64,000 nt of DNA, taken from Symbiodinium natans. Its lineage: Eukaryota; Sar; Dinophyceae; Suessiales; Symbiodiniaceae. Numbering within the stretch: the first letter of the stretch is position 1; every line of letters begins with the position of its first letter. This document shows, piece by piece, positions 1 to 64,000 of the stretch. The notes beneath the pieces are model-generated. The model saw only the letters and a program-made list of their open reading frames with translations. It was not told the DNA's origin and ran no database searches. Where the stretch lies: positions 1 to 64,000 of the forward strand of contig CAJNDS010000718.1 of the NCBI GenBank assembly GCA_905221605.1, in the 5' to 3' direction. Both the position numbers and the translations under genes were made by a program.

Positions 1-867
1 TTGACCACACACCCCGGGGCGACACCGGGGGGTGTTGGGGTGGCGGGGGGCGCAGTGGTTGCAGGGGGCTCGGGAGACGCCATCACCTGTCGTAGACTGC
101 CAGGTACCAAGCAATCACACAGTGTGCGCACCAGTGGTGGTTGTGGTTGATGCGGTACCTGATACAACCGTTACGGCCACACTGCTGACAGATTTGCTGA
201 CAGGCTGGGATGGCAGGATCCTGCTCGACAAGCGGCTCTGGCGCCGCACGGCGTCCGCACGTGGAGCCCATGGAAGGCTAGCAGAGGCTGATGGCCAACA
301 GAAGGAAAGCCACACCCAGGCAGAAGCCGGAACAAAAACACGCGCAGGGGCGATTGGCAGGAGTTACCGGCCCAGGGGCGCCCAAACACACAGGCGATGC
401 AATCGCCGCTTGCCCGCGGAGGCGAGCTCCCATCCACTGCCTGCTTCACGCAGGCAGCTTGCACAGGGCCTAAGGCCAAGGTTAGAAGCGGGGCCTGTTT
501 GAAGCAGGACCTGTTAGAGCCCCAGACCCCGGTTTCACACAAATTTTGCGCACGGTGCAATGAGCCAGTGCTGCACTTCAAGGGACACACATAAAACAGC
601 CACATTACCCAATAACGTTGCATCCAAATATCATGGCAGGTTGCTCACCAAGGCACATCGCAACAAGTTGCCGATAGTCACTACCACTTTGCATTCGCTG
701 ACCACAGAGACATGCAGGCCCTGCGACAGGCAAGTGTTGGACATGTGAAATTCAAAGCATCAAAATAACTTTTGGCTTCAAACAGCGAACAAACGGCATT
801 CCGTATTTTTTCGCAAGGCATTATTGGAAGCAAGCGATAAAACACAATTCGCTCGCGAACAGTAAGC
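1..867. other. Unassigned left flank
   Basis: No recognisable gene. The first 60 bases are a G-rich low-complexity stretch. The short open frames here lack any family motif. The segment ends where the inverted K-unit copy starts at about 868. Confidence 0.5.
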
Positions 868-1527
868 TGTCGATGAGAGCCTCGACAAATACCATGTCCA
901 TACTTTTCAACTCCCACAACAACAAGCTGGCCAGCAAAGGGATGCTGGCACCCACCTCCTGACCTTGCTGCTCAAGGTGGGTGAGTCTTGGTCAAACCAC
1001 CGGAAGAAGGAGACGAGCCGGGTCAGGCTGGGGAAACCATAATGCTCCCTGGTGCCCCAGTTGGCCACGTCCAAGCTTGTCAACCGGTGGTACTTGGGCA
1101 TCCCAAGGTACCCCCAATTATGGTCGTCCTGGTCGCGGGGATGGAGGTACCCCTCCGGAAGACGAAGCCCGCACCAGAAACAGATCATCAGACACATCTG
1201 GAGGAATGACCCGTCCGGTGTCGGGCGAATTGGGGGTACCATCTTCTCGACTGCGAAAGCTCGCAAGTCCTGGTCTGGGATCCCAGGAACCTCGACCTGG
1301 AGGGTGAACCTCCGGCAGACTTGGGGCCAGGAATCGTAGGCCAACCCAAATAATTCCCACTCAAAGTGGTGGGAACTTGGGAGGCCTACCTTTAAAACCC
1401 AGCGGGGTTCCTGCTCGAGGGTATACACTACCCTCCACCCACCTCGAGCAAGGATGCTCAGGTGCCTGACTTGCTGGACCTCATACGAGGCCCGGTCAGG
1501 CAGCTGATTGGCCAGGCCATTGCCTCG
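868..1527 (-). pseudogene. K unit copy 1 (inverted, truncated kinase-like ORF)
   Basis: On the minus strand this encodes the same protein family as the long ORF at 11887-13320. Readable on the minus strand are the G-loop/Lys region, HPRDxxxxNWG, SLDVANWG and the GFPSLTRLVSFF block, split over frames by small indels. The copy stops abruptly at 868, inside the segment that follows the 'LLLWE' block in other copies, so the 3' end of the gene is absent. It faces K copy 2 head to head. Codons that differ from the other copies are mostly scattered substitutions, as expected for a decaying repeat. The family assignment by similarity to the other copies is firm; the biochemical role is inferred only. 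Confidence 0.8.
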
Positions 1528-2127
1528 GAGGATAAGGTTACCTCCCTCGGCTGCTGGGTCGAGGCAACGGCCTGGCCAATCAGCTGCCTGACCGGGCCTC
1601 CTATGAGGTCCGCCAGGTCAGGTACCTGACCATCCTTGCTCGAGGTGGCTCGAGGGTAGTGTATACCCTCGAGCAGGAACCCCGCTGGGTCCTCAAGGTA
1701 GGCCTCCAAGATTCCCACCACTTTGAGTGGGAACTTTTTGCGCTGGCTTTGCAGTCGAGCGGGTGGCCCCCATTCGCCCGACACCGGACGGTTCATTCCT
1801 CCAGATGTGCATTATGATGTGCTTCTGGTGTGGACTTCGCCTTCCGGAGGGGTACCTCCATCCCCGCGACCAAGGGGAGCATAACTGGGGCCAAGTACCA
1901 CCGGTTGACAAGTTTGGATGGGGCACCAGAGAGCACTACGGTTTTCCCAGCCTGACCCGGCTCGTCTCGTTCTTCCGGTGGTTTGACCAAGACGCACCCA
2001 CCTTGAGCAGCAAGGTCAGGAGGTGGGTCAGCCTCCATCATGCCAGCATCCCCTTGCTGGCCAGCTTGTTGCTGTGGGAGTTAAAAAATATGGACATGGT
2101 GTTTGTCGAGGCTCTCATCGACATGAA
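868..2127. repeat. Large head-to-head inverted repeat
   Basis: Left arm 868-1527 and right arm 1560-2127 are reverse complements of each other, with a spacer of about 30 bases (1528-1559). The best-preserved inner 35 bases differ at one position. The right arm has an internal deletion after position 1748 relative to the left. Each arm is one K-unit copy, so the palindrome was formed by two K units meeting 5' to 5'. Confidence 0.85.
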
Positions 2128-2718
2128 AGTCCTTTATGAACTGCCGTCGCCAGATTATGGGCTAGCGCGACCCCTCGGCAACATCATGGAAGAGCCTCGC
2201 TGGGAGTTGGTGCCACTCAGGGCACCACCAGCTGATGCAGCCTCGGAGGTTGCATCCTCCCAGCGAGGATAGCAAAGAGGTATCATCCTCGCTACCAGAG
2301 CGGAACCCTGACCGCCTCCCTCTAACAGCCTGCACAGAGTGCACCAAAGGCCTTGAGGGACCTTTTGTCAGGAGGTTCCTAACCTCTCATGAGGTACCAG
2401 CCTCTGGTAGCATCCCAAAGAGGATGAGAAGCTGAGGTTCATCCTCGCTGCCAGAGAACACCCCTGGCCGCCTTCCTCTCACGGTTTGCACCCTCTGCAC
2501 CAGAAACCTGAGGAACTTTTGCCAGGGGGTTCATTCCTCTCATGAGGTACAACCTCTGGTAGCATCCCAAAGAGGATGGTAGCTTAGGAGGAGGTGGTTT
2601 CCTCCCCCTGTACTATAGGGCCAAGAGGGCCATCAGATGTGCCGGTACAGAGGCACGGTTTTCACAACCCAAACACCAAGAAGGTGGATCGCATTTGTTC
2701 GCTCAACTCGGAAAAAAA
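1560..2718 (+). pseudogene. K unit copy 2 (kinase-like ORF, internal deletion)
   Basis: Forward K unit with an open frame at 1727-2272. It retains the HPRDxxxxN-type loop, although a 30-base deletion removes NWGYLGM and most of the following block compared with copy 4. It also lacks the segment between the N-lobe and 'VERMV'. After the stop at 2270 comes the shared 3' trailer with GAGGTACCAGCCTCTGGTAG-type modules, ending in TTCGCTCAACTCGG and an A-run at 2712-2718. Not expected to make a functional product. Its A-tail lies 69 bases from the spliced-leader relic that starts LINE-A1. Confidence 0.8.
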
Positions 2719-2787
2719 TTGAACCCAGGTCGAACCTGGATTCTGACCCGGATTCTGAACCTGGGTTGAACCCAGGTTGAACCTGGG
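2719..2787 (+). repeat. AACCTGGGTTG-type minisatellite between A-tail and SL relic
   Basis: Degenerate tandem copies of an ~11-base, nearly self-complementary unit (AACCTGGGTT / AACCCAGGTT) fill the gap between the A-tail of K copy 2 and the spliced-leader relic. The same tract is present with fewer units after K copy 3 (11647-11702), one unit after K copy 4 (13790-13800), and none after K copy 5. Confidence 0.8.
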
Positions 2788-2809
2788 TTGGCTCAAGTTT
2801 TGGCTCAAG
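2788..2809 (+). other. Tandem spliced-leader relics at the 5' end of LINE-A1
   Basis: TTGGCTCAAG (2788-2797) is followed directly by TTTTGGCTCAAG (2798-2809). The second equals the last 12 bases of the conserved dinoflagellate spliced leader. Tandem truncated leaders are known in dinoflagellates as marks of mRNAs that were trans-spliced, reverse-transcribed and reinserted, sometimes more than once. Confidence 0.75.
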
Positions 2810-2914
2810 TTTTCGGCCCAAGGAGCAGCCTGAGGGAAAGTTTCGGAGGTCTCAGCCTTCCTAGCCTGGTAGCCAGCCTAGGACAGTTTGCCCAGAGGTG
2901 CCTTCCTCTTAGCC

Positions 2915-3778
2915 ATGGCCCCCCGCGAGTACATCTGTTGCAGTGGCAAAAGCTGCACAGGATGGATTTGGGCGGACAAGGCTCAGCCGCACATGCACTG
3001 CAAGAAATGCAGAACGCCCTGGGCAAACAGCATTCGAAAGGCGAGACAGAACTGGAGCCAGTGGAAGCCACAATGGCCCACAGTGGCTGAGGCAGCTTAC
3101 TGGCAGCCGCCAAAGAAGCCCAAGCCTCCGAAGACACCACTGCCGAACAAGGTCCTGCAAGCCCTTGGAGTGGCATGGGACAATGTGCCTGAAGAGGTGC
3201 AAAAGAACCTCCAGGAGGCAGGGTACAGACCACCCAAGGCACAGGTCAAGGAAGAGGTGGACGACCTCACAGACCTGTGCCAGAAGCATGAAGCCGCCCT
3301 GCCGGAGGAGGTCAAAGCCTACCTGAAACCAGCCAGGAGGTGACGCCCTCCCAAGCTGCAAGCCAGGCCAGCCAGAGCTGGCAAAGCGCAGCTGGCAAGC
3401 TCAAGCACATTGCTGATCAAAAGATTGGCCTGCAGAAGCGCATCGACATGGCGAAGGAGTCATTAAGGCAGCTTCTACAAGAAATGATTGTGCTGAATGA
3501 GCAAGCTGAGAGGGCACAGAAGGCAGTCGAGGCAAGCTCAGGCCTACTCAAAGAGAAAGTCTTCTGCGAATCCGCTGCGGACATGGAGGTCGACAGCATC
3601 CTCCATGAACTGGGGGTAAGCCTCAATGAGGAGCAAGAGAAGAAACTCCATGAGATTAAAGCGGAGCGAGAAGCAAAGAGGCGTCGCACACAGGAGGGCC
3701 CCACCCCTCCGGGCCTTGAGGAGCACAGGAGGGGATGCCTCCCGGCAATGCCAATGCCCCGCCGGGGTTGGGCCCGGT
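2915..3778 (+). pseudogene. LINE-A1 ORF1: zinc ribbon plus coiled coil
   Basis: Start chosen at ATG 2915, where copies 1 and 2 agree. The first ~30 residues hold C-C-x3-SC...HCKKC, a Cys4-type zinc ribbon, followed by a Lys/Trp/Pro-rich stretch. The frame closes at 3343 but continues one base shifted from about 3341 with an Ala/Gln/Glu/Lys-rich segment (about 3380-3680) that has heptad character and ends in a basic KRRR cluster. ORF1 proteins of LINEs bind element RNA; a zinc ribbon with coiled coil fits that role, but this is inference. A further frameshift near 3720 separates it from the Pro/Gly-rich C-terminus preserved in LINE-A2. Confidence 0.65.
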
Positions 3779-3794
3779 GGCCTAGGGACTCGGC

Positions 3795-5290
3795 GTGTGG
3801 GGCCTGTGCCACAGCAAGGGCCCCACAGAGCCAATGTGCGACCCCAGCCCAGGGCTGGAACACATGCTGCGAACTGCCCAGCAGTTCCTGGTTGCATGTG
3901 CTGAATACTACAAGCGAGGTGCTCACATCAATCTACATGGGAAAAGATTGAGGGAGGCCTTGGAGAAACAACTTACTGCAGATAGCAGAGGTTGTGAGCC
4001 AGGCTGGCAGAAGCCCAGCCACTTTTGTCGGCCCGGAAAGGAGTCGCCAGAAAGCGTTCCGATCACAGGACCAAAGTTTTTCAAGCTGGACCTTACAGAT
4101 GATGAGGCACCAGCAGACGACGAGCAAATGAAGCCACTGTGGGAGGTGAACCCTGATGGAAACCCTCTGGTTACCCCAGGCCCCCCCCCACCACAATGGC
4201 ATGATGAAGCCCAGAAGGTGAAACCTTCCCCCTGCAGCCCAGAAGAATTGGGTTCGGAGCTGACATGGCAGGAGGTGGTTAGCCTCCTGGAAGACCAAGC
4301 GAGCCCCTTCCAGGCGAAGGAAGCCACCCTTCTAAGCTTCATCGAAGCCCAAGACAAGGTGATGGCGGAGGACTCCCTGGCCTGGGGTTGGTGCAGGATG
4401 GTCCTGCAAGCCCTAGAGCAAGGAGAGGATGTCACCGGGAAAGGCAAGGAGGTGATAACCTCTGAGCTCCCCAAGAATGAGACGCCCCTGCCACCGAAAC
4501 AGGTGCTGGGCCAGCAGGAACGAGAGGAAGACCTTGCGCATGGCGAGGGCACCGACTCAGAAGCGCCCAGCCATGAGAAGGTTAAACCTTCCGCCTCGCC
4601 TGACCAGTATCTCAGCATCATGAGCGCCAATGTCACCAGTTTCAACAACGGGGCGTTGGAGTGGGTAACCTCCTCCAAAGCCAAGGTGGTGTGTCTGCAG
4701 GAAACCCACCTCACACCGGAACTGCTGCATGGAAGGCGAGCCACACTGCAATCCCTAGGATGGGATCTCTATGCTGAGCCGGCCTCCCTGTCGGACAAGG
4801 GCACAAGGTTGGGGGGCACTGCTTGTGCCTTTCCCAAAAATAGCGGCGTGTGGCAAAAAGCCACCTACCAATGCAAAGGGGCGGGCTACACAGCCGTGGG
4901 TCTGAGACAAAGACGGTGGGACTACACGATTGTGTCCCTCTACCTGAGGGACACGGAAGGCCTGAATGGTCCCACAAATGCAGAGGTGCTATCCTCTCTG
5001 GTGGCGTTCGTAAGAACCCTCCCAGAGCCCTGGATCATCTTGGGGGACTGGAACCTGGACCCGACTGAAGTTCAGGACACAGCGCTGATTCAGGTGATGA
5101 GGGGGAGAATGATAGCCACTGGAGAAGCTACTTGCAACCATGGGGCGGAGCTGGATTTTGGGGTAGTGAGTAGGAGCCTGGAAGCCCTGGTGGAGCTGTC
5201 TGCTACCTGGGCAGTCCCGTGGAAACCACATGCAGCCTTGCACCTCAAGGTCAAGAACGGTGCCAGCGAATGGAAATCCTGCAAACTTCC
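3795..5290 (+). pseudogene. LINE-A1 ORF2, N-terminal linker and EEP endonuclease
   Basis: Open frame from 3795 in which an acidic/Pro-rich linker of ~260 residues precedes an apurinic-endonuclease-like EEP domain at about 4606-5250. Visible motifs are IMSANVTSF (first Asn), CLQETHL (catalytic Glu), ILGDWNLD (Asp/Asn), ELDFGVVS, and WKPHAAL, whose His stands where SDH is usual. In LINEs this domain nicks the target to prime reverse transcription. A run of five C at 5288-5292 (four in LINE-A2) shifts the frame out of the reverse-transcriptase frame. The same reading otherwise runs straight into the next domain, so the intact ORF2 was a single polyprotein. Confidence 0.85.
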
Positions 5291-7593
5291 CCCAGTTCCC
5301 GAAACTCACAGCAGACCTCAAAAACCAGGAATGGCACGAGGTCCAACCCTCCCATTTCGCCATTATGGACAGGACCTGTGCCCACGAAGACCAGAGCACC
5401 TGGCAGCTGGCGACCTGGGCGGCCAGCCTGGAGCACTGCCACGAAGCTCCGAGGACTGGCAGAGGGTGGTGTGTGCAGGCCCAATGGGGACCCTTAGTCT
5501 TGCAGCGCCCTTCCACTGCCCCCAAAGGCTCTGAAGTGGGCTGGTGGGCACGCATAGGCACTCTCCAAGCCTGCCAAGACATTGCTGAAGGTACTGCCTT
5601 CCTCACAGAAGTGTACCGGCAATGTTCAGAAACAGCACCACAGTGGCGGTCCTTGAGTGTTGTGGACAGACACAAGGAGGCGGCCCTCCAAATGCAGAGA
5701 GCCAAGGAGCAGCAGGCCCAGTACAAGGACTGGCTCCAAGCGGGATTAGCAAAGGGGATGAGACCTCTTTACAGTTCTCTCAAGAAGAGTGAGAGAGTCC
5801 TGGATCGGCCCTTCCAAAACCTCCCAGGCGAAGAGCGCCCAGGGGCCAGGAGGAAGCAATGGGTCGCTATTTGGGGAGAGGTAGAAATTTCCCCCCCGAT
5901 CGGCCAGACCCTACTGGATGCTGCAAAGTCCTCCCCGCTGTTTAAAATAACCGCAGACGTGCTTGAGGCCATCCTCAAGAATGTCACAGACAAAGCAGGA
6001 GGTCTTGATGGGCTCACCTATGCTGCCCTCAAAAACCTCCCTGGGCCGGCCTATGAGCAGCTCACCCAAGCCCTGAACTTGGCTGAGGCCACAGGAGTGG
6101 CGCCACAGCATTGGCAGGCGCACCATGTGGCCCTCCTGCCCAAAAATGCTGACATAGAAAGGCCCATAACCCTCACATCCATCACCTATCGGCTTTGGTG
6201 CTTCTGCAGCAGAGCACAGGTCGTCAAGAAGTGGATGCGAGAAACTGCAGAGCAGTTCCCATGGGATAAAGCCTCCCCGGGTAACACTTGTCTTGAAACA
6301 GGCATGCAGAGACTCCTGAGAGGAGAGGTTAGCCGCGCAGCTAACAAGCATGCCTGTGCGGTCCTCCTGGACCTGCAGACTTTCTATGACAGTGTTAACT
6401 GGACCAAATTGGAGGAGCGGATAGTGGCGACCGGCTTTCCGCCAGCTATAGCCCTCCTGGTCATGCAAGTCTACCGGGGAACGAGATATCTCGTGGCAGA
6501 GGATCTCCTTTCGGAGGGGATCCTCCCTGCGAGGGGCATCCTAGCAGGGTGCCCTTTCGCAACAATGATGGCCAGGGTTTACCTCCAGCCAATAATGCAA
6601 GAAGCCGCTCAGCTCCACAGTATCACTGCCCTAGACACCTGGGTGGATGACATTGGAGCGGATTTCGAAGCACGATATCCTGAGCAGGCAGCGTTTGCGG
6701 TCTATGAAGGTTACAAAACCCTTCGCCGGCTTCTGGAAGGTAGCGACCTCCGTTTGTCCCTGAAGAAAACAGGCTTCCTGTGCACCACTGCAGAAGCCAG
6801 GAGGGAGCTACAGAAGCTGCGCAAAGATGGGGACCCGGCTATCTGTGACAGCATGAAGGATTTAGGCCTGGACTGTGCCCTGGGTCGGGTCCGGAGGGTC
6901 AAGGTTCAAAGAGCCCGCAGGCACAAAGCGGACCAACGGCAGAAGAAGTTAAAACAACTGAGAGTCCCGGGTGTGCCGGCCAAGGTCCGCCTCTTCAGGG
7001 GAGGGGTTGCCTCCGTCCTTACTTGGGGCCACCAAGCCCAGGGAATGCCGCCCACCCGGAGACAGAAGCTCCGGACTGCCTTGGCTGAGCAGTGTGGCAG
7101 ACAAAAAATGGGCAACCTAGAGGTGGCTCTGTCCTCTGTAGGCGACAGGTACCAGGACCCGGGTCGCACGCTGATGGTCCAGCAAGTTGAAGCCTGGTTC
7201 CAGCTCAAGAAAAGGTGGGCCGGCAAAGAAGACCTGCTGGAAAGAACCTGGGGCCTTACAGTCCAAAAACTGGAAGAAGCCAGCAGCCGGTGGCAAATGG
7301 TTAAGGGCCCTCTTGCAGCTACCGTTGCATACCTGCTCGACCTGGGTTGGCAGCCTAGAGACAGCGATGAGTGGCTGGACACCCGGGCGCCAGGCACCAT
7401 GTACACCCCACAGCAGGAGTGTCGTGTCCTTGACCTCCTCCAGCAAACTTATCAGGAAGAAGTAGACCGCCGCATCGCCACCGGCCTCGCTGCTCCTGAG
7501 CTAAAAGGGGGCATAGATTGGACAGTAGGGAGGAAACTGTTGGGGGGTTTTAAATTAAGAAAGAAGGGCGAACCACGAAAGCAGCTGCCCTGA
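5291..7593 (+). pseudogene. LINE-A1 ORF2, reverse transcriptase domain
   Basis: Open frame (from 5230, meaningful from about 5290) encoding a non-LTR reverse transcriptase. Motifs in order: AGGLDGLTYAAL (6000s), LLPKNADIERPITL, LLDLQTFYDSVNW (motif A, ~6365-6405), GILAGCPFATMM (motif B, ~6535-6570), and TWVDDIGADF (motif C; the catalytic Asp pair is at 6646-6651), then the LSLKKTGFL thumb-proximal block. The usual YADD is WVDD. The C-terminal part (to ~7550) is a connection region. The frame is lost by a 5-base insertion at about 7552 relative to LINE-A2. Copy 2 matches over the whole length with mostly synonymous or three-base changes. Confidence 0.93.
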
Positions 7594-7815
7594 GGTGTGT
7601 TTGGCAGGGTGCCCTGGTGTGCAGCCAGAACTCTGCCGTCAAGGTGTGCCCCCGGTGCCACCAGGAAGCGGACTGGGAGCATGTGCTCTTGGATTGTGCC
7701 TGGTGGGAGGCCCAGAACTGGGAGCTACCAGCATGGTTCCAAGAAGGCAGGGCCCAAGGCCCGCGATCGCTGTGGACCAGAGGCCTCCCGCCTGTTCGGA
7801 CCGTAGTCTGTAACG
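7594..7815 (+). pseudogene. LINE-A1 ORF2, CCHC finger linker before RNase H
   Basis: In frame from about 7600 the translation shows CPRCHQEADWEHVLLDC, a C-x2-C-x7-H-x4-C finger typical of the region after the reverse transcriptase in many LINEs. It continues open to codon TGT-AAC-G at 7809-7815, where an intron-like insert begins. Joining 7815 to 8706 gives a GAC codon and the sequence CNDPELVYGTDAS, matching LINE-A2 (SDPELVYGTDAS). Compared with LINE-A2 about 70 bases of linker next to the insert are missing or replaced. Confidence 0.7.
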
Positions 7816-8705
7816 GTAAGGTGAAACAGGCTTGCCAGGCCTGCACGAAAATGAAGGCTACAAGGAGCGCAGGTAAGGTCGAGCAAGTCAGAGCTTGCAC
7901 ACAAAAATGGGCGCCCTCAGGGCACGTGAATATGGAAAGGGGGCTGCAGCCCAACAAACTAATTTCCTCTCCCTCTTCCAGGCTTGATAGCCTCACTTGG
8001 TAAAGGGGTCGTCGAAGGCTTCGAACTCCACAGGCGTCCTTGCCGGTCGAAGGAAGCACCATGAGGAGGCGTCTCATTGCAGTACCCGATGAAGTTGTTG
8101 CGCCACGCCGCAGGCAGCCAATCAGGAGCTGTCCGGGAACTCTGGGCCTTGAATGTTGCAATCGACGAACTTGCAGACCGCTCAGCACCACCGCCATCAG
8201 CACGATCTTCATGGGGCAAAGAAGATGTGGGTGGCGCAGAAGTCGGCCCGGACTCAGCATCAGTCGAATATCTACTGTGGGTCCCCTCAATCCCAGGCAC
8301 CATCTCGACGTCAGCTGACGTGTCACATGCACCAGGAGCAGAAACCGCAGCCTTAGCTTCCCTCCTTTGCTGCCTCTTCCTTTGCCTGCGCTCAGCACGG
8401 CGCTGACGCAGACGACGGACCAAGGCATCATCATCCGGAGCGCCAGTGTCACCACCAGCACTCGGGGAGCAAGCAGCATTCCCCGGGACCATCACTGACG
8501 CAGCAGCCGGAGCATCAGCCGGCCGCAACGCGGCCGACACAGCAGCAGCGGCAACCGCCGCGATGGTGCGGCGCGGGGCCTTTGCATCGCACGCGGCACG
8601 CACAGCCGCAGCCACAAGGGCTGAACCATGACGCACCGACATTTCTCTCCTATGTTCGAAACCTAAGGGGAAAGCCTCGAACAGCAGTCGCTTGAGCCTT
8701 ACCAG
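7816..8705 (+). other. Intron-like insertion (890 bp) in LINE-A1 ORF2
   Basis: Starts GTAAGG and ends TTACCAG, i.e. good GT-AG splice sites. LINE-A2 has no counterpart. Removal joins the finger frame to the RNase H frame without a stop. GGTAAGG (7815-7821) and CCTTACC (8697-8703) form a 7-base terminal inverted repeat, a property described for introner elements. A minus-strand open frame of 227 codons lies inside. The splice behaviour is inferred; no transcript is seen. Confidence 0.6.
7959..8642 (-). CDS. Hypothetical 227-aa protein inside the intron-like insert
   Basis: Minus-strand open frame, ATG at 8642. The N-terminal half is Ala-rich. A strongly basic stretch (RRLRQRRAERRQRKRQQRR) sits near residues 77-95, followed by a Ser/Pro/Glu-rich segment and a C-terminal part with WLPAAWRNNFIGYC. 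I recognise no family. Upstream on the same strand, 8696-8703 reads GGCTCAAG after GGTAA, eight bases shared with the spliced-leader end, which could mean a retroposed message but is short enough to be chance. It could also be a GC-rich open frame with no function: plus-strand shadows are open as well. Confidence 0.3.
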   Translation of the reverse strand: MSVRHGSALVAAAVRAACDAKAPRRTIAAVAAAAVSAALRPADAPAAASVMVPGNAACSPSAGGDTGAPDDDALVRRLRQRRAERRQRKRQQRREAKAAVSAPGACDTSADVEMVPGIEGTHSRYSTDAESGPTSAPPTSSLPHEDRADGGGAERSASSSIATFKAQSSRTAPDWLPAAWRNNFIGYCNETPPHGASFDRQGRLWSSKPSTTPLPSEAIKPGRGRGN

Positions 8706-9613
8706 ACCCGGAGCTTGTTTATGGCACAGATGCTAGCGGTGGCCCTTTCACAGCAGACCCGAGACTACGGAAGGTAGCCTATGCAGCGGTGGCCTGCAAA
8801 AAGCAAGGCCAAGACTATGTCCAGGTCGGGGCAATCGTCGGCCAAGTCCCGGGACCACAGACGGTATTTCGGGGTGAGATGTATGCAGTTTTGCAGCTGG
8901 CCCGTTATACCGAAGGCCCTATTGACACGACACTAGACTGCCTTGGTGTCCCGAAACGAGTCCGCAGCCCAAAGTCGGGGAAAACCCACGGTGACATCTG
9001 GTGGGAGCTGCAAGCCACGGATGTCAACCGCCTCAAGATGAAATGGGTTCCGTCCCATGTTTCAGAGGAGGAGTTCCTCCGGAAGGTTGGTGCGGGAAAC
9101 TCGTGGAGACAGCAGGTCAATGACCTGGCAGATAAGCTGTGTGGGGAAAAAGCGGCCGAGCTGGCCCGCCCTGATGCCCGGGCAGCCAGTCAGTATCAGG
9201 ACCATTGCAGCAAAAAGGCCCAAGAGTTCCTGGCGAGCAGGGCTGAAAAGATCCTCACCGCTGTAGGGGAAAATCAGCACCCAGTCTACAAGGTCTTCCT
9301 GCAGGAAAAGCAGGCCCGCAAGCACCTCGAGGCCACTGACAGGCCCTGCAAAAAGCGGATTGGATCCAACATAGGTCGTGGACACACCACTACCCAGCAG
9401 GAATGGTTCCAGGAGCTGGTCCGGACCAAATCCGTACATGCCTGGGAGTGGGAAGGTCACAACCTCCGGTGTGCCCAGTGCCAGCTAAAACTTTTGCACA
9501 CGACTAAACCGCAAAACCTTAGAGGCACTGGCAGCACACCAATGTGCGCATCAAGGGAGGGTTGCGATCGAAGAGGTGCATGTCACGCATGTTTTGAAAC
9601 TTTTAGGAACTAG
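8706..9613 (+). pseudogene. LINE-A1 ORF2, RNase H domain and C-terminus
   Basis: Type-I RNase H-like domain: YGTDASGG (first Asp, codon at 8729), FRGEMYAVLQLA (Glu), TTLDCLG (second Asp), KWVPSHVSEEEF (the His-containing loop) and VNDLADKLCGEKA (last Asp). These are the four acidic residues and the His loop expected for an active enzyme, which would degrade the RNA of the RNA-DNA hybrid after first-strand synthesis. The domain is followed by a basic/Gln-rich tail with another CAQCQ...C motif, ending at the stop near 9611. It is intact in this copy, unlike LINE-A2, but cut off from the reverse transcriptase by the insert upstream. Confidence 0.85.
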
Positions 9614-9706
9614 GCAGCTTTGGGTGTGTGAGGGTTGTGGCGGCCAGCTGTCCCTTAAAACCCAAACGGTTTCGCAAAAACTTGCTGCTGCTTGTAGTTT
9701 TAAAAA

Positions 9707-11646
9707 GGATTCCCGCTGTAAGTCGCAATTCAAGCCTGAAACAACTAATCCCATCCGCAGCCTTTTTCAGCCAGCACAGGCAGCCAAGCCAGTAGAAGGG
9801 GCCCCCCCTGTGCGCAATGGCGGAAGTGAAACAGGAGGACCTTCCCTCCCAGGGCCAGGAGGCCCTGAAGAGTGAAGGAGAAAAGCCGGAGGGTGGGGCC
9901 TCCCCGGAGCAAGAGGCTCTGAACCACCCCACCAGCGCCGACTCAGGAGGGGCTACCCTCCCAAGCCAGTGCCTCCTCCAATGCAGCCCCTGCCGAGGCG
10001 AAGGAGGAAAGCAACCAGGAACCACCAACCACAGCACCGGCAGGGAAGGGGCAGCCTCCGGAGGCAAAGGCTTGGGAGAGCAGAAAGAGGGAGGTTCCTC
10101 CTCCAAACAGGCAGCCCGGAAAAGCCCACGGCAAGGGAGAGTTCCTGCTGGAACGCAGGACCCCGGCGCAGAGGTACGTAGATGACTGCACCCTGCAGAG
10201 ACAAAGAAACAGGCCGGGCAAGAAAGCCAGGGCCCAGAGGTAACAGGCTGTTTCCGAGGCAGCCCAAAGGGTCCCACCCAGGCCACCGCCACTGCCAACC
10301 CTGGTTGTGGGAAGGATGGCAGCAATGGGGGGACGAGCGTTGGTCCGGAGGGTGGAGACTGGGAACAGGATGAGAGGTCAGGAGGATATCTCCGAAACCA
10401 GCGCAGAGCCTGCCCCCGTGGCAGAGCAGGCCCAGAATCCCCCGGCAGACCTAACACGGGGACCAGGCCAGCAGCCGAGAGGGAGGTAGCCTTGTCCTCC
10501 GAGCAAGCAGCCGTGGTCGAGGCAATGGCCTCGCCAATCAGATGCCTGACCGGCCCTCCAAGGCGAGGTCAGGTACCTGACCATTCTAGGGTAGTGTATA
10601 CCCTCGACCGGGAACCCCGCTGGGTCCTGAAGGTGGGCCTCCAAGATGCCCCCTTTGCCGTCGAGCGGATGGTGGCCCCCATCCGCCCGACGCCGGACGG
10701 TTCATTCCTCCAGATGTGCATTATGATGTGCTTCTGGTGTGGACTTCGCCTTCCGGAGGGGTACCTCCATCCCCGCGACCAAGGGGAGCATAATTGGGGG
10801 TACCTGGGAATGGCCAAGTACCACCGGTTAACAAGTTTGGACGTGGCCAACTGGGGCACCAGAGAGCACTACGGTTTCCCCAGCCTGACCCGGCTCGTCT
10901 CTTTCTTCCGGTGGTTTGACCAAGACTCACCCACCTTAAGCAGCAAAGTCAGGAGGTGGGTCAGCCTCCACCATGCCAGCATCCCCTTGCTGGCAAGCTT
11001 GTTGCTGTGGGAATGAAAAAACATGGACATGGTCTTTGTCGAGGCTCTCATCGACATGAAAGTCCTTTATGAATTGCCGTCGCCAGACTATGGGCTAGCG
11101 CGACCCCTCGGCAATATCATGGAAGAACCTCGCTGGGAGTTGGTCCCACTCAGGGAACCACCAGCTGAAGCAACCTAGGAGGTTGCACCCTCCCAGCGAG
11201 GATTACACAGAGGTACCATCCTCGCTACCAGAGCGGAACCCTGACCGCCTCCCTCTGACAGCCTGCACAAAGTGCACCAAAGGCCTTGAGGGACCTTTTG
11301 TCAGGAGGTTCCTAACCTCTGTTGAGGTACCAGCCTCTGGTAGCATCCCGAAGAGGATGCAAGCTGAGGTTCATCCTCGCTGCCAGAGAACACCCCTGGC
11401 CCCTCCTCTCACGGTTTGCACCCTCTGCACCAGAAACCTGAGGAACTTTTGCCAGGAGGTTCATTCCTCTCATGAGGTACAACCTCTGGTAGCATCCCAA
11501 AGAGGATGGTAGCTTAGGAGGAGGTGGTTTCCTCCCCTGTACTTTAGGGCCAAGAGGGCCATCAGTAGTGCCAGTACAGAGGCACGGTTTTCACAACCCA
11601 AACACCAAGATGGTGGATCGCATTTGTTCGCTCAACTCGGAAAAAA
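9707..11646 (+). pseudogene. K unit copy 3
   Basis: Starts directly after the LINE-A1 A-run. The 5' region (TGTAAGTCGCA...CCCATCCGCAGCC) is shared with copy 4. A start at ATG 9817 opens a Gly/Glu/Pro-rich N-terminal frame to 10185 (MAEVKQEDLPSQGQEA), with frame changes after it. The kinase-like part is at about 10580-11178. It has VYTLDREPRWVLKVG, then a deletion of ~35 codons, then HPRDQGEHNWG and LTSLDVANWG intact. A TGA at 11014 replaces the TTA of other copies; the same frame then runs to 11178. The 3' trailer ends at TTCGCTCAACTCGG and A-run 11641-11646. Confidence 0.8.
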
Positions 11647-11712
11647 TTGAACCTGGATTCTGACCCGGGTTCTGAACCCGGGTTGAACCCAGGTTGAACC
11701 TGGGTTGGACCC
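11647..11712 (+). repeat. AACCTGGGTTG-type minisatellite
   Basis: About five degenerate units follow the A-tail of K copy 3. Here the tract leads into TTGGACCCCCGATG and the 5' region of K copy 4, without a clear spliced-leader relic. Confidence 0.7.
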
Positions 11713-11886
11713 CCGATGTAAGTCGCAGTTCAAGCCAGAAACGACAAATCCCATCCGCAGCCTTTTTCAGCCAGCGCAGGCAGCCAAGCCAGTAGAAGGG
11801 CCCAACCCCCCCGTGCGCAATGGCGGAAATGAAGCAGGAGGACCTGCCCTCCCAGGGCCAGGAGGCCCAGGAGGCTCCAGTGAAGA

Positions 11887-13320
11887 GTGAAGAAGGAAAG
11901 CCGGAGGGTGGGGCCCCCCGGAGCCAGAGGCTCCACACCACCCCACCGGCGACGACACCCAGGAGGGGTCCAATGTAGCCCCTGCCGAAACAACCAGGAA
12001 CTGCCACCCACAACACCGGCAGGGGAGGGGCAGCCTCCGGAGGCAAGGGCTTGGGAGAATAGAAAGAGGGAGGTTCCTCCTCCGAGCAGGCAGCCCGGCA
12101 AAGCCCAAGGCAAGGGAGAGTTGCTGCTCGAACGCAGGACCCCGGCACAAAGGTTCGTAGATGACTACACCTTGCAGAGGCAGAGGAACAGGCCGGGTAA
12201 GAAAGCCAGGGCTCAGAGGCAGCAGGCTGTCTCCGAGGCAGCCCAAAGGGTCCCACCCATGCCACCGCCAGCCAGACGTGCCGCCCACCCTGGATGGGGG
12301 CACGAAGAATGGGAGGGATGGCAGCAATCCAGCTGGTGGGAGGCCTCCCGAGAATGGGACCAAGCCCAAAGCTCAGGAGGGGATGCCTCCGAAACCAGTC
12401 CGGAGCCTGCCCCAGTGGAGGAGCAGGACCAAGAGGACCAGGAGCCCCCGGCAGACCTTAACACGGGCACCAGGCCCCACAACGAGGGAGGTAACCTTAT
12501 CCTCCAAGCAAGCAGCCGCGGTCGAGGTAATGGCCTGGCCAACCAGATGCCCGACCAGGCCTCGTATGAGGTCCAGGGCAAGATCAGGTACCTGACCATG
12601 CTTGCTCGGGGAGGGTCAAGGGTGGTGTATACCCTTGACCGGGAACCCCGCTGGGTCCTGAAGGTGGGCCCCCAAGATGCCCACCACTTCGAGTGGGAGC
12701 TGTTTGCGCTGTCCCTCGATTCCTGGCCCCAGGTCTGCCGGAGGTTCACCCTCCAGGTCGAGGTCCCTGGGCTCCCAGCCCAGGACCTGAGGGCCTACAC
12801 CGTCGAGCGGATGGTGGCCCCAGTCCGCCCGACACCGGACGGGTCGTTCCTCCAGATGTGCATTCTGATCTGGTTGTGGTGTGGACTTCGTTTTTTGGAG
12901 GGGTACCTCCATCCCCGCGACCAAGGGGAGCATAATTGGGGGTACCTGGGAATGGCCAAATACCACCGGTTAACAAGTTTGGACGTGGCCAACTGGGGCA
13001 CCAGAGAGCACTACGGCTTCCCCAGCCTGACCCGGCTCGTCTCGTTCTTCCGGTGGTTTGACCAGGACTCACCCACCCTGAGCAGCAAAGTCAGGAGGTG
13101 GGTCAGCCTCCACCATGCCAGCATCCCCATGCTGGCAAGCTTGTTGCTGTGGGAATTAAAAACCATGGACATGGTCTTTGTCGAGGCTCTCATCGACATG
13201 AAAGTCCTCTATGAGTTGCCGTCGCCAGACTATGGGCTCGCGCGACCCCTCGGCAACATCATGGAGGAACCTCGCTGGGAGTTGGTCCCACTCAGGGAAC
13301 CACCAGCTGAAGCAGCCTAG
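11887..13320 (+). CDS. K protein: possible kinase-fold protein (477 codons open)
   Basis: Residues ~1-210 are low complexity (Pro/Gln/Arg/Glu). Residues ~235-470 show, in order, the landmarks of a protein kinase fold: ARGGSRVVYTL (glycine-loop-like, 242-248), WVLKVG (Lys 259, the beta-3 Lys position), HHFEWEL (Glu 269/271, helix-C Glu candidate), a hydrophobic helix, HPRDQGEHNWG (Asp 345 with Asn 350, the spacing of HRDxxxxN), and LTSLDVANWG (Asp 366, the DFG position). Small phage and bacterial kinase-like proteins have a comparable D..H.xNWG pattern. The assignment is my inference. The true start may be ATG 11820 (MAEMKQED...), which lies in another frame and reaches a stop, so a frameshift near 11900 is likely. 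The C-terminal lobe (GFPSLTRLVSFFRWFDQ) is very conserved between copies. Confidence 0.55.
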   Translation: MKKESRRVGPPGARGSTPPHRRRHPGGVQCSPCRNNQELPPTTPAGEGQPPEARAWENRKREVPPPSRQPGKAQGKGELLLERRTPAQRFVDDYTLQRQRNRPGKKARAQRQQAVSEAAQRVPPMPPPARRAAHPGWGHEEWEGWQQSSWWEASREWDQAQSSGGDASETSPEPAPVEEQDQEDQEPPADLNTGTRPHNEGGNLILQASSRGRGNGLANQMPDQASYEVQGKIRYLTMLARGGSRVVYTLDREPRWVLKVGPQDAHHFEWELFALSLDSWPQVCRRFTLQVEVPGLPAQDLRAYTVERMVAPVRPTPDGSFLQMCILIWLWCGLRFLEGYLHPRDQGEHNWGYLGMAKYHRLTSLDVANWGTREHYGFPSLTRLVSFFRWFDQDSPTLSSKVRRWVSLHHASIPMLASLLLWELKTMDMVFVEALIDMKVLYELPSPDYGLARPLGNIMEEPRWELVPLREPPAEAA

Positions 13321-13789
13321 GAGGTTGCATCCTCCCAGCGAGGATAGCACAGAGGTACCATCCTCGCTACCGGAGCGGAACCCTGACCGCCTCCCTCTGA
13401 CAGCCTGCACAAAGTGCACCAAAGGCCTTGAGGGACCTTTTGTCAGGAGGTTCCTAACCTCTCATGAGGTACCAGCCTCTGGTAGCATCCCGAAGAGGAT
13501 GCAAGCTGAGGTTCATCCTCACTGCCAGAGCACACCCCTGGCCCCTTCTCTCACGGTTGCAACCCCTGCACCAGCAACCTGAGGAGCTTTTGCCAGGAGG
13601 TTTCTTTCCTCTCATGAGGTACAACCTCTGGTAGCATCCCAAAGAGGATGGTAGCTTAGGAGGAGGTTTTTCCTCCCCTGTACATTAGGGCCAAGAGGGC
13701 CATCAGTGGTGCCAGTACAGAGGCACGGTTTTCACAACCCAAACACCAAGACGGTGGATCGCATTTGTTCGCTCAACTCGAAAAAAAAA
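13321..13789 (+). repeat. Conserved 3' trailer of K units
   Basis: About 470 bases are shared after the stop codon in copies 2 (2273-2718), 3 (11179-11646), 4 and 5 (14240-14712). It contains two imperfect internal repeats built around CTCATGAGGTACC...CCTCTGGTAGCATCCC, then GGGCCAAGAGGGCCATCA and the terminal TTCGCTCAACTCGG plus A-run. A role as the recognition site of a reverse transcriptase is plausible but inferred. Confidence 0.8.
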
Positions 13790-13800
13790 TTGAACCTGGG

Positions 13801-13810
13801 TTGGCTCAAG
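13801..13810 (+). other. Spliced-leader relic at the 5' end of K copy 5
   Basis: TTGGCTCAAG sits exactly between the A-tail and one minisatellite unit of K copy 4 and a K coding sequence that begins internally (CCACCGGAGG...). This suggests a message trans-spliced at an internal acceptor and then retroposed. Confidence 0.7.
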
Positions 13811-14712
13811 CCACCGGAGGGGTACCTCCATCCCCGAGACCAAGGGGAGCATAATTGGGGGTACCTGGGAATGGCCAAGTACCACCGGTTAACAAGTTTG
13901 GACGTGGCCAACTGGGGCACCAGAGAGCACTACGGTTTCCCCAGCCTGACCCGGCTCGTCTCTTTCTTCCGGTGGTTTGACCAAGACTCACCCACCTTAA
14001 GCAGCAAAGTCAGGAGGTGGGTCAGCCTCCACCATGCCAGCATCCCCTTGCTGGCAAGCTTGTTGCTGTGGGAATTAAAAAACATGGACATGGTCTTTGT
14101 CGAGGCTCTCATTGACATGAAAGTCCTTTATGAATTGCCGTCGCCAGACTATGGGCTAGCGCGACCCCTCGGCAATATCATGGAAGAACCTCGCTGGGAG
14201 TTGGTCCCACTCAGGGAACCACCAGCTGAAGCAACCTAGGAGGTTGCACCCTCCCAGCGAGGTTTGCACAGAGGTACCATCCTCGCTACCAGAGCGGAAC
14301 CCTGACCGCCTCCCTCTGACAGCCTGCACAAAGTGCACCAAAGGCCTTGAGGGACCTTTTGTCAGGAGGTTCCTAACCTCTCTTGAGGTACCAGCCTCTG
14401 GTAGCATCCCGAAGAGGATGCAAGCTGAGGTTCATCCTCGCTGCCAGAGAACACCCCTGGCCCCTCCTCTCACGGTTTGCAACCCCCTGCACCAGCAACC
14501 TGAGGAGCTTTTGCGAGGAGGTTCATTCCTCTCATGAGGTACAACCTCTGGTAGCATCCCAAAGAGGATGGTAGCTTAGGAGGAGGTGGTTTCCTCCCCT
14601 GTACTTTAGGGCCAAGAGGGCCATCAATAGTGCCAGTACAGAGGCACGGTTTTCACAACCCAAACACCAAGATGGTGGATCGCATTTGTTCGCTCAACTC
14701 GGAAAAAAAAAA
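13811..14712 (+). pseudogene. K unit copy 5 (5'-truncated)
   Basis: Begins inside the kinase-like domain just before GYLHPRDQGEHNWG and runs open to 14239 in the frame of copy 4, with LTSLDVANWG, GFPSLTRLVSFF and the C-terminal PLREPPAEAT. The glycine-loop and Lys region are absent, so no active kinase could result. The full 3' trailer follows and ends in ten A (14703-14712). The next base starts the spliced-leader relic of LINE-A2. Confidence 0.85.
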
Positions 14713-14722
14713 TTGGCTCAAG
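14713..14722 (+). other. Spliced-leader relic at the 5' end of LINE-A2
   Basis: TTGGCTCAAG starts directly after the A10 tail of K copy 5 and is followed by TTTTCGGCCCAAGGAG, the same sequence that follows the relic in LINE-A1. Confidence 0.8.
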
Positions 14723-14798
14723 TTTTCGGCCCAAGGAGTAGCCTGAGGGCTGGTAGCCTGCCTAGGACAGTTTGCCCAGAGGTGCCTTCCTCTTAGCC

Positions 14799-15394
14799 AT
14801 GGCCCCCCGCGAGTACATCTGTTGCAGTGGCAAAAGCTGCACAGGATGGATTTTGGCGGACAAAGCTCAGCCGCACATGCTCTGCAAGAAATGCAGAACA
14901 CCCTGGGCAAACAGCATTCGCAAGGCGAGACAGAACTGGAGCCAGCGGAAGCCACAATGGCCTACGGTCGCTGAGGCCGCTTACTGGCAGCCACCAAAGA
15001 AGCCCAAGACTCCGAAAGCACCACTGCCGAACAAAGTCCTGCAAGCCTTGGAGTGGCGTGGGACAGTGTGCCTGAAGAGGTGCAAAAGAACCTCAAGGAG
15101 GCAGGGTACAAGCCACCCAAGGCACAGGTCAAGGAAGAGGTGGAGGCAAGCTCAAGCACATTGCTGATCAAAAGATTGGCCTGCAGAATGGAGGTCGACA
15201 GCATCCTCCATGAACTGGGGGTAAGCCTCAACGAGGAGCAAGAGAAGAAACTCCATGAAATTAAGGCGGAGAGAGAAGCCAAGAGGCGTCGCACACAGGA
15301 GGGCTCCACCCCTCCGGGCCTTGAGGAGCAAACCCAGGAGGGGATGCCTCCCGGCAATGCCAATGCCCCGCCGGGGTTGGGCCCGGTGGCCTAG
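14799..15394 (+). pseudogene. LINE-A2 ORF1
   Basis: ATG 14799 (MAPREYICC) with the same Cys4 zinc ribbon as LINE-A1. A missing C near 15048 shifts the frame; the family sequence resumes in the frame from 15053 (VPEEVQKNLKEAGY) and runs through a shortened coiled coil to PPGLGPVA and the stop at 15392. The deletion removes most of the Gln/Ala-rich coil present at 3260-3590 in LINE-A1. The stop (TAG) after PPGLGPVA is in an equivalent place in both copies, so this is probably the genuine end of ORF1. Confidence 0.65.
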
Positions 15395-15403
15395 GGACTC
15401 GGC

Positions 15404-16700
15404 GTGTGGGGCCTGGAGCCCCAAAGCAAGGGCCCCACAGAGCCAATGTGCGACCCCAGCCCAGGGCTGGAACACATGCGAACTGCCCAGCAGTTCCTAG
15501 TTGCATGTGCTGACTATTACAGGCGAGGTGCTCACATCAATCTACATGGGAAAAGATTGAGAGAGGCCTTGGGGAAACAACTTACTGCAGATAGCAGTGG
15601 TTGTGAGCAAGGCTGGCAGAAGCCCAGCCACTTTTGTCGGCCTGGAAAGGAGTCGCCAGAAAGCGTTCCGATCACAGGGCCAAAGTTTTTCAAGCTGGAC
15701 CTTACAGATGATGAGGCACCAGCAAACGGCGAACAAATGAAGCCACTGTGGGAGGTGAACCCTGATGGGAACCCTCTGGTTACCCAAGGCCCCCCCCCAC
15801 CACAATGTAATGATGAAGCCCAGAAGGTGATACCTTCCCTCTGCAGCCCAGAAGATTTGGGTTCGGAGATGACATGGCAGGAGGTGGTCAGCCTCCTGGA
15901 AGACCAAGCGAGCCCCTTCCAGGCGAAGGAAGCCACCCTTTTAAGCTTCATCGAAGCCCAAGAGGAGGTGATGGCGGAGGACTCCCTGGCCTGGGGTTGG
16001 TGCAGGATGGTCCTGCATGCCCTAGGGCAAGGAGAGGATGTCACCGGGAAGGCCATCCAACAGGCAAAGGAGGTGATCGCCTCTGAGCTCCCAAAGAGTG
16101 AGGAGCCCCTGACACCTCAACCAGTTTCAACAACGGGGCGTTGGAGTGGGTGACCTCCTCCAAAGCCAAGGTGGTGTGTCTGCAGGAAACCCACCTCACA
16201 CCGGAACTGCATGGCAGGCGAGCCACACTGCAATCCCTCGGATGAGATCTCTATGCTGAGCCGGCCTCCCTGTCGGACAAGGGCACAAGGTTGGGGGGCA
16301 CTGCTTGTGCCTTTCCCAAAAATAGCGGAGTGCGGCAAAAAGCCACCTACCAATTCAAAGGGGCGGGCTACACAGCCGTGGGTCTGAGACAAAGACGGTG
16401 GGACTACACGATTGTGTCCCTCTACCTGAGGGACACGGAAGGCCTGAATGGTCCCACAAATGCAGAGGTGCTATCCTCTCTGGTGGCTTTCGTAAGAACC
16501 CTCCCGGAGCCCTGGATCATCTTGGGGGATTGGAACCTGGACCCGACTGAAGTTCAGGACACAGCGCTGATTCAGGTGATGCGGGGGCGGATGGTAGCCA
16601 CTGGAGAAGCTACATGCAACCATGGACTTTGGGGTGGTGAGTAGGAGCCTGGAAGCCCTGGTGGATCTGTCTGCAACCTGGGCAGTCCCGTGGAAACCAC
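15404..16700 (+). pseudogene. LINE-A2 ORF2, linker and broken EEP endonuclease
   Basis: Linker 15404-16120 matches LINE-A1. About 130 bases, including the IMSANVT motif of the endonuclease, are deleted at about 16120, and the frame then changes. The rest of the EEP domain follows, with CLQETHL and a TGA at 16243 where LINE-A1 has TGG (QSLG-W-DLYAE). It then has ILGDWNLD and MDFGVVS, so the nuclease cannot be made. Confidence 0.8.
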
Positions 16701-19274
16701 ATGCAGCCTTGCACCTCAAAGTCAAGGACGGTGCCAGCGAATGGAAGTCCTGGAAACTTCCCCAGTTCCCGAAACTCACAGCAGACCTCAAAAACCAAGA
16801 ATGGCGAGAGGTCCAACCCTCCCATTTCGCCATAATGGACAGGACCTGTGCCCAAGAGGACCAGAGCACACCTGGCAGCTGGCGACCTGGGCGGCCAGCC
16901 TGGAGCACTGCCACGAAGCACCGAGGACTGGCAGAGGCCCTTAGTCTTGCAGCGCCCTTCCACTGCCCAAAGTGGGCTGGTGGGCACGCATGGCCAGAAT
17001 CCTGGAAGAAGTGCCCGCCTCCCAGCAGCACCTACCGGACCTAGGCACCCTCCAAGCCTGTCAAGACATTGCTGAAGGTACTGCCTTCCTCACAGAACTG
17101 TACCAGCAATGTTCAGCAACAGCACCACAGTGGCGGTCTTTGAGTGTTGTTGCCAGGCACAAGGAGGCGGCCCTCCAAATGCAGAGAGCCAAGGAGCAGC
17201 AGGCCCAATACAAGGACTGGCTCCAAGCGGGATTAGCGAAAGGGATGAGACCTCTCTATAGTTCTCTCAAAAAGAGTGAGAGAGTCCTAGATCGGCCCTT
17301 CCAAAACCTCCCAGGCGAAGAGCGCCCAGGGGCCAGGAGGAAGCAGTGGGTCGCCATTTGGGGAGAGGTAGAATGTTCCCCCCCGATTGGCCAGACCCTG
17401 CTGGATGCAGCCAAAGCCTCCCCGCTGTTCAAAATAACAGCAGAGGTGCTCGAGGCCATCCTCAAGAATGTCACCGACAAGGCAGGAGGTCTTGATGGGC
17501 TCACCTATGCTGCCCTCAAAAACCTCCCTGGACCGGCCTATGAGCAGCTCACCCAAGTCCTGAACTTGGCTGAAACCACAGGAGTGGCGCCACAGCACTG
17601 GCAGGCGCACCATGTGGCACTCCTGCCCAAAAATGCTGACATAGAAAGGCCCATAACCCTCACATCCATCACCTATCGGCTTTGGTGCTTCTGCAGAGCA
17701 CAGGTCGTCAAGAAATGGATGCGAGAAACTGCAGAGAGGTTCCCATGGGATAAAGCCTCCCCGGGTAACACTTGTCTAGAAACAGGCATGCAGAGACTCC
17801 TGAGAGGAGAGGTTAGCCGCGCTGCTAACAAACATGCCTGTGCGGTCCTGTTGGACCTGCAGACTTTCTATTTCTATGACAGTGTTAATTGGACCAAATT
17901 GGAGGAGCGGATAGTGGCGACCGGCTTCCCGCCAGCTATAGCCCTCCTGGTCATGCAAGTCTACCGGGGAACGAGATATCTCGTGGCAGAGGATCTCCTT
18001 TCGGAGGGGATCCTCCCTGCGAGGGGCATCCTAGCCGGGTGCCCGTTCGCAACAATGATGGCCAGGGTGGTTTACCTCCAGCCAATAATGCAAGAAGCCG
18101 CTCAGCTCCGCAGTATCACCGCCCTAGACACCTGGGTGGATGACATTGGAGCGGATTTCGAAGCACGATATCCTGAGCAGGCAGCGTTTGCGGTCTATGA
18201 AGGTTACAAAACCCTTCGCCGGCTTCTGGAAGGTAGCGACCTCCGTTTGTCCCTGAAGAAAACAGGCTTCCTGTGCACCACTGCAGAAGCCAGAAGGGAG
18301 CTACAGAAGCTGCGCAAAGATGGGGACCCGGCTATCTGTGATAGCGTGAAGGATTTAGGCCTGGACTGTGCCCTGGGTCGGGTCCGGAGGGTCAAGGTGC
18401 AAAGAGCCCGCAAGCACAAAGCGGGCCAACGGCAGAAGAAGTTGAAACAACTGAGAGTCCCGGTGTGCCGGCCAAGGTTCGCCTCTTCATATATATATAT
18501 ATATATATATACGGGGTTGCCTCCGTCCTTACTTGGGGCCACCAAGCCCAGGGAATGCCGCCCACACGGAGACAGAAGCTCCGGACTGCCTTGGCTGAGC
18601 AGTGTGGCAGACAGAAAATGGGCAACCTAGAGGTGGCTCTGTCCTCTGTAAGCGACAGGTACCAGGATCCGGGTCGCACAATGATGGTCCAGCAAGTTGA
18701 AGCCTGGTTCCAGCTCAAGAAGAGGTGGGCCGGCAAGGAAGACCTGCTGGAAAGAACCTGGGGCCTTACAGTCCAAAAGCTGGAAGAAGCCAGCAGCCGG
18801 TGGCAAATGGTTAAGCGCCCTCTTGCAGCTACAGTTGCATACCTGCTTGACCTGGGTTGGCAGCCTAGAGACAGTGATGAGTGGCTGGACACCCAGGGCA
18901 CCAGGCACACCATGCACACCCCACAGCAGGAGTGTCGTGTCCTTGACCTCCTCCAGCAAACTTATCAGGAAGAAGTAGACCGCCGCATCGCCACCGGCCT
19001 CGCTGCTCCTGAGCTAAAGGGGGGAATCGACTGGACAGTGGGGAGAAAACTGTTGGGGGGTTTTAAGAAAGAAGGGCGAACCACGACAGCAGCTGCCCTG
19101 AGGTGTGTTTGGCAGGGTGCCCTGGTGTGCAGCCAGAACTCTGCTGTCAAAGTGTGCCCCCGGTGCCACCAGGAAGCGGACTGGGAGCATGTGCTCTTGG
19201 ATTGTGCTTGCTGGGAAGCCCAGAACTGGGAACCCGAGATCGCTGTGGACCAGGGGCCTCCCGCCCAAACCTGA
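16700..19274 (+). pseudogene. LINE-A2 ORF2, reverse transcriptase and CCHC finger
   Basis: Reverse transcriptase matching LINE-A1: GGLDGLTYAAL, LLDLQTFYFYDSVNW (motif A with a duplicated Phe-Tyr), GILAGCPFATMM, and TWVDDIGADF (catalytic Asp pair at 18139-18144). The frame 16972-18630 carries it to about 18460. There a missing G (CCCGG against CCCGGG in LINE-A1) shifts the frame. The continuation is open from 18465 to 19274, passing through an (AT)n tract read as an Ile-Tyr repeat, the connection region and CPRCHQEADWEHVLLDC. Small three- or six-base differences from LINE-A1 (CRAQ/CSRAQ, RVVYL/RVYL) lie at short direct repeats. Confidence 0.9.
18488..18512 (+). repeat. (AT)n microsatellite inside the reverse transcriptase frame
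   Basis: About 12 AT units replace six bases (GGGGAG) of LINE-A1. The net change keeps the downstream frame open and would insert an Ile-Tyr repeat. Confidence 0.9.
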
Positions 19275-20105
19275 ATGGCAGGTACCACCTCCTCAGGCAG
19301 ACAATCCCATCTTTTTGGGCATATGGGCTGACAAAGAGCCCCTCAGTGACCCAGAGCTTGTTTATGGCACAGATGCTAGTGGTGGCCCCTTCACGGCGGA
19401 CCTGCGACTCCGGAAGGTAGCCTACGCAGTGGTGGCCTGCAAGAAACAGGGCCAAGACTATGTCCAGGTCGGAGCTATCGTCCGCCAAGTCCCTGGACCA
19501 CAGACGGTTTTTCGGGGTGAAATGTATGCAGTTTTGCAGCTGGCCCGTTATACCGAAGGCCCTATTGACACGACACTTGACTGCCTTGGTGTCCCGAAAC
19601 GAGTCCGCAGCCCAAAACCGGGGAGACAGCAGGTCAATGACCTGGCGGATAAGCTGTGTGGGGAAAAAGCGGCCAAGCTGGCCCCTGATACCCGGGCAGC
19701 CAGTCAGTACCAGGACCATTGCAGCAAAAAGGCCCAAGAGTTCCTGGCGAGCAGGGCTGAAAAGATCCTCACCGCCGTTGGGGAAAATCAGACCCAGTGT
19801 ACAAGGTCTTCCTGCAGGAAAAGCAGGCCCGCAAGCACCCTGAGGCCACTGCTAGGCCCTGCAAAAAGCGTGTTGGATCCAACATAGGTCGTGGCCACCA
19901 CCACTACCCAGCAGGAATGGTTCCAGAAGCTGGTCCGGACCAAATCCGTGCATGCCTGGAAGCGGAAGGTCAAAACCTCCGGTGTGCCCAGTGCCAGCTA
20001 AAAACTTTTGCACACCAAAAACCGCAAGACCTTAGAGGCACTGGCGGCACCAATGTGCACAGCAAGGAAGGGTTGCGATCGAAGGGCATGTCACGCATGT
20101 TTTGA
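19275..20105 (+). pseudogene. LINE-A2 ORF2, RNase H domain (internally deleted)
   Basis: DPELVYGTDASGG, FRGEMYAVLQLA and TTLDCLG are present. The stretch that holds the WVPSH loop is deleted between SPKPG and RQQVNDLADK, so the domain is inactive. The first part reads in the frame 19105-19887; the linker (VPPPQADNPIFLGIWADKEP) shows what LINE-A1 lost beside its intron-like insert. The tail reads in a third frame to 20105. Confidence 0.8.
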
Positions 20106-20206
20106 AACTTCTAGCTAGGCAGCTTTGGGTGTGTAAGGGTTGTGGTGGCCAGCTGTCCCTTAAACCCAAACGGTTTCGCAAAACTTGCTGCTTGTAGTTT
20201 CAAAAA

Positions 20207-20604
20207 GTAAGTTCTAGATGGCTGCAGGCCTGCTTTGGCCAGTCGTTTTACAACTTACAAACCTCAGATAGCTTCGTTGTTTGGCCTGCTTGGCCTTCTG
20301 CACGCACGCTAACAGGCGTTGTCGCGTTGGGTCTCAACTGAATTTGGCAAAGCTGGCAGCATGGCGCCACATTGTAAAGAGCGAGGCAAGACTTGCGGAG
20401 TGCGTCTCGCGCCTGCCAGAGCAGCTTGATGCTGGCACGCACCTCGGTCTCGGCTGTTTGCCATGGGGCAGGCGCGTGCCCAAGCTTGTTGCGGGAAAAT
20501 GCCGTGCTGTAATTTGGCTTGCGACATGATCGGTCCTAGTGCGTTCTGCAGGTGCCCAGTAAGAGTAAGACTTATGTCCGTGCGCCAGGCTGCGTGCTGT
20601 AAGA
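20207..20604. other. Unassigned spacer after LINE-A2
   Basis: Unique sequence with no gene or repeat that I recognise. It separates the LINE-A2 A-run from the next K fragment. Confidence 0.5.
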
Positions 20605-21325
20605 ACAAATCCCATCCGCAGACTTTTTCAGCCAGAACAGACCCCTGTGAAGAGTGAAGGAGAAAAGCCGGAGGGTGGGGCCTTCCCGGAGCAAGCGGCT
20701 CTAACCACCCCACCGGCGCCGACACTTCACCCTACCAAGCCAGTGCTTCTCAAAATGCGGCCCCTCGGCGAGGAGGAAAAACCAGGTACCACCAACCACA
20801 GCACCGGCAGGGGAGGGGCAGCCTTCGGAGGATAAGGCTTGGGAGAGGGGTTCTTCCTCCGAACAGGCAGCCCGGAAAAGCCCAAGGCAGGCTCGTCATT
20901 GGCGGTTCGGAGGTATCCCCTCCTGAGCTCTAGGCCTGGTTCCAGTCTTGGGAGGCCCCCTACCAGCTGGAGGATTGCTGCCTTCTTTCCCATTCTTCGT
21001 GCCTCCAGCCAGAGTTCGCAGCACGATTGGCTGGCGGTGGCCTGGGTGGGATCCTTTGGGCTGCCTCGGAAACAGCCTGTTGCCTGTGAGCCCTAGCTCT
21101 TGCCCCCGCCTGTTCCTTTGCCTTTGCAGGGTGCAGTCATCCACGTCCTCTGCGCCGGGGTCCTGCGTTCCAGCAGGAACTCTCCCTTGTCCCCGTGGAA
21201 GAGCAGGACTAGAAGCCTCCGGCAGATCTCTGCCCGCCGGCTCTTGCCTCTACTGTTTTGGGTTTGAGGGTCTGCGCCTTTCTGCTCGGTTTTCCTTGGC
21301 ACTTCGCTCAACTTAGAAAAAACCG
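20605..21325 (+). pseudogene. K unit copy 6 (rearranged fragments)
   Basis: 20605-20890 matches the 5' part of K units in forward orientation (CCCATCCGCAG..., KSEGEKPEGGA). 20893-21200 matches the adjacent part of the N-terminal region in inverted orientation (minus-strand reading with PRQPKGSHPGHRQP). The end, 21303-21319, resembles the K 3' terminus (TTCGCTCAACTTAGAAAAAA). No open product is expected. Confidence 0.65.
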
Positions 21326-22049
21326 GACCTGAAAAATTCGGCTCATGCGTGTTAGTTTTTTTTTTGTGCGCGGGCTTGTTTCTGCTTCAGAAGCTTGTAC
21401 TGGCTTCAAGCGAGACGTCGAAGGCGCTTGGTGCTTGCCAAGAGTGGCCGGAGTGGGCAGAATGCACAGCAAGCCGGCATTTCGGATGGTGGTAAGAACC
21501 GCGGCAGCAGCCACAGCAGTTGAGTTTTTTGGCCCTGGCTCGCTGTTACCTGTTTGCTCGCAGCGCATGCGTCGGCCCATGGTCATACTTGTTCTGCGTG
21601 TGTTCGAGCCCGACGGGCAAGTGCAGCGGAAAACGTGGATCTCTTGCTGTGTTTGGCACAGCCAGTTTTTGCAACCAAGACGAGTCACACCAACTTTTGC
21701 AGTAACATGGGCAGAGTCGGCGATTTCGCTGGGGTTGCTTCTTGTGTTGATGGACTTGTGATTATATTTAACAACATAGAGCGTTCCTGGAATATCCACA
21801 ACAAATGGCTCAGAGGCTCAGTTTGTTTCTGGAGGTAAGCGCTACTTTCCAACAGTGTTTGCAATAGTGGTGACAGCTCAATTAACAGCAAAAGCAGTGC
21901 AAGCTCCTGTCACCTTGCCAGTGCGGAAAGTACCGAACTCAGCAGTTTGTTGCGCGTCGACCTCGTGAAGCGTTGTAAATGACAGCACGCTCCTTTGTTC
22001 TGAAGCAGGTCTTCCAGAAGCCTGAGTCTCACCCCGCCTGCAAGTGCCT
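21326..22049. other. Unassigned sequence
   Basis: No supported gene. Open frames on the plus strand lack motifs and are probably chance. Confidence 0.5.
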
Positions 22050-22560
22050 ATATTTTTAAAGGTGTTTTCGTTTTTTAGGGTCAGGGCAGCCATTCTAAAC
22101 CCTAAAAGTCATTACACCCGACATGTCAAACTTGATTTTGGTGTTTTTTTGCTTTCTGCTTGTGTTTGTATGGGTTTTGCTTATATTTTGGAAGGTGTTT
22201 TCGTTTTTTGGGGTCAGGGCAGCCATCCTAAACCCTAAACGTCACTACACCCGACATGTCAAACTTGATTTTGGTGGTGTGTTTTTTTTTCCCTTTCTGT
22301 TTGTGCTTGTATGGGTTTTGCCTATATTTTTGCAGGTGTTTTCGTTTTTTGGGGTCAGGGCAGCCATCCTAAACCCCAAACGTCACTACAGCCGACATGT
22401 CAAACTTGATTTTGGTGTTTTTTTTTCTCCTTCCTTTTTGTTTGTGTTTGTATGGGTTTTGCCTATATTTTTGCAGGTGTTTTCTTTTTTGGGGTCAGGG
22501 CAGCCATCCTAAACCCTAAACGTCACTACGCCCGACGTGTCAAACTTGATTTTGGTGGGC
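22050..22560 (+). repeat. Tandem repeat, four units of ~132-141 bp
   Basis: Units start near 22050, 22182, 22323 and 22464. Each has GGTGTTTTCGTTTTTTGGGG, GTCAGGGCAGCCATCCTAAA and a telomere-like AAACCCTAAA, then a poly-T-rich part. The Phe-rich open frame across them is a by-product. Confidence 0.9.
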
Positions 22561-22709
22561 TTAGTTTTCTTGGGTTGAGGCTTTACAGGTCAATTTCAGA
22601 GCGACAAGCAAAACCATTACAGAATGGCGCAGCAATGCTTGTGCTTTGCGCGTCTCTGCACGTGACGTGTACAGAAACAGGTACATGAAACCTGCTACCC
22701 TGCTACCTG
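22561..22709. other. Short spacer between tandem arrays
   Basis: Nothing recognised. Confidence 0.5.
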
Positions 22710-22880
22710 TTGTTCGTTTTGCTCAGACGCCCCCTTTGTCATGCTCATATCCCTGGTGCTCGTTTTGCTCACACGCCCCCCTTTGTCATGCTCATGCTGC
22801 GTCCCTGGTGCTCGTTTTGCTCACACGCCCCCCCTTGGTCATGCTCATGCTGCATCCCCGATGCTCGTTTTGCTCACACC
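22710..22880 (+). repeat. Tandem repeat, ~46-54 bp units
   Basis: Four units of TGCTCGTTTTGCTCACACGC followed by CCCCC and TTTGTCATGCTCATG, with slight length changes in the C-run. Confidence 0.9.
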
Positions 22881-23289
22881 CCCATGAACAGCCTCAGTCT
22901 TGTTGGGGACGTTACCTTGGAGTCCCGGGCAGGCCCAGTCCCATTGTGGACGTTCCTTAGTTTCCTTCCTGTCTCGTCGCCAAACACCTGGAGACACCAC
23001 TAGAATATCGCTCTGGGCGCGCGGCCCCGCGAAACGTTCCGGGAAAGCAGGCCTCGAAAACCCGTGGTCCTGCAAATCCGTTTTTTGGACTGTCCCACAG
23101 CGGTTTTGCAGGACCACGCGTGTCATCTTGCAGTTCTCGCGTGCGGCTTGTCCTGCACGGTCCTGCGGTAATGGTTTCTGCAATGAGAGAAGGTAGACAT
23201 TGGGTCCTGTCACGTTCCTGCGCAGCGTTTCGCAGGCTTGGACAGTGGGAGCTTCAGTGCCTCTCACCAAAGAACTCAGTACTTTTCAT
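22881..23289. other. Unassigned sequence
   Basis: GC-rich, no recognisable gene. Confidence 0.5.
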
Positions 23290-23470
23290 GAGCGCCACAT
23301 GGTTTGCGTAACTGCGCGGTTATCTGGCACAAGCGTGAGTTCCTGCTTCTAATTGGTACGTACCGTGCAGGTGACTCTTTCCCACAAACCCTCTAACCAA
23401 GCAGGAGCGCCGCATGGTTTGTGTATCTGCGTGGGAATCTGACAGAAGCGTGAGTGCCTGTCTCTAATTG
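23290..23470 (+). repeat. Diverged direct repeat, period ~115 bp
   Basis: GAGCGCCACATGGTTTGCGT at 23290 recurs as GAGCGCCGCATGGTTTGTGT at 23405, followed in both by a CTAATTGG end. Confidence 0.75.
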
Positions 23471-23750
23471 GCGCAGTGTGGGCAAAAGACTGGCGGTAGA
23501 GTGCCAAATCTGGTGTTTGGGATGCAGCCCTTTCCCCTAAACCCCAAAAAAAAACTCAAAGTAGCCGGTCTGTGTCGTGCTGTCACCAAGTGTGTGTGTG
23601 TGTGTGTGTGTGGCCTGTCTGTGGTGTTTTCTTGTCATGGGCGCAAAGACTGGCGGTAGAGTGCCAAATCTGGTGTTTGGGATGCAGCCCTTTCCCTTAA
23701 ACTCCAAAAAAAAGCTCAAAGTAGCCGGTCTGTATCGTCCCGTCACCTGC
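23470..23750 (+). repeat. Direct repeat flanking a (TG)n microsatellite
   Basis: About 105 bases starting GCAAAAGACTGGCGGTAGAG / GCGCAAAGACTGGCGGTAGA occur at about 23472 and 23641, both with ...CCCCAAAAAAAAACTCAAAG-like ends. A (TG)12 tract (23590-23612) lies between. Confidence 0.85.
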
Positions 23751-24054
23751 TGCACTTTTACCTCGCGCATTGTTTGGGGTCTTCCGGCACTAAATGCGTT
23801 TTCTTTTCGACAAGGCAAGAAGCAAAGCGGGAAAAAGGGGCCCAGACTCTTTACCGTCACAGATCTGAAGCCCTGCCACGAATTGCCTACTCCATGTGCT
23901 GTGGAAGTAAGGAAAATGGTGCCGTGAAACGTGGCGTCGCACGAGGCCAGTTTTAGAACCCCAAAACCATGAAAAAGGACAGGACGCGTCACAGTGCCCC
24001 TGCAGTACTGCTGCGAGACTTTGCTTGTGCAAGGGCACTCTTCGCCTTTTCCCC
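23751..24054. other. Unassigned sequence
   Basis: No gene recognised. Confidence 0.5.
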
Positions 24055-24085
<31 letters not shown>

Positions 24086-24087
24086 GA
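24055..24087 (+). repeat. (CAGA)n microsatellite
   Basis: Eight CAGA units. Confidence 0.95.
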
Positions 24088-24118
24088 GTTCCTGCGAGTT
24101 GTCTCTGGAGATCTTCAT

Positions 24119-24217
24119 GGTACTTGGTAACCCAGTTGTAGTTGTACACATAGCCCACTTATTAGCCATATTTGAGTCCAAAGTACTGCAGTTACAACTG
24201 GGCTACGAAGTACCGTG
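24119..24217. repeat. Imperfect inverted repeat (~23-bp arms)
   Basis: GTACTTGGTAACCCAGTTGT at 24119 is mirrored by ACAACTGGGCTACGAAGTAC ending near 24217, with two mismatches and a ~50-base loop. The size fits a short MITE-like or structured element. Confidence 0.6.
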
Positions 24218-24374
24218 AATTTGAAGCACCGAGCATGCCAATCTCTTTCGGGCTGGCGTAAGGTCTACTGGCCCTCCCGAAGCTCTCTGTCTGCTCGTGG
24301 CTTGCGCTGCGTTGCTTGCGCTGTTCAGTTGTTGCTGTGGGGGGGTGGGTGGGAGTGAGGGGTGGGATGTCGAG

Positions 24375-24510
24375 CGGGAGCGGCATACCCCATGCGTGGG
24401 GGAGCGCGAGCCCCGGACATCTCACCCCCGCCTCCAGTCGATCGGGAGCTGCATACCCCAGCGTGGGGGAGCGCGAGCCCCGGACATCTCACCCCCGCCT
24501 GCAAGAGAAA
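24375..24510 (+). repeat. Two-unit tandem repeat, 68 bp
   Basis: CGGGAGCGGCATACCCCATG... at 24375 and CGGGAGCTGCATACCCCAGC... at 24443 share the whole unit, ending GGACATCTCACCCCCGCCT. Confidence 0.9.
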
Positions 24511-25620
24511 GAGAGACAGAGAGTCAATTTTTTTGGTTTTTCTTCTGATGCTCACCATTGCTCAAACCCTCCCCTTTTTTTTGCTCTGTTTTTTCTCGCC
24601 GTGGCTCGGGTGATGCTCTTTTTTGCTCCACCCCCCTTGTTTTCGATGCTCACTAATGCTCTCTCATTGGTAGCAGAGCTCAGCGTGCATCTGAATGAGT
24701 TGCGCGTTTGTGGGCTTCCCAGGGTCTCTTGGTGGCCTCCCTTGGGCTCATGTCTGGCTCCGGCCTTTTCTGGGCTTCCAGAGAGAGACTGAGTGCTAAT
24801 GTGGATGTGGTGCAAGGTTCTCCCCTTGTTTTAGTCGCCTTGGCTCTGGCGTGGGTTGAGCGCGGTTGAGGATGCCGCAAGGTGTCCAACCTGTGTCGCT
24901 CTTGCTGGCTGGAATGCAACCGATGTGTGCTTTCTTCCTGATTGAAATCGGTGGCGCCGCCAGTAATCATGTTGGTCTTCGACCATGTTGGCCTCCTGGG
25001 CTTTTCTGAGCCAAGATTCCCCCCTTCCCCCTGCAGGCAGTGCTGAAAGAGAAGACAATGGAGCGCCCCGAGCTTGGGCGAGTCCTGCCTGCGTGCTCGT
25101 GCGCCAAGTTAACCGCCAACATTGCCTGCAGGGGGGACGGGGGGAACCCCTCCACTCCAGAATTATTCAGACGGCCAAGAGCAGCAGCGGCAGCGCCTAA
25201 ACGGTATCTACCGGGCACTGGCTACCGTCCAGGTGCAAGTTTCCTGTGCCTCTTGCCATCGGGCAGCGAGCCCGATGCCGGCTAAGCTTTGCATCATTTG
25301 GTTTGCGCCGCCCTTAGAAGTAGGGTTGCGAGTCTATGGTCTACAGCCGGTGCCCTCAGAAGTAAGAGTGAGGCTGGTTGCGCCGTAGCTGTGCACCGTG
25401 TTCCAGCACACGCAGAGGTCGATCAGACGTGCCTACTGCGCTACTGAATTAGTAAAGAGGCGACGCTCCAAAAAAAGTGCGCTGTGTTCCAGCACGTTGC
25501 GGGGTACCCAGACATTCTCAGGTCTCGGGTATCGCATTGAACGCCCGTGAGCTCTCCGTCTGACCGCGTTTGTGTGCCCGCAAAGCGGACATGCGCGTGG
25601 TGTTCTTGCAGGTCCCCTCT
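24511..25620. other. Unassigned sequence left of the transposase pair
   Basis: Mixed sequence with several intron-like pyrimidine tracts (for example CCCCCTTCCCCCTGCAG near 25020) but no exon that I can assign. Confidence 0.4.
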
Positions 25621-26572
25621 GCTGTACGCCGCGATTCGGGAAGACCCGCCAGTGGTGTACAGCGTGTGCTGCAAATTCTTGCTGCTGAAGAATATTTGTC
25701 GTGTCTTTTGTCAAGACCCAAGCCTCGAAACTGGAGCTGGACTTGAGGCTGCGATTGTGCTGGGAATGCTTACGTGTGCGCAGGCTCCAACTACTTTCCA
25801 CGCTTACGCGCAACGCTTCCGCGACATCATTTGTCTCATGAACTGGCGCTGGGCGCATGACTGCATTTTGGCTCAATTTTAGTTAATGACTTGCAGCCTG
25901 CAGCCTCGCAAAGCGACGATGCAGCGCCGTGCTTTGAGCGGGTACAAACCCGAGTGCCGTTGCGAAGCTAGAAGTTGTAAGTTGTGCTCTCTGAAGCGCG
26001 CGCAAAGAGACCTGAGGCTGCAACTGCGCGACACAAGCCGAGCTATGGTGCAAGCGCGGGGGAGGCAACGCCGACAGGGTGTGCCGTGTGGCCTGACGAA
26101 CAACCAAAGAAGGCAGGTGCTCTGCACATTTGTTCTTAGTGGAAACAACGGCATCGTGGCGTTGCAGCATGGGCGAATTCTTCGTGCTCGCAACAAACCA
26201 TCTTCCTCGCCTTTGCCCACTCTTGGTTTCGTGCGGCAGTTATACAGAGATGCGTCGGAGGCTGTCCTTCACAGATGTCTTGAGCCCCAGACTTCTGCAG
26301 AAAAACAACTCCATGTACAGTCACGTCTCTTCCTGGCAGAGGCCAAGCTGTTTCGCTGGGTTCGACGGCAGAACTTTGAGTGCCACTCCGCGCCCACCAC
26401 AGCAGCAGCGTTGGCCATGTATCGTGCGTCTCTGGGCGACATCGTGGGGTGTCGCTCAGGCAAGGCTCGTGGAGGAAGAAAGTGGCTTCAGCGATGGGGC
26501 AGACGCTGGGATGTTCGCAGAGGTGCTATGCCATTTCGTATCGATGTGGAAGCCGTGCAGCTCCCGCAAAAG

Positions 26573-26744
26573 GTTGGTCAGTACCTTTGAGAGGGTCGCG
26601 CAGCAGCGGATCGATTTCTGGGCCCCGAAAGAGACCCCAAAACACCTGCCAGAAGTGGTACGGACCCATAAAGTAGGTCCGAAATTTGCGCCCAAAGTAG
26701 GCCCCTTAACTCGTGTGTCTGACGCTGGTTGATGTCCTGTCCAG
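26573..26744 (+). other. Intron in transposase copy 1 (172 bp)
   Basis: GTTGGTCAG...CTGTCCAG. Joining CAA-AAG to GTG-GCG keeps the frame into the DDE core and removes the TGA at 26588. The same intron is at 37280-37451 in copy 2. Confidence 0.75.
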
Positions 26745-27200
26745 GTGGCGGTTTTTTTCCGCACTGTGCAATGCATCCGTGCTGCAGCGAAGCCTCGACG
26801 CTTGCTTTGGCTCAACCTCGATGAAACAGCTGTGGCCTTGACGCCGCGACCTCCGCACGGCTTGCTCGTCCGGCGGCGACATTGGGGGTCCAACGTGGAT
26901 GGTCCACATATAGCGACGACCAAGAACGATGTACGTGCTTGTGTAACGTATGTCTCAGTTATCACGTCCTGCTGCCAGGAGCTCCAGGAACAGCTGCCGC
27001 ATTTTGTGATAGGGAACAAATCGCTCTTCACATTGGCGTTCATGAGTGCAGTCGCTGGGCATCGCCCGGAGAATGTTCACGTCATTCGGGCTGCGTCTTC
27101 CTGGAACACTGGCCAACTACTCATGGCCATGTTGCGTCTGATTTCGCTGGCTGTGGATTCTTGGCGGTGGCAATACCAGCCGGTGTTGCTCCTAGACGTT

Positions 27201-27212
27201 GCACCTTGTCAT
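27201..27212 (+). repeat. Target-site duplication of LINE-B, left copy
   Basis: GCACCTTGTCAT is repeated exactly at 35840-35851. Removing 27213-35851 restores the transposase reading DVAPCHIGQDV seen in the uninterrupted copy at about 37900. Confidence 0.95.
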
Positions 27213-27384
27213 AAGCCCCCTGGCTCATAGCAAGATGCAGTAGCGGGGGTGTCGGTGTGGTTTCCTTTTGGTTTGCGTTTGTGCGTTGGTCTGCGGTCTC
27301 TTTCCTTGTCCCTCCCTCCTCTCCCTCTGACTTCAGGGTCGTAGAGGCACTCGAGCTGACTCGATTGCTTGCGCAGTGAGAGCC

Positions 27385-29586
27385 ATGATTGCAGGGCGTC
27401 TTGCTTTCCTTACGCTGCTGACATTCTTATGTGGGAGCTTGGCCAGAAAACGGCCATTGGAGGATTCCTTGGATCCCATGCTCGTCATTACTGGCGAGGC
27501 CCCTCTCTGGACACATCAAGATGGACAGGGCCTGACCTCTGCTGATCTACAAGCCCAAGCAACCGGCAGACAGTTGACTGGTTCCGTTGAGATTGGCCCA
27601 GGCCCAACATTGGACTCAATGCAGCTCACCGCATGCATCTCACATGCACTCCGCACTGACATCGCAGCTGAAGTTGCGATGGATACCAAGTCATCGGAAG
27701 ATAACGCTGCTGCCAATCTGGCAACCCTAACAGCGGATGAATCTGCACTGAAGGGGGAAGCGACATATACCCTGGCATGTCCGGAAGGACATGGTCGGTC
27801 CTTCGACGACTCACGAGCCCTGGCATCAATTATGCCGCCGACAGGTGCTGAGGAGATCGGCTCAAATCTGTCGCATCTCACCACATGCCCCTTGCAAGTA
27901 CATCCCTCTGGCGCCTCAGCTGCAGGCGTGATCGGAGTCACGCAGTCAGTTGAGACTGCTGCTTCAATTTCGAAGGCGCCTATAATGGAGGTGTCTGCAA
28001 CAACCGGGGCAGTGCAGGATACTCTGGTGTCCACGGTTCTGCCGTTCTCTGCAGTTGTTCAGCCACCAGTCGCTTGGAGCTGGGAAGCCGACATCATGAT
28101 CGGACAGATGGCTGACCGTGCGCTCGCGGCCCAGGTTGCTCGACAGCTCACCGCGGACATCGCTGTTATTCTTCGAGAGTACAGCTCCATGATATACACA
28201 GCTACAGGACGCTGGTTGAGAACCGACTCAGCAAGACTGGCCAGGCTTTTTCATGCTCACTTTGAGGAGGGCTTCCGTCAATCTTCGGTCATTTTTGCCT
28301 ACGAAGCTGCTCTGCAACAAGCGGGGTGCTGCTTTGATGCCTGCGCGCGACTGCCACATCTCCTTCTTCGACAAGGTCTGCAAAGGACCAGCGTGGAAGC
28401 AGTGCCACATATCGACTCGGCGCCATCCACCCCGTCCAGCAGGCCATTAGTGTGCAGTCATTCGGGTGCATTTCACATGTCCTACCAAATGACAGGCCCG
28501 CAAGGTCTGTCACCTCTAGCCCTCGCACATAGGCAGATGCAACGCGCGCAGCTCAAGCTGCCATCACGCTGTGCTGCACTCCGCCTTAAGACCCTGAGCC
28601 CAGTAGGTACATCACTAGTAATTCCCGCCCCAGGTCCAGCAGTGCGACAAGCCACATCGCCGCCGACTTCAAGTCTTCAGCCGTTAAGCAGCAGTCTTGC
28701 AGGTATAGGGTTTAAAAATCTTCCGGGTTTTGAGCTGCCTGCGCTTTTTGCACGTTCAGCACCTTGCATTGCTCTTCGACGGCTGTTCCCACAAGCGCAG
28801 CCCAGAAGTGCACAGCAGGCACCCTGTCTCTGCCTCTTTAGCGTAATAAAGATAAGTCGCCATGATTGCCGACCCCCCAGCACAAACTCGAAGCGCTGCA
28901 AGTTGTGTGTTTTGTTTTCGGTCAGCCGACCGGACGGGCTCTACCAGCTGGGGCCCCTGCCAAAGCAAAGCCTCTCACTGTCGCTTATGAGCTGCACTTA
29001 TCGCTCTTCATCGGCCAAGTCACCTGGCCTCCAGTTTTTCCCTTCCGCATATACGCAAACCAAGAATTCGCTGAATCCTTGCATATCTGCCTACCAGGCC
29101 AAGCCTTACAGGCAGTCTGGCTTCTGCTTGCACGTTCTCTTCATCGACATTCCTCCTTTGCTCAGCCTGCCCGGTCCCAAGTCCGGGGCGCGACCAAGAT
29201 ACTGCAAGTCTCGCACACTGTACAGCAGTCCTCCACTGAAGGTCGGGGTAGACGTCGTGTGGTCGCGTGGGGTGAGGGTGGAAGGCTCTGCAGGCCAGCA
29301 TCCTTCCGAAGTTCACAATCGCTCAGTGCTCTTCCGGCTTCGCCCAGGAACGAAGCTTATCGGCCGTATCCCACATCTGCGGTGGTTTCCTTGGAGGCCA
29401 ACCTCTGTATTCGGCTCTCTGTTTGATAGATTGCATCCTCTCACAGTGCACTGTTCCACCAACACCGTTGCTGCCTCCTTCTACAGCTGGCGCACAATCC
29501 GATACTCCCTGGCAAGGAGATGGCGATTCAATATCCTCCATCTCGTCGCCCCTCCCGTCGTCTCTCTCCCAGACGCATCAAACTAA
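27385..29586 (+). CDS. LINE-B ORF1 protein (733 aa)
   Basis: ATG 27385 chosen. The N-terminus MIAGRLAFLTLLTFLCGSLA looks like a signal peptide or a single membrane segment, followed by RKRP. Residues ~25-440 are Ala/Thr/Ser-rich with no known RNA-binding motif that I can see; a helical Ala/Gln-rich segment is around MADRALAAQVARQL. The last ~250 residues (from about 28830) have the composition of an off-frame reading, while another frame, 28866-29426, stays open there and looks somewhat more protein-like, so a frameshift near 28850 is possible. Function unknown; by position it is the ORF1 of the LINE. Confidence 0.6.
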   Translation: MIAGRLAFLTLLTFLCGSLARKRPLEDSLDPMLVITGEAPLWTHQDGQGLTSADLQAQATGRQLTGSVEIGPGPTLDSMQLTACISHALRTDIAAEVAMDTKSSEDNAAANLATLTADESALKGEATYTLACPEGHGRSFDDSRALASIMPPTGAEEIGSNLSHLTTCPLQVHPSGASAAGVIGVTQSVETAASISKAPIMEVSATTGAVQDTLVSTVLPFSAVVQPPVAWSWEADIMIGQMADRALAAQVARQLTADIAVILREYSSMIYTATGRWLRTDSARLARLFHAHFEEGFRQSSVIFAYEAALQQAGCCFDACARLPHLLLRQGLQRTSVEAVPHIDSAPSTPSSRPLVCSHSGAFHMSYQMTGPQGLSPLALAHRQMQRAQLKLPSRCAALRLKTLSPVGTSLVIPAPGPAVRQATSPPTSSLQPLSSSLAGIGFKNLPGFELPALFARSAPCIALRRLFPQAQPRSAQQAPCLCLFSVIKISRHDCRPPSTNSKRCKLCVLFSVSRPDGLYQLGPLPKQSLSLSLMSCTYRSSSAKSPGLQFFPSAYTQTKNSLNPCISAYQAKPYRQSGFCLHVLFIDIPPLLSLPGPKSGARPRYCKSRTLYSSPPLKVGVDVVWSRGVRVEGSAGQHPSEVHNRSVLFRLRPGTKLIGRIPHLRWFPWRPTSVFGSLFDRLHPLTVHCSTNTVAASFYSWRTIRYSLARRWRFNILHLVAPPVVSLPDASN

Positions 29587-32500
29587 GTATGTGCTCTCAG
29601 CGCATGATACCCTCCTTCCTCTCGATTGTCAGGTCTATCAAACTGCGCTTGCCTCTACGACGAGTTGTTCTCGCGGCCTCCTCATTTGATTGGCGCGACT
29701 TCACCCACTCCCGCGCTTGCCCTTCCCCACGCTCTCACCCTAAACCTGCCCACTCCAGAACACCCAGTTGCCTCACACCTCATCGCGCTTCCTCCTTAGC
29801 TGCTCCCCCCTTAACTCCCAAACCCGCGCTTCGACTGCTCTCTCTCCTTGCGTGCTTTCAACTGTGTGCCACTGCCCCCGTCACTTTCCCAACATTACCC
29901 GAGCCCAACGGAGCAGCGCATGTCAAAAAATCCTTGTTGCGGGCACAGAAGCGAGCAAACCGTTTTGGCAGAACCACCTATCACGGTCGGGTCTTGACTG
30001 CTAAGCAACTAGGATCTCATTCCCCTAAGCCTGCCCCCAAGTCCGCCAGCTGCACCTCACCTCCCCCCTATCCTAAGCCACATGTTGATGTACTCACCTG
30101 GAACAGTAGTGGGCTCTCTCAGTCCAAGTTGGCTGAATTACTTGCGTGGCTGAACGCAGAAGACAGCCCGTCTCGATACCGCATCGTGTGCATCACTGAA
30201 ACCCACTGGTCAGACACCAGTGAGTTTCACATGCAAGGCTGGAATGCTGTGCACTCCGGCTTCAGCACCAAGGCTGCAGGCATCCTGCTACTAGTTCATG
30301 AGGATCTATGCGCACCGCACCAAATACGGTATAAAGAAATTCTGCCAGGTCGCCTCGTACATCTTCGCATATATCAAGGTTCTGCGCCAGCCATAGATAT
30401 CCTCGGTACATACCAGTACGCCTGGAATCTTGCGAGAGGCCCTGGATCCCAACCGCAACGCCGCAAGGCCCTGCTTGATGAGCGGCTTGATGTCTGGCAG
30501 AAAATACGCAGCTGGGTTCAATCTATCCCGGCTAGGAACGCCTTGTTGCTCATAGGTGACTTCAACTGCGGCCTCAAGACGCATTCCACACATGTCGGTC
30601 GAGGTATCTCAATTCCCCGCTCGGGCTATCCTGACGACCAATACCTCTTCCAGGACATCCTTACCGACTATGCGCTGACAGCTCTCAACACCTGGGGGCG
30701 CCATGGTCGCAAGGCCGGCACCTTCCAGCACCATTCTGGCTCCGTGACACAGATTGACTTTGCCATTGTTAGGGCCAGACTCACCACGCCGCAAGCCCTC
30801 CAGGCCAAATCACTCCAGGCAGTCCCCATACTGCCCAAAACTGGCATGTATCACTGCCCCGTGCATCTTACATTTCCTTTGCCTGCAAACCCCACTGCTC
30901 ACCAGGCTGCCTCCCAGAGTCTAACGCTGGCCAGTGTCAAAGCTCAGCTTCGCGCCTCTCCGGATACGCAACAGAGCTTCATAGCCAATCTCCCTACTCA
31001 GGTCCAGGACGAGGAGGACCTCATCAAGTCCATGTACGACTCCTGGGCACTCGCCTGTAGAGAGAATCCACCCCCTGCTACCCGCACCAAGGCGGAACAA
31101 GTCAAGGAAGAGCTTCAGCGTACAACTTTGGTCACAGTCAGGTCTCTCTGGGCTCTGAGAGATCAAGTGCATCAGAATCGTACCCAGCTCCTCTCTACTG
31201 CCTTACTTCACTGTGTAGCCTCGGCACTCACACCGGTTCAAGCTTACCTACCGGCACGCGTCTCATCCTGGCTGAGAACCAGCACCTCGCGTTATCTGGG
31301 CGCAATCCTACGTTGGTGGAAGCTCAGCACCCAACACGACTGCCAAGCGAGGGCTCTTCGCAAACATTGCCGCGCCAGGAAGAAAAAACACCTTGAAGCT
31401 CTCATTGCTGACGCACAGGCTGGCAAGCACTGCCTGACGGCCTTACATAACATCCTGAAGAGATTTGCGCCTAAAACCCGGCCCAAACGCATCCAACTTC
31501 GGACCTCCAGCGGCGACATTCAATCGCCGTCAGCTGAGCTAGCTCAGATCCTCTCGCATTTCCGCGTTGTCTACGACTCGCCGACAACCCAACCATCACC
31601 TAGAGCTGTTTTGTCTCCGATCACCTTTTCCATCACAGAGATAACTAATGCTTTTCTGCATCTCCCACGGAAGGCTCTCCCATCACATTATCCTCCAGCT
31701 CCGCTCTGGCAAGCAGCCGCCCCCTTAGCTGCTAGTGTCTTTCACGAATGTCTGCATCAAGCGTTTAAGTCTGAGCGCCTTTATCTACCAGACACATGGC
31801 ATAGAATCCAGGTGGCACTCATCCCTAAACCCTCTAAGCCCCTAAACTGCCCGGGTTCGCTTAGACCCATTTCCCTACTGCCGCCGATGGCAAAAGTCCT
31901 GGCGAAACTTCTCGCCTCACGCATTCGTCCTTTTGCGCAGGAAGCTGCCTCCAAACTTCCGCAATATGCCTACCTCCCACAGAGGCAAACGCTCGACGCT
32001 CTCGATCGCGCTTTCTCCCATTGCCACTCGGTGCGACTTAAGCGACAGACAGGCTACATTACCACGAGGGATCGCTACGAAGGCAAAATAACAAGGCAGT
32101 GTGAAGGGGGCATAACCTTCTCACTTGATCTTCAGAGAGCTTTCGATAGCATCCCCTGGAGTTCACTAGAAACCAGTCTGCAAGACGCTGGTGTTCCTCG
32201 CTCGCTTGTACACCTCATAATGTACTTGCACGAACGAGCCACGTATGTCTTTCGCACCTCGCACTCGCAAGGCTCTATTTTCGCGGGACAGGGCATCAGG
32301 CAAGGCTGCGGTCTGGCTCCACTAGTATGGACCATTTACTCCCTGAAAATCCTTAAGAGCATGGCATCCATCGCCCCAAACTCGCAGCGGACGCTCTTTG
32401 CAGACGACTTTCTCTTCCAATGGAGCATAAGCTCGCCACAGGACTTCCTGAAAATCCCACACCAAATTGCTGGAATCATCCAGACCCTGAATAGGCAAGG

Positions 32501-35500
32501 GATGTTTTTAAGTCCGGGTAAATCGGTCATCCTGTACAGCTTGTGGGGAGGACAAGTGCCCAAGCTGCTCAAACCCCTAGTTAGGCTGCACCCCACCCTA
32601 GGTCGTTGCTTTCGTGTGCCCCTTCATGACTATAAACAGGCTGTCTCACTCCCGGTTGTGAGCACCCATGTTTATCTTGGCATGGTTCTCTCCTATAAAA
32701 ATTTCGAGATGCACAGCCTACGGCACAGAACTAGACAGTCCTGGATTGCTTTTAACAGAGTCAAGCACATACTCTGCAACAGAACGCTCAGCCTGCACTT
32801 GCGGCTACAGCTATATAAAGCACTGTGCCTCTCCATTCTCCGATATGGGCTTCCCAGCTGTGGGCTGACTGCTCTAGGGCGTGACAAATTCACCACCACT
32901 GTGCTGCGTCAAACACGCATGGTGGTTCGCAACCACTCCTACTTTACTGGACTTTCCAATGCAGACTTTCTCCAGCGATTCAAGTTGGAAGAGCCTCTCA
33001 CAAGCTTCCATGGTATTCTCCTTAACAGGTTAAGAGGCATTGAGCACAAACCTGTAGCCCAGACCCACCCTCCTGAGGTCTGTGCCTGGTGGCAGCACCT
33101 TCGCTCCACTGTGGAGGCTCCGTCGGAGACTCCGGTGGATGAGAGGCAGTTAAGGCACAGGCGGGACACCCATCAATCTGAACCGTGTACTGTCTGCGGG
33201 GCTGTTTTTGTCAACGAGGCCGCGCTGCGCTTTCACATCACCAAGATGCATGTCCAACCGGACAAAAACACCCAAAAGGCCTTGAAGGCAGCGCTTCGTG
33301 TTCGCAAGGATGAACACATGCTGCATGCGCACGGCGGATTGCCGACCTGCAGGCACTGCAGACACAAGTTTTCGTCCTGGCCTCAGTTCATGAGCCACTT
33401 TAATCGGCAATGCTGCCCAGTTCTGCACCTTCAGCAAGCCTCTCAGTTTCCCCCGCTTCCCCCAGACCCGGCGCCGCTGATTCAACAAGCTGAACTGCTT
33501 TCTTTGGCCGCGACTTACACCTGGCAAGAGCTCGCTGCAGAAGTCCAAAAGTTTGGCAGGCTCCTGCACTGTCCGCTATGCAATCTTTGGATGGCGCAAA
33601 CTGGCCAACTGGTGAAGCACATGCAAGCCCAGCACAATGACTTTTCCACCGCCATTTCTCTCATTCAGCAGTTCCTTCTTGAGTGTAAAGGTATTACCAA
33701 GCCTTGCCGCTTCTGCTCTACTAGTCATCACAAGGCCGCGGTGGGTTGTCCGGTTCTCTTTAGAGTTGCCCTTCTCTTGAATCACCACAACAGACTGCGA
33801 CACACCCTTCAGGCTTCACAGCATGGAGGACGTCGGCCGGGACGAGCTAATCCGAGGACAGCAGGAGCTTGCGTTGTTCAACTCGATGATGCCAGCGCCG
33901 GGAGCCGCAATTCCCCCTTCGCAGGGAACCGGTCTGCGGAGACAACGAGATCGCAACGACGAAAGCCCACATGTCATCCGCAAGGCCTTCCGACCCAAAG
34001 GGAAGGGCCCGTCATATCCACAGGACAGACGAACCTCCGCCAGTTTCTTGGAGGACTCAAGCAGCAGCGATGCTCAGTTGGAAGTAGTGAAGATGATGGC
34101 CAGGCTCAGCGTACGCCAGGCCGACCAGCTGAGCATCCTGAAGTTAGACACGACCTATGTCTTGTTCCTCAAGACGCAAGGAGCAATGTCGATTACGAAG
34201 GATCTATGGGCAATGGGGAATCGGTGGCACGAACAGAAAGAACAAACTCCACAGGACATCACGATGCCGCTTCGCAACACCTTATTCTCCTGCCTTCTGC
34301 GCTCGCTGGATCTACGACTCCAGGCACTGCAAGAGAAGGAGGATGCCCGGGTGCAAGCCAGGAGCTTGCACTTGCTTCAGGACCGGGAGGATCACGTGTT
34401 GGCATTCAACTATATGCAATGGGACTCGCAGACCAGGCAGTACCTTGTGAAGAAGGACAGGGAGCCTCTTGCCCTGACCGAACTGAGGAGGGACATTGCC
34501 ACCATGCAAGCCAATCTGGCCCATCCTCGGGTCGTCAACCGTTTTCACGCCATGAGGAAGCTTACGGAAGACCTGAGTGGGGACGTCCTGCCGATGCACT
34601 TGGAGATCGGACTTCGCAGCCAAGTTGCCCATCAGGTCTTCGACTGCCTGGACAAATGGTGTCACAGCGGCGCCTTTCACTTGATCTCAGCCACCCTTCG
34701 CCACGAACGCCTAGGCAGAGACGGTCTGGTCTCTTCGTTGGTGAAAGCTGTGGATCGTCTGTGAAGCCTGCCGCCAGTCGGAAGCTGAAACTCCTTAATA
34801 CAGCCAATTTCTGTTACATAAACAGTTGCCTACATGCCCTTTTGCACTTGCAATCTCTCTGCCCACCTGCAGCCGATTTTGTAAGGCCAGACTTTCAGAA
34901 AATCTTGAAATGGCTGGCTACTCAGAAAGAAGTCCATGTTTGGCGCACCTTGGGTTTTCAGCAATTGCTTCATGGCTGGCCCAGGCCACTTGAGCAACAT
35001 GACGTTGCAGAACTACTTCTGCATATGAAGGACGGTGACCTGCTGGCTGCCGGCTGCTTCACTGGCAGCTGGCAAGCCAGACGCATGGAACATACTCTTC
35101 AAGTGCTTGACGGAGGACACGTCAGTCCCCTCTTCATCGACGCTCCACTTGGAGCAGTCTCGACCTCAGGAGTGGCTGCCTCTGCAGCCACTGCATCACC
35201 CTCTGCTGCAGATGCCCGCCGTTGCACCCTGCAGACGCTTGTAGATGCCTGGGCTTCTCAGGCCCATCCGCATGCGCTGTGTGAGCTGCCAGAAGTCTTG
35301 ATGCTACAGATCAATCGGTTCTGGGACCCTGCTTTCCCGCAGCATAAGAATTCACAACCCGTAAGCGCTGGCTGCACTGTCTCCTTGCCCCACTTCCTGC
35401 AACCAGACAGTCTTCAGACCTCCCTGGCCAGATATCAGGTTCGAGCGATCTTGTTGCATCAAGGAGCATCCAATGCCTCCGGACACTATCGTGCTCTGAC

Positions 35501-35639
35501 GCTGTCACCTGAAGGTGTAGCGTGGTTGCACGACGATGGTGCTTCAGCTGTGAACGTTACAATCAAACAGAGAGCCGAATTAGACAAGCAATCATATGTT
35601 TTCTTCTGCACGCTGATAGAGGCCTCTCTCTCTCCGTAG
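29520..35639 (+). CDS. LINE-B ORF2 polyprotein: EEP-RT-zinc fingers-USP (2039 codons open)
   Basis: A single open frame. Residues 1-~185: basic, Pro/Ser-rich. ~190-455: EEP endonuclease (VLTWNSSG, CITETHW, LIGDFNC, TQIDFAIV, CPVHLTF). ~700-1090: reverse transcriptase (VALIPKPSK, SLRPISLLPP, SLDLQRAFDSIPW, GIRQGCGLAP, LFADDFLFQW). ~1222-1375: three C2H2-type fingers. ~1435-1750: a stretch that looks off-frame, overlapped by a better-looking ORF. ~1755-2030: ubiquitin-specific protease domain. Known LINE ORF2 proteins nick DNA and copy their RNA; a deubiquitinase at the end is unusual. The start ATG overlaps ORF1, so reinitiation or frameshifting would be needed unless the mRNAs are separate (SL trans-splicing could do this). 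Confidence 0.85.
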   Translation: MAIQYPPSRRPSRRLSPRRIKLSMCSQRMIPSFLSIVRSIKLRLPLRRVVLAASSFDWRDFTHSRACPSPRSHPKPAHSRTPSCLTPHRASSLAAPPLTPKPALRLLSLLACFQLCATAPVTFPTLPEPNGAAHVKKSLLRAQKRANRFGRTTYHGRVLTAKQLGSHSPKPAPKSASCTSPPPYPKPHVDVLTWNSSGLSQSKLAELLAWLNAEDSPSRYRIVCITETHWSDTSEFHMQGWNAVHSGFSTKAAGILLLVHEDLCAPHQIRYKEILPGRLVHLRIYQGSAPAIDILGTYQYAWNLARGPGSQPQRRKALLDERLDVWQKIRSWVQSIPARNALLLIGDFNCGLKTHSTHVGRGISIPRSGYPDDQYLFQDILTDYALTALNTWGRHGRKAGTFQHHSGSVTQIDFAIVRARLTTPQALQAKSLQAVPILPKTGMYHCPVHLTFPLPANPTAHQAASQSLTLASVKAQLRASPDTQQSFIANLPTQVQDEEDLIKSMYDSWALACRENPPPATRTKAEQVKEELQRTTLVTVRSLWALRDQVHQNRTQLLSTALLHCVASALTPVQAYLPARVSSWLRTSTSRYLGAILRWWKLSTQHDCQARALRKHCRARKKKHLEALIADAQAGKHCLTALHNILKRFAPKTRPKRIQLRTSSGDIQSPSAELAQILSHFRVVYDSPTTQPSPRAVLSPITFSITEITNAFLHLPRKALPSHYPPAPLWQAAAPLAASVFHECLHQAFKSERLYLPDTWHRIQVALIPKPSKPLNCPGSLRPISLLPPMAKVLAKLLASRIRPFAQEAASKLPQYAYLPQRQTLDALDRAFSHCHSVRLKRQTGYITTRDRYEGKITRQCEGGITFSLDLQRAFDSIPWSSLETSLQDAGVPRSLVHLIMYLHERATYVFRTSHSQGSIFAGQGIRQGCGLAPLVWTIYSLKILKSMASIAPNSQRTLFADDFLFQWSISSPQDFLKIPHQIAGIIQTLNRQGMFLSPGKSVILYSLWGGQVPKLLKPLVRLHPTLGRCFRVPLHDYKQAVSLPVVSTHVYLGMVLSYKNFEMHSLRHRTRQSWIAFNRVKHILCNRTLSLHLRLQLYKALCLSILRYGLPSCGLTALGRDKFTTTVLRQTRMVVRNHSYFTGLSNADFLQRFKLEEPLTSFHGILLNRLRGIEHKPVAQTHPPEVCAWWQHLRSTVEAPSETPVDERQLRHRRDTHQSEPCTVCGAVFVNEAALRFHITKMHVQPDKNTQKALKAALRVRKDEHMLHAHGGLPTCRHCRHKFSSWPQFMSHFNRQCCPVLHLQQASQFPPLPPDPAPLIQQAELLSLAATYTWQELAAEVQKFGRLLHCPLCNLWMAQTGQLVKHMQAQHNDFSTAISLIQQFLLECKGITKPCRFCSTSHHKAAVGCPVLFRVALLLNHHNRLRHTLQASQHGGRRPGRANPRTAGACVVQLDDASAGSRNSPFAGNRSAETTRSQRRKPTCHPQGLPTQREGPVISTGQTNLRQFLGGLKQQRCSVGSSEDDGQAQRTPGRPAEHPEVRHDLCLVPQDARSNVDYEGSMGNGESVARTERTNSTGHHDAASQHLILLPSALAGSTTPGTAREGGCPGASQELALASGPGGSRVGIQLYAMGLADQAVPCEEGQGASCPDRTEEGHCHHASQSGPSSGRQPFSRHEEAYGRPEWGRPADALGDRTSQPSCPSGLRLPGQMVSQRRLSLDLSHPSPRTPRQRRSGLFVGESCGSSVKPAASRKLKLLNTANFCYINSCLHALLHLQSLCPPAADFVRPDFQKILKWLATQKEVHVWRTLGFQQLLHGWPRPLEQHDVAELLLHMKDGDLLAAGCFTGSWQARRMEHTLQVLDGGHVSPLFIDAPLGAVSTSGVAASAATASPSAADARRCTLQTLVDAWASQAHPHALCELPEVLMLQINRFWDPAFPQHKNSQPVSAGCTVSLPHFLQPDSLQTSLARYQVRAILLHQGASNASGHYRALTLSPEGVAWLHDDGASAVNVTIKQRAELDKQSYVFFCTLIEASLSP
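30085..30880 (+). other. LINE-B EEP endonuclease domain
   Basis: Catalytic pattern complete except the last motif: Asn in TWNSSG, Glu in TETHW, Asp/Asn in GDFNC, Asp in QIDFAIV; the usual SDHxP is YHCPVH. Likely cuts the target for primed reverse transcription. Confidence 0.85.
31620..32790 (+). other. LINE-B reverse transcriptase domain
   Basis: Motif A Asp at 32127-32129 (LDLQRAFD), motif B GIRQGCGLAP, motif C FADD at 32397-32408, then the LSPGKSVIL block. All catalytic Asp codons are intact. Confidence 0.93.
33186..33635 (+). other. Three C2H2-type zinc fingers in LINE-B ORF2
   Basis: CTVCGAVFVNEAALRFH...H (33186-33251), CRHCRHKFSSWPQFMSHF...C (33348-33413, last ligand Cys) and CPLCNLWMAQTGQLVKHM...H (33570-33635). 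A fourth weak CRFC...C cluster follows near 33700. They may bind nucleic acid during target choice. Confidence 0.85.
33823..34764 (+). CDS. Overlapping ORF inside LINE-B ORF2 (313 aa, +1 frame)
   Basis: ATG 33823 to TGA 34764, one frame off from ORF2, which also stays open. The product has the composition of a folded helical protein (MARLSVRQADQLSILKLDTT, LLRSLDLRLQALQEKEDARV, LRRDIATMQANLAHP), whereas the ORF2-frame reading of the same bases is Ser/Gly/Pro/Arg-rich and looks like a shadow. Preceding in-frame stop at 33778-33780. It sits exactly between the zinc fingers and the USP domain. It may be a separate protein, a segment reached by frameshift, or the remains of two compensating indels. 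I recognise no family. Confidence 0.55.
   Translation: MEDVGRDELIRGQQELALFNSMMPAPGAAIPPSQGTGLRRQRDRNDESPHVIRKAFRPKGKGPSYPQDRRTSASFLEDSSSSDAQLEVVKMMARLSVRQADQLSILKLDTTYVLFLKTQGAMSITKDLWAMGNRWHEQKEQTPQDITMPLRNTLFSCLLRSLDLRLQALQEKEDARVQARSLHLLQDREDHVLAFNYMQWDSQTRQYLVKKDREPLALTELRRDIATMQANLAHPRVVNRFHAMRKLTEDLSGDVLPMHLEIGLRSQVAHQVFDCLDKWCHSGAFHLISATLRHERLGRDGLVSSLVKAVDRL
34779..35636 (+). other. USP (peptidase C19) domain at the C-terminus of LINE-B ORF2
   Basis: Cys box LLNTANFCYINSCLHALL (nucleophile Cys codon 34812-34814, residue 1765), matching the Asn/Cys-box form N..N.CY.NS. A mid-domain segment has LEQHDVAELLLHM, like QxDxxEf. An LPEVLMLQINRF motif resembles the LPxxLxxxLkRF beta strand. 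His box is ASNASGHYRALT (His codon 35484-35486, residue 1989), then WLHDDGASAV, the usual W...nD. Size (~280 residues) fits a minimal USP. All catalytic positions are kept. Expected activity: removal of ubiquitin from proteins; the role in transposition is unknown. Confidence 0.85.
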
Positions 35640-35839
35640 AGTGTCACTTCAAGTGTTGGACTCATCAGTTGATAGAACTGTACAGATTTTGCTAGTATTC
35701 TGCTGTCTTCTGCACTGCTCATGGGGCGCTCGCGCCGGGTGCAGTACAGGGGTAGCCTCCGCTTCATCACGAAGCCGCATGCACAGTCATGCACCTGACA
35801 CGCTATGCAAAGCACTCCTTTGCCGCGTCGGAAGAAGAA
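35640..35839 (+). other. LINE-B 3' UTR and GAA-repeat tail
   Basis: 200 bases after the stop, ending GAAGAAGAA directly before the right target-site duplication. A simple-repeat tail rather than poly(A) is known for several LINE clades. Confidence 0.75.
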
Positions 35840-35851
35840 GCACCTTGTCAT
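35840..35851 (+). repeat. Target-site duplication of LINE-B, right copy
   Basis: GCACCTTGTCAT, identical to 27201-27212. Confidence 0.95.
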
Positions 35852-36327
35852 ATTGGACAAGATGTTATGGAGTGCGCTCGAGAGCTGGACCTTTGTCTGG
35901 CTTACGTGCCAGCGCGGTGTACGTGGCTATTGCAGCCACTGGATGTAGCGGCATTCTATGCCTTTAAAGAATGGTTGAAGCAAGAGTTCCAGAGTATGCG
36001 TCAGGCAGGCAGCGGACATGTTTCAAAACTGTAATGGATGCAATTGTTGCTTCGAGGCCACCAAGAATTTTGGTCGCAGAGAACGTGGAAGCATGCCTTC
36101 CGACTCACAGGATGCACGGGCGAAGCTCTGCATCACTTGTCTAAACGCTTGCAGCATTTCAAGCTGGACCCTGCAACAGTTCCAAGCGCAATGCTCTCGG
36201 AAGCCGAGTCAAAGCTGATCTGGCCACGGAACCGTGGCATGTCTTACGCGCGTGACTTGCTGTTCGGAGCGTGAAAGCTAGATGTGCGGAGGTCTAAATG
36301 GACTCAAAAGGAAAAGGTTCTTTCTGC
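35852..36327 (+). pseudogene. DDE transposase unit, copy 1, 3' part
   Basis: Continues the transposase after the LINE: IGQDVMECARELDLCLAYV, then CTWLLQPLDVAAFYAFKEWLK, whose QPLD holds the third catalytic Asp of DDE_1-type transposases. A TAA at 36031-36033 (CAA in copy 2) stops the frame at HVSKL; the same frame then continues to LLFGA at 36273. The unit ends with GGTTCTTTCTGC at 36327 and copy 2 starts at the next base. Confidence 0.85.
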
Positions 36328-38382
36328 GCTGTACGCCGCGATTCGGGAAGACCCGCCAGTGGTGTACAGCGTGTGCTGCAAATTCTTGCTGCTGAAGAAT
36401 ATTTGTCGTGTCTTTTGTCAAGACCCAAGCCTCGAAACTGGAGCTGGACTTGAGACTGCGATTGTGCTGGGAATGCTTACGTGTGCGCAGGCTCCAACTA
36501 CTTTCCACGCTTACGCGCAACGCTTCCGCAACATCATTTGTCTCATGAACTGGCGCTGGGCGCATGACTGCATTTTGGCTCAATTTTAGTTAATGACTTG
36601 CAGCCTGCAGCCTCGCAAAGCGACGATGCAGCGCCGTGCTTTGAGCGGGTACAAACCCGAGTGCCGTTGCGAAGCTAGAAGTTGTAAGTTGTGCTCTCTG
36701 AAGCGCGCGCAAAGAGACCTGAGGCTGCAACTGCGCGACACAAGCCGAGCTATGGTGCAAGCGCGGGGGAGGCAACGCCGACAGGGTGTGCCGTGTGGCC
36801 TGACGAACAACCAAAGAAGGCAGGTGCTCTGCGCATTTGTTCTTAGTGGAAACAACGGCATCGTGGCGTTGCAGCATGGGCGAATTCTTCGTGCTCGCAA
36901 CAAACCATCTTCCTCGCCTTTGCCCACTCTTGGTTTCGTGCGGCAGTTATACAGAGATGCGTCGGAGGCTGTCCTTCACAGATGTCTTGAGCCCCAGACT
37001 TCTGCAGAAAAACAACTCCATGTACAGTCACGTCTCTTCCTGGCAGAGGCCAAGCTGTTTCGCTGGGTTCGACGGCAGAACTTTGAGTGCCACTCCGCGC
37101 CCACCACAGCAGCAGCGTTGGCCATGTATCGTGCGTCTCTGGGCGACATCGTGGGGTGTCGCTCAGGCAAGGCTCGTGGAGGAAGAAAGTGGCTTCAGCG
37201 ATGGGGCAGACGCTGGGATGTTCGCAGAGGTGCTATGCCATTTCGTATCGATGTGGAAGCCGTGCAGTTCCCGCAAAAGGTTGGTCAGTACCTTTGAGAG
37301 GGTCGCGCAGCAGCGGATCGATTTCTGGGCCCCGAAAGAGACCCCAAAACACCTGCCAGAAGTGGTACGGACCCATAAAGTAGGTCCGAAATTTGCGCCC
37401 AAAGTAGGCCCCTTAACTCGTGTGTCTGACGCTGGTTGATGTCCTGTCCAGGTGGCGGTTTTTTTCCGCACTGTGCAGTGCATCCGTGCTGCAGCGAAGC
37501 CTCGACGCTTGCTTTGGCTCAACCTCGATGAAACAGCTGTGGCCTTGACGCCGCGACCTCCGCACGGCTTGCTCGTCCGGCGGCGACATTGGGGGTCCAA
37601 CGTGGATGGTCCACATATAGCGACGACCAAGAACGATGTACGTGCTTGTGTAACGTATGTCTCAGTTATCACGTCCTGCTGCCAGGAGCTCCAGGAACAG
37701 CTGCCGCATTTTGTGATAGGGAACAAATCGCTCTTCACATTGGCGTTCATGAGTGCAGTCGCTGGGCATCGCCCGGAGAATGTTCACGTCATTCGGGCTG
37801 CGTCTTCCTGGAACACTGGCCAACTACTCATGGCCATGTTGCGTCTGATTTCGCTGGCTGTGGATTCTTGGCGGTGGCAATACCAGCCGGTGTTGCTCCT
37901 AGACGTTGCACCTTGTCATATTGGACAAGATGTTATGGAGTGCGCTCGAGAGCTGGACCTTTGTCTGGCTTACGTGCCAGCGCGGTGTACGTGGCTATTG
38001 CAGCCACTGGATGTAGCTTTAAAGAATGGTTGAAGCAAGAGTTCCAGAATATGTGTCAGGCAGGCAGCGGACATGTTTCAAAACTGCAATGGATGCAATT
38101 GTTGCTTCGAGGCCACCAAGAATTTTGGTCGCAGAGAACGTGGAAGCATGCCTTCCGACTCACAGGATGCACGGGCGAAGCTCTGCATCACTTGTCTAAA
38201 CGCTTGCAGCATTTCAAGCTGGACCCTGCAACAGTTCCAAGCGCAATGCTCTCGGAAGCCGAGTCAAAGCTGATCTGGCCACGGAACCGTGGCATGTCTT
38301 ACGCGCGTGACTTGCTGTTCGGAGCGTGAAAGCTAGATGTGCGGAGGTCTAAATGGACTCAAAAGGAAAAGGTTCTTTCTGC
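36328..38382 (+). pseudogene. DDE transposase unit, copy 2 (uninterrupted)
   Basis: 2055 bases, head-to-tail with copy 1 and differing by only a handful of substitutions. Exon 1 frame 36593-37279, intron 37280-37451, exon 2 from 37452 with LNLDETAV and LLLDVAPCHIGQDV. A 13-base deletion (GGCATTCTATGCC of copy 1) right after QPLDVA shifts the frame, giving a stop soon after. The C-terminal part reads on in the frame 37589-38329 (FKEWLKQEFQ...LLFGA). Thus the copy lacks a continuous product, but by a different lesion from copy 1. The unit ends at GGTTCTTTCTGC (38382). Confidence 0.85.
37280..37451 (+). other. Intron in transposase copy 2 (172 bp)
   Basis: Same position and sequence as 26573-26744; contains the hairpin CGGACC-N9-GGTCCG. 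Confidence 0.75.
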
Positions 38383-38799
38383 ACTGTACCCTTGGAGCAG
38401 GGTAGCTTCTCTGATTGGTGGACGTCGGAGCCTAAGACACTGTTCGGTTGGTACGTGCAGCACGAACCCCCTGTCCCACGAATTTTAATAGTCTTCAACG
38501 TCCAAGCCCGGCGCTGCGCGCACGCTGTCTTGCAAAAGGTGTGCTTCAGCTGGGCATGGGGACCTCGCCCTGGGATGTTTGGCTCAAGGACAAAACATGC
38601 AAGCTCGGTTTCTCTTCGCTTCTGTGCCTCCATGCTTTCGCGCTCTATAGCTGAGTTGTTGCTTCCTGAAACGCGCTGTGGACTATGAGCTTGGACTTCA
38701 GAGCTACTGCCGATGATGCTCCTGGCTGACGGCTCTCGCGTTGGACATCTTTGTCTTTTCTTTCATGGCTTCGCGTTGATTGGACGTGCGCAGCCGAGT
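38383..38799. other. Unassigned sequence right of the transposase pair
   Basis: An open frame continues to 38688 without a known motif. No other signal. Confidence 0.4.
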
Positions 38800-39030
38800 C
38801 GGGTGCACACAAGTGAAGTTCATACAGTTGCTCAAGTGCATTAAATTGAAAAATGTCGAGTTCAAGTCCGTTAACTTCAGATGTATTGAATTCCAATGAA
38901 GTGTACTTGAGTGCCATGCAGTTGAAGTGCATACAAGTGCAGTATACAAGTGAGTATGCAACCGTATAAGTGCATACACTTGTCCAAGTGCATACAGTCG
39001 AGTACATAGAGTCAAGTGCGTGGACTCAAC
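38800..39030 (+). repeat. Degenerate AAGTGCATAC-type satellite
   Basis: Variants of AAGTGCATACA, AAGTGCAGTATAC and CAAGTGCATAC are repeated with spacing of roughly 10-20 bases. Confidence 0.7.
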
Positions 39031-39209
39031 GCACGGCAAATCGATGCTTTCGGGCCAATCGTCTTCTAGTTGCTAGCGTGATAACTATAGGTGGATCTAT
39101 GACTGAGATACAACCCTATGTAATTACACTTAAAGCCACGCCAGCCGCTTTACTTGCCAGTGGCTCTCCACTTGACTGCACCTTCAACCCGACAAAAAAG
39201 GAGTCAGCA
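39031..39209. other. Transition into the AT-rich island
   Basis: Ordinary composition, no gene recognised. Confidence 0.4.
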
Positions 39210-40140
39210 AGTGAAGATGTGAATGAAAAGAGCGAATAAAATGTAAGAAACGCACGATTTTAATTCGCGAATGAAATGAACATATGAACGAAGTGAGACA
39301 GAAGATTCATGAACTTGTCCTAAAGGTTGTTCACGCACTCTTTTGCTCCCTTCATTTGTATTATTATGTACGTACGAAGAGAACAAAGTGAATTGAAATA
39401 CAAATGAGCTCGCGAGTGCGTGATTTCAATGAACTTGTGAACGAAGTATTCACGCGCACATTGAATCTCTTATTCGCGCGTGCATTACGTTCTTTCTCCT
39501 TCATTTGTGGCTCGTTCACTCGCTTTCACACATTATATTAATATTGGTAATGAAAGCACGCAATATTAATAGAATGTGGAAAGGAAGAACGAAGAACGAA
39601 GTAAAACGCACGAAGATAATAAAATTCACGCGCTTATTTCATTCGCTTGTAATTTTATTATTATTATTATTAGCGCGTGTACTTCGTGAACAGAGTGAAT
39701 CTCTTGAGACTTCCTAAATGACCAAGAAATCCCCACACTCGACAGGTTTTCCAAGCCATTTACCTCTTCAGCTGTGTCATCCTCACAATCATCAGCTCCT
39801 TTGGGAAGAGAAACCGTATTAATAGACGCGCTCATGCACAAGAACCAGCGATCATCAGGTTGGTCACTAACTTAGTACCTTTCCTGTCAATAAGCTTCAT
39901 GGCAGTGAATACAATTATAAGGAATGAATGTAATGAGTGACGCATGAATTGTATGAGCGTGACAGAACCGCCCTTGATTGACCGAAAGACCGTACCATTC
40001 AGGGCGTTATCTTCATGAGTGAGTTCTTTCTAGGGGTTTTTCCTGCATCAACCATTATTAGGAAGCTAACCTCTATCTTACCGTACAACCTTCTCCAGAA
40101 AGCCAATCATTCACAAGTTCATGCGTTAGGAAATCTCAAG

Positions 40141-41199
40141 GTGTTATAGTATTATGTCCCGGGCATATAATAATATAATAAGAGCCCGGGGTAAAAGGAA
40201 GTACGAAGAGAATACTATTTAATTGGCATTATAAGGAGAGAAATGACGCATGAATGCCAATGAAATAGTATGAACGAAGTGGGGCGCTTTCTTCTCTTTC
40301 TTATTTTGTAGCGCCCGTACAATTACTAATAAAATTACTTTTTTTTTTTCTTCTCTTCGTTCACTGCGGTGCGTGCGTCGTTCGCAAGTTCACTTCTTAC
40401 CACCTTCATTCACTAGTTGTAATATTATTAAAGGTGGTAAAGGGGCTAATTTAGTATATTTATTAAGAGCCCCTTTAACACACTACTTTCCTCGCTTGTT
40501 CATTCGGCTCACTCATTCACTTAAAAAGGCCAAAAGGGAAAAATGATAGGGCCTTTTTAGTTCATTCCTTTCACCTTCATTTCCAAGTCTATGAATCATC
40601 AACTGTGGGTTTCGTTCACATGTTCAGTTAATTCACGCACTCATTGCATTCGTTTGTAGTTCACTTCACATGTTCTCTTCACGTTCTCTATTATAAGGAG
40701 TAAGTGAGCCAGCGAACACGACGCATGAATAGAGAACAGAGTGAAGAGATAAAGGGAAGTGAATGCAGAACGAAAGAAAAGAGTGTTACGGGCCTAATAA
40801 AAGATTCATGGACTGGCCCGTAGAATATTAGTACTAAAGGTGTATTATAATGAGTGCATAAATTACAAATGAAATGAACGAAGTGAATGAAATGCGTGAA
40901 TTTAGTGCGCTCTCTTCTTTCGCTTCTTTTCATACACTATTATTACTAGCGGGCACAGTTAATTCGCACGATAAATTCATGCGTGCGTGCGTTGTCTTCG
41001 TGCCCGCGTAAAGGAGAGAAAAATTCACTGCGTTCACACACTTTTATTAATATTATCCCGGGCCAATAAAATAATAGTACCGCCCGGGGGAATAATATAA
41101 TACTAAAAGACCATTCAATTTCTAATATCAAATGACAAGGAATTTATGACGCGTGCATTTGTATTAGAAATTTGGGCTTTTACTTTTCCCCCTTTAATG
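40141..41199 (+). repeat. 1.06-kb direct repeat, unit 1
   Basis: Begins GTGTTATAGTATTATGTCCC and ends CCCCCTTTAATG. It recurs at 41828-42896 with few substitutions and small indels. The separating ~630 bases (41200-41827) are hairpin sequence of the same type. Confidence 0.93.
40158..41088. repeat. Series of eight or more spaced hairpins
   Basis: Arms at 40158-40164/40184-40190, 40212-40230/40253-40271, 40282-40288/40310-40316, 40398-40407/40431-40440, 40439-40447/40468-40476, 40523-40531/40550-40558, 40788-40794/40815-40821, 40949-40956/41000-41007, 41057-41063/41082-41088. Loops are AT-rich. Equivalent hairpins occur in unit 2 and on to ~45,860. Confidence 0.9.
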
Positions 41200-41827
41200 C
41201 TGTAGGTAAAAGCCCCATTATAATATAAGTCTTTTAGAGGGGCTTTTAACACAGCATGAAAGGGCCCTTAATTAATATATTACGGGCGTCATAATGGTCT
41301 TTTCGCCCTTATACGCCCGTACTCTATTATTAAGGGGGAAAAGGACACCCTAAAAGCCCACAATAATAATACTATTCACGCACTTCGTTTGTAATAGTAT
41401 TAATATTGTGACTTTTAGGAGAGTTCTTTCCAGGGGGTAACAGCTCACGGATTTAGTACGTAACCAGTCAAAAGGCCCATGAATCCGCCCTTGAGACCCT
41501 AACTCTCATATCTTGGTCGAACCGTTACCTCTGTCTCACCGTATCATTCACCCCTGTCTTGCCGCACGTACCATCTTGACTTAGAAACCGTACCATCATG
41601 AGTCTTTCTTCATAGTGGTCATGTCTTCGTTCTCTTCACTCTTGGCTCTGAAGCTCTATCTCTAGCTCCTGTTAATGGTTGATCTGGGGCTGAGTCTTAA
41701 TGTCTTGAGTTACTAACCGGCTTAGAGACCAGTCCAACCGCAGCACCCATCACACCTTGAGGCCCTAACTGGCTTGGTGAATTGGGAATAGAGGACAGGG
41801 TCTTTAGTACGTTTTCTTGTTGCGTTC

Positions 41828-42896
41828 GTGTTATAGTATTATGTCCCGGGCATATAATAATATACTAAGAGCCCGGGGTAAAAGGAAGTACGAAGAGAAT
41901 ACTATTTAATTTGCATTACAAGGAGAGAAATGACGCATGAATGCCAATGAAATAGTATGAACGAAGTGGGGCGCTTTCTTTTCTTTCTTATTTTGTAGCG
42001 CCCGTACAATTACGAATAAAATTACTTTTTTTCTTCTCTTCGTTCACTGCGGTGCGTGCGTCGTTCACAAGTTCACTTCTTACCACCTTCATTCACTAGT
42101 TGTAATATTATTAAAGGTGGTAAAGGGGCTAATTTAGTATATTTAGTAAGAGCCCCTTTAACACACTACTTTCCTCGCTTGTTCATTCGGCTCACTCATT
42201 CACTTAAAAAGGCCAAAAGGGAAAAATGATAGGGCCTTTTTAGTTCATTCCTTTCACCTTCATTTCCAAGTCTATGAATCATCAACTGTGGGTTTCGTTC
42301 ACATGTTCAGTTAATTCACGCACTCATTGCATTCGTTTGTAATTCACTTCACATGTTCTCTTCACGTTCTCTATTATAAGGAGTAAGTGAGCCAGCGAAC
42401 ACGACGCATGAATAGAGAACAGAGTGAAGAGATAAAGGGAAGTGAATGCAGAACGAAAGAAAAGAGTGTTAGGGGCCTAATAAAAGATTCATGGACTGGC
42501 CCGTAGAATATTAGTACTAAAGGTGTAGTATAATGAGTGCATAAATTACAAATGAAATGAACGAAGTGAATGAAATGCGTGAATTTAGTGCGCTCTCTTC
42601 TTTCGCTTCTTTTCATACACTATTATTACTAGCGGGCACAGTTAATTCGCACGATAATTTCATGCATGCGTGCGTTATCTTCGTGCCCGCGTAAAAGAGA
42701 GAAAAACTTCACTGCGTTCACACACTTTTTTCACACACTTTTAATCATATTATCCCGGGCTAATAAAATAATAGTACCGCCCGGGGGTATAATATAATAC
42801 TAAAAGACCATTCAATTTCTAATATAAAATGACAAGGAATTTATGACGCGTGCATTTGTATTAGAAATTTGGGCTTTTACTTTTCCCCCTTTAATG
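41828..42896 (+). repeat. 1.06-kb direct repeat, unit 2
   Basis: Matches 40141-41199. An extra ACACACTTTTTT-type insertion lies near 42720. Confidence 0.93.
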
Positions 42897-44950
42897 ATGA
42901 CAGGGAATTCCAGGAATTAAAAGAATCTGGAAAGGATGGGATTCTTCTTGGCATAACCTTAAATCCCAAGAAATGCATTGGGGAAAAGGATGAAAGGGCC
43001 TTATCTTCTCTCACTCATTATTCCTTCCTTATAATGCCTTCCTGATGAATAAAGTGTGAATGATGAGTAAACGAAACGAGTGAACAAGTGAGCGCAAGGG
43101 GCCCCATTATTAGTATTATTATTGCCCCTTTATAGAAACCCCCAAGAAAGATAGAATGCTTCTTGGATGATTTGTTCCTTGGCAGTCAATGGTCAATAAT
43201 TCTTGGTTATAGACGGTTATCTGTTAAATCCTGTACTGCGTTCATACATTCATTACGTTTATTGCACTTACTACGCGCGTTTATAAACTAATTCATGTTT
43301 TCACTTCGTATTTATTATTTACTTCTATCGCGGGCTAATAAAGAAAGAGAAAAGTGTGCCCGCGGAAAAAGCCCAAATTTAATTAATAAAATTCACGCTT
43401 CGTTTACTACGTTCACTTCATTGTAATTTAATTATTAAATTGTATGGTCTTTTAGTATATTATGCCGGGCCGTCACGATATTACTATTTTGCCCGGCGGT
43501 TTCGTTCACTTTATTCATGCGGTTCATGCGCTACATTCATTTCATTCACTTCACTTATAACCGCATTAATAAAGTTCTCTTCGCGTAATAGTACGAAGTG
43601 AGTAAGTGAACAAGAAAGCGCGAGTGAAACGAACAAGCGAACGCAGTGCACGCATGAACGAAGTGGGCCCTTTATTAATACTATTTGCGCATACTTGTAA
43701 TATAATTCACGCGTATACGCAAATATTATTATAAAGGGGATTCGTTTCACTCACTTGTTCACTTCGTTCGCACACGTGCAACATAATATTATAATTCACG
43801 CATTCTTTGTAATTATAATATTATGTGCGCACACGAACGCATGACATTCATGATGTGGCCTGTCAAGGAGAACCTGATGATTGGTATGGTTTACTTCGTG
43901 GTTCTAATGACTCAATGAACCTGATGTTGGGGTCCCGAGGGTGGGTTCTTAGTGGCTTGGAAACAGAGGTTGGGTCTCAAGGTGTGATGGGTGAACAGAG
44001 TACTATTTCCTAGAGTCAAAGGTGCATGAGTGATGGATTCCAGGGTCTCAAGGTGTGATGGGTGAACAAGGCTGTGGAACAAGATATGAGAGTTAGGGTC
44101 TCAAGGTGTGACAGGGAGAGAGCGGTTAACCTTTACTTTTCCTTTCGTACACCATCAATCTCATGACACCTTAACTGCCCAAGAGCCCATCTCCAAGTCT
44201 AGGATTCATTGAGTCTTTGGTATGCTGTCAGGGAGTGAGTGGTTATAGTGAGTGAAGAGAACACTGTTAACGCGTTTATAAGCTAGTGCATGAAACGCGG
44301 GAACATGTGAACGAACGAATACCAGGAATTGAGGGTTGTGTCCTAAGGATTTAGTATTATAATAAGCCCAGGCATTTAAGGACTTCTATTATGAGCCCGG
44401 GATACTAAATAATAAGTTCTTTCTCCATTATGAAGATATTATTACTGCGGCCCTTTTAATAGTAATAATGGGGGCCGCTACTATTATTCTATTCACTGTT
44501 CGTTTCACTCACTTGTACACTTCATTCTAATAATAACTCCGGGCCTACAAGTATATTATATGGGCCCGTGTTTCGTTCACACAATTATAATATTAAATCG
44601 TGCTTTGTTTCACTGCGTTACATTTAATATTAAATTGTGCTCTCTTCACTCATTCTATTACTATTATCCCGTGCGTGTTTCGTTCAATCGCGCGTGCAAT
44701 TTAATAATGAAATCGTGCACGAGTTTACATTTCATATTAAATTTACGCGTGAACGAACCACATGCACGTAACACACCAAGACAGACGTTTACGCGGTAAT
44801 ACCAGGGTGTGAGCTCTCTTGTCCATGGAGTCATTACCAGGATGATAAGGATTAACCGGGAGAATGAGGCTTGCGGTCAAGAGAGTTCCTGTCACGTAGA
44901 AAGACTCATGATGGTACGGTTTCTATGTTGGGTTCTTGGTAATGGTTGTT

Positions 44951-45115
44951 CAAGGGTGTGAACGGTTAGACCAAGAGTGAAAGGGAGACAAGAGGAAAAG
45001 GAAGGGTCTCAAGGTGTGACAGGGAGAGAGCGGTTAACCTGGCATGCGATTCCAAGGGTGTGAACGGTGAGACCAAGAGTGAAAGGGAGACAAGAGGAAA
45101 AGGAAGGGTCTCAAG
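44951..45115 (+). repeat. Short direct repeat with TCTCAAGGTGTGA boxes
   Basis: CAAGGGTGTGAACGGT...GGAAGGGTCTCAAG at 44951-45012 is repeated at 45053-45115. A related box is at 46263, and reverse-oriented relatives lie near 41490-41545. Confidence 0.85.
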
Positions 45116-46487
45116 CTTAAAAGTGCAAAAAGTAAGTTAACGCACGTTTTTGCGCTTATAATTTGGGCTTTTGTTCATTCACCCGGGCTAACATTACGCA
45201 CGCGTGCATTCATTACATTCATTTACCGTGCGAATAAAGGCCCGGGATACATTATAAAGAGTGTGAAGAGAGCGCTAATAATAGAGTTACAAGTGAACGA
45301 AGTTATGAGTGAGCGCGTGAACTATATTATTATGCGAACGAAACCCGGGGCTAATAATAATACTACTACTTAGCCCCGGAATTATTATAATAATATTGTA
45401 TTCTGCGGGCACATATAATATTAGTATTAGCCCGCGCGTATTATTATATTATTACGAAGTGAATAAAATGAGCGTGATTTTGCAAGAAACGAAAGAGCCG
45501 CGCGAAAATAAGCGAAATTATGAACGTAGTGTGTGGAGAGAATCCTAAAGGTAACAAAGAATCCTGGTAATCGAGGGAGATGTCGTAAGTTGTCTTTATG
45601 AGATTGGTTTACACGGGCTAGTTATTATTATGTAGACGCCCGTGTGCACCCTTAATAGAATGAGAGAAAAGGGAAGTGAATATACGGGCGTGAATATAAT
45701 AAACTAATAACCGCCCGTAATAATAAGCTAATGAACACAGTGAGTGAACTAAATTATAAACTTGTGCATGAATTTAGTGAATGAGCGTGTGAGTGCAACA
45801 GTAATACTAATATGAATACAATTAATGCGGCCTCATAATATCTTCCCTTTTGGCCGCATGTGTTACGTTCTCTCCCTTTAATCATAATTCGCGCATACAC
45901 TGCGTTCCTTTGCAATTATTATTAAATTGAGTTCTCTTCACCATTATAATATTATATTTACTGCCTGGGGAAGAACGCAGAGAATGAGGCACGAAGGTAA
46001 CACAACAGCCCAGGTTGGTACTAACTTAGTGAGTGAATCCAACATCTGGGTTCGTTCGTACAATTCTTTGCTTTCATGCGTTCCTTATAAAGCCTGCGAA
46101 TTAGTACTCTCTTCGTATTATAAGCTGTGTCCTGTCCATCTGTTCCCGAAAGTTGTTCATGATTCTAATATCTTCTTGGGAACGGTCAACATGGGGTTTT
46201 TGTTCACCGAGGTTTGATTTCAAGGACTTTGAGGTGTGTTAATGGTGGTCTTTTAGGAGATTCCAAGGGTGTGAACGGTTAGACCAAGATATGAGAGTTC
46301 GGGTCTCAAGGGCGGATTCATGGGCAAGACTGACAGGTGGGATGGATTCCAGGGTCTTTTCACGAGTCTTGGTGATGGCGTCCGTGAGTGATTGGTTAAC
46401 CGGCTTTTGTGGGGCTTTGAGTGACCGCCACGTAAAAAGACTTATTGTTGGGGCGTTATGTCGTCTTTTGGTCACCGCCAGGCCCTA

Positions 46488-46606
46488 AACCTTAAACCCT
46501 ATCGGGCCACAAACTCAAAAGCCACGAGGATGGTCAGGCCTCCAGCGCGAAATGGCTGCGGTTTCAAAAGCTGCGGCTCAGCTGCAAGAGCCCTTTAGGG
46601 TTTAGA
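46488..46606. repeat. Interstitial telomere-like motifs at the island border
   Basis: GGCCCTAAACCTTAAACCCTA near 46482-46502 and the opposite-strand form CCTTTAGGGTTTAG near 46591-46605 bracket ~90 bases. Confidence 0.65.
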
Positions 46607-48082
46607 TGGTCCATGCGCTGTAATGTTTGGTACTTGGGGGAGGGGTGGCATAGAGGACACATCGAACCCGAGGGTTGCTTGTGATTGGGATCAACCTCGA
46701 AGCCTAACCAACCACAGGGTAGTTTTTGCTCACGCCGTTGTTAGCGGCCTTGGGTAAAACGTTAGTTTTCGCACTTCTTGGTGACTTGTTCCGGTTGTCT
46801 TGTTGGGGTGGGGGGGGGTGGGGATAAGAACGTCATTCATATTGCGTCCATGCACAAAACACTGGTAGTTACAGCATTTTCGGCTTTTTGTACAACATAC
46901 TGCACAAGGATGTGGAACAAGAAAACTTGTCACAAGCGTCCATGCCTTTCGCGACCAAAACCGTGCTTTCCGTGCTAACGTCTCTGCGCAACCCCAAAGC
47001 CCTGAACTTGAAGCACTGCAAGCCCGTTGCACCCTGAACACTCCAGCATCCAAAAAACATGCGAAATGCAGGAAACACTGGCGGGCGTGGCACTTCTCAA
47101 GATAAGACCACATTGCAGTTGCCTCGTTCCACCCTGAACAGTGACAAAACACAAAACCCATAAAAACGCGCAAAAGTCGCGAAAAATGCATCCCCACAGT
47201 AAGCACTGCGAAATGCTGAAAACACTGGCGGCGTGGTACTTTTGGCAACACACCACCTTATAATCACTCCAAGAACTGAAAAATAACTTCCGCCGACAAA
47301 ACCTTCTTTTGTTCTCGAACACTGCCCTGCGTGGGTTAAAACCACATTTCCGCGCGCAAACGGTCCAGGGCCGCTAACAGCGGCTGACCTAGTTTTTAAG
47401 GTGCGCTACAAAAATGTGACTTCGAGAACTACAGCAGCAGCGCACGCAGTGAAACAAGTTGTATACAGGGGCACCTGATCTCGGTGCCAACACATGCATT
47501 ATAGGCACTTTACGAAGCTTAACCTGCAAGAACTTACTCTAGAGACCCCAAAAGGGCCCATCATTTTGAACAAGCGCCACATTTGATTTCCGAAGTGTGT
47601 CGTGACAAGATTCTGAGACGAAATGTTGATTAAGTGGCCTGTCGTGTGTGCAAAGCTTGAGAACTTCGTTTCGGGTTTGTTCATGCCGTCATGCCTACTA
47701 AACCCCTGACACGACCTGCAAAGACCAACCGACTTGCTGCCAAGGAGCCCTGAAAGTCATTTCGTCATTCTCCAAGAGGAGAGGGGTTTGAGACGAACAG
47801 TGAGGGTGCGAAGTGCATCTTCTGTGTTTCAGCAAAGTGCGGCTGTGTCACTTTGCGCGGGACCCTCCTTTCCGCACAACGACTGCCTGTGCATTCAGAG
47901 TCAAAAGAAACCGAGTGATTCTGTGTGCAATCTATATTCTGACTCGCGGGTGTATTCTTGCTGCATTTAGATGCATGGGTATGTTGAATCTCCTACATGA
48001 TTGTACTGTCATCTGTCAAATCATGTCGGGTCTGTGTTGGGATTAGCTCAGCTCCATTGCAACCCTCCTGGGCCGCTTGCAG
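46607..48082. other. Unassigned sequence with a diverged ~147-bp duplication
   Basis: GCGAAATGCAGGAAACACTG at 47061 recurs as GCGAAATGCTGAAAACACTG at 47208, both followed by GGCG-GCGTGG and ACTT. No exon can be assigned with confidence. Confidence 0.45.
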
Positions 48083-48288
48083 TGCGCGGAGAAAGCGTGT
48101 CTTCCCATCTCTACGCCTGGGAGCAGAAGATCCAACACAAATGTGTTGCGGGCACCTTGGTGCGATTCCTGAACATGAGAGCCATGACTGGAGAAAAGTG
48201 GGAACGCTACGGAAGGAAGAAGCAATGGAGCACATGGCTGGTGAAGTGTGCAAAATGCCTGGGCGCTTGTCTGGACATCATTCCGTAG
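48083..48288 (+). CDS. Possible internal or terminal exon, unknown protein
   Basis: After a CCGCTTGCAG acceptor the frame reads VRGESVSSHLYAWEQKIQ, then RFLNMRAMTGEKWERYGRKK and WSTWLVKCAKCLGACLDIIP up to TAG at 48286. The composition is protein-like, with a basic helical middle part. I know no family. The exon at 48312 follows after only 24 bases, so these two probably do not belong to one spliced frame unless the stop is skipped. Confidence 0.35.
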
Positions 48289-48311
48289 TCACAAGCACTT
48301 GTGTTATATAG

Positions 48312-48458
48312 TGGCGGGAATTCGTGGAAAAGTTTTCTGCAGCTGTTTTTTATCCTGAGTGGCTGGAGCTTTTGCACCATACAACAGTGTATAGTCCAGA
48401 AACATCAGAGAGGAGCTTGTATGAGCCTCAACGATTTCTTGTTGGGAAGATTAGGAAC
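48312..48458 (+). CDS. Possible exon, unknown protein
   Basis: Between an acceptor (TTATATAG) and a donor (AAC|GTATGTATG) 49 codons are open: WREFVEKFSAAVFYPEWLEL, then LHHTTVYSPETSERSLYEPQ and RFLVGKIRN. Both borders and the aromatic-rich content speak for a real exon. Family not recognised. Confidence 0.45.
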
Positions 48459-51400
48459 GTATGTATGATACAAATGCAAACTGGTTCGAGCACCCTATGG
48501 TAGTATGAAAACTTAATCTTGAAGATCCTCTTACATGTCTTGTAACGCACAGAGTACAAGTGGCGGTAAAGCACTATGTCCTGTGAGCGGGTGCAGGAGC
48601 AAGGGTTTGTTGGAAGCAACGGCTTGCAACACGCTTCCCGGAATTGGAGAGAATGTACTCTACCCGTTTTGCAAGGCGAACTTGGGAATTTGCAGGTAGA
48701 ATTTAAAGCTACAACGTCCAATTCTGTCCAATCCTGTGAACCTCCATTGAAGCGCAAAAAGACGAGGCCAAGAAGATTATTCTTCACGCCCTATGTAAGG
48801 CGTAGCGCCCCACGAGCCCCTCTTCATCAGAAAGTCCTGTCATTAAAACCTGACTCACCGACATGCAAGGAACAAGGAAAACGGCATTGTCATGCGGCAT
48901 TGTCTGCTGACATAATTGTCTCGTTTTAAGGCAGCAGCAGGCGCCCTCAAAATTTGAAGTTCTGCTGCGTGCAAAATGCGATTGGTGTTGTTGTAGCAAA
49001 TAGAATTATTATGTGCAGACTATTTTGTGCATGTACTTCTTCGTTGTTCCCGCGGGCCCTTTTTCAAGATGTCGAATGACATGCGTATCTCGATTCTTAA
49101 TTCAGTTTGCTCATCAGTGCTTTCATCCACTTGACGGTGGAGCTTGCAAGTTTGAAGAGGGTGATTGAAAGAAATACCGTAACCAATGCGGATGTGACAC
49201 TTGGTTTCCGCGCTTGTTCGAAGGGTCGTTTTGAGTTCTTGTGATGATGACGGAAGGTTGGTCAGCAGTGCATCTTGTAATGGAAGAGAGGTTAACGACC
49301 TGTTCATAAGTTGACCCATGTTTGATGTAGTAGCATGGAATGATTTAGCATTGGCCGTCCGAAACCACCGTAGCACCAGCCGGTGGAAAGCAAGAAATTG
49401 TTGTTTTCGAGAAGTAGACAGCTTCCAGGAACCGAAGATCGTTCTTTTGCCATACAGGCAAAACCTGCCTGCAAATCCCAGTTGTTTTGAAAATATGACT
49501 TTCATGTCCATTTCATGTCGTTGATGCGTGTCAGGTGTTGTTGTGATTCAACATGGATCGCGCTGCACGGGGCTTAGACTCAATTGCAGAAGCATGTTGA
49601 CTCGCATGCAGTTGCTACGCTATAAGAATTCTTGTATGAGGCCATGCAGCAGGAGTACCTCCGACGGAGAAAGCTGAACACATACGAGGCAAGCGCCTGG
49701 GGTTTGTCGCAGGCTTGTGGTGTGATATCGAGATGCTTCCGACAGGAACGTCGAAAAGAAGGGCGAACTGTTCACACCAGAGCTTCGCGCACAGCCATCA
49801 TTGTTGGTTCTTTGAGCTTGTCCCGGGCTAAACATGGGCGAGTGTTTTGGTGAAACATGTTTCCGTGGGTGTCTTGTTTGAAGGATCTTTAATATCATGG
49901 CCATTGCCTTGCCGAACTGGCGATCTAGTTGGGCACAGCGCTTATACATGCGCCCAGGGTTCTTGCAGCATGCCTTTGTGCCTGGCATGTTCAGATCAAC
50001 TTTGTGGTATGACATCCTCACATCATATCCAAGGTTGGGCTCATCGGATATGGTACCAGGAGGCTCATTTATACTGGCTTCAGTTCATTCGCATCTTGGG
50101 ATTTGAGCGTGAGCCGAACCACTGTACCATCGAGGAACTGGGGTTTGCTATATGTTCAAGGGCGAACGTCGAGCCCTCAGGTTTCAATCTTTAGGTCGAT
50201 GTTCGCTCTTTTGTGGTAGGTTTACCTTGGGGCCTGCCATCAGGACTACCTTTCACCATACCATGTATGACAACAACTGCTTCTGGGAATGCAATTAGTC
50301 GCAGAGGCAGAGTAGCAAAGATAAGGCATTTCCAAGCAGTGCGAGTTGTCGTCAGATAGCAAGGCAAGTGGTATGGTCATTTGATGCTTGGCAACTCCTG
50401 TCTCTCGCCTATTTGCAGATGGTCAGCTCCTTGGCAGATGCGAATGTTTCTTCTGTATCTTGCGCATGGTGCAAAGCAGGTACCTTTTAAAGTGCAACGT
50501 GTACTTCGAGCTGTGCATGATCAGCTACGGCAGCTCAGCACAACTGAGTTGCTTTGTGGGCGTCATAGCATCTTCTGCACCAGATGAATCTTTACGCAAG
50601 AACGGTGGGATGGACATTGGGACAACAGTGGCTTGAACAACTTTGGACTAGTCGTATCTGTTGGAGATATGCGGCTGATCCTTCACATCTTGAAAGACCC
50701 AGAGCAAGGTGCAGCCCTGGGCATGATCCTTGGGACGATACTGGAATCGCAGATCGCTGAGAGTGGTGGGACTTTTGGGAACACCACTTTTGAATCACCT
50801 TGTGCGTTCTTGTGGCCTTGTGGTCCCTTTTGTGGTCCTCGGTTTGACAAGGCTGTGTCTGTACTGGACTGTGGCCTTCACAACCCGTACGTTGAGATGG
50901 GCAGCAAACTGGTGGCCAGCACTTGCCTCTGCCTTCTTCCGTGGAATGTTCTTTGAGCCTTGCCAAGGCCTTTTTCAGGCCTTAAGCACACCGAATAAAA
51001 GCTGTGTGCGGCTCAGGTTGCTGCGATGATGAACATTGCGGGTGCAGTCGTTTGGATCATCCTGACGGAGGCCTCTGCCTTCCGGGCCTTCCGCGCAGTT
51101 TGCACGTTGCTGTTGCACGTTGCTGTTGCACGTTGCTTTTTGGACTCAGAACATCTTCGAAGAGCTTAATGAAGAATCATGGTATCCTGTTCCGCCACCT
51201 GGGCCGTGGCCTCGAGCACAGTGCCAGAAGTCATGATTCACTTTACGTTGGCTGAACATCGTGGACGCTGAGTAGGGACTTGCAAATTTGACAATTTGTC
51301 TCAGGATGTCGTTTATACTTGCCATTGTCAGCGCTGTGGGTATGCTGGCTGGGAACGCGGTTTTGCACGCTCCAAAGCAGCCCTGCAGCCGAGGGCTGTT

Positions 51401-52390
51401 GTGCCCAGGTCAACGCGTACCTTGGGTACACCCTGCACTACATGTGGCCGGAGGCTGTGTGTGCAGCTGTAGGGCAAGCGTGTAGCAGGTGTGAGCCTCC
51501 ATGAGATGCTTGCTGCCAGGTAGATCCGGATGATGAGAGCCAGTTCGATTCCGAGGAAGAGACAAACGATGAGGAGGACGAGCAGTAGGTCCAGTTGCAA
51601 GCTGTTTCGGCCATTCCATGTCTGAAGATGCCAACTGCATCAGCAGTGTTTGGCATTTTTCTAGGACATGGATGCCGATGATCAGAAGCAGGCCTGAGAT
51701 CAGTGTGTCGGAGGGCGTGGGCTTAGCAATGGGCCCCATGCCCGTGGCAAATTCCAAGTGCCACATGGTGGGCGCGCACCTGCATCTGAGTAGAGGGACC
51801 TGTTGTGGTACGAATGGCAGAATGCACAACGAGTGAAGTTTTTCGAGCGCGATTTGTTTCATGAACTGCTTTTTGATGTATGGAGATGTGTGAAAATGAC
51901 ACTTGTGTCAGATTGTTGGCTTCAGCGGAAGCGCAACAGCAGCCTCTTGAGCTGTCCAGAGCATGTGATATCGACCGCACTGCAGGGTGACTATTACGGC
52001 TACGGCGGCTATGCTCCAAGTGCCGGTGATGGCCCAATTACATCCCATCATGCAACAATGACTAACGACTAGCAACGTTCCAGTGTGGTTCTGGGCTGAA
52101 GGTGGCATGCCTGTTTCAGCCTCAGCCTTCTGTCTCTTGCGGTCCTGTGACGGCCATACCGCCGCGTCAGGCACAACAGGTGCAGGCCGTGCAAGCACCG
52201 CAAGCACCGCAAGCACCTGCATCACAGCCTGCCACGCAGGAGCGTCGAGCTCTCAGACCGGAAATCTTTTGTGGTACTGTTGCCAGCTCTTGTAGACCCT
52301 TGCAGACTCTTGCAGAATTCATGCGTACGTCCATCGCTTGATGTTTCGTGACAGGGATCAAGCAGGTGCGTACAGAGCTGTTAGGTCGCA
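48459..52390. other. Region upstream of RPS3A, only weak exon candidates
   Basis: Scattered plus-strand frames look partly protein-like, e.g. 49632-49853 (YEAMQQEYLRRRKLNTYEAS) and 52102-52338 (QAQQVQAVQAPQAPQAPASQ, a CAAGCACCG repeat). A 13-base tandem repeat (GCACGTTGCTGTT) lies at ~51106-51145. None can be joined into a gene by eye. No TATA-like promoter or poly(A) signal is evident, as usual in dinoflagellates. Confidence 0.35.
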
Positions 52391-53276
52391 ATGGCAGTCG
52401 GCAAGAACAAACGCCTCACCAAAGGAGGCAAGAAAGGTGGCAAGAAAAAAGCCGGTGACCCGTTCCTGAGGAAGGAGTGGTATGACATCAAGGTGTCTTG
52501 ACAGGATATATTGGTCCTCTCTTTTTGGCAAATCTTTTGGTTTTAGTTATGGAGATGTTCTTCCAAGTTTCGCCCAGGCCCCAAGCATGTTCAGCGTGCG
52601 GCAATGTGGCAAGACATTGGTGTCCAGGACACAGGGGACAAAGATCGCCACTGAAGAGCTGAAGGGCCGGGTGCTTGAGGTGAACTTGGCGGATCTGAAC
52701 AACGACGAGGACCAGGCTTCCAAGAAGGTGCGCCTCTGCATCGAGGAGGTTCAGGGCCGAAGTTGCCTCACGGACTTTCACGGCATGACCTTGACAAGGG
52801 ACAAGATCTGCTCCCTGATCAAGAAATGGCAGACGCTGATAGAAGCACAGGTGGATGTCAAGACGACTGACAACTACGTCGTCCGCATGTTCTGCATAGC
52901 CTTCACAAAGCGCCGACCAGAACAGGTGAAGTCTAACTGCTACGCGCAGTCTGCGCAGATTCGCAAGATTCGCCGCAAGATGGTCGAGATTATGACGCAG
53001 GAGGCAGGCAAGGTCCAGTTGCGGGAGCTAGTCAAGAAACTCATTCCGGAATCCATCGGCAAGGAGATTGAGAAGCAGACACAGGGCATCTTCCCGTTGA
53101 AGGATTGCCTGATCCGGAAGGTGAAGATCATGAAGAAGCCAAAGTTCGACATCACGAAGTTAATGGAGCTTCACGGGGACGGTGGCGATGATGTCGGTGT
53201 GGAGATGGTGCGTCCAGAGGCGGAGGATGCAATGAACACTTTGACGGCCGACGTGGCAGCTGCTGATGACGATTGA
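52391..53276 (+). CDS. RPS3A: 40S ribosomal protein S3a (eS1), two exons
   Basis: Exon 1 52391-52492 (34 codons, [20 protein letters not shown]... to WYDIK), intron 52493-52577, exon 2 52578-53276 (232 codons plus TGA), 266 residues, the normal length for eS1. The N-terminal [70 protein letters not shown] and [15 protein letters not shown] are family hallmarks. The C-terminus is short and acidic (AADDD). It is part of the small ribosomal subunit near the mRNA exit and eIF3. The start is the only ATG that gives the conserved N-terminus. Upstream AG dinucleotides (for example GTTAG six bases before ATG) could accept the spliced leader. A GYF gene follows ~150 bases downstream on the same strand. 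Confidence 0.98.
52493..52577 (+). other. RPS3A: RPS3A intron (85 bp)
   Basis: ATCAAG|GTGTCTTG ... TCGCCCAG|GCCCCAAG. Both borders carry AGG, the short direct repeat common at dinoflagellate intron ends. The removed part contains an in-frame TGA. Confidence 0.95.
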
Positions 53277-53427
53277 GCTTGAGCCAGGAGTTTGGTGACA
53301 GATCTTAGCTGGCCTGTACGCCCGGAGCGACAAAGTGGTGTCCTGTCAGAGCCAATGTTGAAGTACCTCCGATTTGCAGTGCACAAGCTCAGAACAGCGA
53401 GTACTGAAGAACACTACTGCTTGTGAC

Positions 53428-53785
53428 ATGCGCTTCCCACTTGCTTTGCTATTCCTGCCTCAAGGTCAGTGGGTCTACAAGGATTCCCAAGGTCAGGTGC
53501 AGGGGCCGTTCCCTGCATCTCAAATGAAATCCTGGCTTTCACCTGAGGTGTGTAGGACTTGCTTGGTGCGTACATGTTTGTGTGTGTCTTTGTGTCCCTC
53601 TCGAGGCATGACCAAGGCTTCCTGGGTGACATTCAGATTAGAGCCTCAGATGTATGTTGATTGCATTTCGCTCCATAGCAGGTCTCTGATGTTTCGGTGC
53701 CATGTAATGCCTTGGTTTCTTGTGCCCAGGAGCCACTGACGAAGAGGAGTTCTCTCCCATTGGAGACGGCTCTCGATTCACGTAG
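53428..53785 (+). CDS. GYF-domain protein (partial gene model)
   Basis: Exon around 53469-53549: QWVYKDSQGQVQGPFPASQM and KSWLSPEV, the first half of a GYF domain (W.Y.D..G..QGPF...M..W). Second exon about 53606-53652: HDQGFLGDIQIRASD, matching the GYF core and first strand after it. Third exon about 53730-53785: TDEEEFSPIGDGSRFT and TAG, the typical eFxPIG end. The introns start GTGTAG and GTATGT; the phase of the last junction does not close cleanly, so a border is misjudged. Upstream exons are unknown (ATG 53428 is only one candidate). GYF domains bind Pro-rich peptides, often in splicing or mRNA-control proteins. The identification is by motif alone. Confidence 0.7.
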
Positions 53786-54908
53786 AATGGCAAGGCTCTC
53801 AATCATGACCCTCTGTGGTGTTCTCCTCCTGCTGAGGGCCGCTCAACTTGGCTGTTACGTGCAAGGCAAGTCAGAAAGGTTGAGCTGTGTTTTCTTTCCA
53901 GGTATGTGCTCTTCTTCTGAGCAGCCCACAGCCATGAGCCAGTACATCTGCGAAGCATGACTCGCCAAAACATCTACGGTCGACGGTTGCAGCATGCGCT
54001 TGTGCTCTGTCCCAAACAAATCCGAGAGTGCTTGTGATCACTGTGTAGCCGTCTAGCTGTTGTAACCGTTGTGGCAGTGGACCGTTGTAGAAGGTCGTAC
54101 GAGAGGACGTCGCGTTCATATGAGACTTCTGAGATGACAAAAGTTGAGAGACACAGAAACACCGTTAGAGTACGGTAGGATGGGTGGAATGTGTTTGAGT
54201 GCATTGAGGCGCGCAGCATATCTGATTCGGTAACGAGGAGAGGTGCCTGATGGCAGCGCCCTCACGCCATGGCGTCGCTGCGATCAAGCAAGTGGGATTT
54301 TCTGGAGGCCTGGGAAACGATCTAGCTTGTCGTGCCTGGATGAATGTAGGCGTGGCCCTCAAAAGCTAGCGCTCCCTGTTTGGAAATTGGGCAAGAAGTG
54401 GTACCTCAACGCTTGCAGTTGAGTTCAGGACCTCGCTCGCTTCACAATAACTTTCGTTTAGATTGCATCCTTCGGCTGTGGGCGCTGTAGAAGAACTTGG
54501 GACACGACAAGTGAATAGGCTCTCCAACCTGTCCCATCCGAGTGTAATTAGTCGATTCCCATGGCTGGTACACGCTGGACTGCATACTAGGATGACCCGG
54601 ATCTCGATGGGGAAGATTCTGCCTTTCTTGATGCCAGTGAATTGCGGGAGAAGGCATGATGGGCATCGCGTCGTGTCTCGCTTTTTGACTCATGTTGTGG
54701 CAAATTTATAAAGCCGAGGCGAATGCACTGACCCACCATGCACACCATGAGCAGGCAGGGGACAAAGATAGATTCAGATAGATGTCTTGTTGGCCTTTTG
54801 TCCGTGCGCTTGTCATCGACAAGGATCCGTGGCAGCGGCAGCAGCATCTTTCCGAGGAGTCCCGCTGGTGCTAACACAGGGGGCGCACAGGCTCCTTTTC
54901 TGCTGCAG
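53786..54908. other. Unassigned sequence between the GYF gene and TPR-like exons
   Basis: No motif recognised; may contain introns or 5' exons of the next gene. Confidence 0.4.
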
Positions 54909-56439
54909 GCGCTGGGCATGTACCGCAGAGCTGATGACCTGCTGAAGGGCCGCCTTGAGGACACGTTGCACTTGATGCATGTTCCTGTGTTTTAAAATGT
55001 TTGTTTTGACGTATGAGCTATCTGCCTCTGTGCTGTGGTCGTCTGCTCAGGCATGCAGAGAAAAAGGATTGGCGCTGCAGTGCCGCCTCAATGCAGCGTG
55101 CCTTGCTTTGCAGGCGCCGAGCTCCAGAGAGTCTCCGCTAGAATCTTCGTTTCCGATCACTGTGGCTATTGCAAATCTCGTGCTTTTAGGCTTCCATTCT
55201 TAGTTGCATTTGTACTCTTACCAAGATGAGTATTCGTTTCAATCCACTCATGGAAGTCACCTGAATAAGTCATCGGACTTCTCAAAGACCTGGTGAAAAC
55301 ACATCAGTGTGAGAAGCTGTGGTCAATCTAGGTTTCTTCGTATCCTCTCCTCCTGAGCGAGGCTGTTCATTGAAAAAACCCGAGGTCTGATGTGCTTGGA
55401 GCTTGCCATCGCTTGGTTTAGCAAAGTTGGACAGGAAGGTGAGAGAAGGTGAGGCTCTTTTCCGCAGCACCCCCCCCCAGGTTTCAGCGCTTTCGCAGCA
55501 ATCGGGAGAGCGGCAGCAGGCCTGACAGAGTCCTGATGGATCCGACGGTTTTTTTTTGCGCGTTGTGCTTTCAAAGGCAGAAGCGGTTGCACACCGCTTC
55601 GCAAATGCAGCCTTGGAGCTTGATCCAGAAAACCCTCATGCTGCAGCCTCAGATGCTCAAATCTTCATGCCGCTCTCTTTGTTTTGTCTTCGCAACATCG
55701 CGGCTGGACGCGTTCTGCAAAGCTTGCCATTGGAGTGTTGGAGCTTTCGCATTCGGGGTTTTAGAAGGGTGCGCGGAAGCCATGCTCGTGATAAAAAGTG
55801 GCCAGTCGCAGTGTCCGGTTTCGAGTCTCCCATCAGGGGCGCCTGTCCTTACCTGTCCTTACCGTCGTCTGAAGGTTGGAGTTGGCTTGCGATTGCGATT
55901 GGGGAGTTGAGTTGAGGTTAGAGGGAACGCTGGGTTTTAGTGTGTGAAACAAATGAACATGCATGTTTGCATAGTGTCTTGCAATGTCTTGCACATGGGT
56001 GCCGATGCTCCAAGCTCTGAAACATGAGAGCATCTGCATCCAACTGCTTCTTCTGGACTGTTGAGGACTGTTCTCCTTCACAAGCCCTTCCAAGCTTCAT
56101 AGATCAAGTTTCCATCCATCAACCTGACCAAGGCCTTGCTGGTCCTCGCACGCCTGGCAGCTGGCAGCCGGAAGTCTTTGGCAGAGTGACTTGCCCAGCC
56201 TTGGTTGAGGGCTGGGCTGACAGTTAGGAGAGGAGTTTTTCAAGCGAGGAGCCATGAACGAGGCAGTATCTGCGAAAGGCTCGGATGTGGGCTCAGAAGC
56301 GAAAAGATGAGGACTGGTCGATCCGTTCTGTCTGTTGCGTGGTGATGTTTCTGGCATTTTGTTGCGTGTTTTGGAGCAGGATGCAGCTGCACAAGCGACG
56401 GAGTTGGAAAGGAGCTTGCAGACAGAAGCGCAGTTGCAG
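54909..56439 (+). CDS. TPR-like exons (gene model incomplete), part 1
   Basis: Four short stretches bounded by AG...GT/GC borders: ~54909-54968 (ALGMYRRADDLLKGRLEDT), 55051-55113 (ACREKGLALQCRLNAACLAL), 55577-~55660 (AEAVAHRFANAALELDPENP) and ~56380-56439 (DAAAQATELERSLQTEAQLQ). The second and third fit a tetratricopeptide repeat as found in TPR immunophilins and co-chaperones: LNAACLAL is like LNLAaC.LkL, and ALELDPEN is the classic helix-B end. Frames and phases between them are not proven. The partner domain (e.g. an FKBP) is not seen. Confidence 0.45.
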
Positions 56440-56699
56440 GTCGGCATTTTACTTTCTGCTGCAGTCGACGGCGGTGTGAGCTGCATACAGAAAGGGAGTA
56501 GTCGTTCCGAAGCTGCGCAAGCGCCAGCAGCAAGAGCAGCTTCACGTACAGATGCTGGCATACTGCTTGCTGTGTCATTCATCGGCAGAATCATGTCTGT
56601 AATCACCGACAAGCACGGTCTTAGGAGTGGCAGAGATACTGCCACAAGACATTCACGAATCCACACCAATGCAGGTCTTGTGCCAAGTCCACACTGAAA

Positions 56700-57060
56700 T
56701 GACTGAGATGAATGGGATTCGGATCCGCCAGTATGGCTTTTGTAAAAACCATTTCACCATTCAGTCTGTCCATGTCTTGCGTCGTCGAACTGAAATTTAT
56801 GAGCGCCAAACCTCTTCTTTTCACGCATTCTGTTAAGATTGGTCAAAAGCCTTTGACTCCGCTACCTCACCTTTGCCGCCAGCTCCTCGACCTTACACTG
56901 TATGTGTGTACCTGGACGCAATTCTACCTTCATAGTTAGGTCGAGGCTCCGGATGAAAATCTAAAATTTCAGACCCAAACCAAAGGCCTCAGGCAGGGAT
57001 GCCCCCTCTCGCCTTATCTTTTGTCTTTTGTCCTCAAAGTTCCTTGCGCCCCCTCTTAGG
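56700..57060 (+). pseudogene. Decayed LINE reverse transcriptase fragment
   Basis: Readable in one or two frames: QYGFCKNHFTIQSVHVLRRR (compare QxGFR...sT...lR), DWSKAFD right after a TAA (motif A), and GLRQGCPLSPYLLSFVL (motif B). Stops and frameshifts interrupt it. A third LINE family, since the motifs differ from LINE-A and LINE-B. Confidence 0.8.
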
Positions 57061-57450
57061 GCACTCGGCCCTCCCTCATGGACGTTGCAGGTGTACCGAA
57101 GTACTCAGTTTATTCTCAGCTTGCATCTCCTTCCAGCTTTAGTCCCAGAGACGGCTCAAGCTCCTCGAGTATATTCTTGACAGCCGGAATCCCTCGAACA
57201 GCAATGTGAATTTTTTTCCGCCCCTGCTTGCCATAGAACTTTTGGTTCCAATAGGGTAGGCCCACCTCGCGCTCACAGGGCAGAATCGTGCCACCAAAGA
57301 TGGCAGTATATGCAATCCGACTCTCTTCCAACTTACACACTCGAGCACTGCCTTGGTTGGAATGGACAATACATGGTTAGACAGACTGATTCTCGCTCTC
57401 GCGCAGTTGGTTGCCAGCTTCAGGTTGGTTCGCCATTGGTTTGGGTGCAG

Positions 57451-57760
57451 AAGGGCACAGAACTCTTCAAGCGAGGCGAAATACCGGAGGCGTCGTTGGA
57501 CGAGTTGAAGAAAGTTGGAACTGCTCTGTGGCGGCATTGGCGACGGTCTGCTGCCAGGCTGAGCGCCTCTTGAAGGAGGCGGTTGACTACATGGACCAGC
57601 AGGACAGGGCATGCCTGCCTGTCAACCCAATACTCATACAAATCTGAATCGTGCGATTCCCATTTCCTGGGCTTCGCGTGATTTCATTCATGTGCAGGTT
57701 AAAGAGCAAGTCATGACACGCAAAGCCTTGTCGAATAAGTTTTTTAAAGAGGACGGCGGT
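57451..57760 (+). CDS. TPR-like exons (gene model incomplete), part 2
   Basis: 57451-57489 reads KGTELFKRGEIPE after a GGGTGCAG acceptor; 57558-57607 reads AERLLKEAVDYMDQQD after CTGCCAG. Joined they give a good first TPR (kGtelFk.Gei.eA...l.eAv). The donor would be GC, and AGGC is present at both borders. 57698 onward reads VKEQVMTRKALSNKFFKED, similar to the basic stretch after the TPRs of immunophilins. The trinucleotide repeat follows. It may be the same gene as part 1 or a neighbour. Confidence 0.4.
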
Positions 57761-57774
57761 GGAGTCAGTAAGGC

Positions 57775-58085
57775 GGAGGCGGCGGCGGCGGCAGCAGCAG
57801 CAGCAGCAGCAGCAGGAGGAGCAGCAGCAGGAGGAGCAGCAGCAGCAGGAGGAGCAGCAGCAGCAGGAGCAGGAGGAGGAGCAGGAGGAGGAGCAGGAGG
57901 AGGAGGAGGAGGAGGAGGAGGAGGAGGAGGAGGAGGAGGAGGAGGAGGAGGCGGAGGAGGAGGAGGAGGAGGAGGATGAGGAGGAGGACGACGACGACGA
58001 GGAGGAGGAGGAGGCGGAGGAGGAGGAGGAGGAGGAGGAGGAGGAGGAGGAGGAGGAGGAGGAGGAGGAGGAGGAGGAGGAGGTT
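57775..58085 (+). repeat. Compound trinucleotide repeat (GCG/GCA/GGA)n, ~310 bp
   Basis: Starts with GGC and AGC triplets and turns into pure AGG/GAG triplets. All frames are open: Ala/Gly, Gln/Glu (ending EEVEAQQNLE and TGA at 58107), Arg, and Leu on the minus strand. The strand is almost pure purine over ~200 bases. Confidence 0.97.
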
Positions 58086-58109
58086 GAGGCGCAACAAAAC
58101 CTGGAATGA

Positions 58110-58998
58110 AAGCCCCAGCAGCCCTTGCAGAGCCTGCGGGGTTTTAGTCACGACTTTCTTTTTCAGCTTTGGGCCATCGTGCTCTTTTCGATCGGTAGAT
58201 CCGACTCACCGGCTTCTTCCTCCGTCGGGGATTGACACCCCCCTCACCTTAGGAACCCCCACCTTAGACTTAACACCAACCCAAGGCTTTGTGGCGTCAT
58301 GTTGTGCAGGCACATGGTGGTCCAATAGAAGCACTGTCCGAACGACCCTCGCGTGCACTGGCGTTCGATGCGTTGGAGGTGCAAACCGCGTCGAACATGG
58401 CGATGCAAAGTTTCAGTTTGACTTCGCTCGAAGGCGTTGGCCGAGTGTCTGGCGGCCAGGAAAGACTTCGCAGGGAGCTGAGAGTACTGAGAGTACCGTC
58501 GCCTTGACAAAAGGTTGTGGGTTCAGAGCAGTTCCTGGCCCGAAGGAGGGCTCCCTCGAGTGCGGACAGCGAGCTGCTGGTCTGCTTGAAGTGGGAGCTT
58601 CACAGGCATCCAAGAGACCTTGCGAGTTCTGGCCGATTGCACTCATGGTCACATGGCATCATATGCCATATGCTTCAAACATGAGTAAGAAGGTGCCATT
58701 CGTGGAGCCCGAGCGCAGCAGGCCTTGCAAAGACCTTCCCGAACCTTCCTTTGTGCGGGGCTTGTTGACACCAAGGCGAGAGGGATTGCTCTTTTTGTCC
58801 TTGGGGCATGCTGCGGAAGCTGCCAGCAGCAAGGCCGGGAGAGGTTCAGTACAACAGCTCGCACATAACCATTATAGCATTGACTATATGGAACATGTAA
58901 TGGTAGCCACACGCTTTGAGTTTTTCCTCCTAAACGTATTGCTAAGATGAGATCAAGCAGCGTGCGGAGATCATTTTAGTCCCGTGGCTTCGGTTTCG
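58110..58998. other. Unassigned sequence
   Basis: Open frames on the plus strand up to 58950 without motif. Confidence 0.4.
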
Positions 58999-59060
58999 TC
59001 AGACTTTGCAAAAGTGGCAGGAGGCGCTCTCCTTCTTTCGCCGAGCAGCGCAAGCCTTCC
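58999..59060 (+). CDS. Possible PPR/TPR-like exon
   Basis: LQKWQEALSFFRRAAQAFQR resembles the WQxALsLL.rA helices of dinoflagellate pentatricopeptide proteins. One helix pair only; borders unclear. Confidence 0.25.
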
Positions 59061-62000
59061 AGAGGTCCCACGCATTCCCACGCTGTGAGTGCAGACTCCT
59101 TTCTGCCCTACTTCGAACCTTTAAACCTTTGGTTTCTCAAATGGACAGCGGGCAGGTCCGATTCGAGGCCGGCACTTGAAGGGACAGCCTTGCTCGAGTT
59201 TGGCCTTCGCTTGGTCCAGGCGCCCCTGTGCGGCAGCTGCCTGTAAACCGAGACTCCGTGTTGTCCATTCGCGGACTTTGAAAGGAGGTCGATGCTGGAG
59301 ATCAACATTCTGCTGACTTAGCTTGCCTCCAAGCGCACAGTGGCGTGAAATGCTGTGACATGATGTGCAAGGGGAGTTTCTTGTGAATTCAGTGCTTAGG
59401 CCATGCCAACTCTCGAGCGTGCCCTCGAGAAGCTGAAGCTTGCACATGGGCAGCCGTGGCCTCACTGGGGTTCATTGATCAGCACGTAGTCGTCATGTGC
59501 AACACAGCAGTTATGACAGTGACAGTTGCGCCAAGGATGCTGAAGGGCACATCAGCTGACAATGCGGGAGCCGTCCTCAACGCCATGGTGTGGGTGACTT
59601 CCTTTCGTGCACAGACCTGAAATCCTAGAACGAGACATGTCAGGTTCTCAGAAGCAGCATGGCATGGCTGGATTCTCGTGTTCGCTTGGTTGGAGGAACT
59701 ATCTCACTTCTGGTGGATATCTTTCTTGCGACGTGCGAGGCTTCTGAGCGACTTCTAAGGAGACAGCTTCAGTGCCAGGCAGGGGTGCTTACAGACGAAT
59801 CAGCAAGTACGGAAACTGTACACATGAACCCTGTCTAGGTTTCAAGTAGTCAAGTAGTGGTCTTTTTGAGGGTCTCCCGGTTCTAAGTGTGCCAGCGGAA
59901 GTGAAGATTCCAAGCACAAGATGGGCGGTGGTTGTCGAGAAAATCTCAAGCTGCAAGAGCGCGCCCCAAAGCACTCAACAGAGGAATGCGGCTGCATTTT
60001 CAGAGCTAGAAACGATGGCCCGGTCAAAACGCTGACAGAAACCGCTTTGAAGACATCCCGTTTCTATGAGGTTGCATTCGGCGGCTCTCAGGGTTATGCA
60101 TCTGCTCGCTAGCCTATCGTCGACCGAGCCTGATGACCCAGCTTGCATACACTAAACCTCGGTGTCGATTGTCGCTTTGTGAACATATGGCAAAGCAAAG
60201 TGATGTACCCCTAGTGCCCATGACTGCGAGGTGGCTGGTGACATTTGGTGACACTATTCTTATTTGTCACTTATTGGCTGAGTTTTTCTTGACTTGGAGG
60301 TGGCTTTGTGCTCGCTTCACTTGTCGATGGGAGATTCCACAGCTGCGGAGGCCAAGTCTGTTGAATTTGGAGTCGTCACAAGTTCAAAAATTCGAGTTCG
60401 GCTCTGCAGGAGGTGCTGAGTGCCTCTCGACATCTTCTTGAAGTTGAGTATGCCCGGCCCCTTGAGACTGGCGCATACCAAAGTCTTGGTTCTGCACGCC
60501 GTTAGGTCTTCAGGTTTTAATTCTTGTGTGCGAGGGTGAGACTCTGGATACCGGATACCCCTCACGGAGATTCCGTGCGTGCGTGAAGATCTGTTTGACC
60601 TTATATGTTGCCTAAATCAAAGCCCTTGTTTGGAGTCCCCACCGAAACAAGAAAAAAGCGACCGGACAGAATACACCCACAGCGGGGAATGCCCCGCCCC
60701 CTCCCCGTTGACCGCAGGCTGCGATCAAAAGGACATGTGCAACTCTTCATGTGTCGGGCGGGCTGGGCCTGAGAAAGCCATCTTTTGAAAGATGTCATGC
60801 GTTCCAAGGCGGGCTTGGCATATCTTCTCCAGGCCCCAGCAGGCGCTTGCCTTGGCGCCGCCATCCCCCACCCCCAAGGAGACAGCGCAAAGCAGCGGGC
60901 CAACAACAAGTTCCACCACCCAAAAACCTACAAGGAGCCCTGATTTTCGACAGCCTCCCCCCCATTGTTCAATCCATTGCTTGACATTCAATGAAGAACA
61001 AACAGATTTGAAACCACTTCGGCGAGTCTGGAAGTGGATCGAGTCCTCCACATCTTTTTTCGAGCTGTTTGGTGTACACCGTCAGAAGAGAAACAGGCTT
61101 GTCATCCAGTTTTTGGGTTTGATTACTTGTGAGCTAAACAGCGCGCAAATACACTCGGCTTTGTGTTTTGCTGCACATGCTTGTGTTCGCGGTAGCTTTT
61201 CTTGCGGCGATTTCGTATCCGAGCAAAAAGAACAGCCACTGGGTGCGTTGTGCATGTCGATGTTGCTAGCGGGAGGCACATGCCACAAGCCCGACAAGCC
61301 CCTATTAAATATTTGAAAGGACTGCACCCTTAACTTCTGGGCAGGAGATAAGTGTTTGGACAAACCCCAACCAAAATCAAGGGCTCGCCTCAGTTTTCCC
61401 ATTCAGTTTGAGTGGGTCAGCCTAGCTTCACTTGTCCGCGTACAGTTTCAGCAGATGACGGCTTGTGGATATTTCCAATGCTGAAGACGGCTGCCTTTGT
61501 AAGGATGGCCCATCGCGGTTGGAGTGGGCCAGCTTGTGCGGCAAGTGGGCCTTCGCTGCAGCAAAGGCATCGCCAAGCTTGGGCTTGAATGACTTCGGCC
61601 AGCTCGACCTTGAAAGCGAAGGTGGGGCGACTGCAAGAGGCCGAAGACGCCTTGCGGACGAAATGGAAGCTAGCAGGCACCCTGCCATTTTCCCTGGTCG
61701 ACAGTTCGTTTCGACTGATCGTCTAGCTGAGGTGGCAAAGATCCTGAGTGGGGCCAAGACGGTCCCGACATGCAGCTTCCGGACATGCTGGGGGGCCGTT
61801 TGCCTGTGCACGTCCTCAAAATCGGCCCCCCTCGCAGACTCTCCACAGAGCACCCTTGAAGGAAGGCTCATGTCCCCATCCAGACGGCCTACGTTTGCAG
61901 CAAGAGGCGTTGTACATGTTCTGTACACGTTGTGAGTACAGCCTCGCATTTGGCGCTCTAACTTTTGCATTCGAGTTTTTTTGTGCTCTGAGCAGAAACT

Positions 62001-63640
62001 CAGGCGCTGCAGAGCCTCGCACTGGTGCGGCAGAAGGTTCAAGATGCAGTGGGTGTGGAGGCTCAAACCTCCCCCATTTGCCCCCTTTCTCTCAGTGTCG
62101 TCATCCGTCACCCGGCTGGAGTGTTTACAAGAGCTTTGCAGCTGAGTGTTTGAGGATGCTATGTCCCGCCTTAGCCGGGCAACACCAGAAACCAGCAGGG
62201 GTGAAGTTCAGAAAGAGGCAGGTTACGCATGTTTCCGGCTTCAGTTCGGCCGTTCAATGTCAATTTGCCGTGTCCGAGATGCAGCATCACCTGCAGCGGC
62301 TTGCTGTGGATCCGCAAAGTCGAGACGCAGCATCAGCTCCTCACTTGAAGGTCAGGACGTCAGATGACTGACAACATCTGGTAGCCAGATAGGTTGTCTT
62401 TTTGGCCCGAACCTGTTGCCAGGCTGGAATGTCTTCCAGCAGAAGCGGCTTGCAAGTTTCCCTTTTGCAAGGGGGTGCCTCGGCAGAATCTCCAGGCTTC
62501 CGAGAAATATTTGGTTGCGTATGTTCGGCCCGGTGAGGTGCTTGCTTGGCAGCGTTGGCAGCTCTTGTAGCCGGCCTTTCTGTTGCCCAAATAGAGACGA
62601 TGAACAGCATCGTCTGGCCTTTTCACATACATTCTTTTCAGACTCTACAGAATTGGAGCCTTGCCTTCAAGTAGCACAAAAGATACGGTTACCAATGCAA
62701 TGGACATTGCTGTGACAGGAACTACCAAAGCTGTTCCCCGGTCCATGCTCATGCTCTGAGGATCTTGAAGAATGCGTGCAACAAAGTCCAAGCTTTTTGG
62801 CTTTCAGCCGCAGTTGCCGAAAGCATGCACCGAAGCAATGCTTCATATCCCAGCTTTCAACTTGCAAGATGCAACTAGGGCCACAGCAGAAGCTAAAAGC
62901 AAAACCTTGATTCCCAGCATGCTCTGGTCTTGCGGTGATCTCCCCATCCTGCGGTGCTTCGGGGCTCACTTCAGCACTGGAGCACGTGCCCCTGAAGTTC
63001 TCTGGTCATGGGTTCGGACTGACTGTGCCAGGATGCGGCGAGCACACAAACTGCCTCGCAATGTCTAGCGCGTCTTGCCTGGATGTGACACCAGCATGAT
63101 CGGCGCTGTTTACGTGCTGCATGTAGGTGGTGGCCGAAATCTGAGTCAGCGAGTCATACATGCTCGCACAAGGAGTCATGCCCATCTACACCCTGCAAGA
63201 GGTTGTGGTGGACGGCAAGCAGGAGCCAGTGGCACATGACTGCTTCAAAAGTGCTGTGCATGTCCACCTTTCGCCAGGCCGTTTGAGAAACCAAGGGGAC
63301 CAGGGTGGGAGTTGTTAAACCGTTCAGATGCCATGGTGCGAGCACAGACAGATCCTGCATGCACAGTACCGACCCTTAGCAGCAACAAGAAGATTCCTGC
63401 ACTGATGAGCATGTGCTGACCATGGTGTGATGTTTCATGAAGCTAGGCATGATGTGGGCGAGTGCTCACCCTTCGTCCGGACCTTTTCGCTGGGCTCCAC
63501 TTGCTTGACCACCATGTGGCTTCAACACAATGGCTGGAGAAAGCAACTTGACACCAACGCACTCCTGTGACACCGTTTGTGTCAGACTGGGTAAGCTTGT
63601 GTACGTGTAAGCATTGTGTAGATACTCTGCTGTGTGCAGC
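59061..63640. other. Long stretch without an assignable gene
   Basis: Ordinary GC content. Open frames on both strands at 61428-62111, e.g. plus 61465-61935 with RLEWASLCGKWAFAAAKASP, show no known motif and contradict each other in coding direction. No repeats of note were seen. Confidence 0.35.
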
Positions 63641-63644
63641 CCAG

Positions 63645-64000
63645 GTCTGCAATGCCATTCGACTGGGTCTTTTCATCTCCCGCAATGGTGACGGACTGCC
63701 TGCAAGACGATTTTCGCAGCTTTTTGGATCCTCGCGAGTACCGGCCGTTGGGAAAGCGAGGTGCCCTTCATATTTCATCCATTGAAGGGCCCCAGCTTCC
63801 GTGGGTTTGTGCACGAATTTCTCTTCCCGAGAGGTGCGGGTGCCGGCCACGCGCGGTACTCCGACCTGCGGCTTCCTGGGCGGTGGCCTGGCTTCACCTT
63901 CCTGCACCACGACCCATCGCGCAAGCGACAGGCGGGACACCATCGGTATGACATGATGTTAGATGGGTTGCCCAGATGCCTTTGTGAAAGTTGACGGCGC
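63645..64000 (+). CDS. DUF1796-like (putative papain-like cysteine peptidase) gene, cut by window end
   Basis: After a GCAGCCCAG acceptor the frame reads AMPFDWVFSSPAMVTDCLQD and DFRSFLDPREY, the PFDWvfSsp.mv.hcL.d.F..FLd signature of the DUF1796 family. Further on, in another frame (from about 63780), GAGAGHARYSDLRLPGRW and FTFLHHDPSRKR match the later GHxxYs...F.HHdp part. The frame change near 63775 is either a short intron or an indel. The 5' exon with the preceding LG..C region is not identified. Biochemical activity of the family is only predicted. Confidence 0.6.

Follow-up and report, generated by a model that had tools for sequence, protein, structure and literature searches.

The window, a 64,000-nucleotide stretch of Symbiodinium natans DNA, carries a complete LINE whose second open reading frame (ORF2) ends in a domain of the ubiquitin-specific protease (USP/C19) type. 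The locus is made up of the following features:

27201..27213, forward strand: 5' copy of a 13-bp target-site duplication, GCACCTTGTCATA, read by eye
27214..35839, forward strand: whole LINE element, 8,626 bp; its 3' end is a short GAA repeat without poly-A
27331..29586, forward strand: open frame at the place of an ORF1, 736 aa when read from 27376, pI 9.5, overlapping the ORF2 frame
29520..35639, forward strand: ORF2 (endonuclease, reverse transcriptase, fingers, linker, USP), 2039 aa from the first ATG; the open frame starts at 29430 (2069 aa)
30093..30782, forward strand: apurinic-type endonuclease, PF03372, 25.2 bits at a cut-off of 24.5
31821..32537, forward strand: reverse transcriptase, RVT_1, with the catalytic FADD at 32397-32408
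33186-33251, 33348-33416 and 33570-33635, forward strand: three C2H2-type zinc fingers, recognised as motifs, Pfam score below the cut-off
33823..34764, forward strand: nested gene MID, 313 aa, in the +1 frame relative to ORF2, clade-conserved, basic and without a known family
33823..34764, forward strand: linker in the ORF2 frame over the same stretch as MID, low-complexity and free of stops
34785..35636, forward strand: USP/C19 domain, in which the Cys, QHD and His boxes and the Asp are present
35840..35852, forward strand: 3' copy of the target-site duplication, GCACCTTGTCATA, read by eye
37908..37920, forward strand: empty target site, a single GCACCTTGTCATA, in the unfilled copy of a duplicated flanking unit

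A Pfam scan of the whole 2039-aa ORF returned RVT_1 (1.5e-21), UCH (7e-13, residues 1758-2029) and Exo_endo_phos (1.6e-5), and the zinc fingers lie between the reverse transcriptase (RT) and the remainder of ORF2. For comparison, we used 13 representatives, namely the window element and a subset of 25 loci (L009-L033) that had been selected from PF00443 matches for long open frames; L009 and L013 are fairly close (USP 69%). The RT active site reads FADD or YADD in all 13; in the window ORF2, the apurinic-type endonuclease lies upstream of the RT. The RT profile of the representatives was compared with solved RTs, a set from which reference LINE clades are absent. The top match (4.3e-35) bears just the name RNA-directed DNA polymerase; among chains labelled LINE-1 ORF2 the best reached 1.2e-34, and among those labelled R2 the best reached 2.5e-13. 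The element appears to be an L1-like LINE. It shares with the L1 group (human L1 ORF2p) an apurinic-type endonuclease followed by the RT in a single ORF, the target-site duplication and an RT profile nearest to LINE-1 ORF2 chains. Unlike human L1, it has several C2H2 fingers, a nested +1-frame gene, a C-terminal USP and a GAA-repeat 3' end without poly-A.

The 13-bp duplication was recognised by eye, as the automatic duplication finder missed it. It is found without long terminal repeats, and the large direct repeats of this region sit outside the element. A unit of about 2 kb is present twice in the window, and the LINE occupies one copy: 25621-27213 equals 36328-37920 at 99.7%, and the 3' flank 35840-36334 matches 37908-38389 at 96.6%. 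Hence, the insertion and its own empty site both lie within one window. Two further copies, at L020 (contig C1335; 99.95% over 8,629 bp) and L019 (contig C990; 99.79% over 8,628 bp), match the window LINE at both ends within 2 bp, which shows an element that moves as one unit, USP included; at neither of these two copies could a target-site duplication be delimited. The L020 copy (C1335:704720-714710) is embedded within a TTTAGGG telomere-type repeat array. The putative ORF1 is matched solely by near-identical copies, and no Pfam family was found in it. Elsewhere in the window, 52482-53276 is a ribosomal protein S3Ae ORF in a single open frame (6.8e-69).

An earlier note on this DNA had described four USP motifs in the correct order and in one frame with endonuclease and RT. 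All of them are present: NTANFCYINS at 34797-34826, LPEVLMLQINRF at 35286-35321, SGHYRAL at 35478-35498 and WLHDDG at 35523-35540. An additional USP box, QHDVAEL, lies at 34995-35015. The domain alone matches the UCH profile at 2.7e-15 (57.1 bits, cut-off 23.9), and PF00443 is matched by 13 of 13 representatives, in which the catalytic Cys, His and Asp/Asn, in order, and the QxD box are invariant. As a single sequence, the window domain finds only a weak best match in the PDB (USP28, E 0.064), and the profile of the 13 representatives finds USP46 at 6.1e-19. The predicted fold is that of a USP; the nearest folds include USP46, USP12, USP1, the SAGA DUB module and USP16, within about 2 Z units. 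The domain thus looks like a competent USP by its residues and its model. It shares fold, boxes and catalytic residues with cellular USPs (USP46, USP12, USP2), but it is only about 20% identical to them and forms part of a replicase. The note's proposal of a LINE with a C-terminal USP is therefore supported by profile, fold, catalytic residues, multiple copies, clade-wide presence and purifying selection; of the outcomes that it had named as speaking against itself (no UCH match, another fold, all other copies without the domain), none occurred. A correction concerns residues about 1420-1748 (33781-34764), which resemble an out-of-frame linker, the conserved protein there lying in the +1 frame. 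The nested +1-frame gene and the extent of the domain across the LINE clade had been overlooked.

In the stretch that separates the fingers from the USP, translation in the ORF2 frame is noise-like, and the +1 frame holds MID, with 21-40% identity to the window's MID across families. We counted stops in the ORF2 frame across MID and computed the expectation with the MID protein and MID codon usage fixed. There are none in 13 of 13 representatives, against 85.5 expected in all (3.7-9.8 each). The third frame has 8-18 stops per representative, which is near expectation. In an RT-region control with the same relative frame, 237 stops were counted and 226.5 expected, so a general depletion of stops is no explanation. 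Because L009-L033 had been selected for long open frames and are biased towards an open ORF2 frame, the test was repeated on ten loci (L034-L043) chosen from the 65 MID matches for which no PF00443 match was listed nearby, and hence free of this bias; among them, L034 groups with L022 and L037 with L013. Nine of the ten have no stop in the ORF2 frame and L036, whose MID contains a stop as well, has one; 70.9 were expected in all. At a further locus, L044, no stop was found and 7.7 were expected.

For MID, six pairs give a dN/dS of 0.06-0.26 in the overlap and L009/L010 gives 0.53; the window/L022 pair is saturated, and L029 and L030 are too close. In the ORF2 frame, it is 1.09-1.48 for L012/L013, L009/L013, L027/L028 and L023/L024, and 0.43-0.74 for L016/L017, L014/L016, L009/L010 and window/L022. 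The values of the two frames are not independent, as both share their bases. On these ratios, MID is clearly the better conserved predicted protein of the overlap, and the ORF2 frame across it is mainly kept open. MID is basic in all 13 representatives (pI 8.6-9.8). Most MIDs, with the start set by us at the first Met, begin with a Met-led acidic stretch (a helix in the window model) followed by a Lys/Arg/Gly-rich part; L025 lacks such a start. The window MID model is confident from about residue 80, and a Foldseek search with it gave no clear match among solved structures, the top weak rows including Cas6 RNA nucleases. Being basic, MID may fill the RNA-binding role of ORF1, and we infer that it is a nucleic-acid-binding partner protein.

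The searches for copies covered one genome, a 759-Mb assembly. The core of the dinoflagellate spliced leader occurs in it 205 times in exact form (104 forward and 101 reverse) and the reversed control not once, which marks the host as a dinoflagellate. When the 25 loci L009-L033 were searched with the window domains by phmmer, the RT was found in 25, the endonuclease in 23, MID in 25 and the USP in 21; in the other four (L026, L027, L028, L032), the USP was missed by phmmer, but PF00443 matches. Among 150 listed of the 169 window-USP matches, at least six places, counting the window itself, carry the window's USP with 100% identity. Of 310 candidates for PF00443, 149 were scored, so that the genome contains at least this number of matches, a part of which are presumably host genes. 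L004 and L006, 711 and 721 aa long, are presumed to be host ORFs; they are related, and in both the USP domain follows a long N-terminal part.

The window MID has 128 genome matches. A PF00443 match lies just downstream of 63 of them, and at least 100 have a USP neighbour once the listed window-USP matches are added. Five of the remaining 28 were inspected. At L041, the USP is present with its catalytic residues; at L038, it is split by a frameshift; at L036, it is lost after about 31 residues. At L034, the element breaks off right after MID and a USP match follows 9 kb further on the same strand, probably owing to an insertion between them. At L039 (C34:199317-201335), the ORF2 frame is open and the USP is degenerate, without Cys and His boxes, possibly a dead deubiquitinase; its group has at least four MID places, with the USP inspected in L039 alone. 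The USP of L037 is frameshifted. Starting from the RT, the 100 that were scored of 1,145 candidates comprise, by the downstream matches listed, 61 loci with MID and USP, 11 with MID only, 9 with USP only and 19 with neither; two of these 19 were inspected, and both have MID and USP (L044 intact, L045 damaged). Taken with the inspected loci, these neighbour counts indicate that the MID-USP pair marks the clade, with losses. A second LINE lies in the window itself, as two related, broken copies (3575-9707 and 15181-20207, 91-94% alike). Its RT match is only weak, and neither copy is matched by MID or USP; the pair is therefore not a feature of all LINEs in this DNA. The USP tree fails to repeat two pairs that are supported by the RT and MID trees; hence, USP domains may have been exchanged between LINE families.

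The reading that we favour, as a probable one, is that this L1-like replicase carries a competent C-terminal USP that is translated via ORF2 and deubiquitinates the element's ribonucleoprotein (RNP), with MID as nucleic-acid-binding partner. The ORF2 frame stays open through the roughly 300-codon MID stretch, which argues that the USP would be translated as the C-terminal end of ORF2; the simplest reason for such an open frame would be that ribosomes that made the RT must reach the USP. Ribosomes finishing the RT would read on through the linker into the USP, which would then strip ubiquitin from the ORF2 protein and from the proteins packed on the element RNA (cis-preference) and in this way shield the particle from the proteasome. 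Of the several things that a deubiquitinase could do for the element, guarding the RNP is no more than the simplest. We favour it because the first targets of an enzyme joined to the RT would be the RT itself and its partners in the particle. The copies with a broken USP and the two pairs that the USP tree fails to repeat weigh against this reading. More tentatively, the LINE clade may have overprinted the second frame of MID and thereby joined a downstream USP to the RT. The choice of frame would then lie between a small RNA-binding protein and a full RT-USP enzyme, and one RNA would both build the RNP and defend it when the host uses ubiquitin to control it.

The USP belongs to the same polypeptide that does the nicking and copying at the target site, and its closest folds include chromatin and repair deubiquitinases (USP46, USP12, USP1, the SAGA DUB module, USP16). 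It could thus act at the insertion site, removing ubiquitin from histones, PCNA or Fanconi-type substrates, instead of protecting the RNP. However, the ranking says little about the substrate because USP folds resemble one another, and a histone deficit is described for dinoflagellates (PMC6723414); we consider this role unlikely. Still less do we expect a processing protease that cuts a giant ORF1-ORF2 polyprotein, as viral papain-like proteases that double as deubiquitinases do. Processing would be useful in families with single open frames of 3,200-4,767 aa, and the protease does sit at the chain end, but LxGG motifs are no more frequent than composition predicts (12 in 13 ORFs, 13.6 expected, none in five of the 13), and no ubiquitin-like domain appears in the Pfam matches of the window ORF2 or of the N-terminal parts of seven giant ORFs. 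None of these seven parts matched a Pfam family above its cut-off. One of them (L014:6242-9931, reverse strand, residues 527-596) has a weak match to Tpt1/KptA RNA 2'-phosphotransferase (E 2.8e-4), below the cut-off. LINE frames of 4,767 aa ending with a USP match are located on contigs C2296, C521 and C345; the seven N-terminal parts belong to different loci.

Fusion to the RT is itself questioned if MID and USP have an mRNA of their own, made by trans-splicing or re-initiation; the main product would then not join the USP to the RT. The MID stop lies 11-80 nt upstream of the Cys box in eight of 13 representatives, and an ATG in the long frame overlaps it in L018 and L026, and also in L009 and L013, there inside the USP. 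The 30 nt that precede the MID ATG contain CAGG in seven of 12 cases (2.6 expected, a weak excess), and pyrimidine-AG without the last G in ten of 12 (7.3 expected). A separate mRNA, however, leaves the stop-free ORF2 frame through MID unexplained, and in some representatives, among them the window element, the long frame lacks an ATG close to where the USP begins; we regard this origin as doubtful. A chance fusion, or a LINE that ran into a host USP gene, has next to no probability. The genome does contain ORFs (L001-L008) that match UCH but lack LINE domains and are presumably host genes, but chance fusion is already refuted by the copies, given the clade-wide presence, the selection and the copies that jumped with the USP. 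In the tree, 18 LINE USPs stand apart from four presumed host USPs (support 91/93), which is not decisive.

Several known systems resemble this LINE in part. Dualen/RandI and other elements carry OTU-type domains and are likewise mobile elements with a deubiquitinase-like fold, but OTU is another fold family and not an L1-like C-terminal USP. NeSL and Utopia LINEs bear a cysteine protease of the ubiquitin-like deconjugating kind, in their case an N-terminal Ulp1-like one with a restriction-like endonuclease (PMC4640811), whereas the window LINE has a C-terminal USP (C19) and an apurinic-type endonuclease. SymbioLINE-Dnmt elements are also dinoflagellate LINEs with a captured enzyme domain under purifying selection, the DNMT of Symbiodinium being encoded in a separate ORF1 (PMC5890265). 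Our searches listed 117 DNA-methylase matches; none of them is followed, on its own strand and within 15 kb, by one of the RT or MID matches listed. The word "ubiquitin" is absent from the text of the SymbioLINE-Dnmt paper (PMC5890265) and from that of a 2024 review of dinoflagellate genomes (PMC11453091). In the open-access literature, where most subscription papers are missing, no LINE described as carrying a USP came up. LINEs that have captured a domain are a known kind; what appears new is the USP domain, its C-terminal location and the nested gene.

Work on how ubiquitin controls mobile elements mostly takes the view of the host. A LINE clade that keeps its own deubiquitinase through deep divergence would give a direct handle on the ubiquitin conflict between host and element, and it leads one to expect that dinoflagellate LINE replicases are held in check by ubiquitin. 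The MID region is a long, predicted dual-coding stretch throughout the clade with a clean statistical signature, and the nested gene raises the testable question of how the frame is chosen in organisms that are known to trans-splice a spliced leader.
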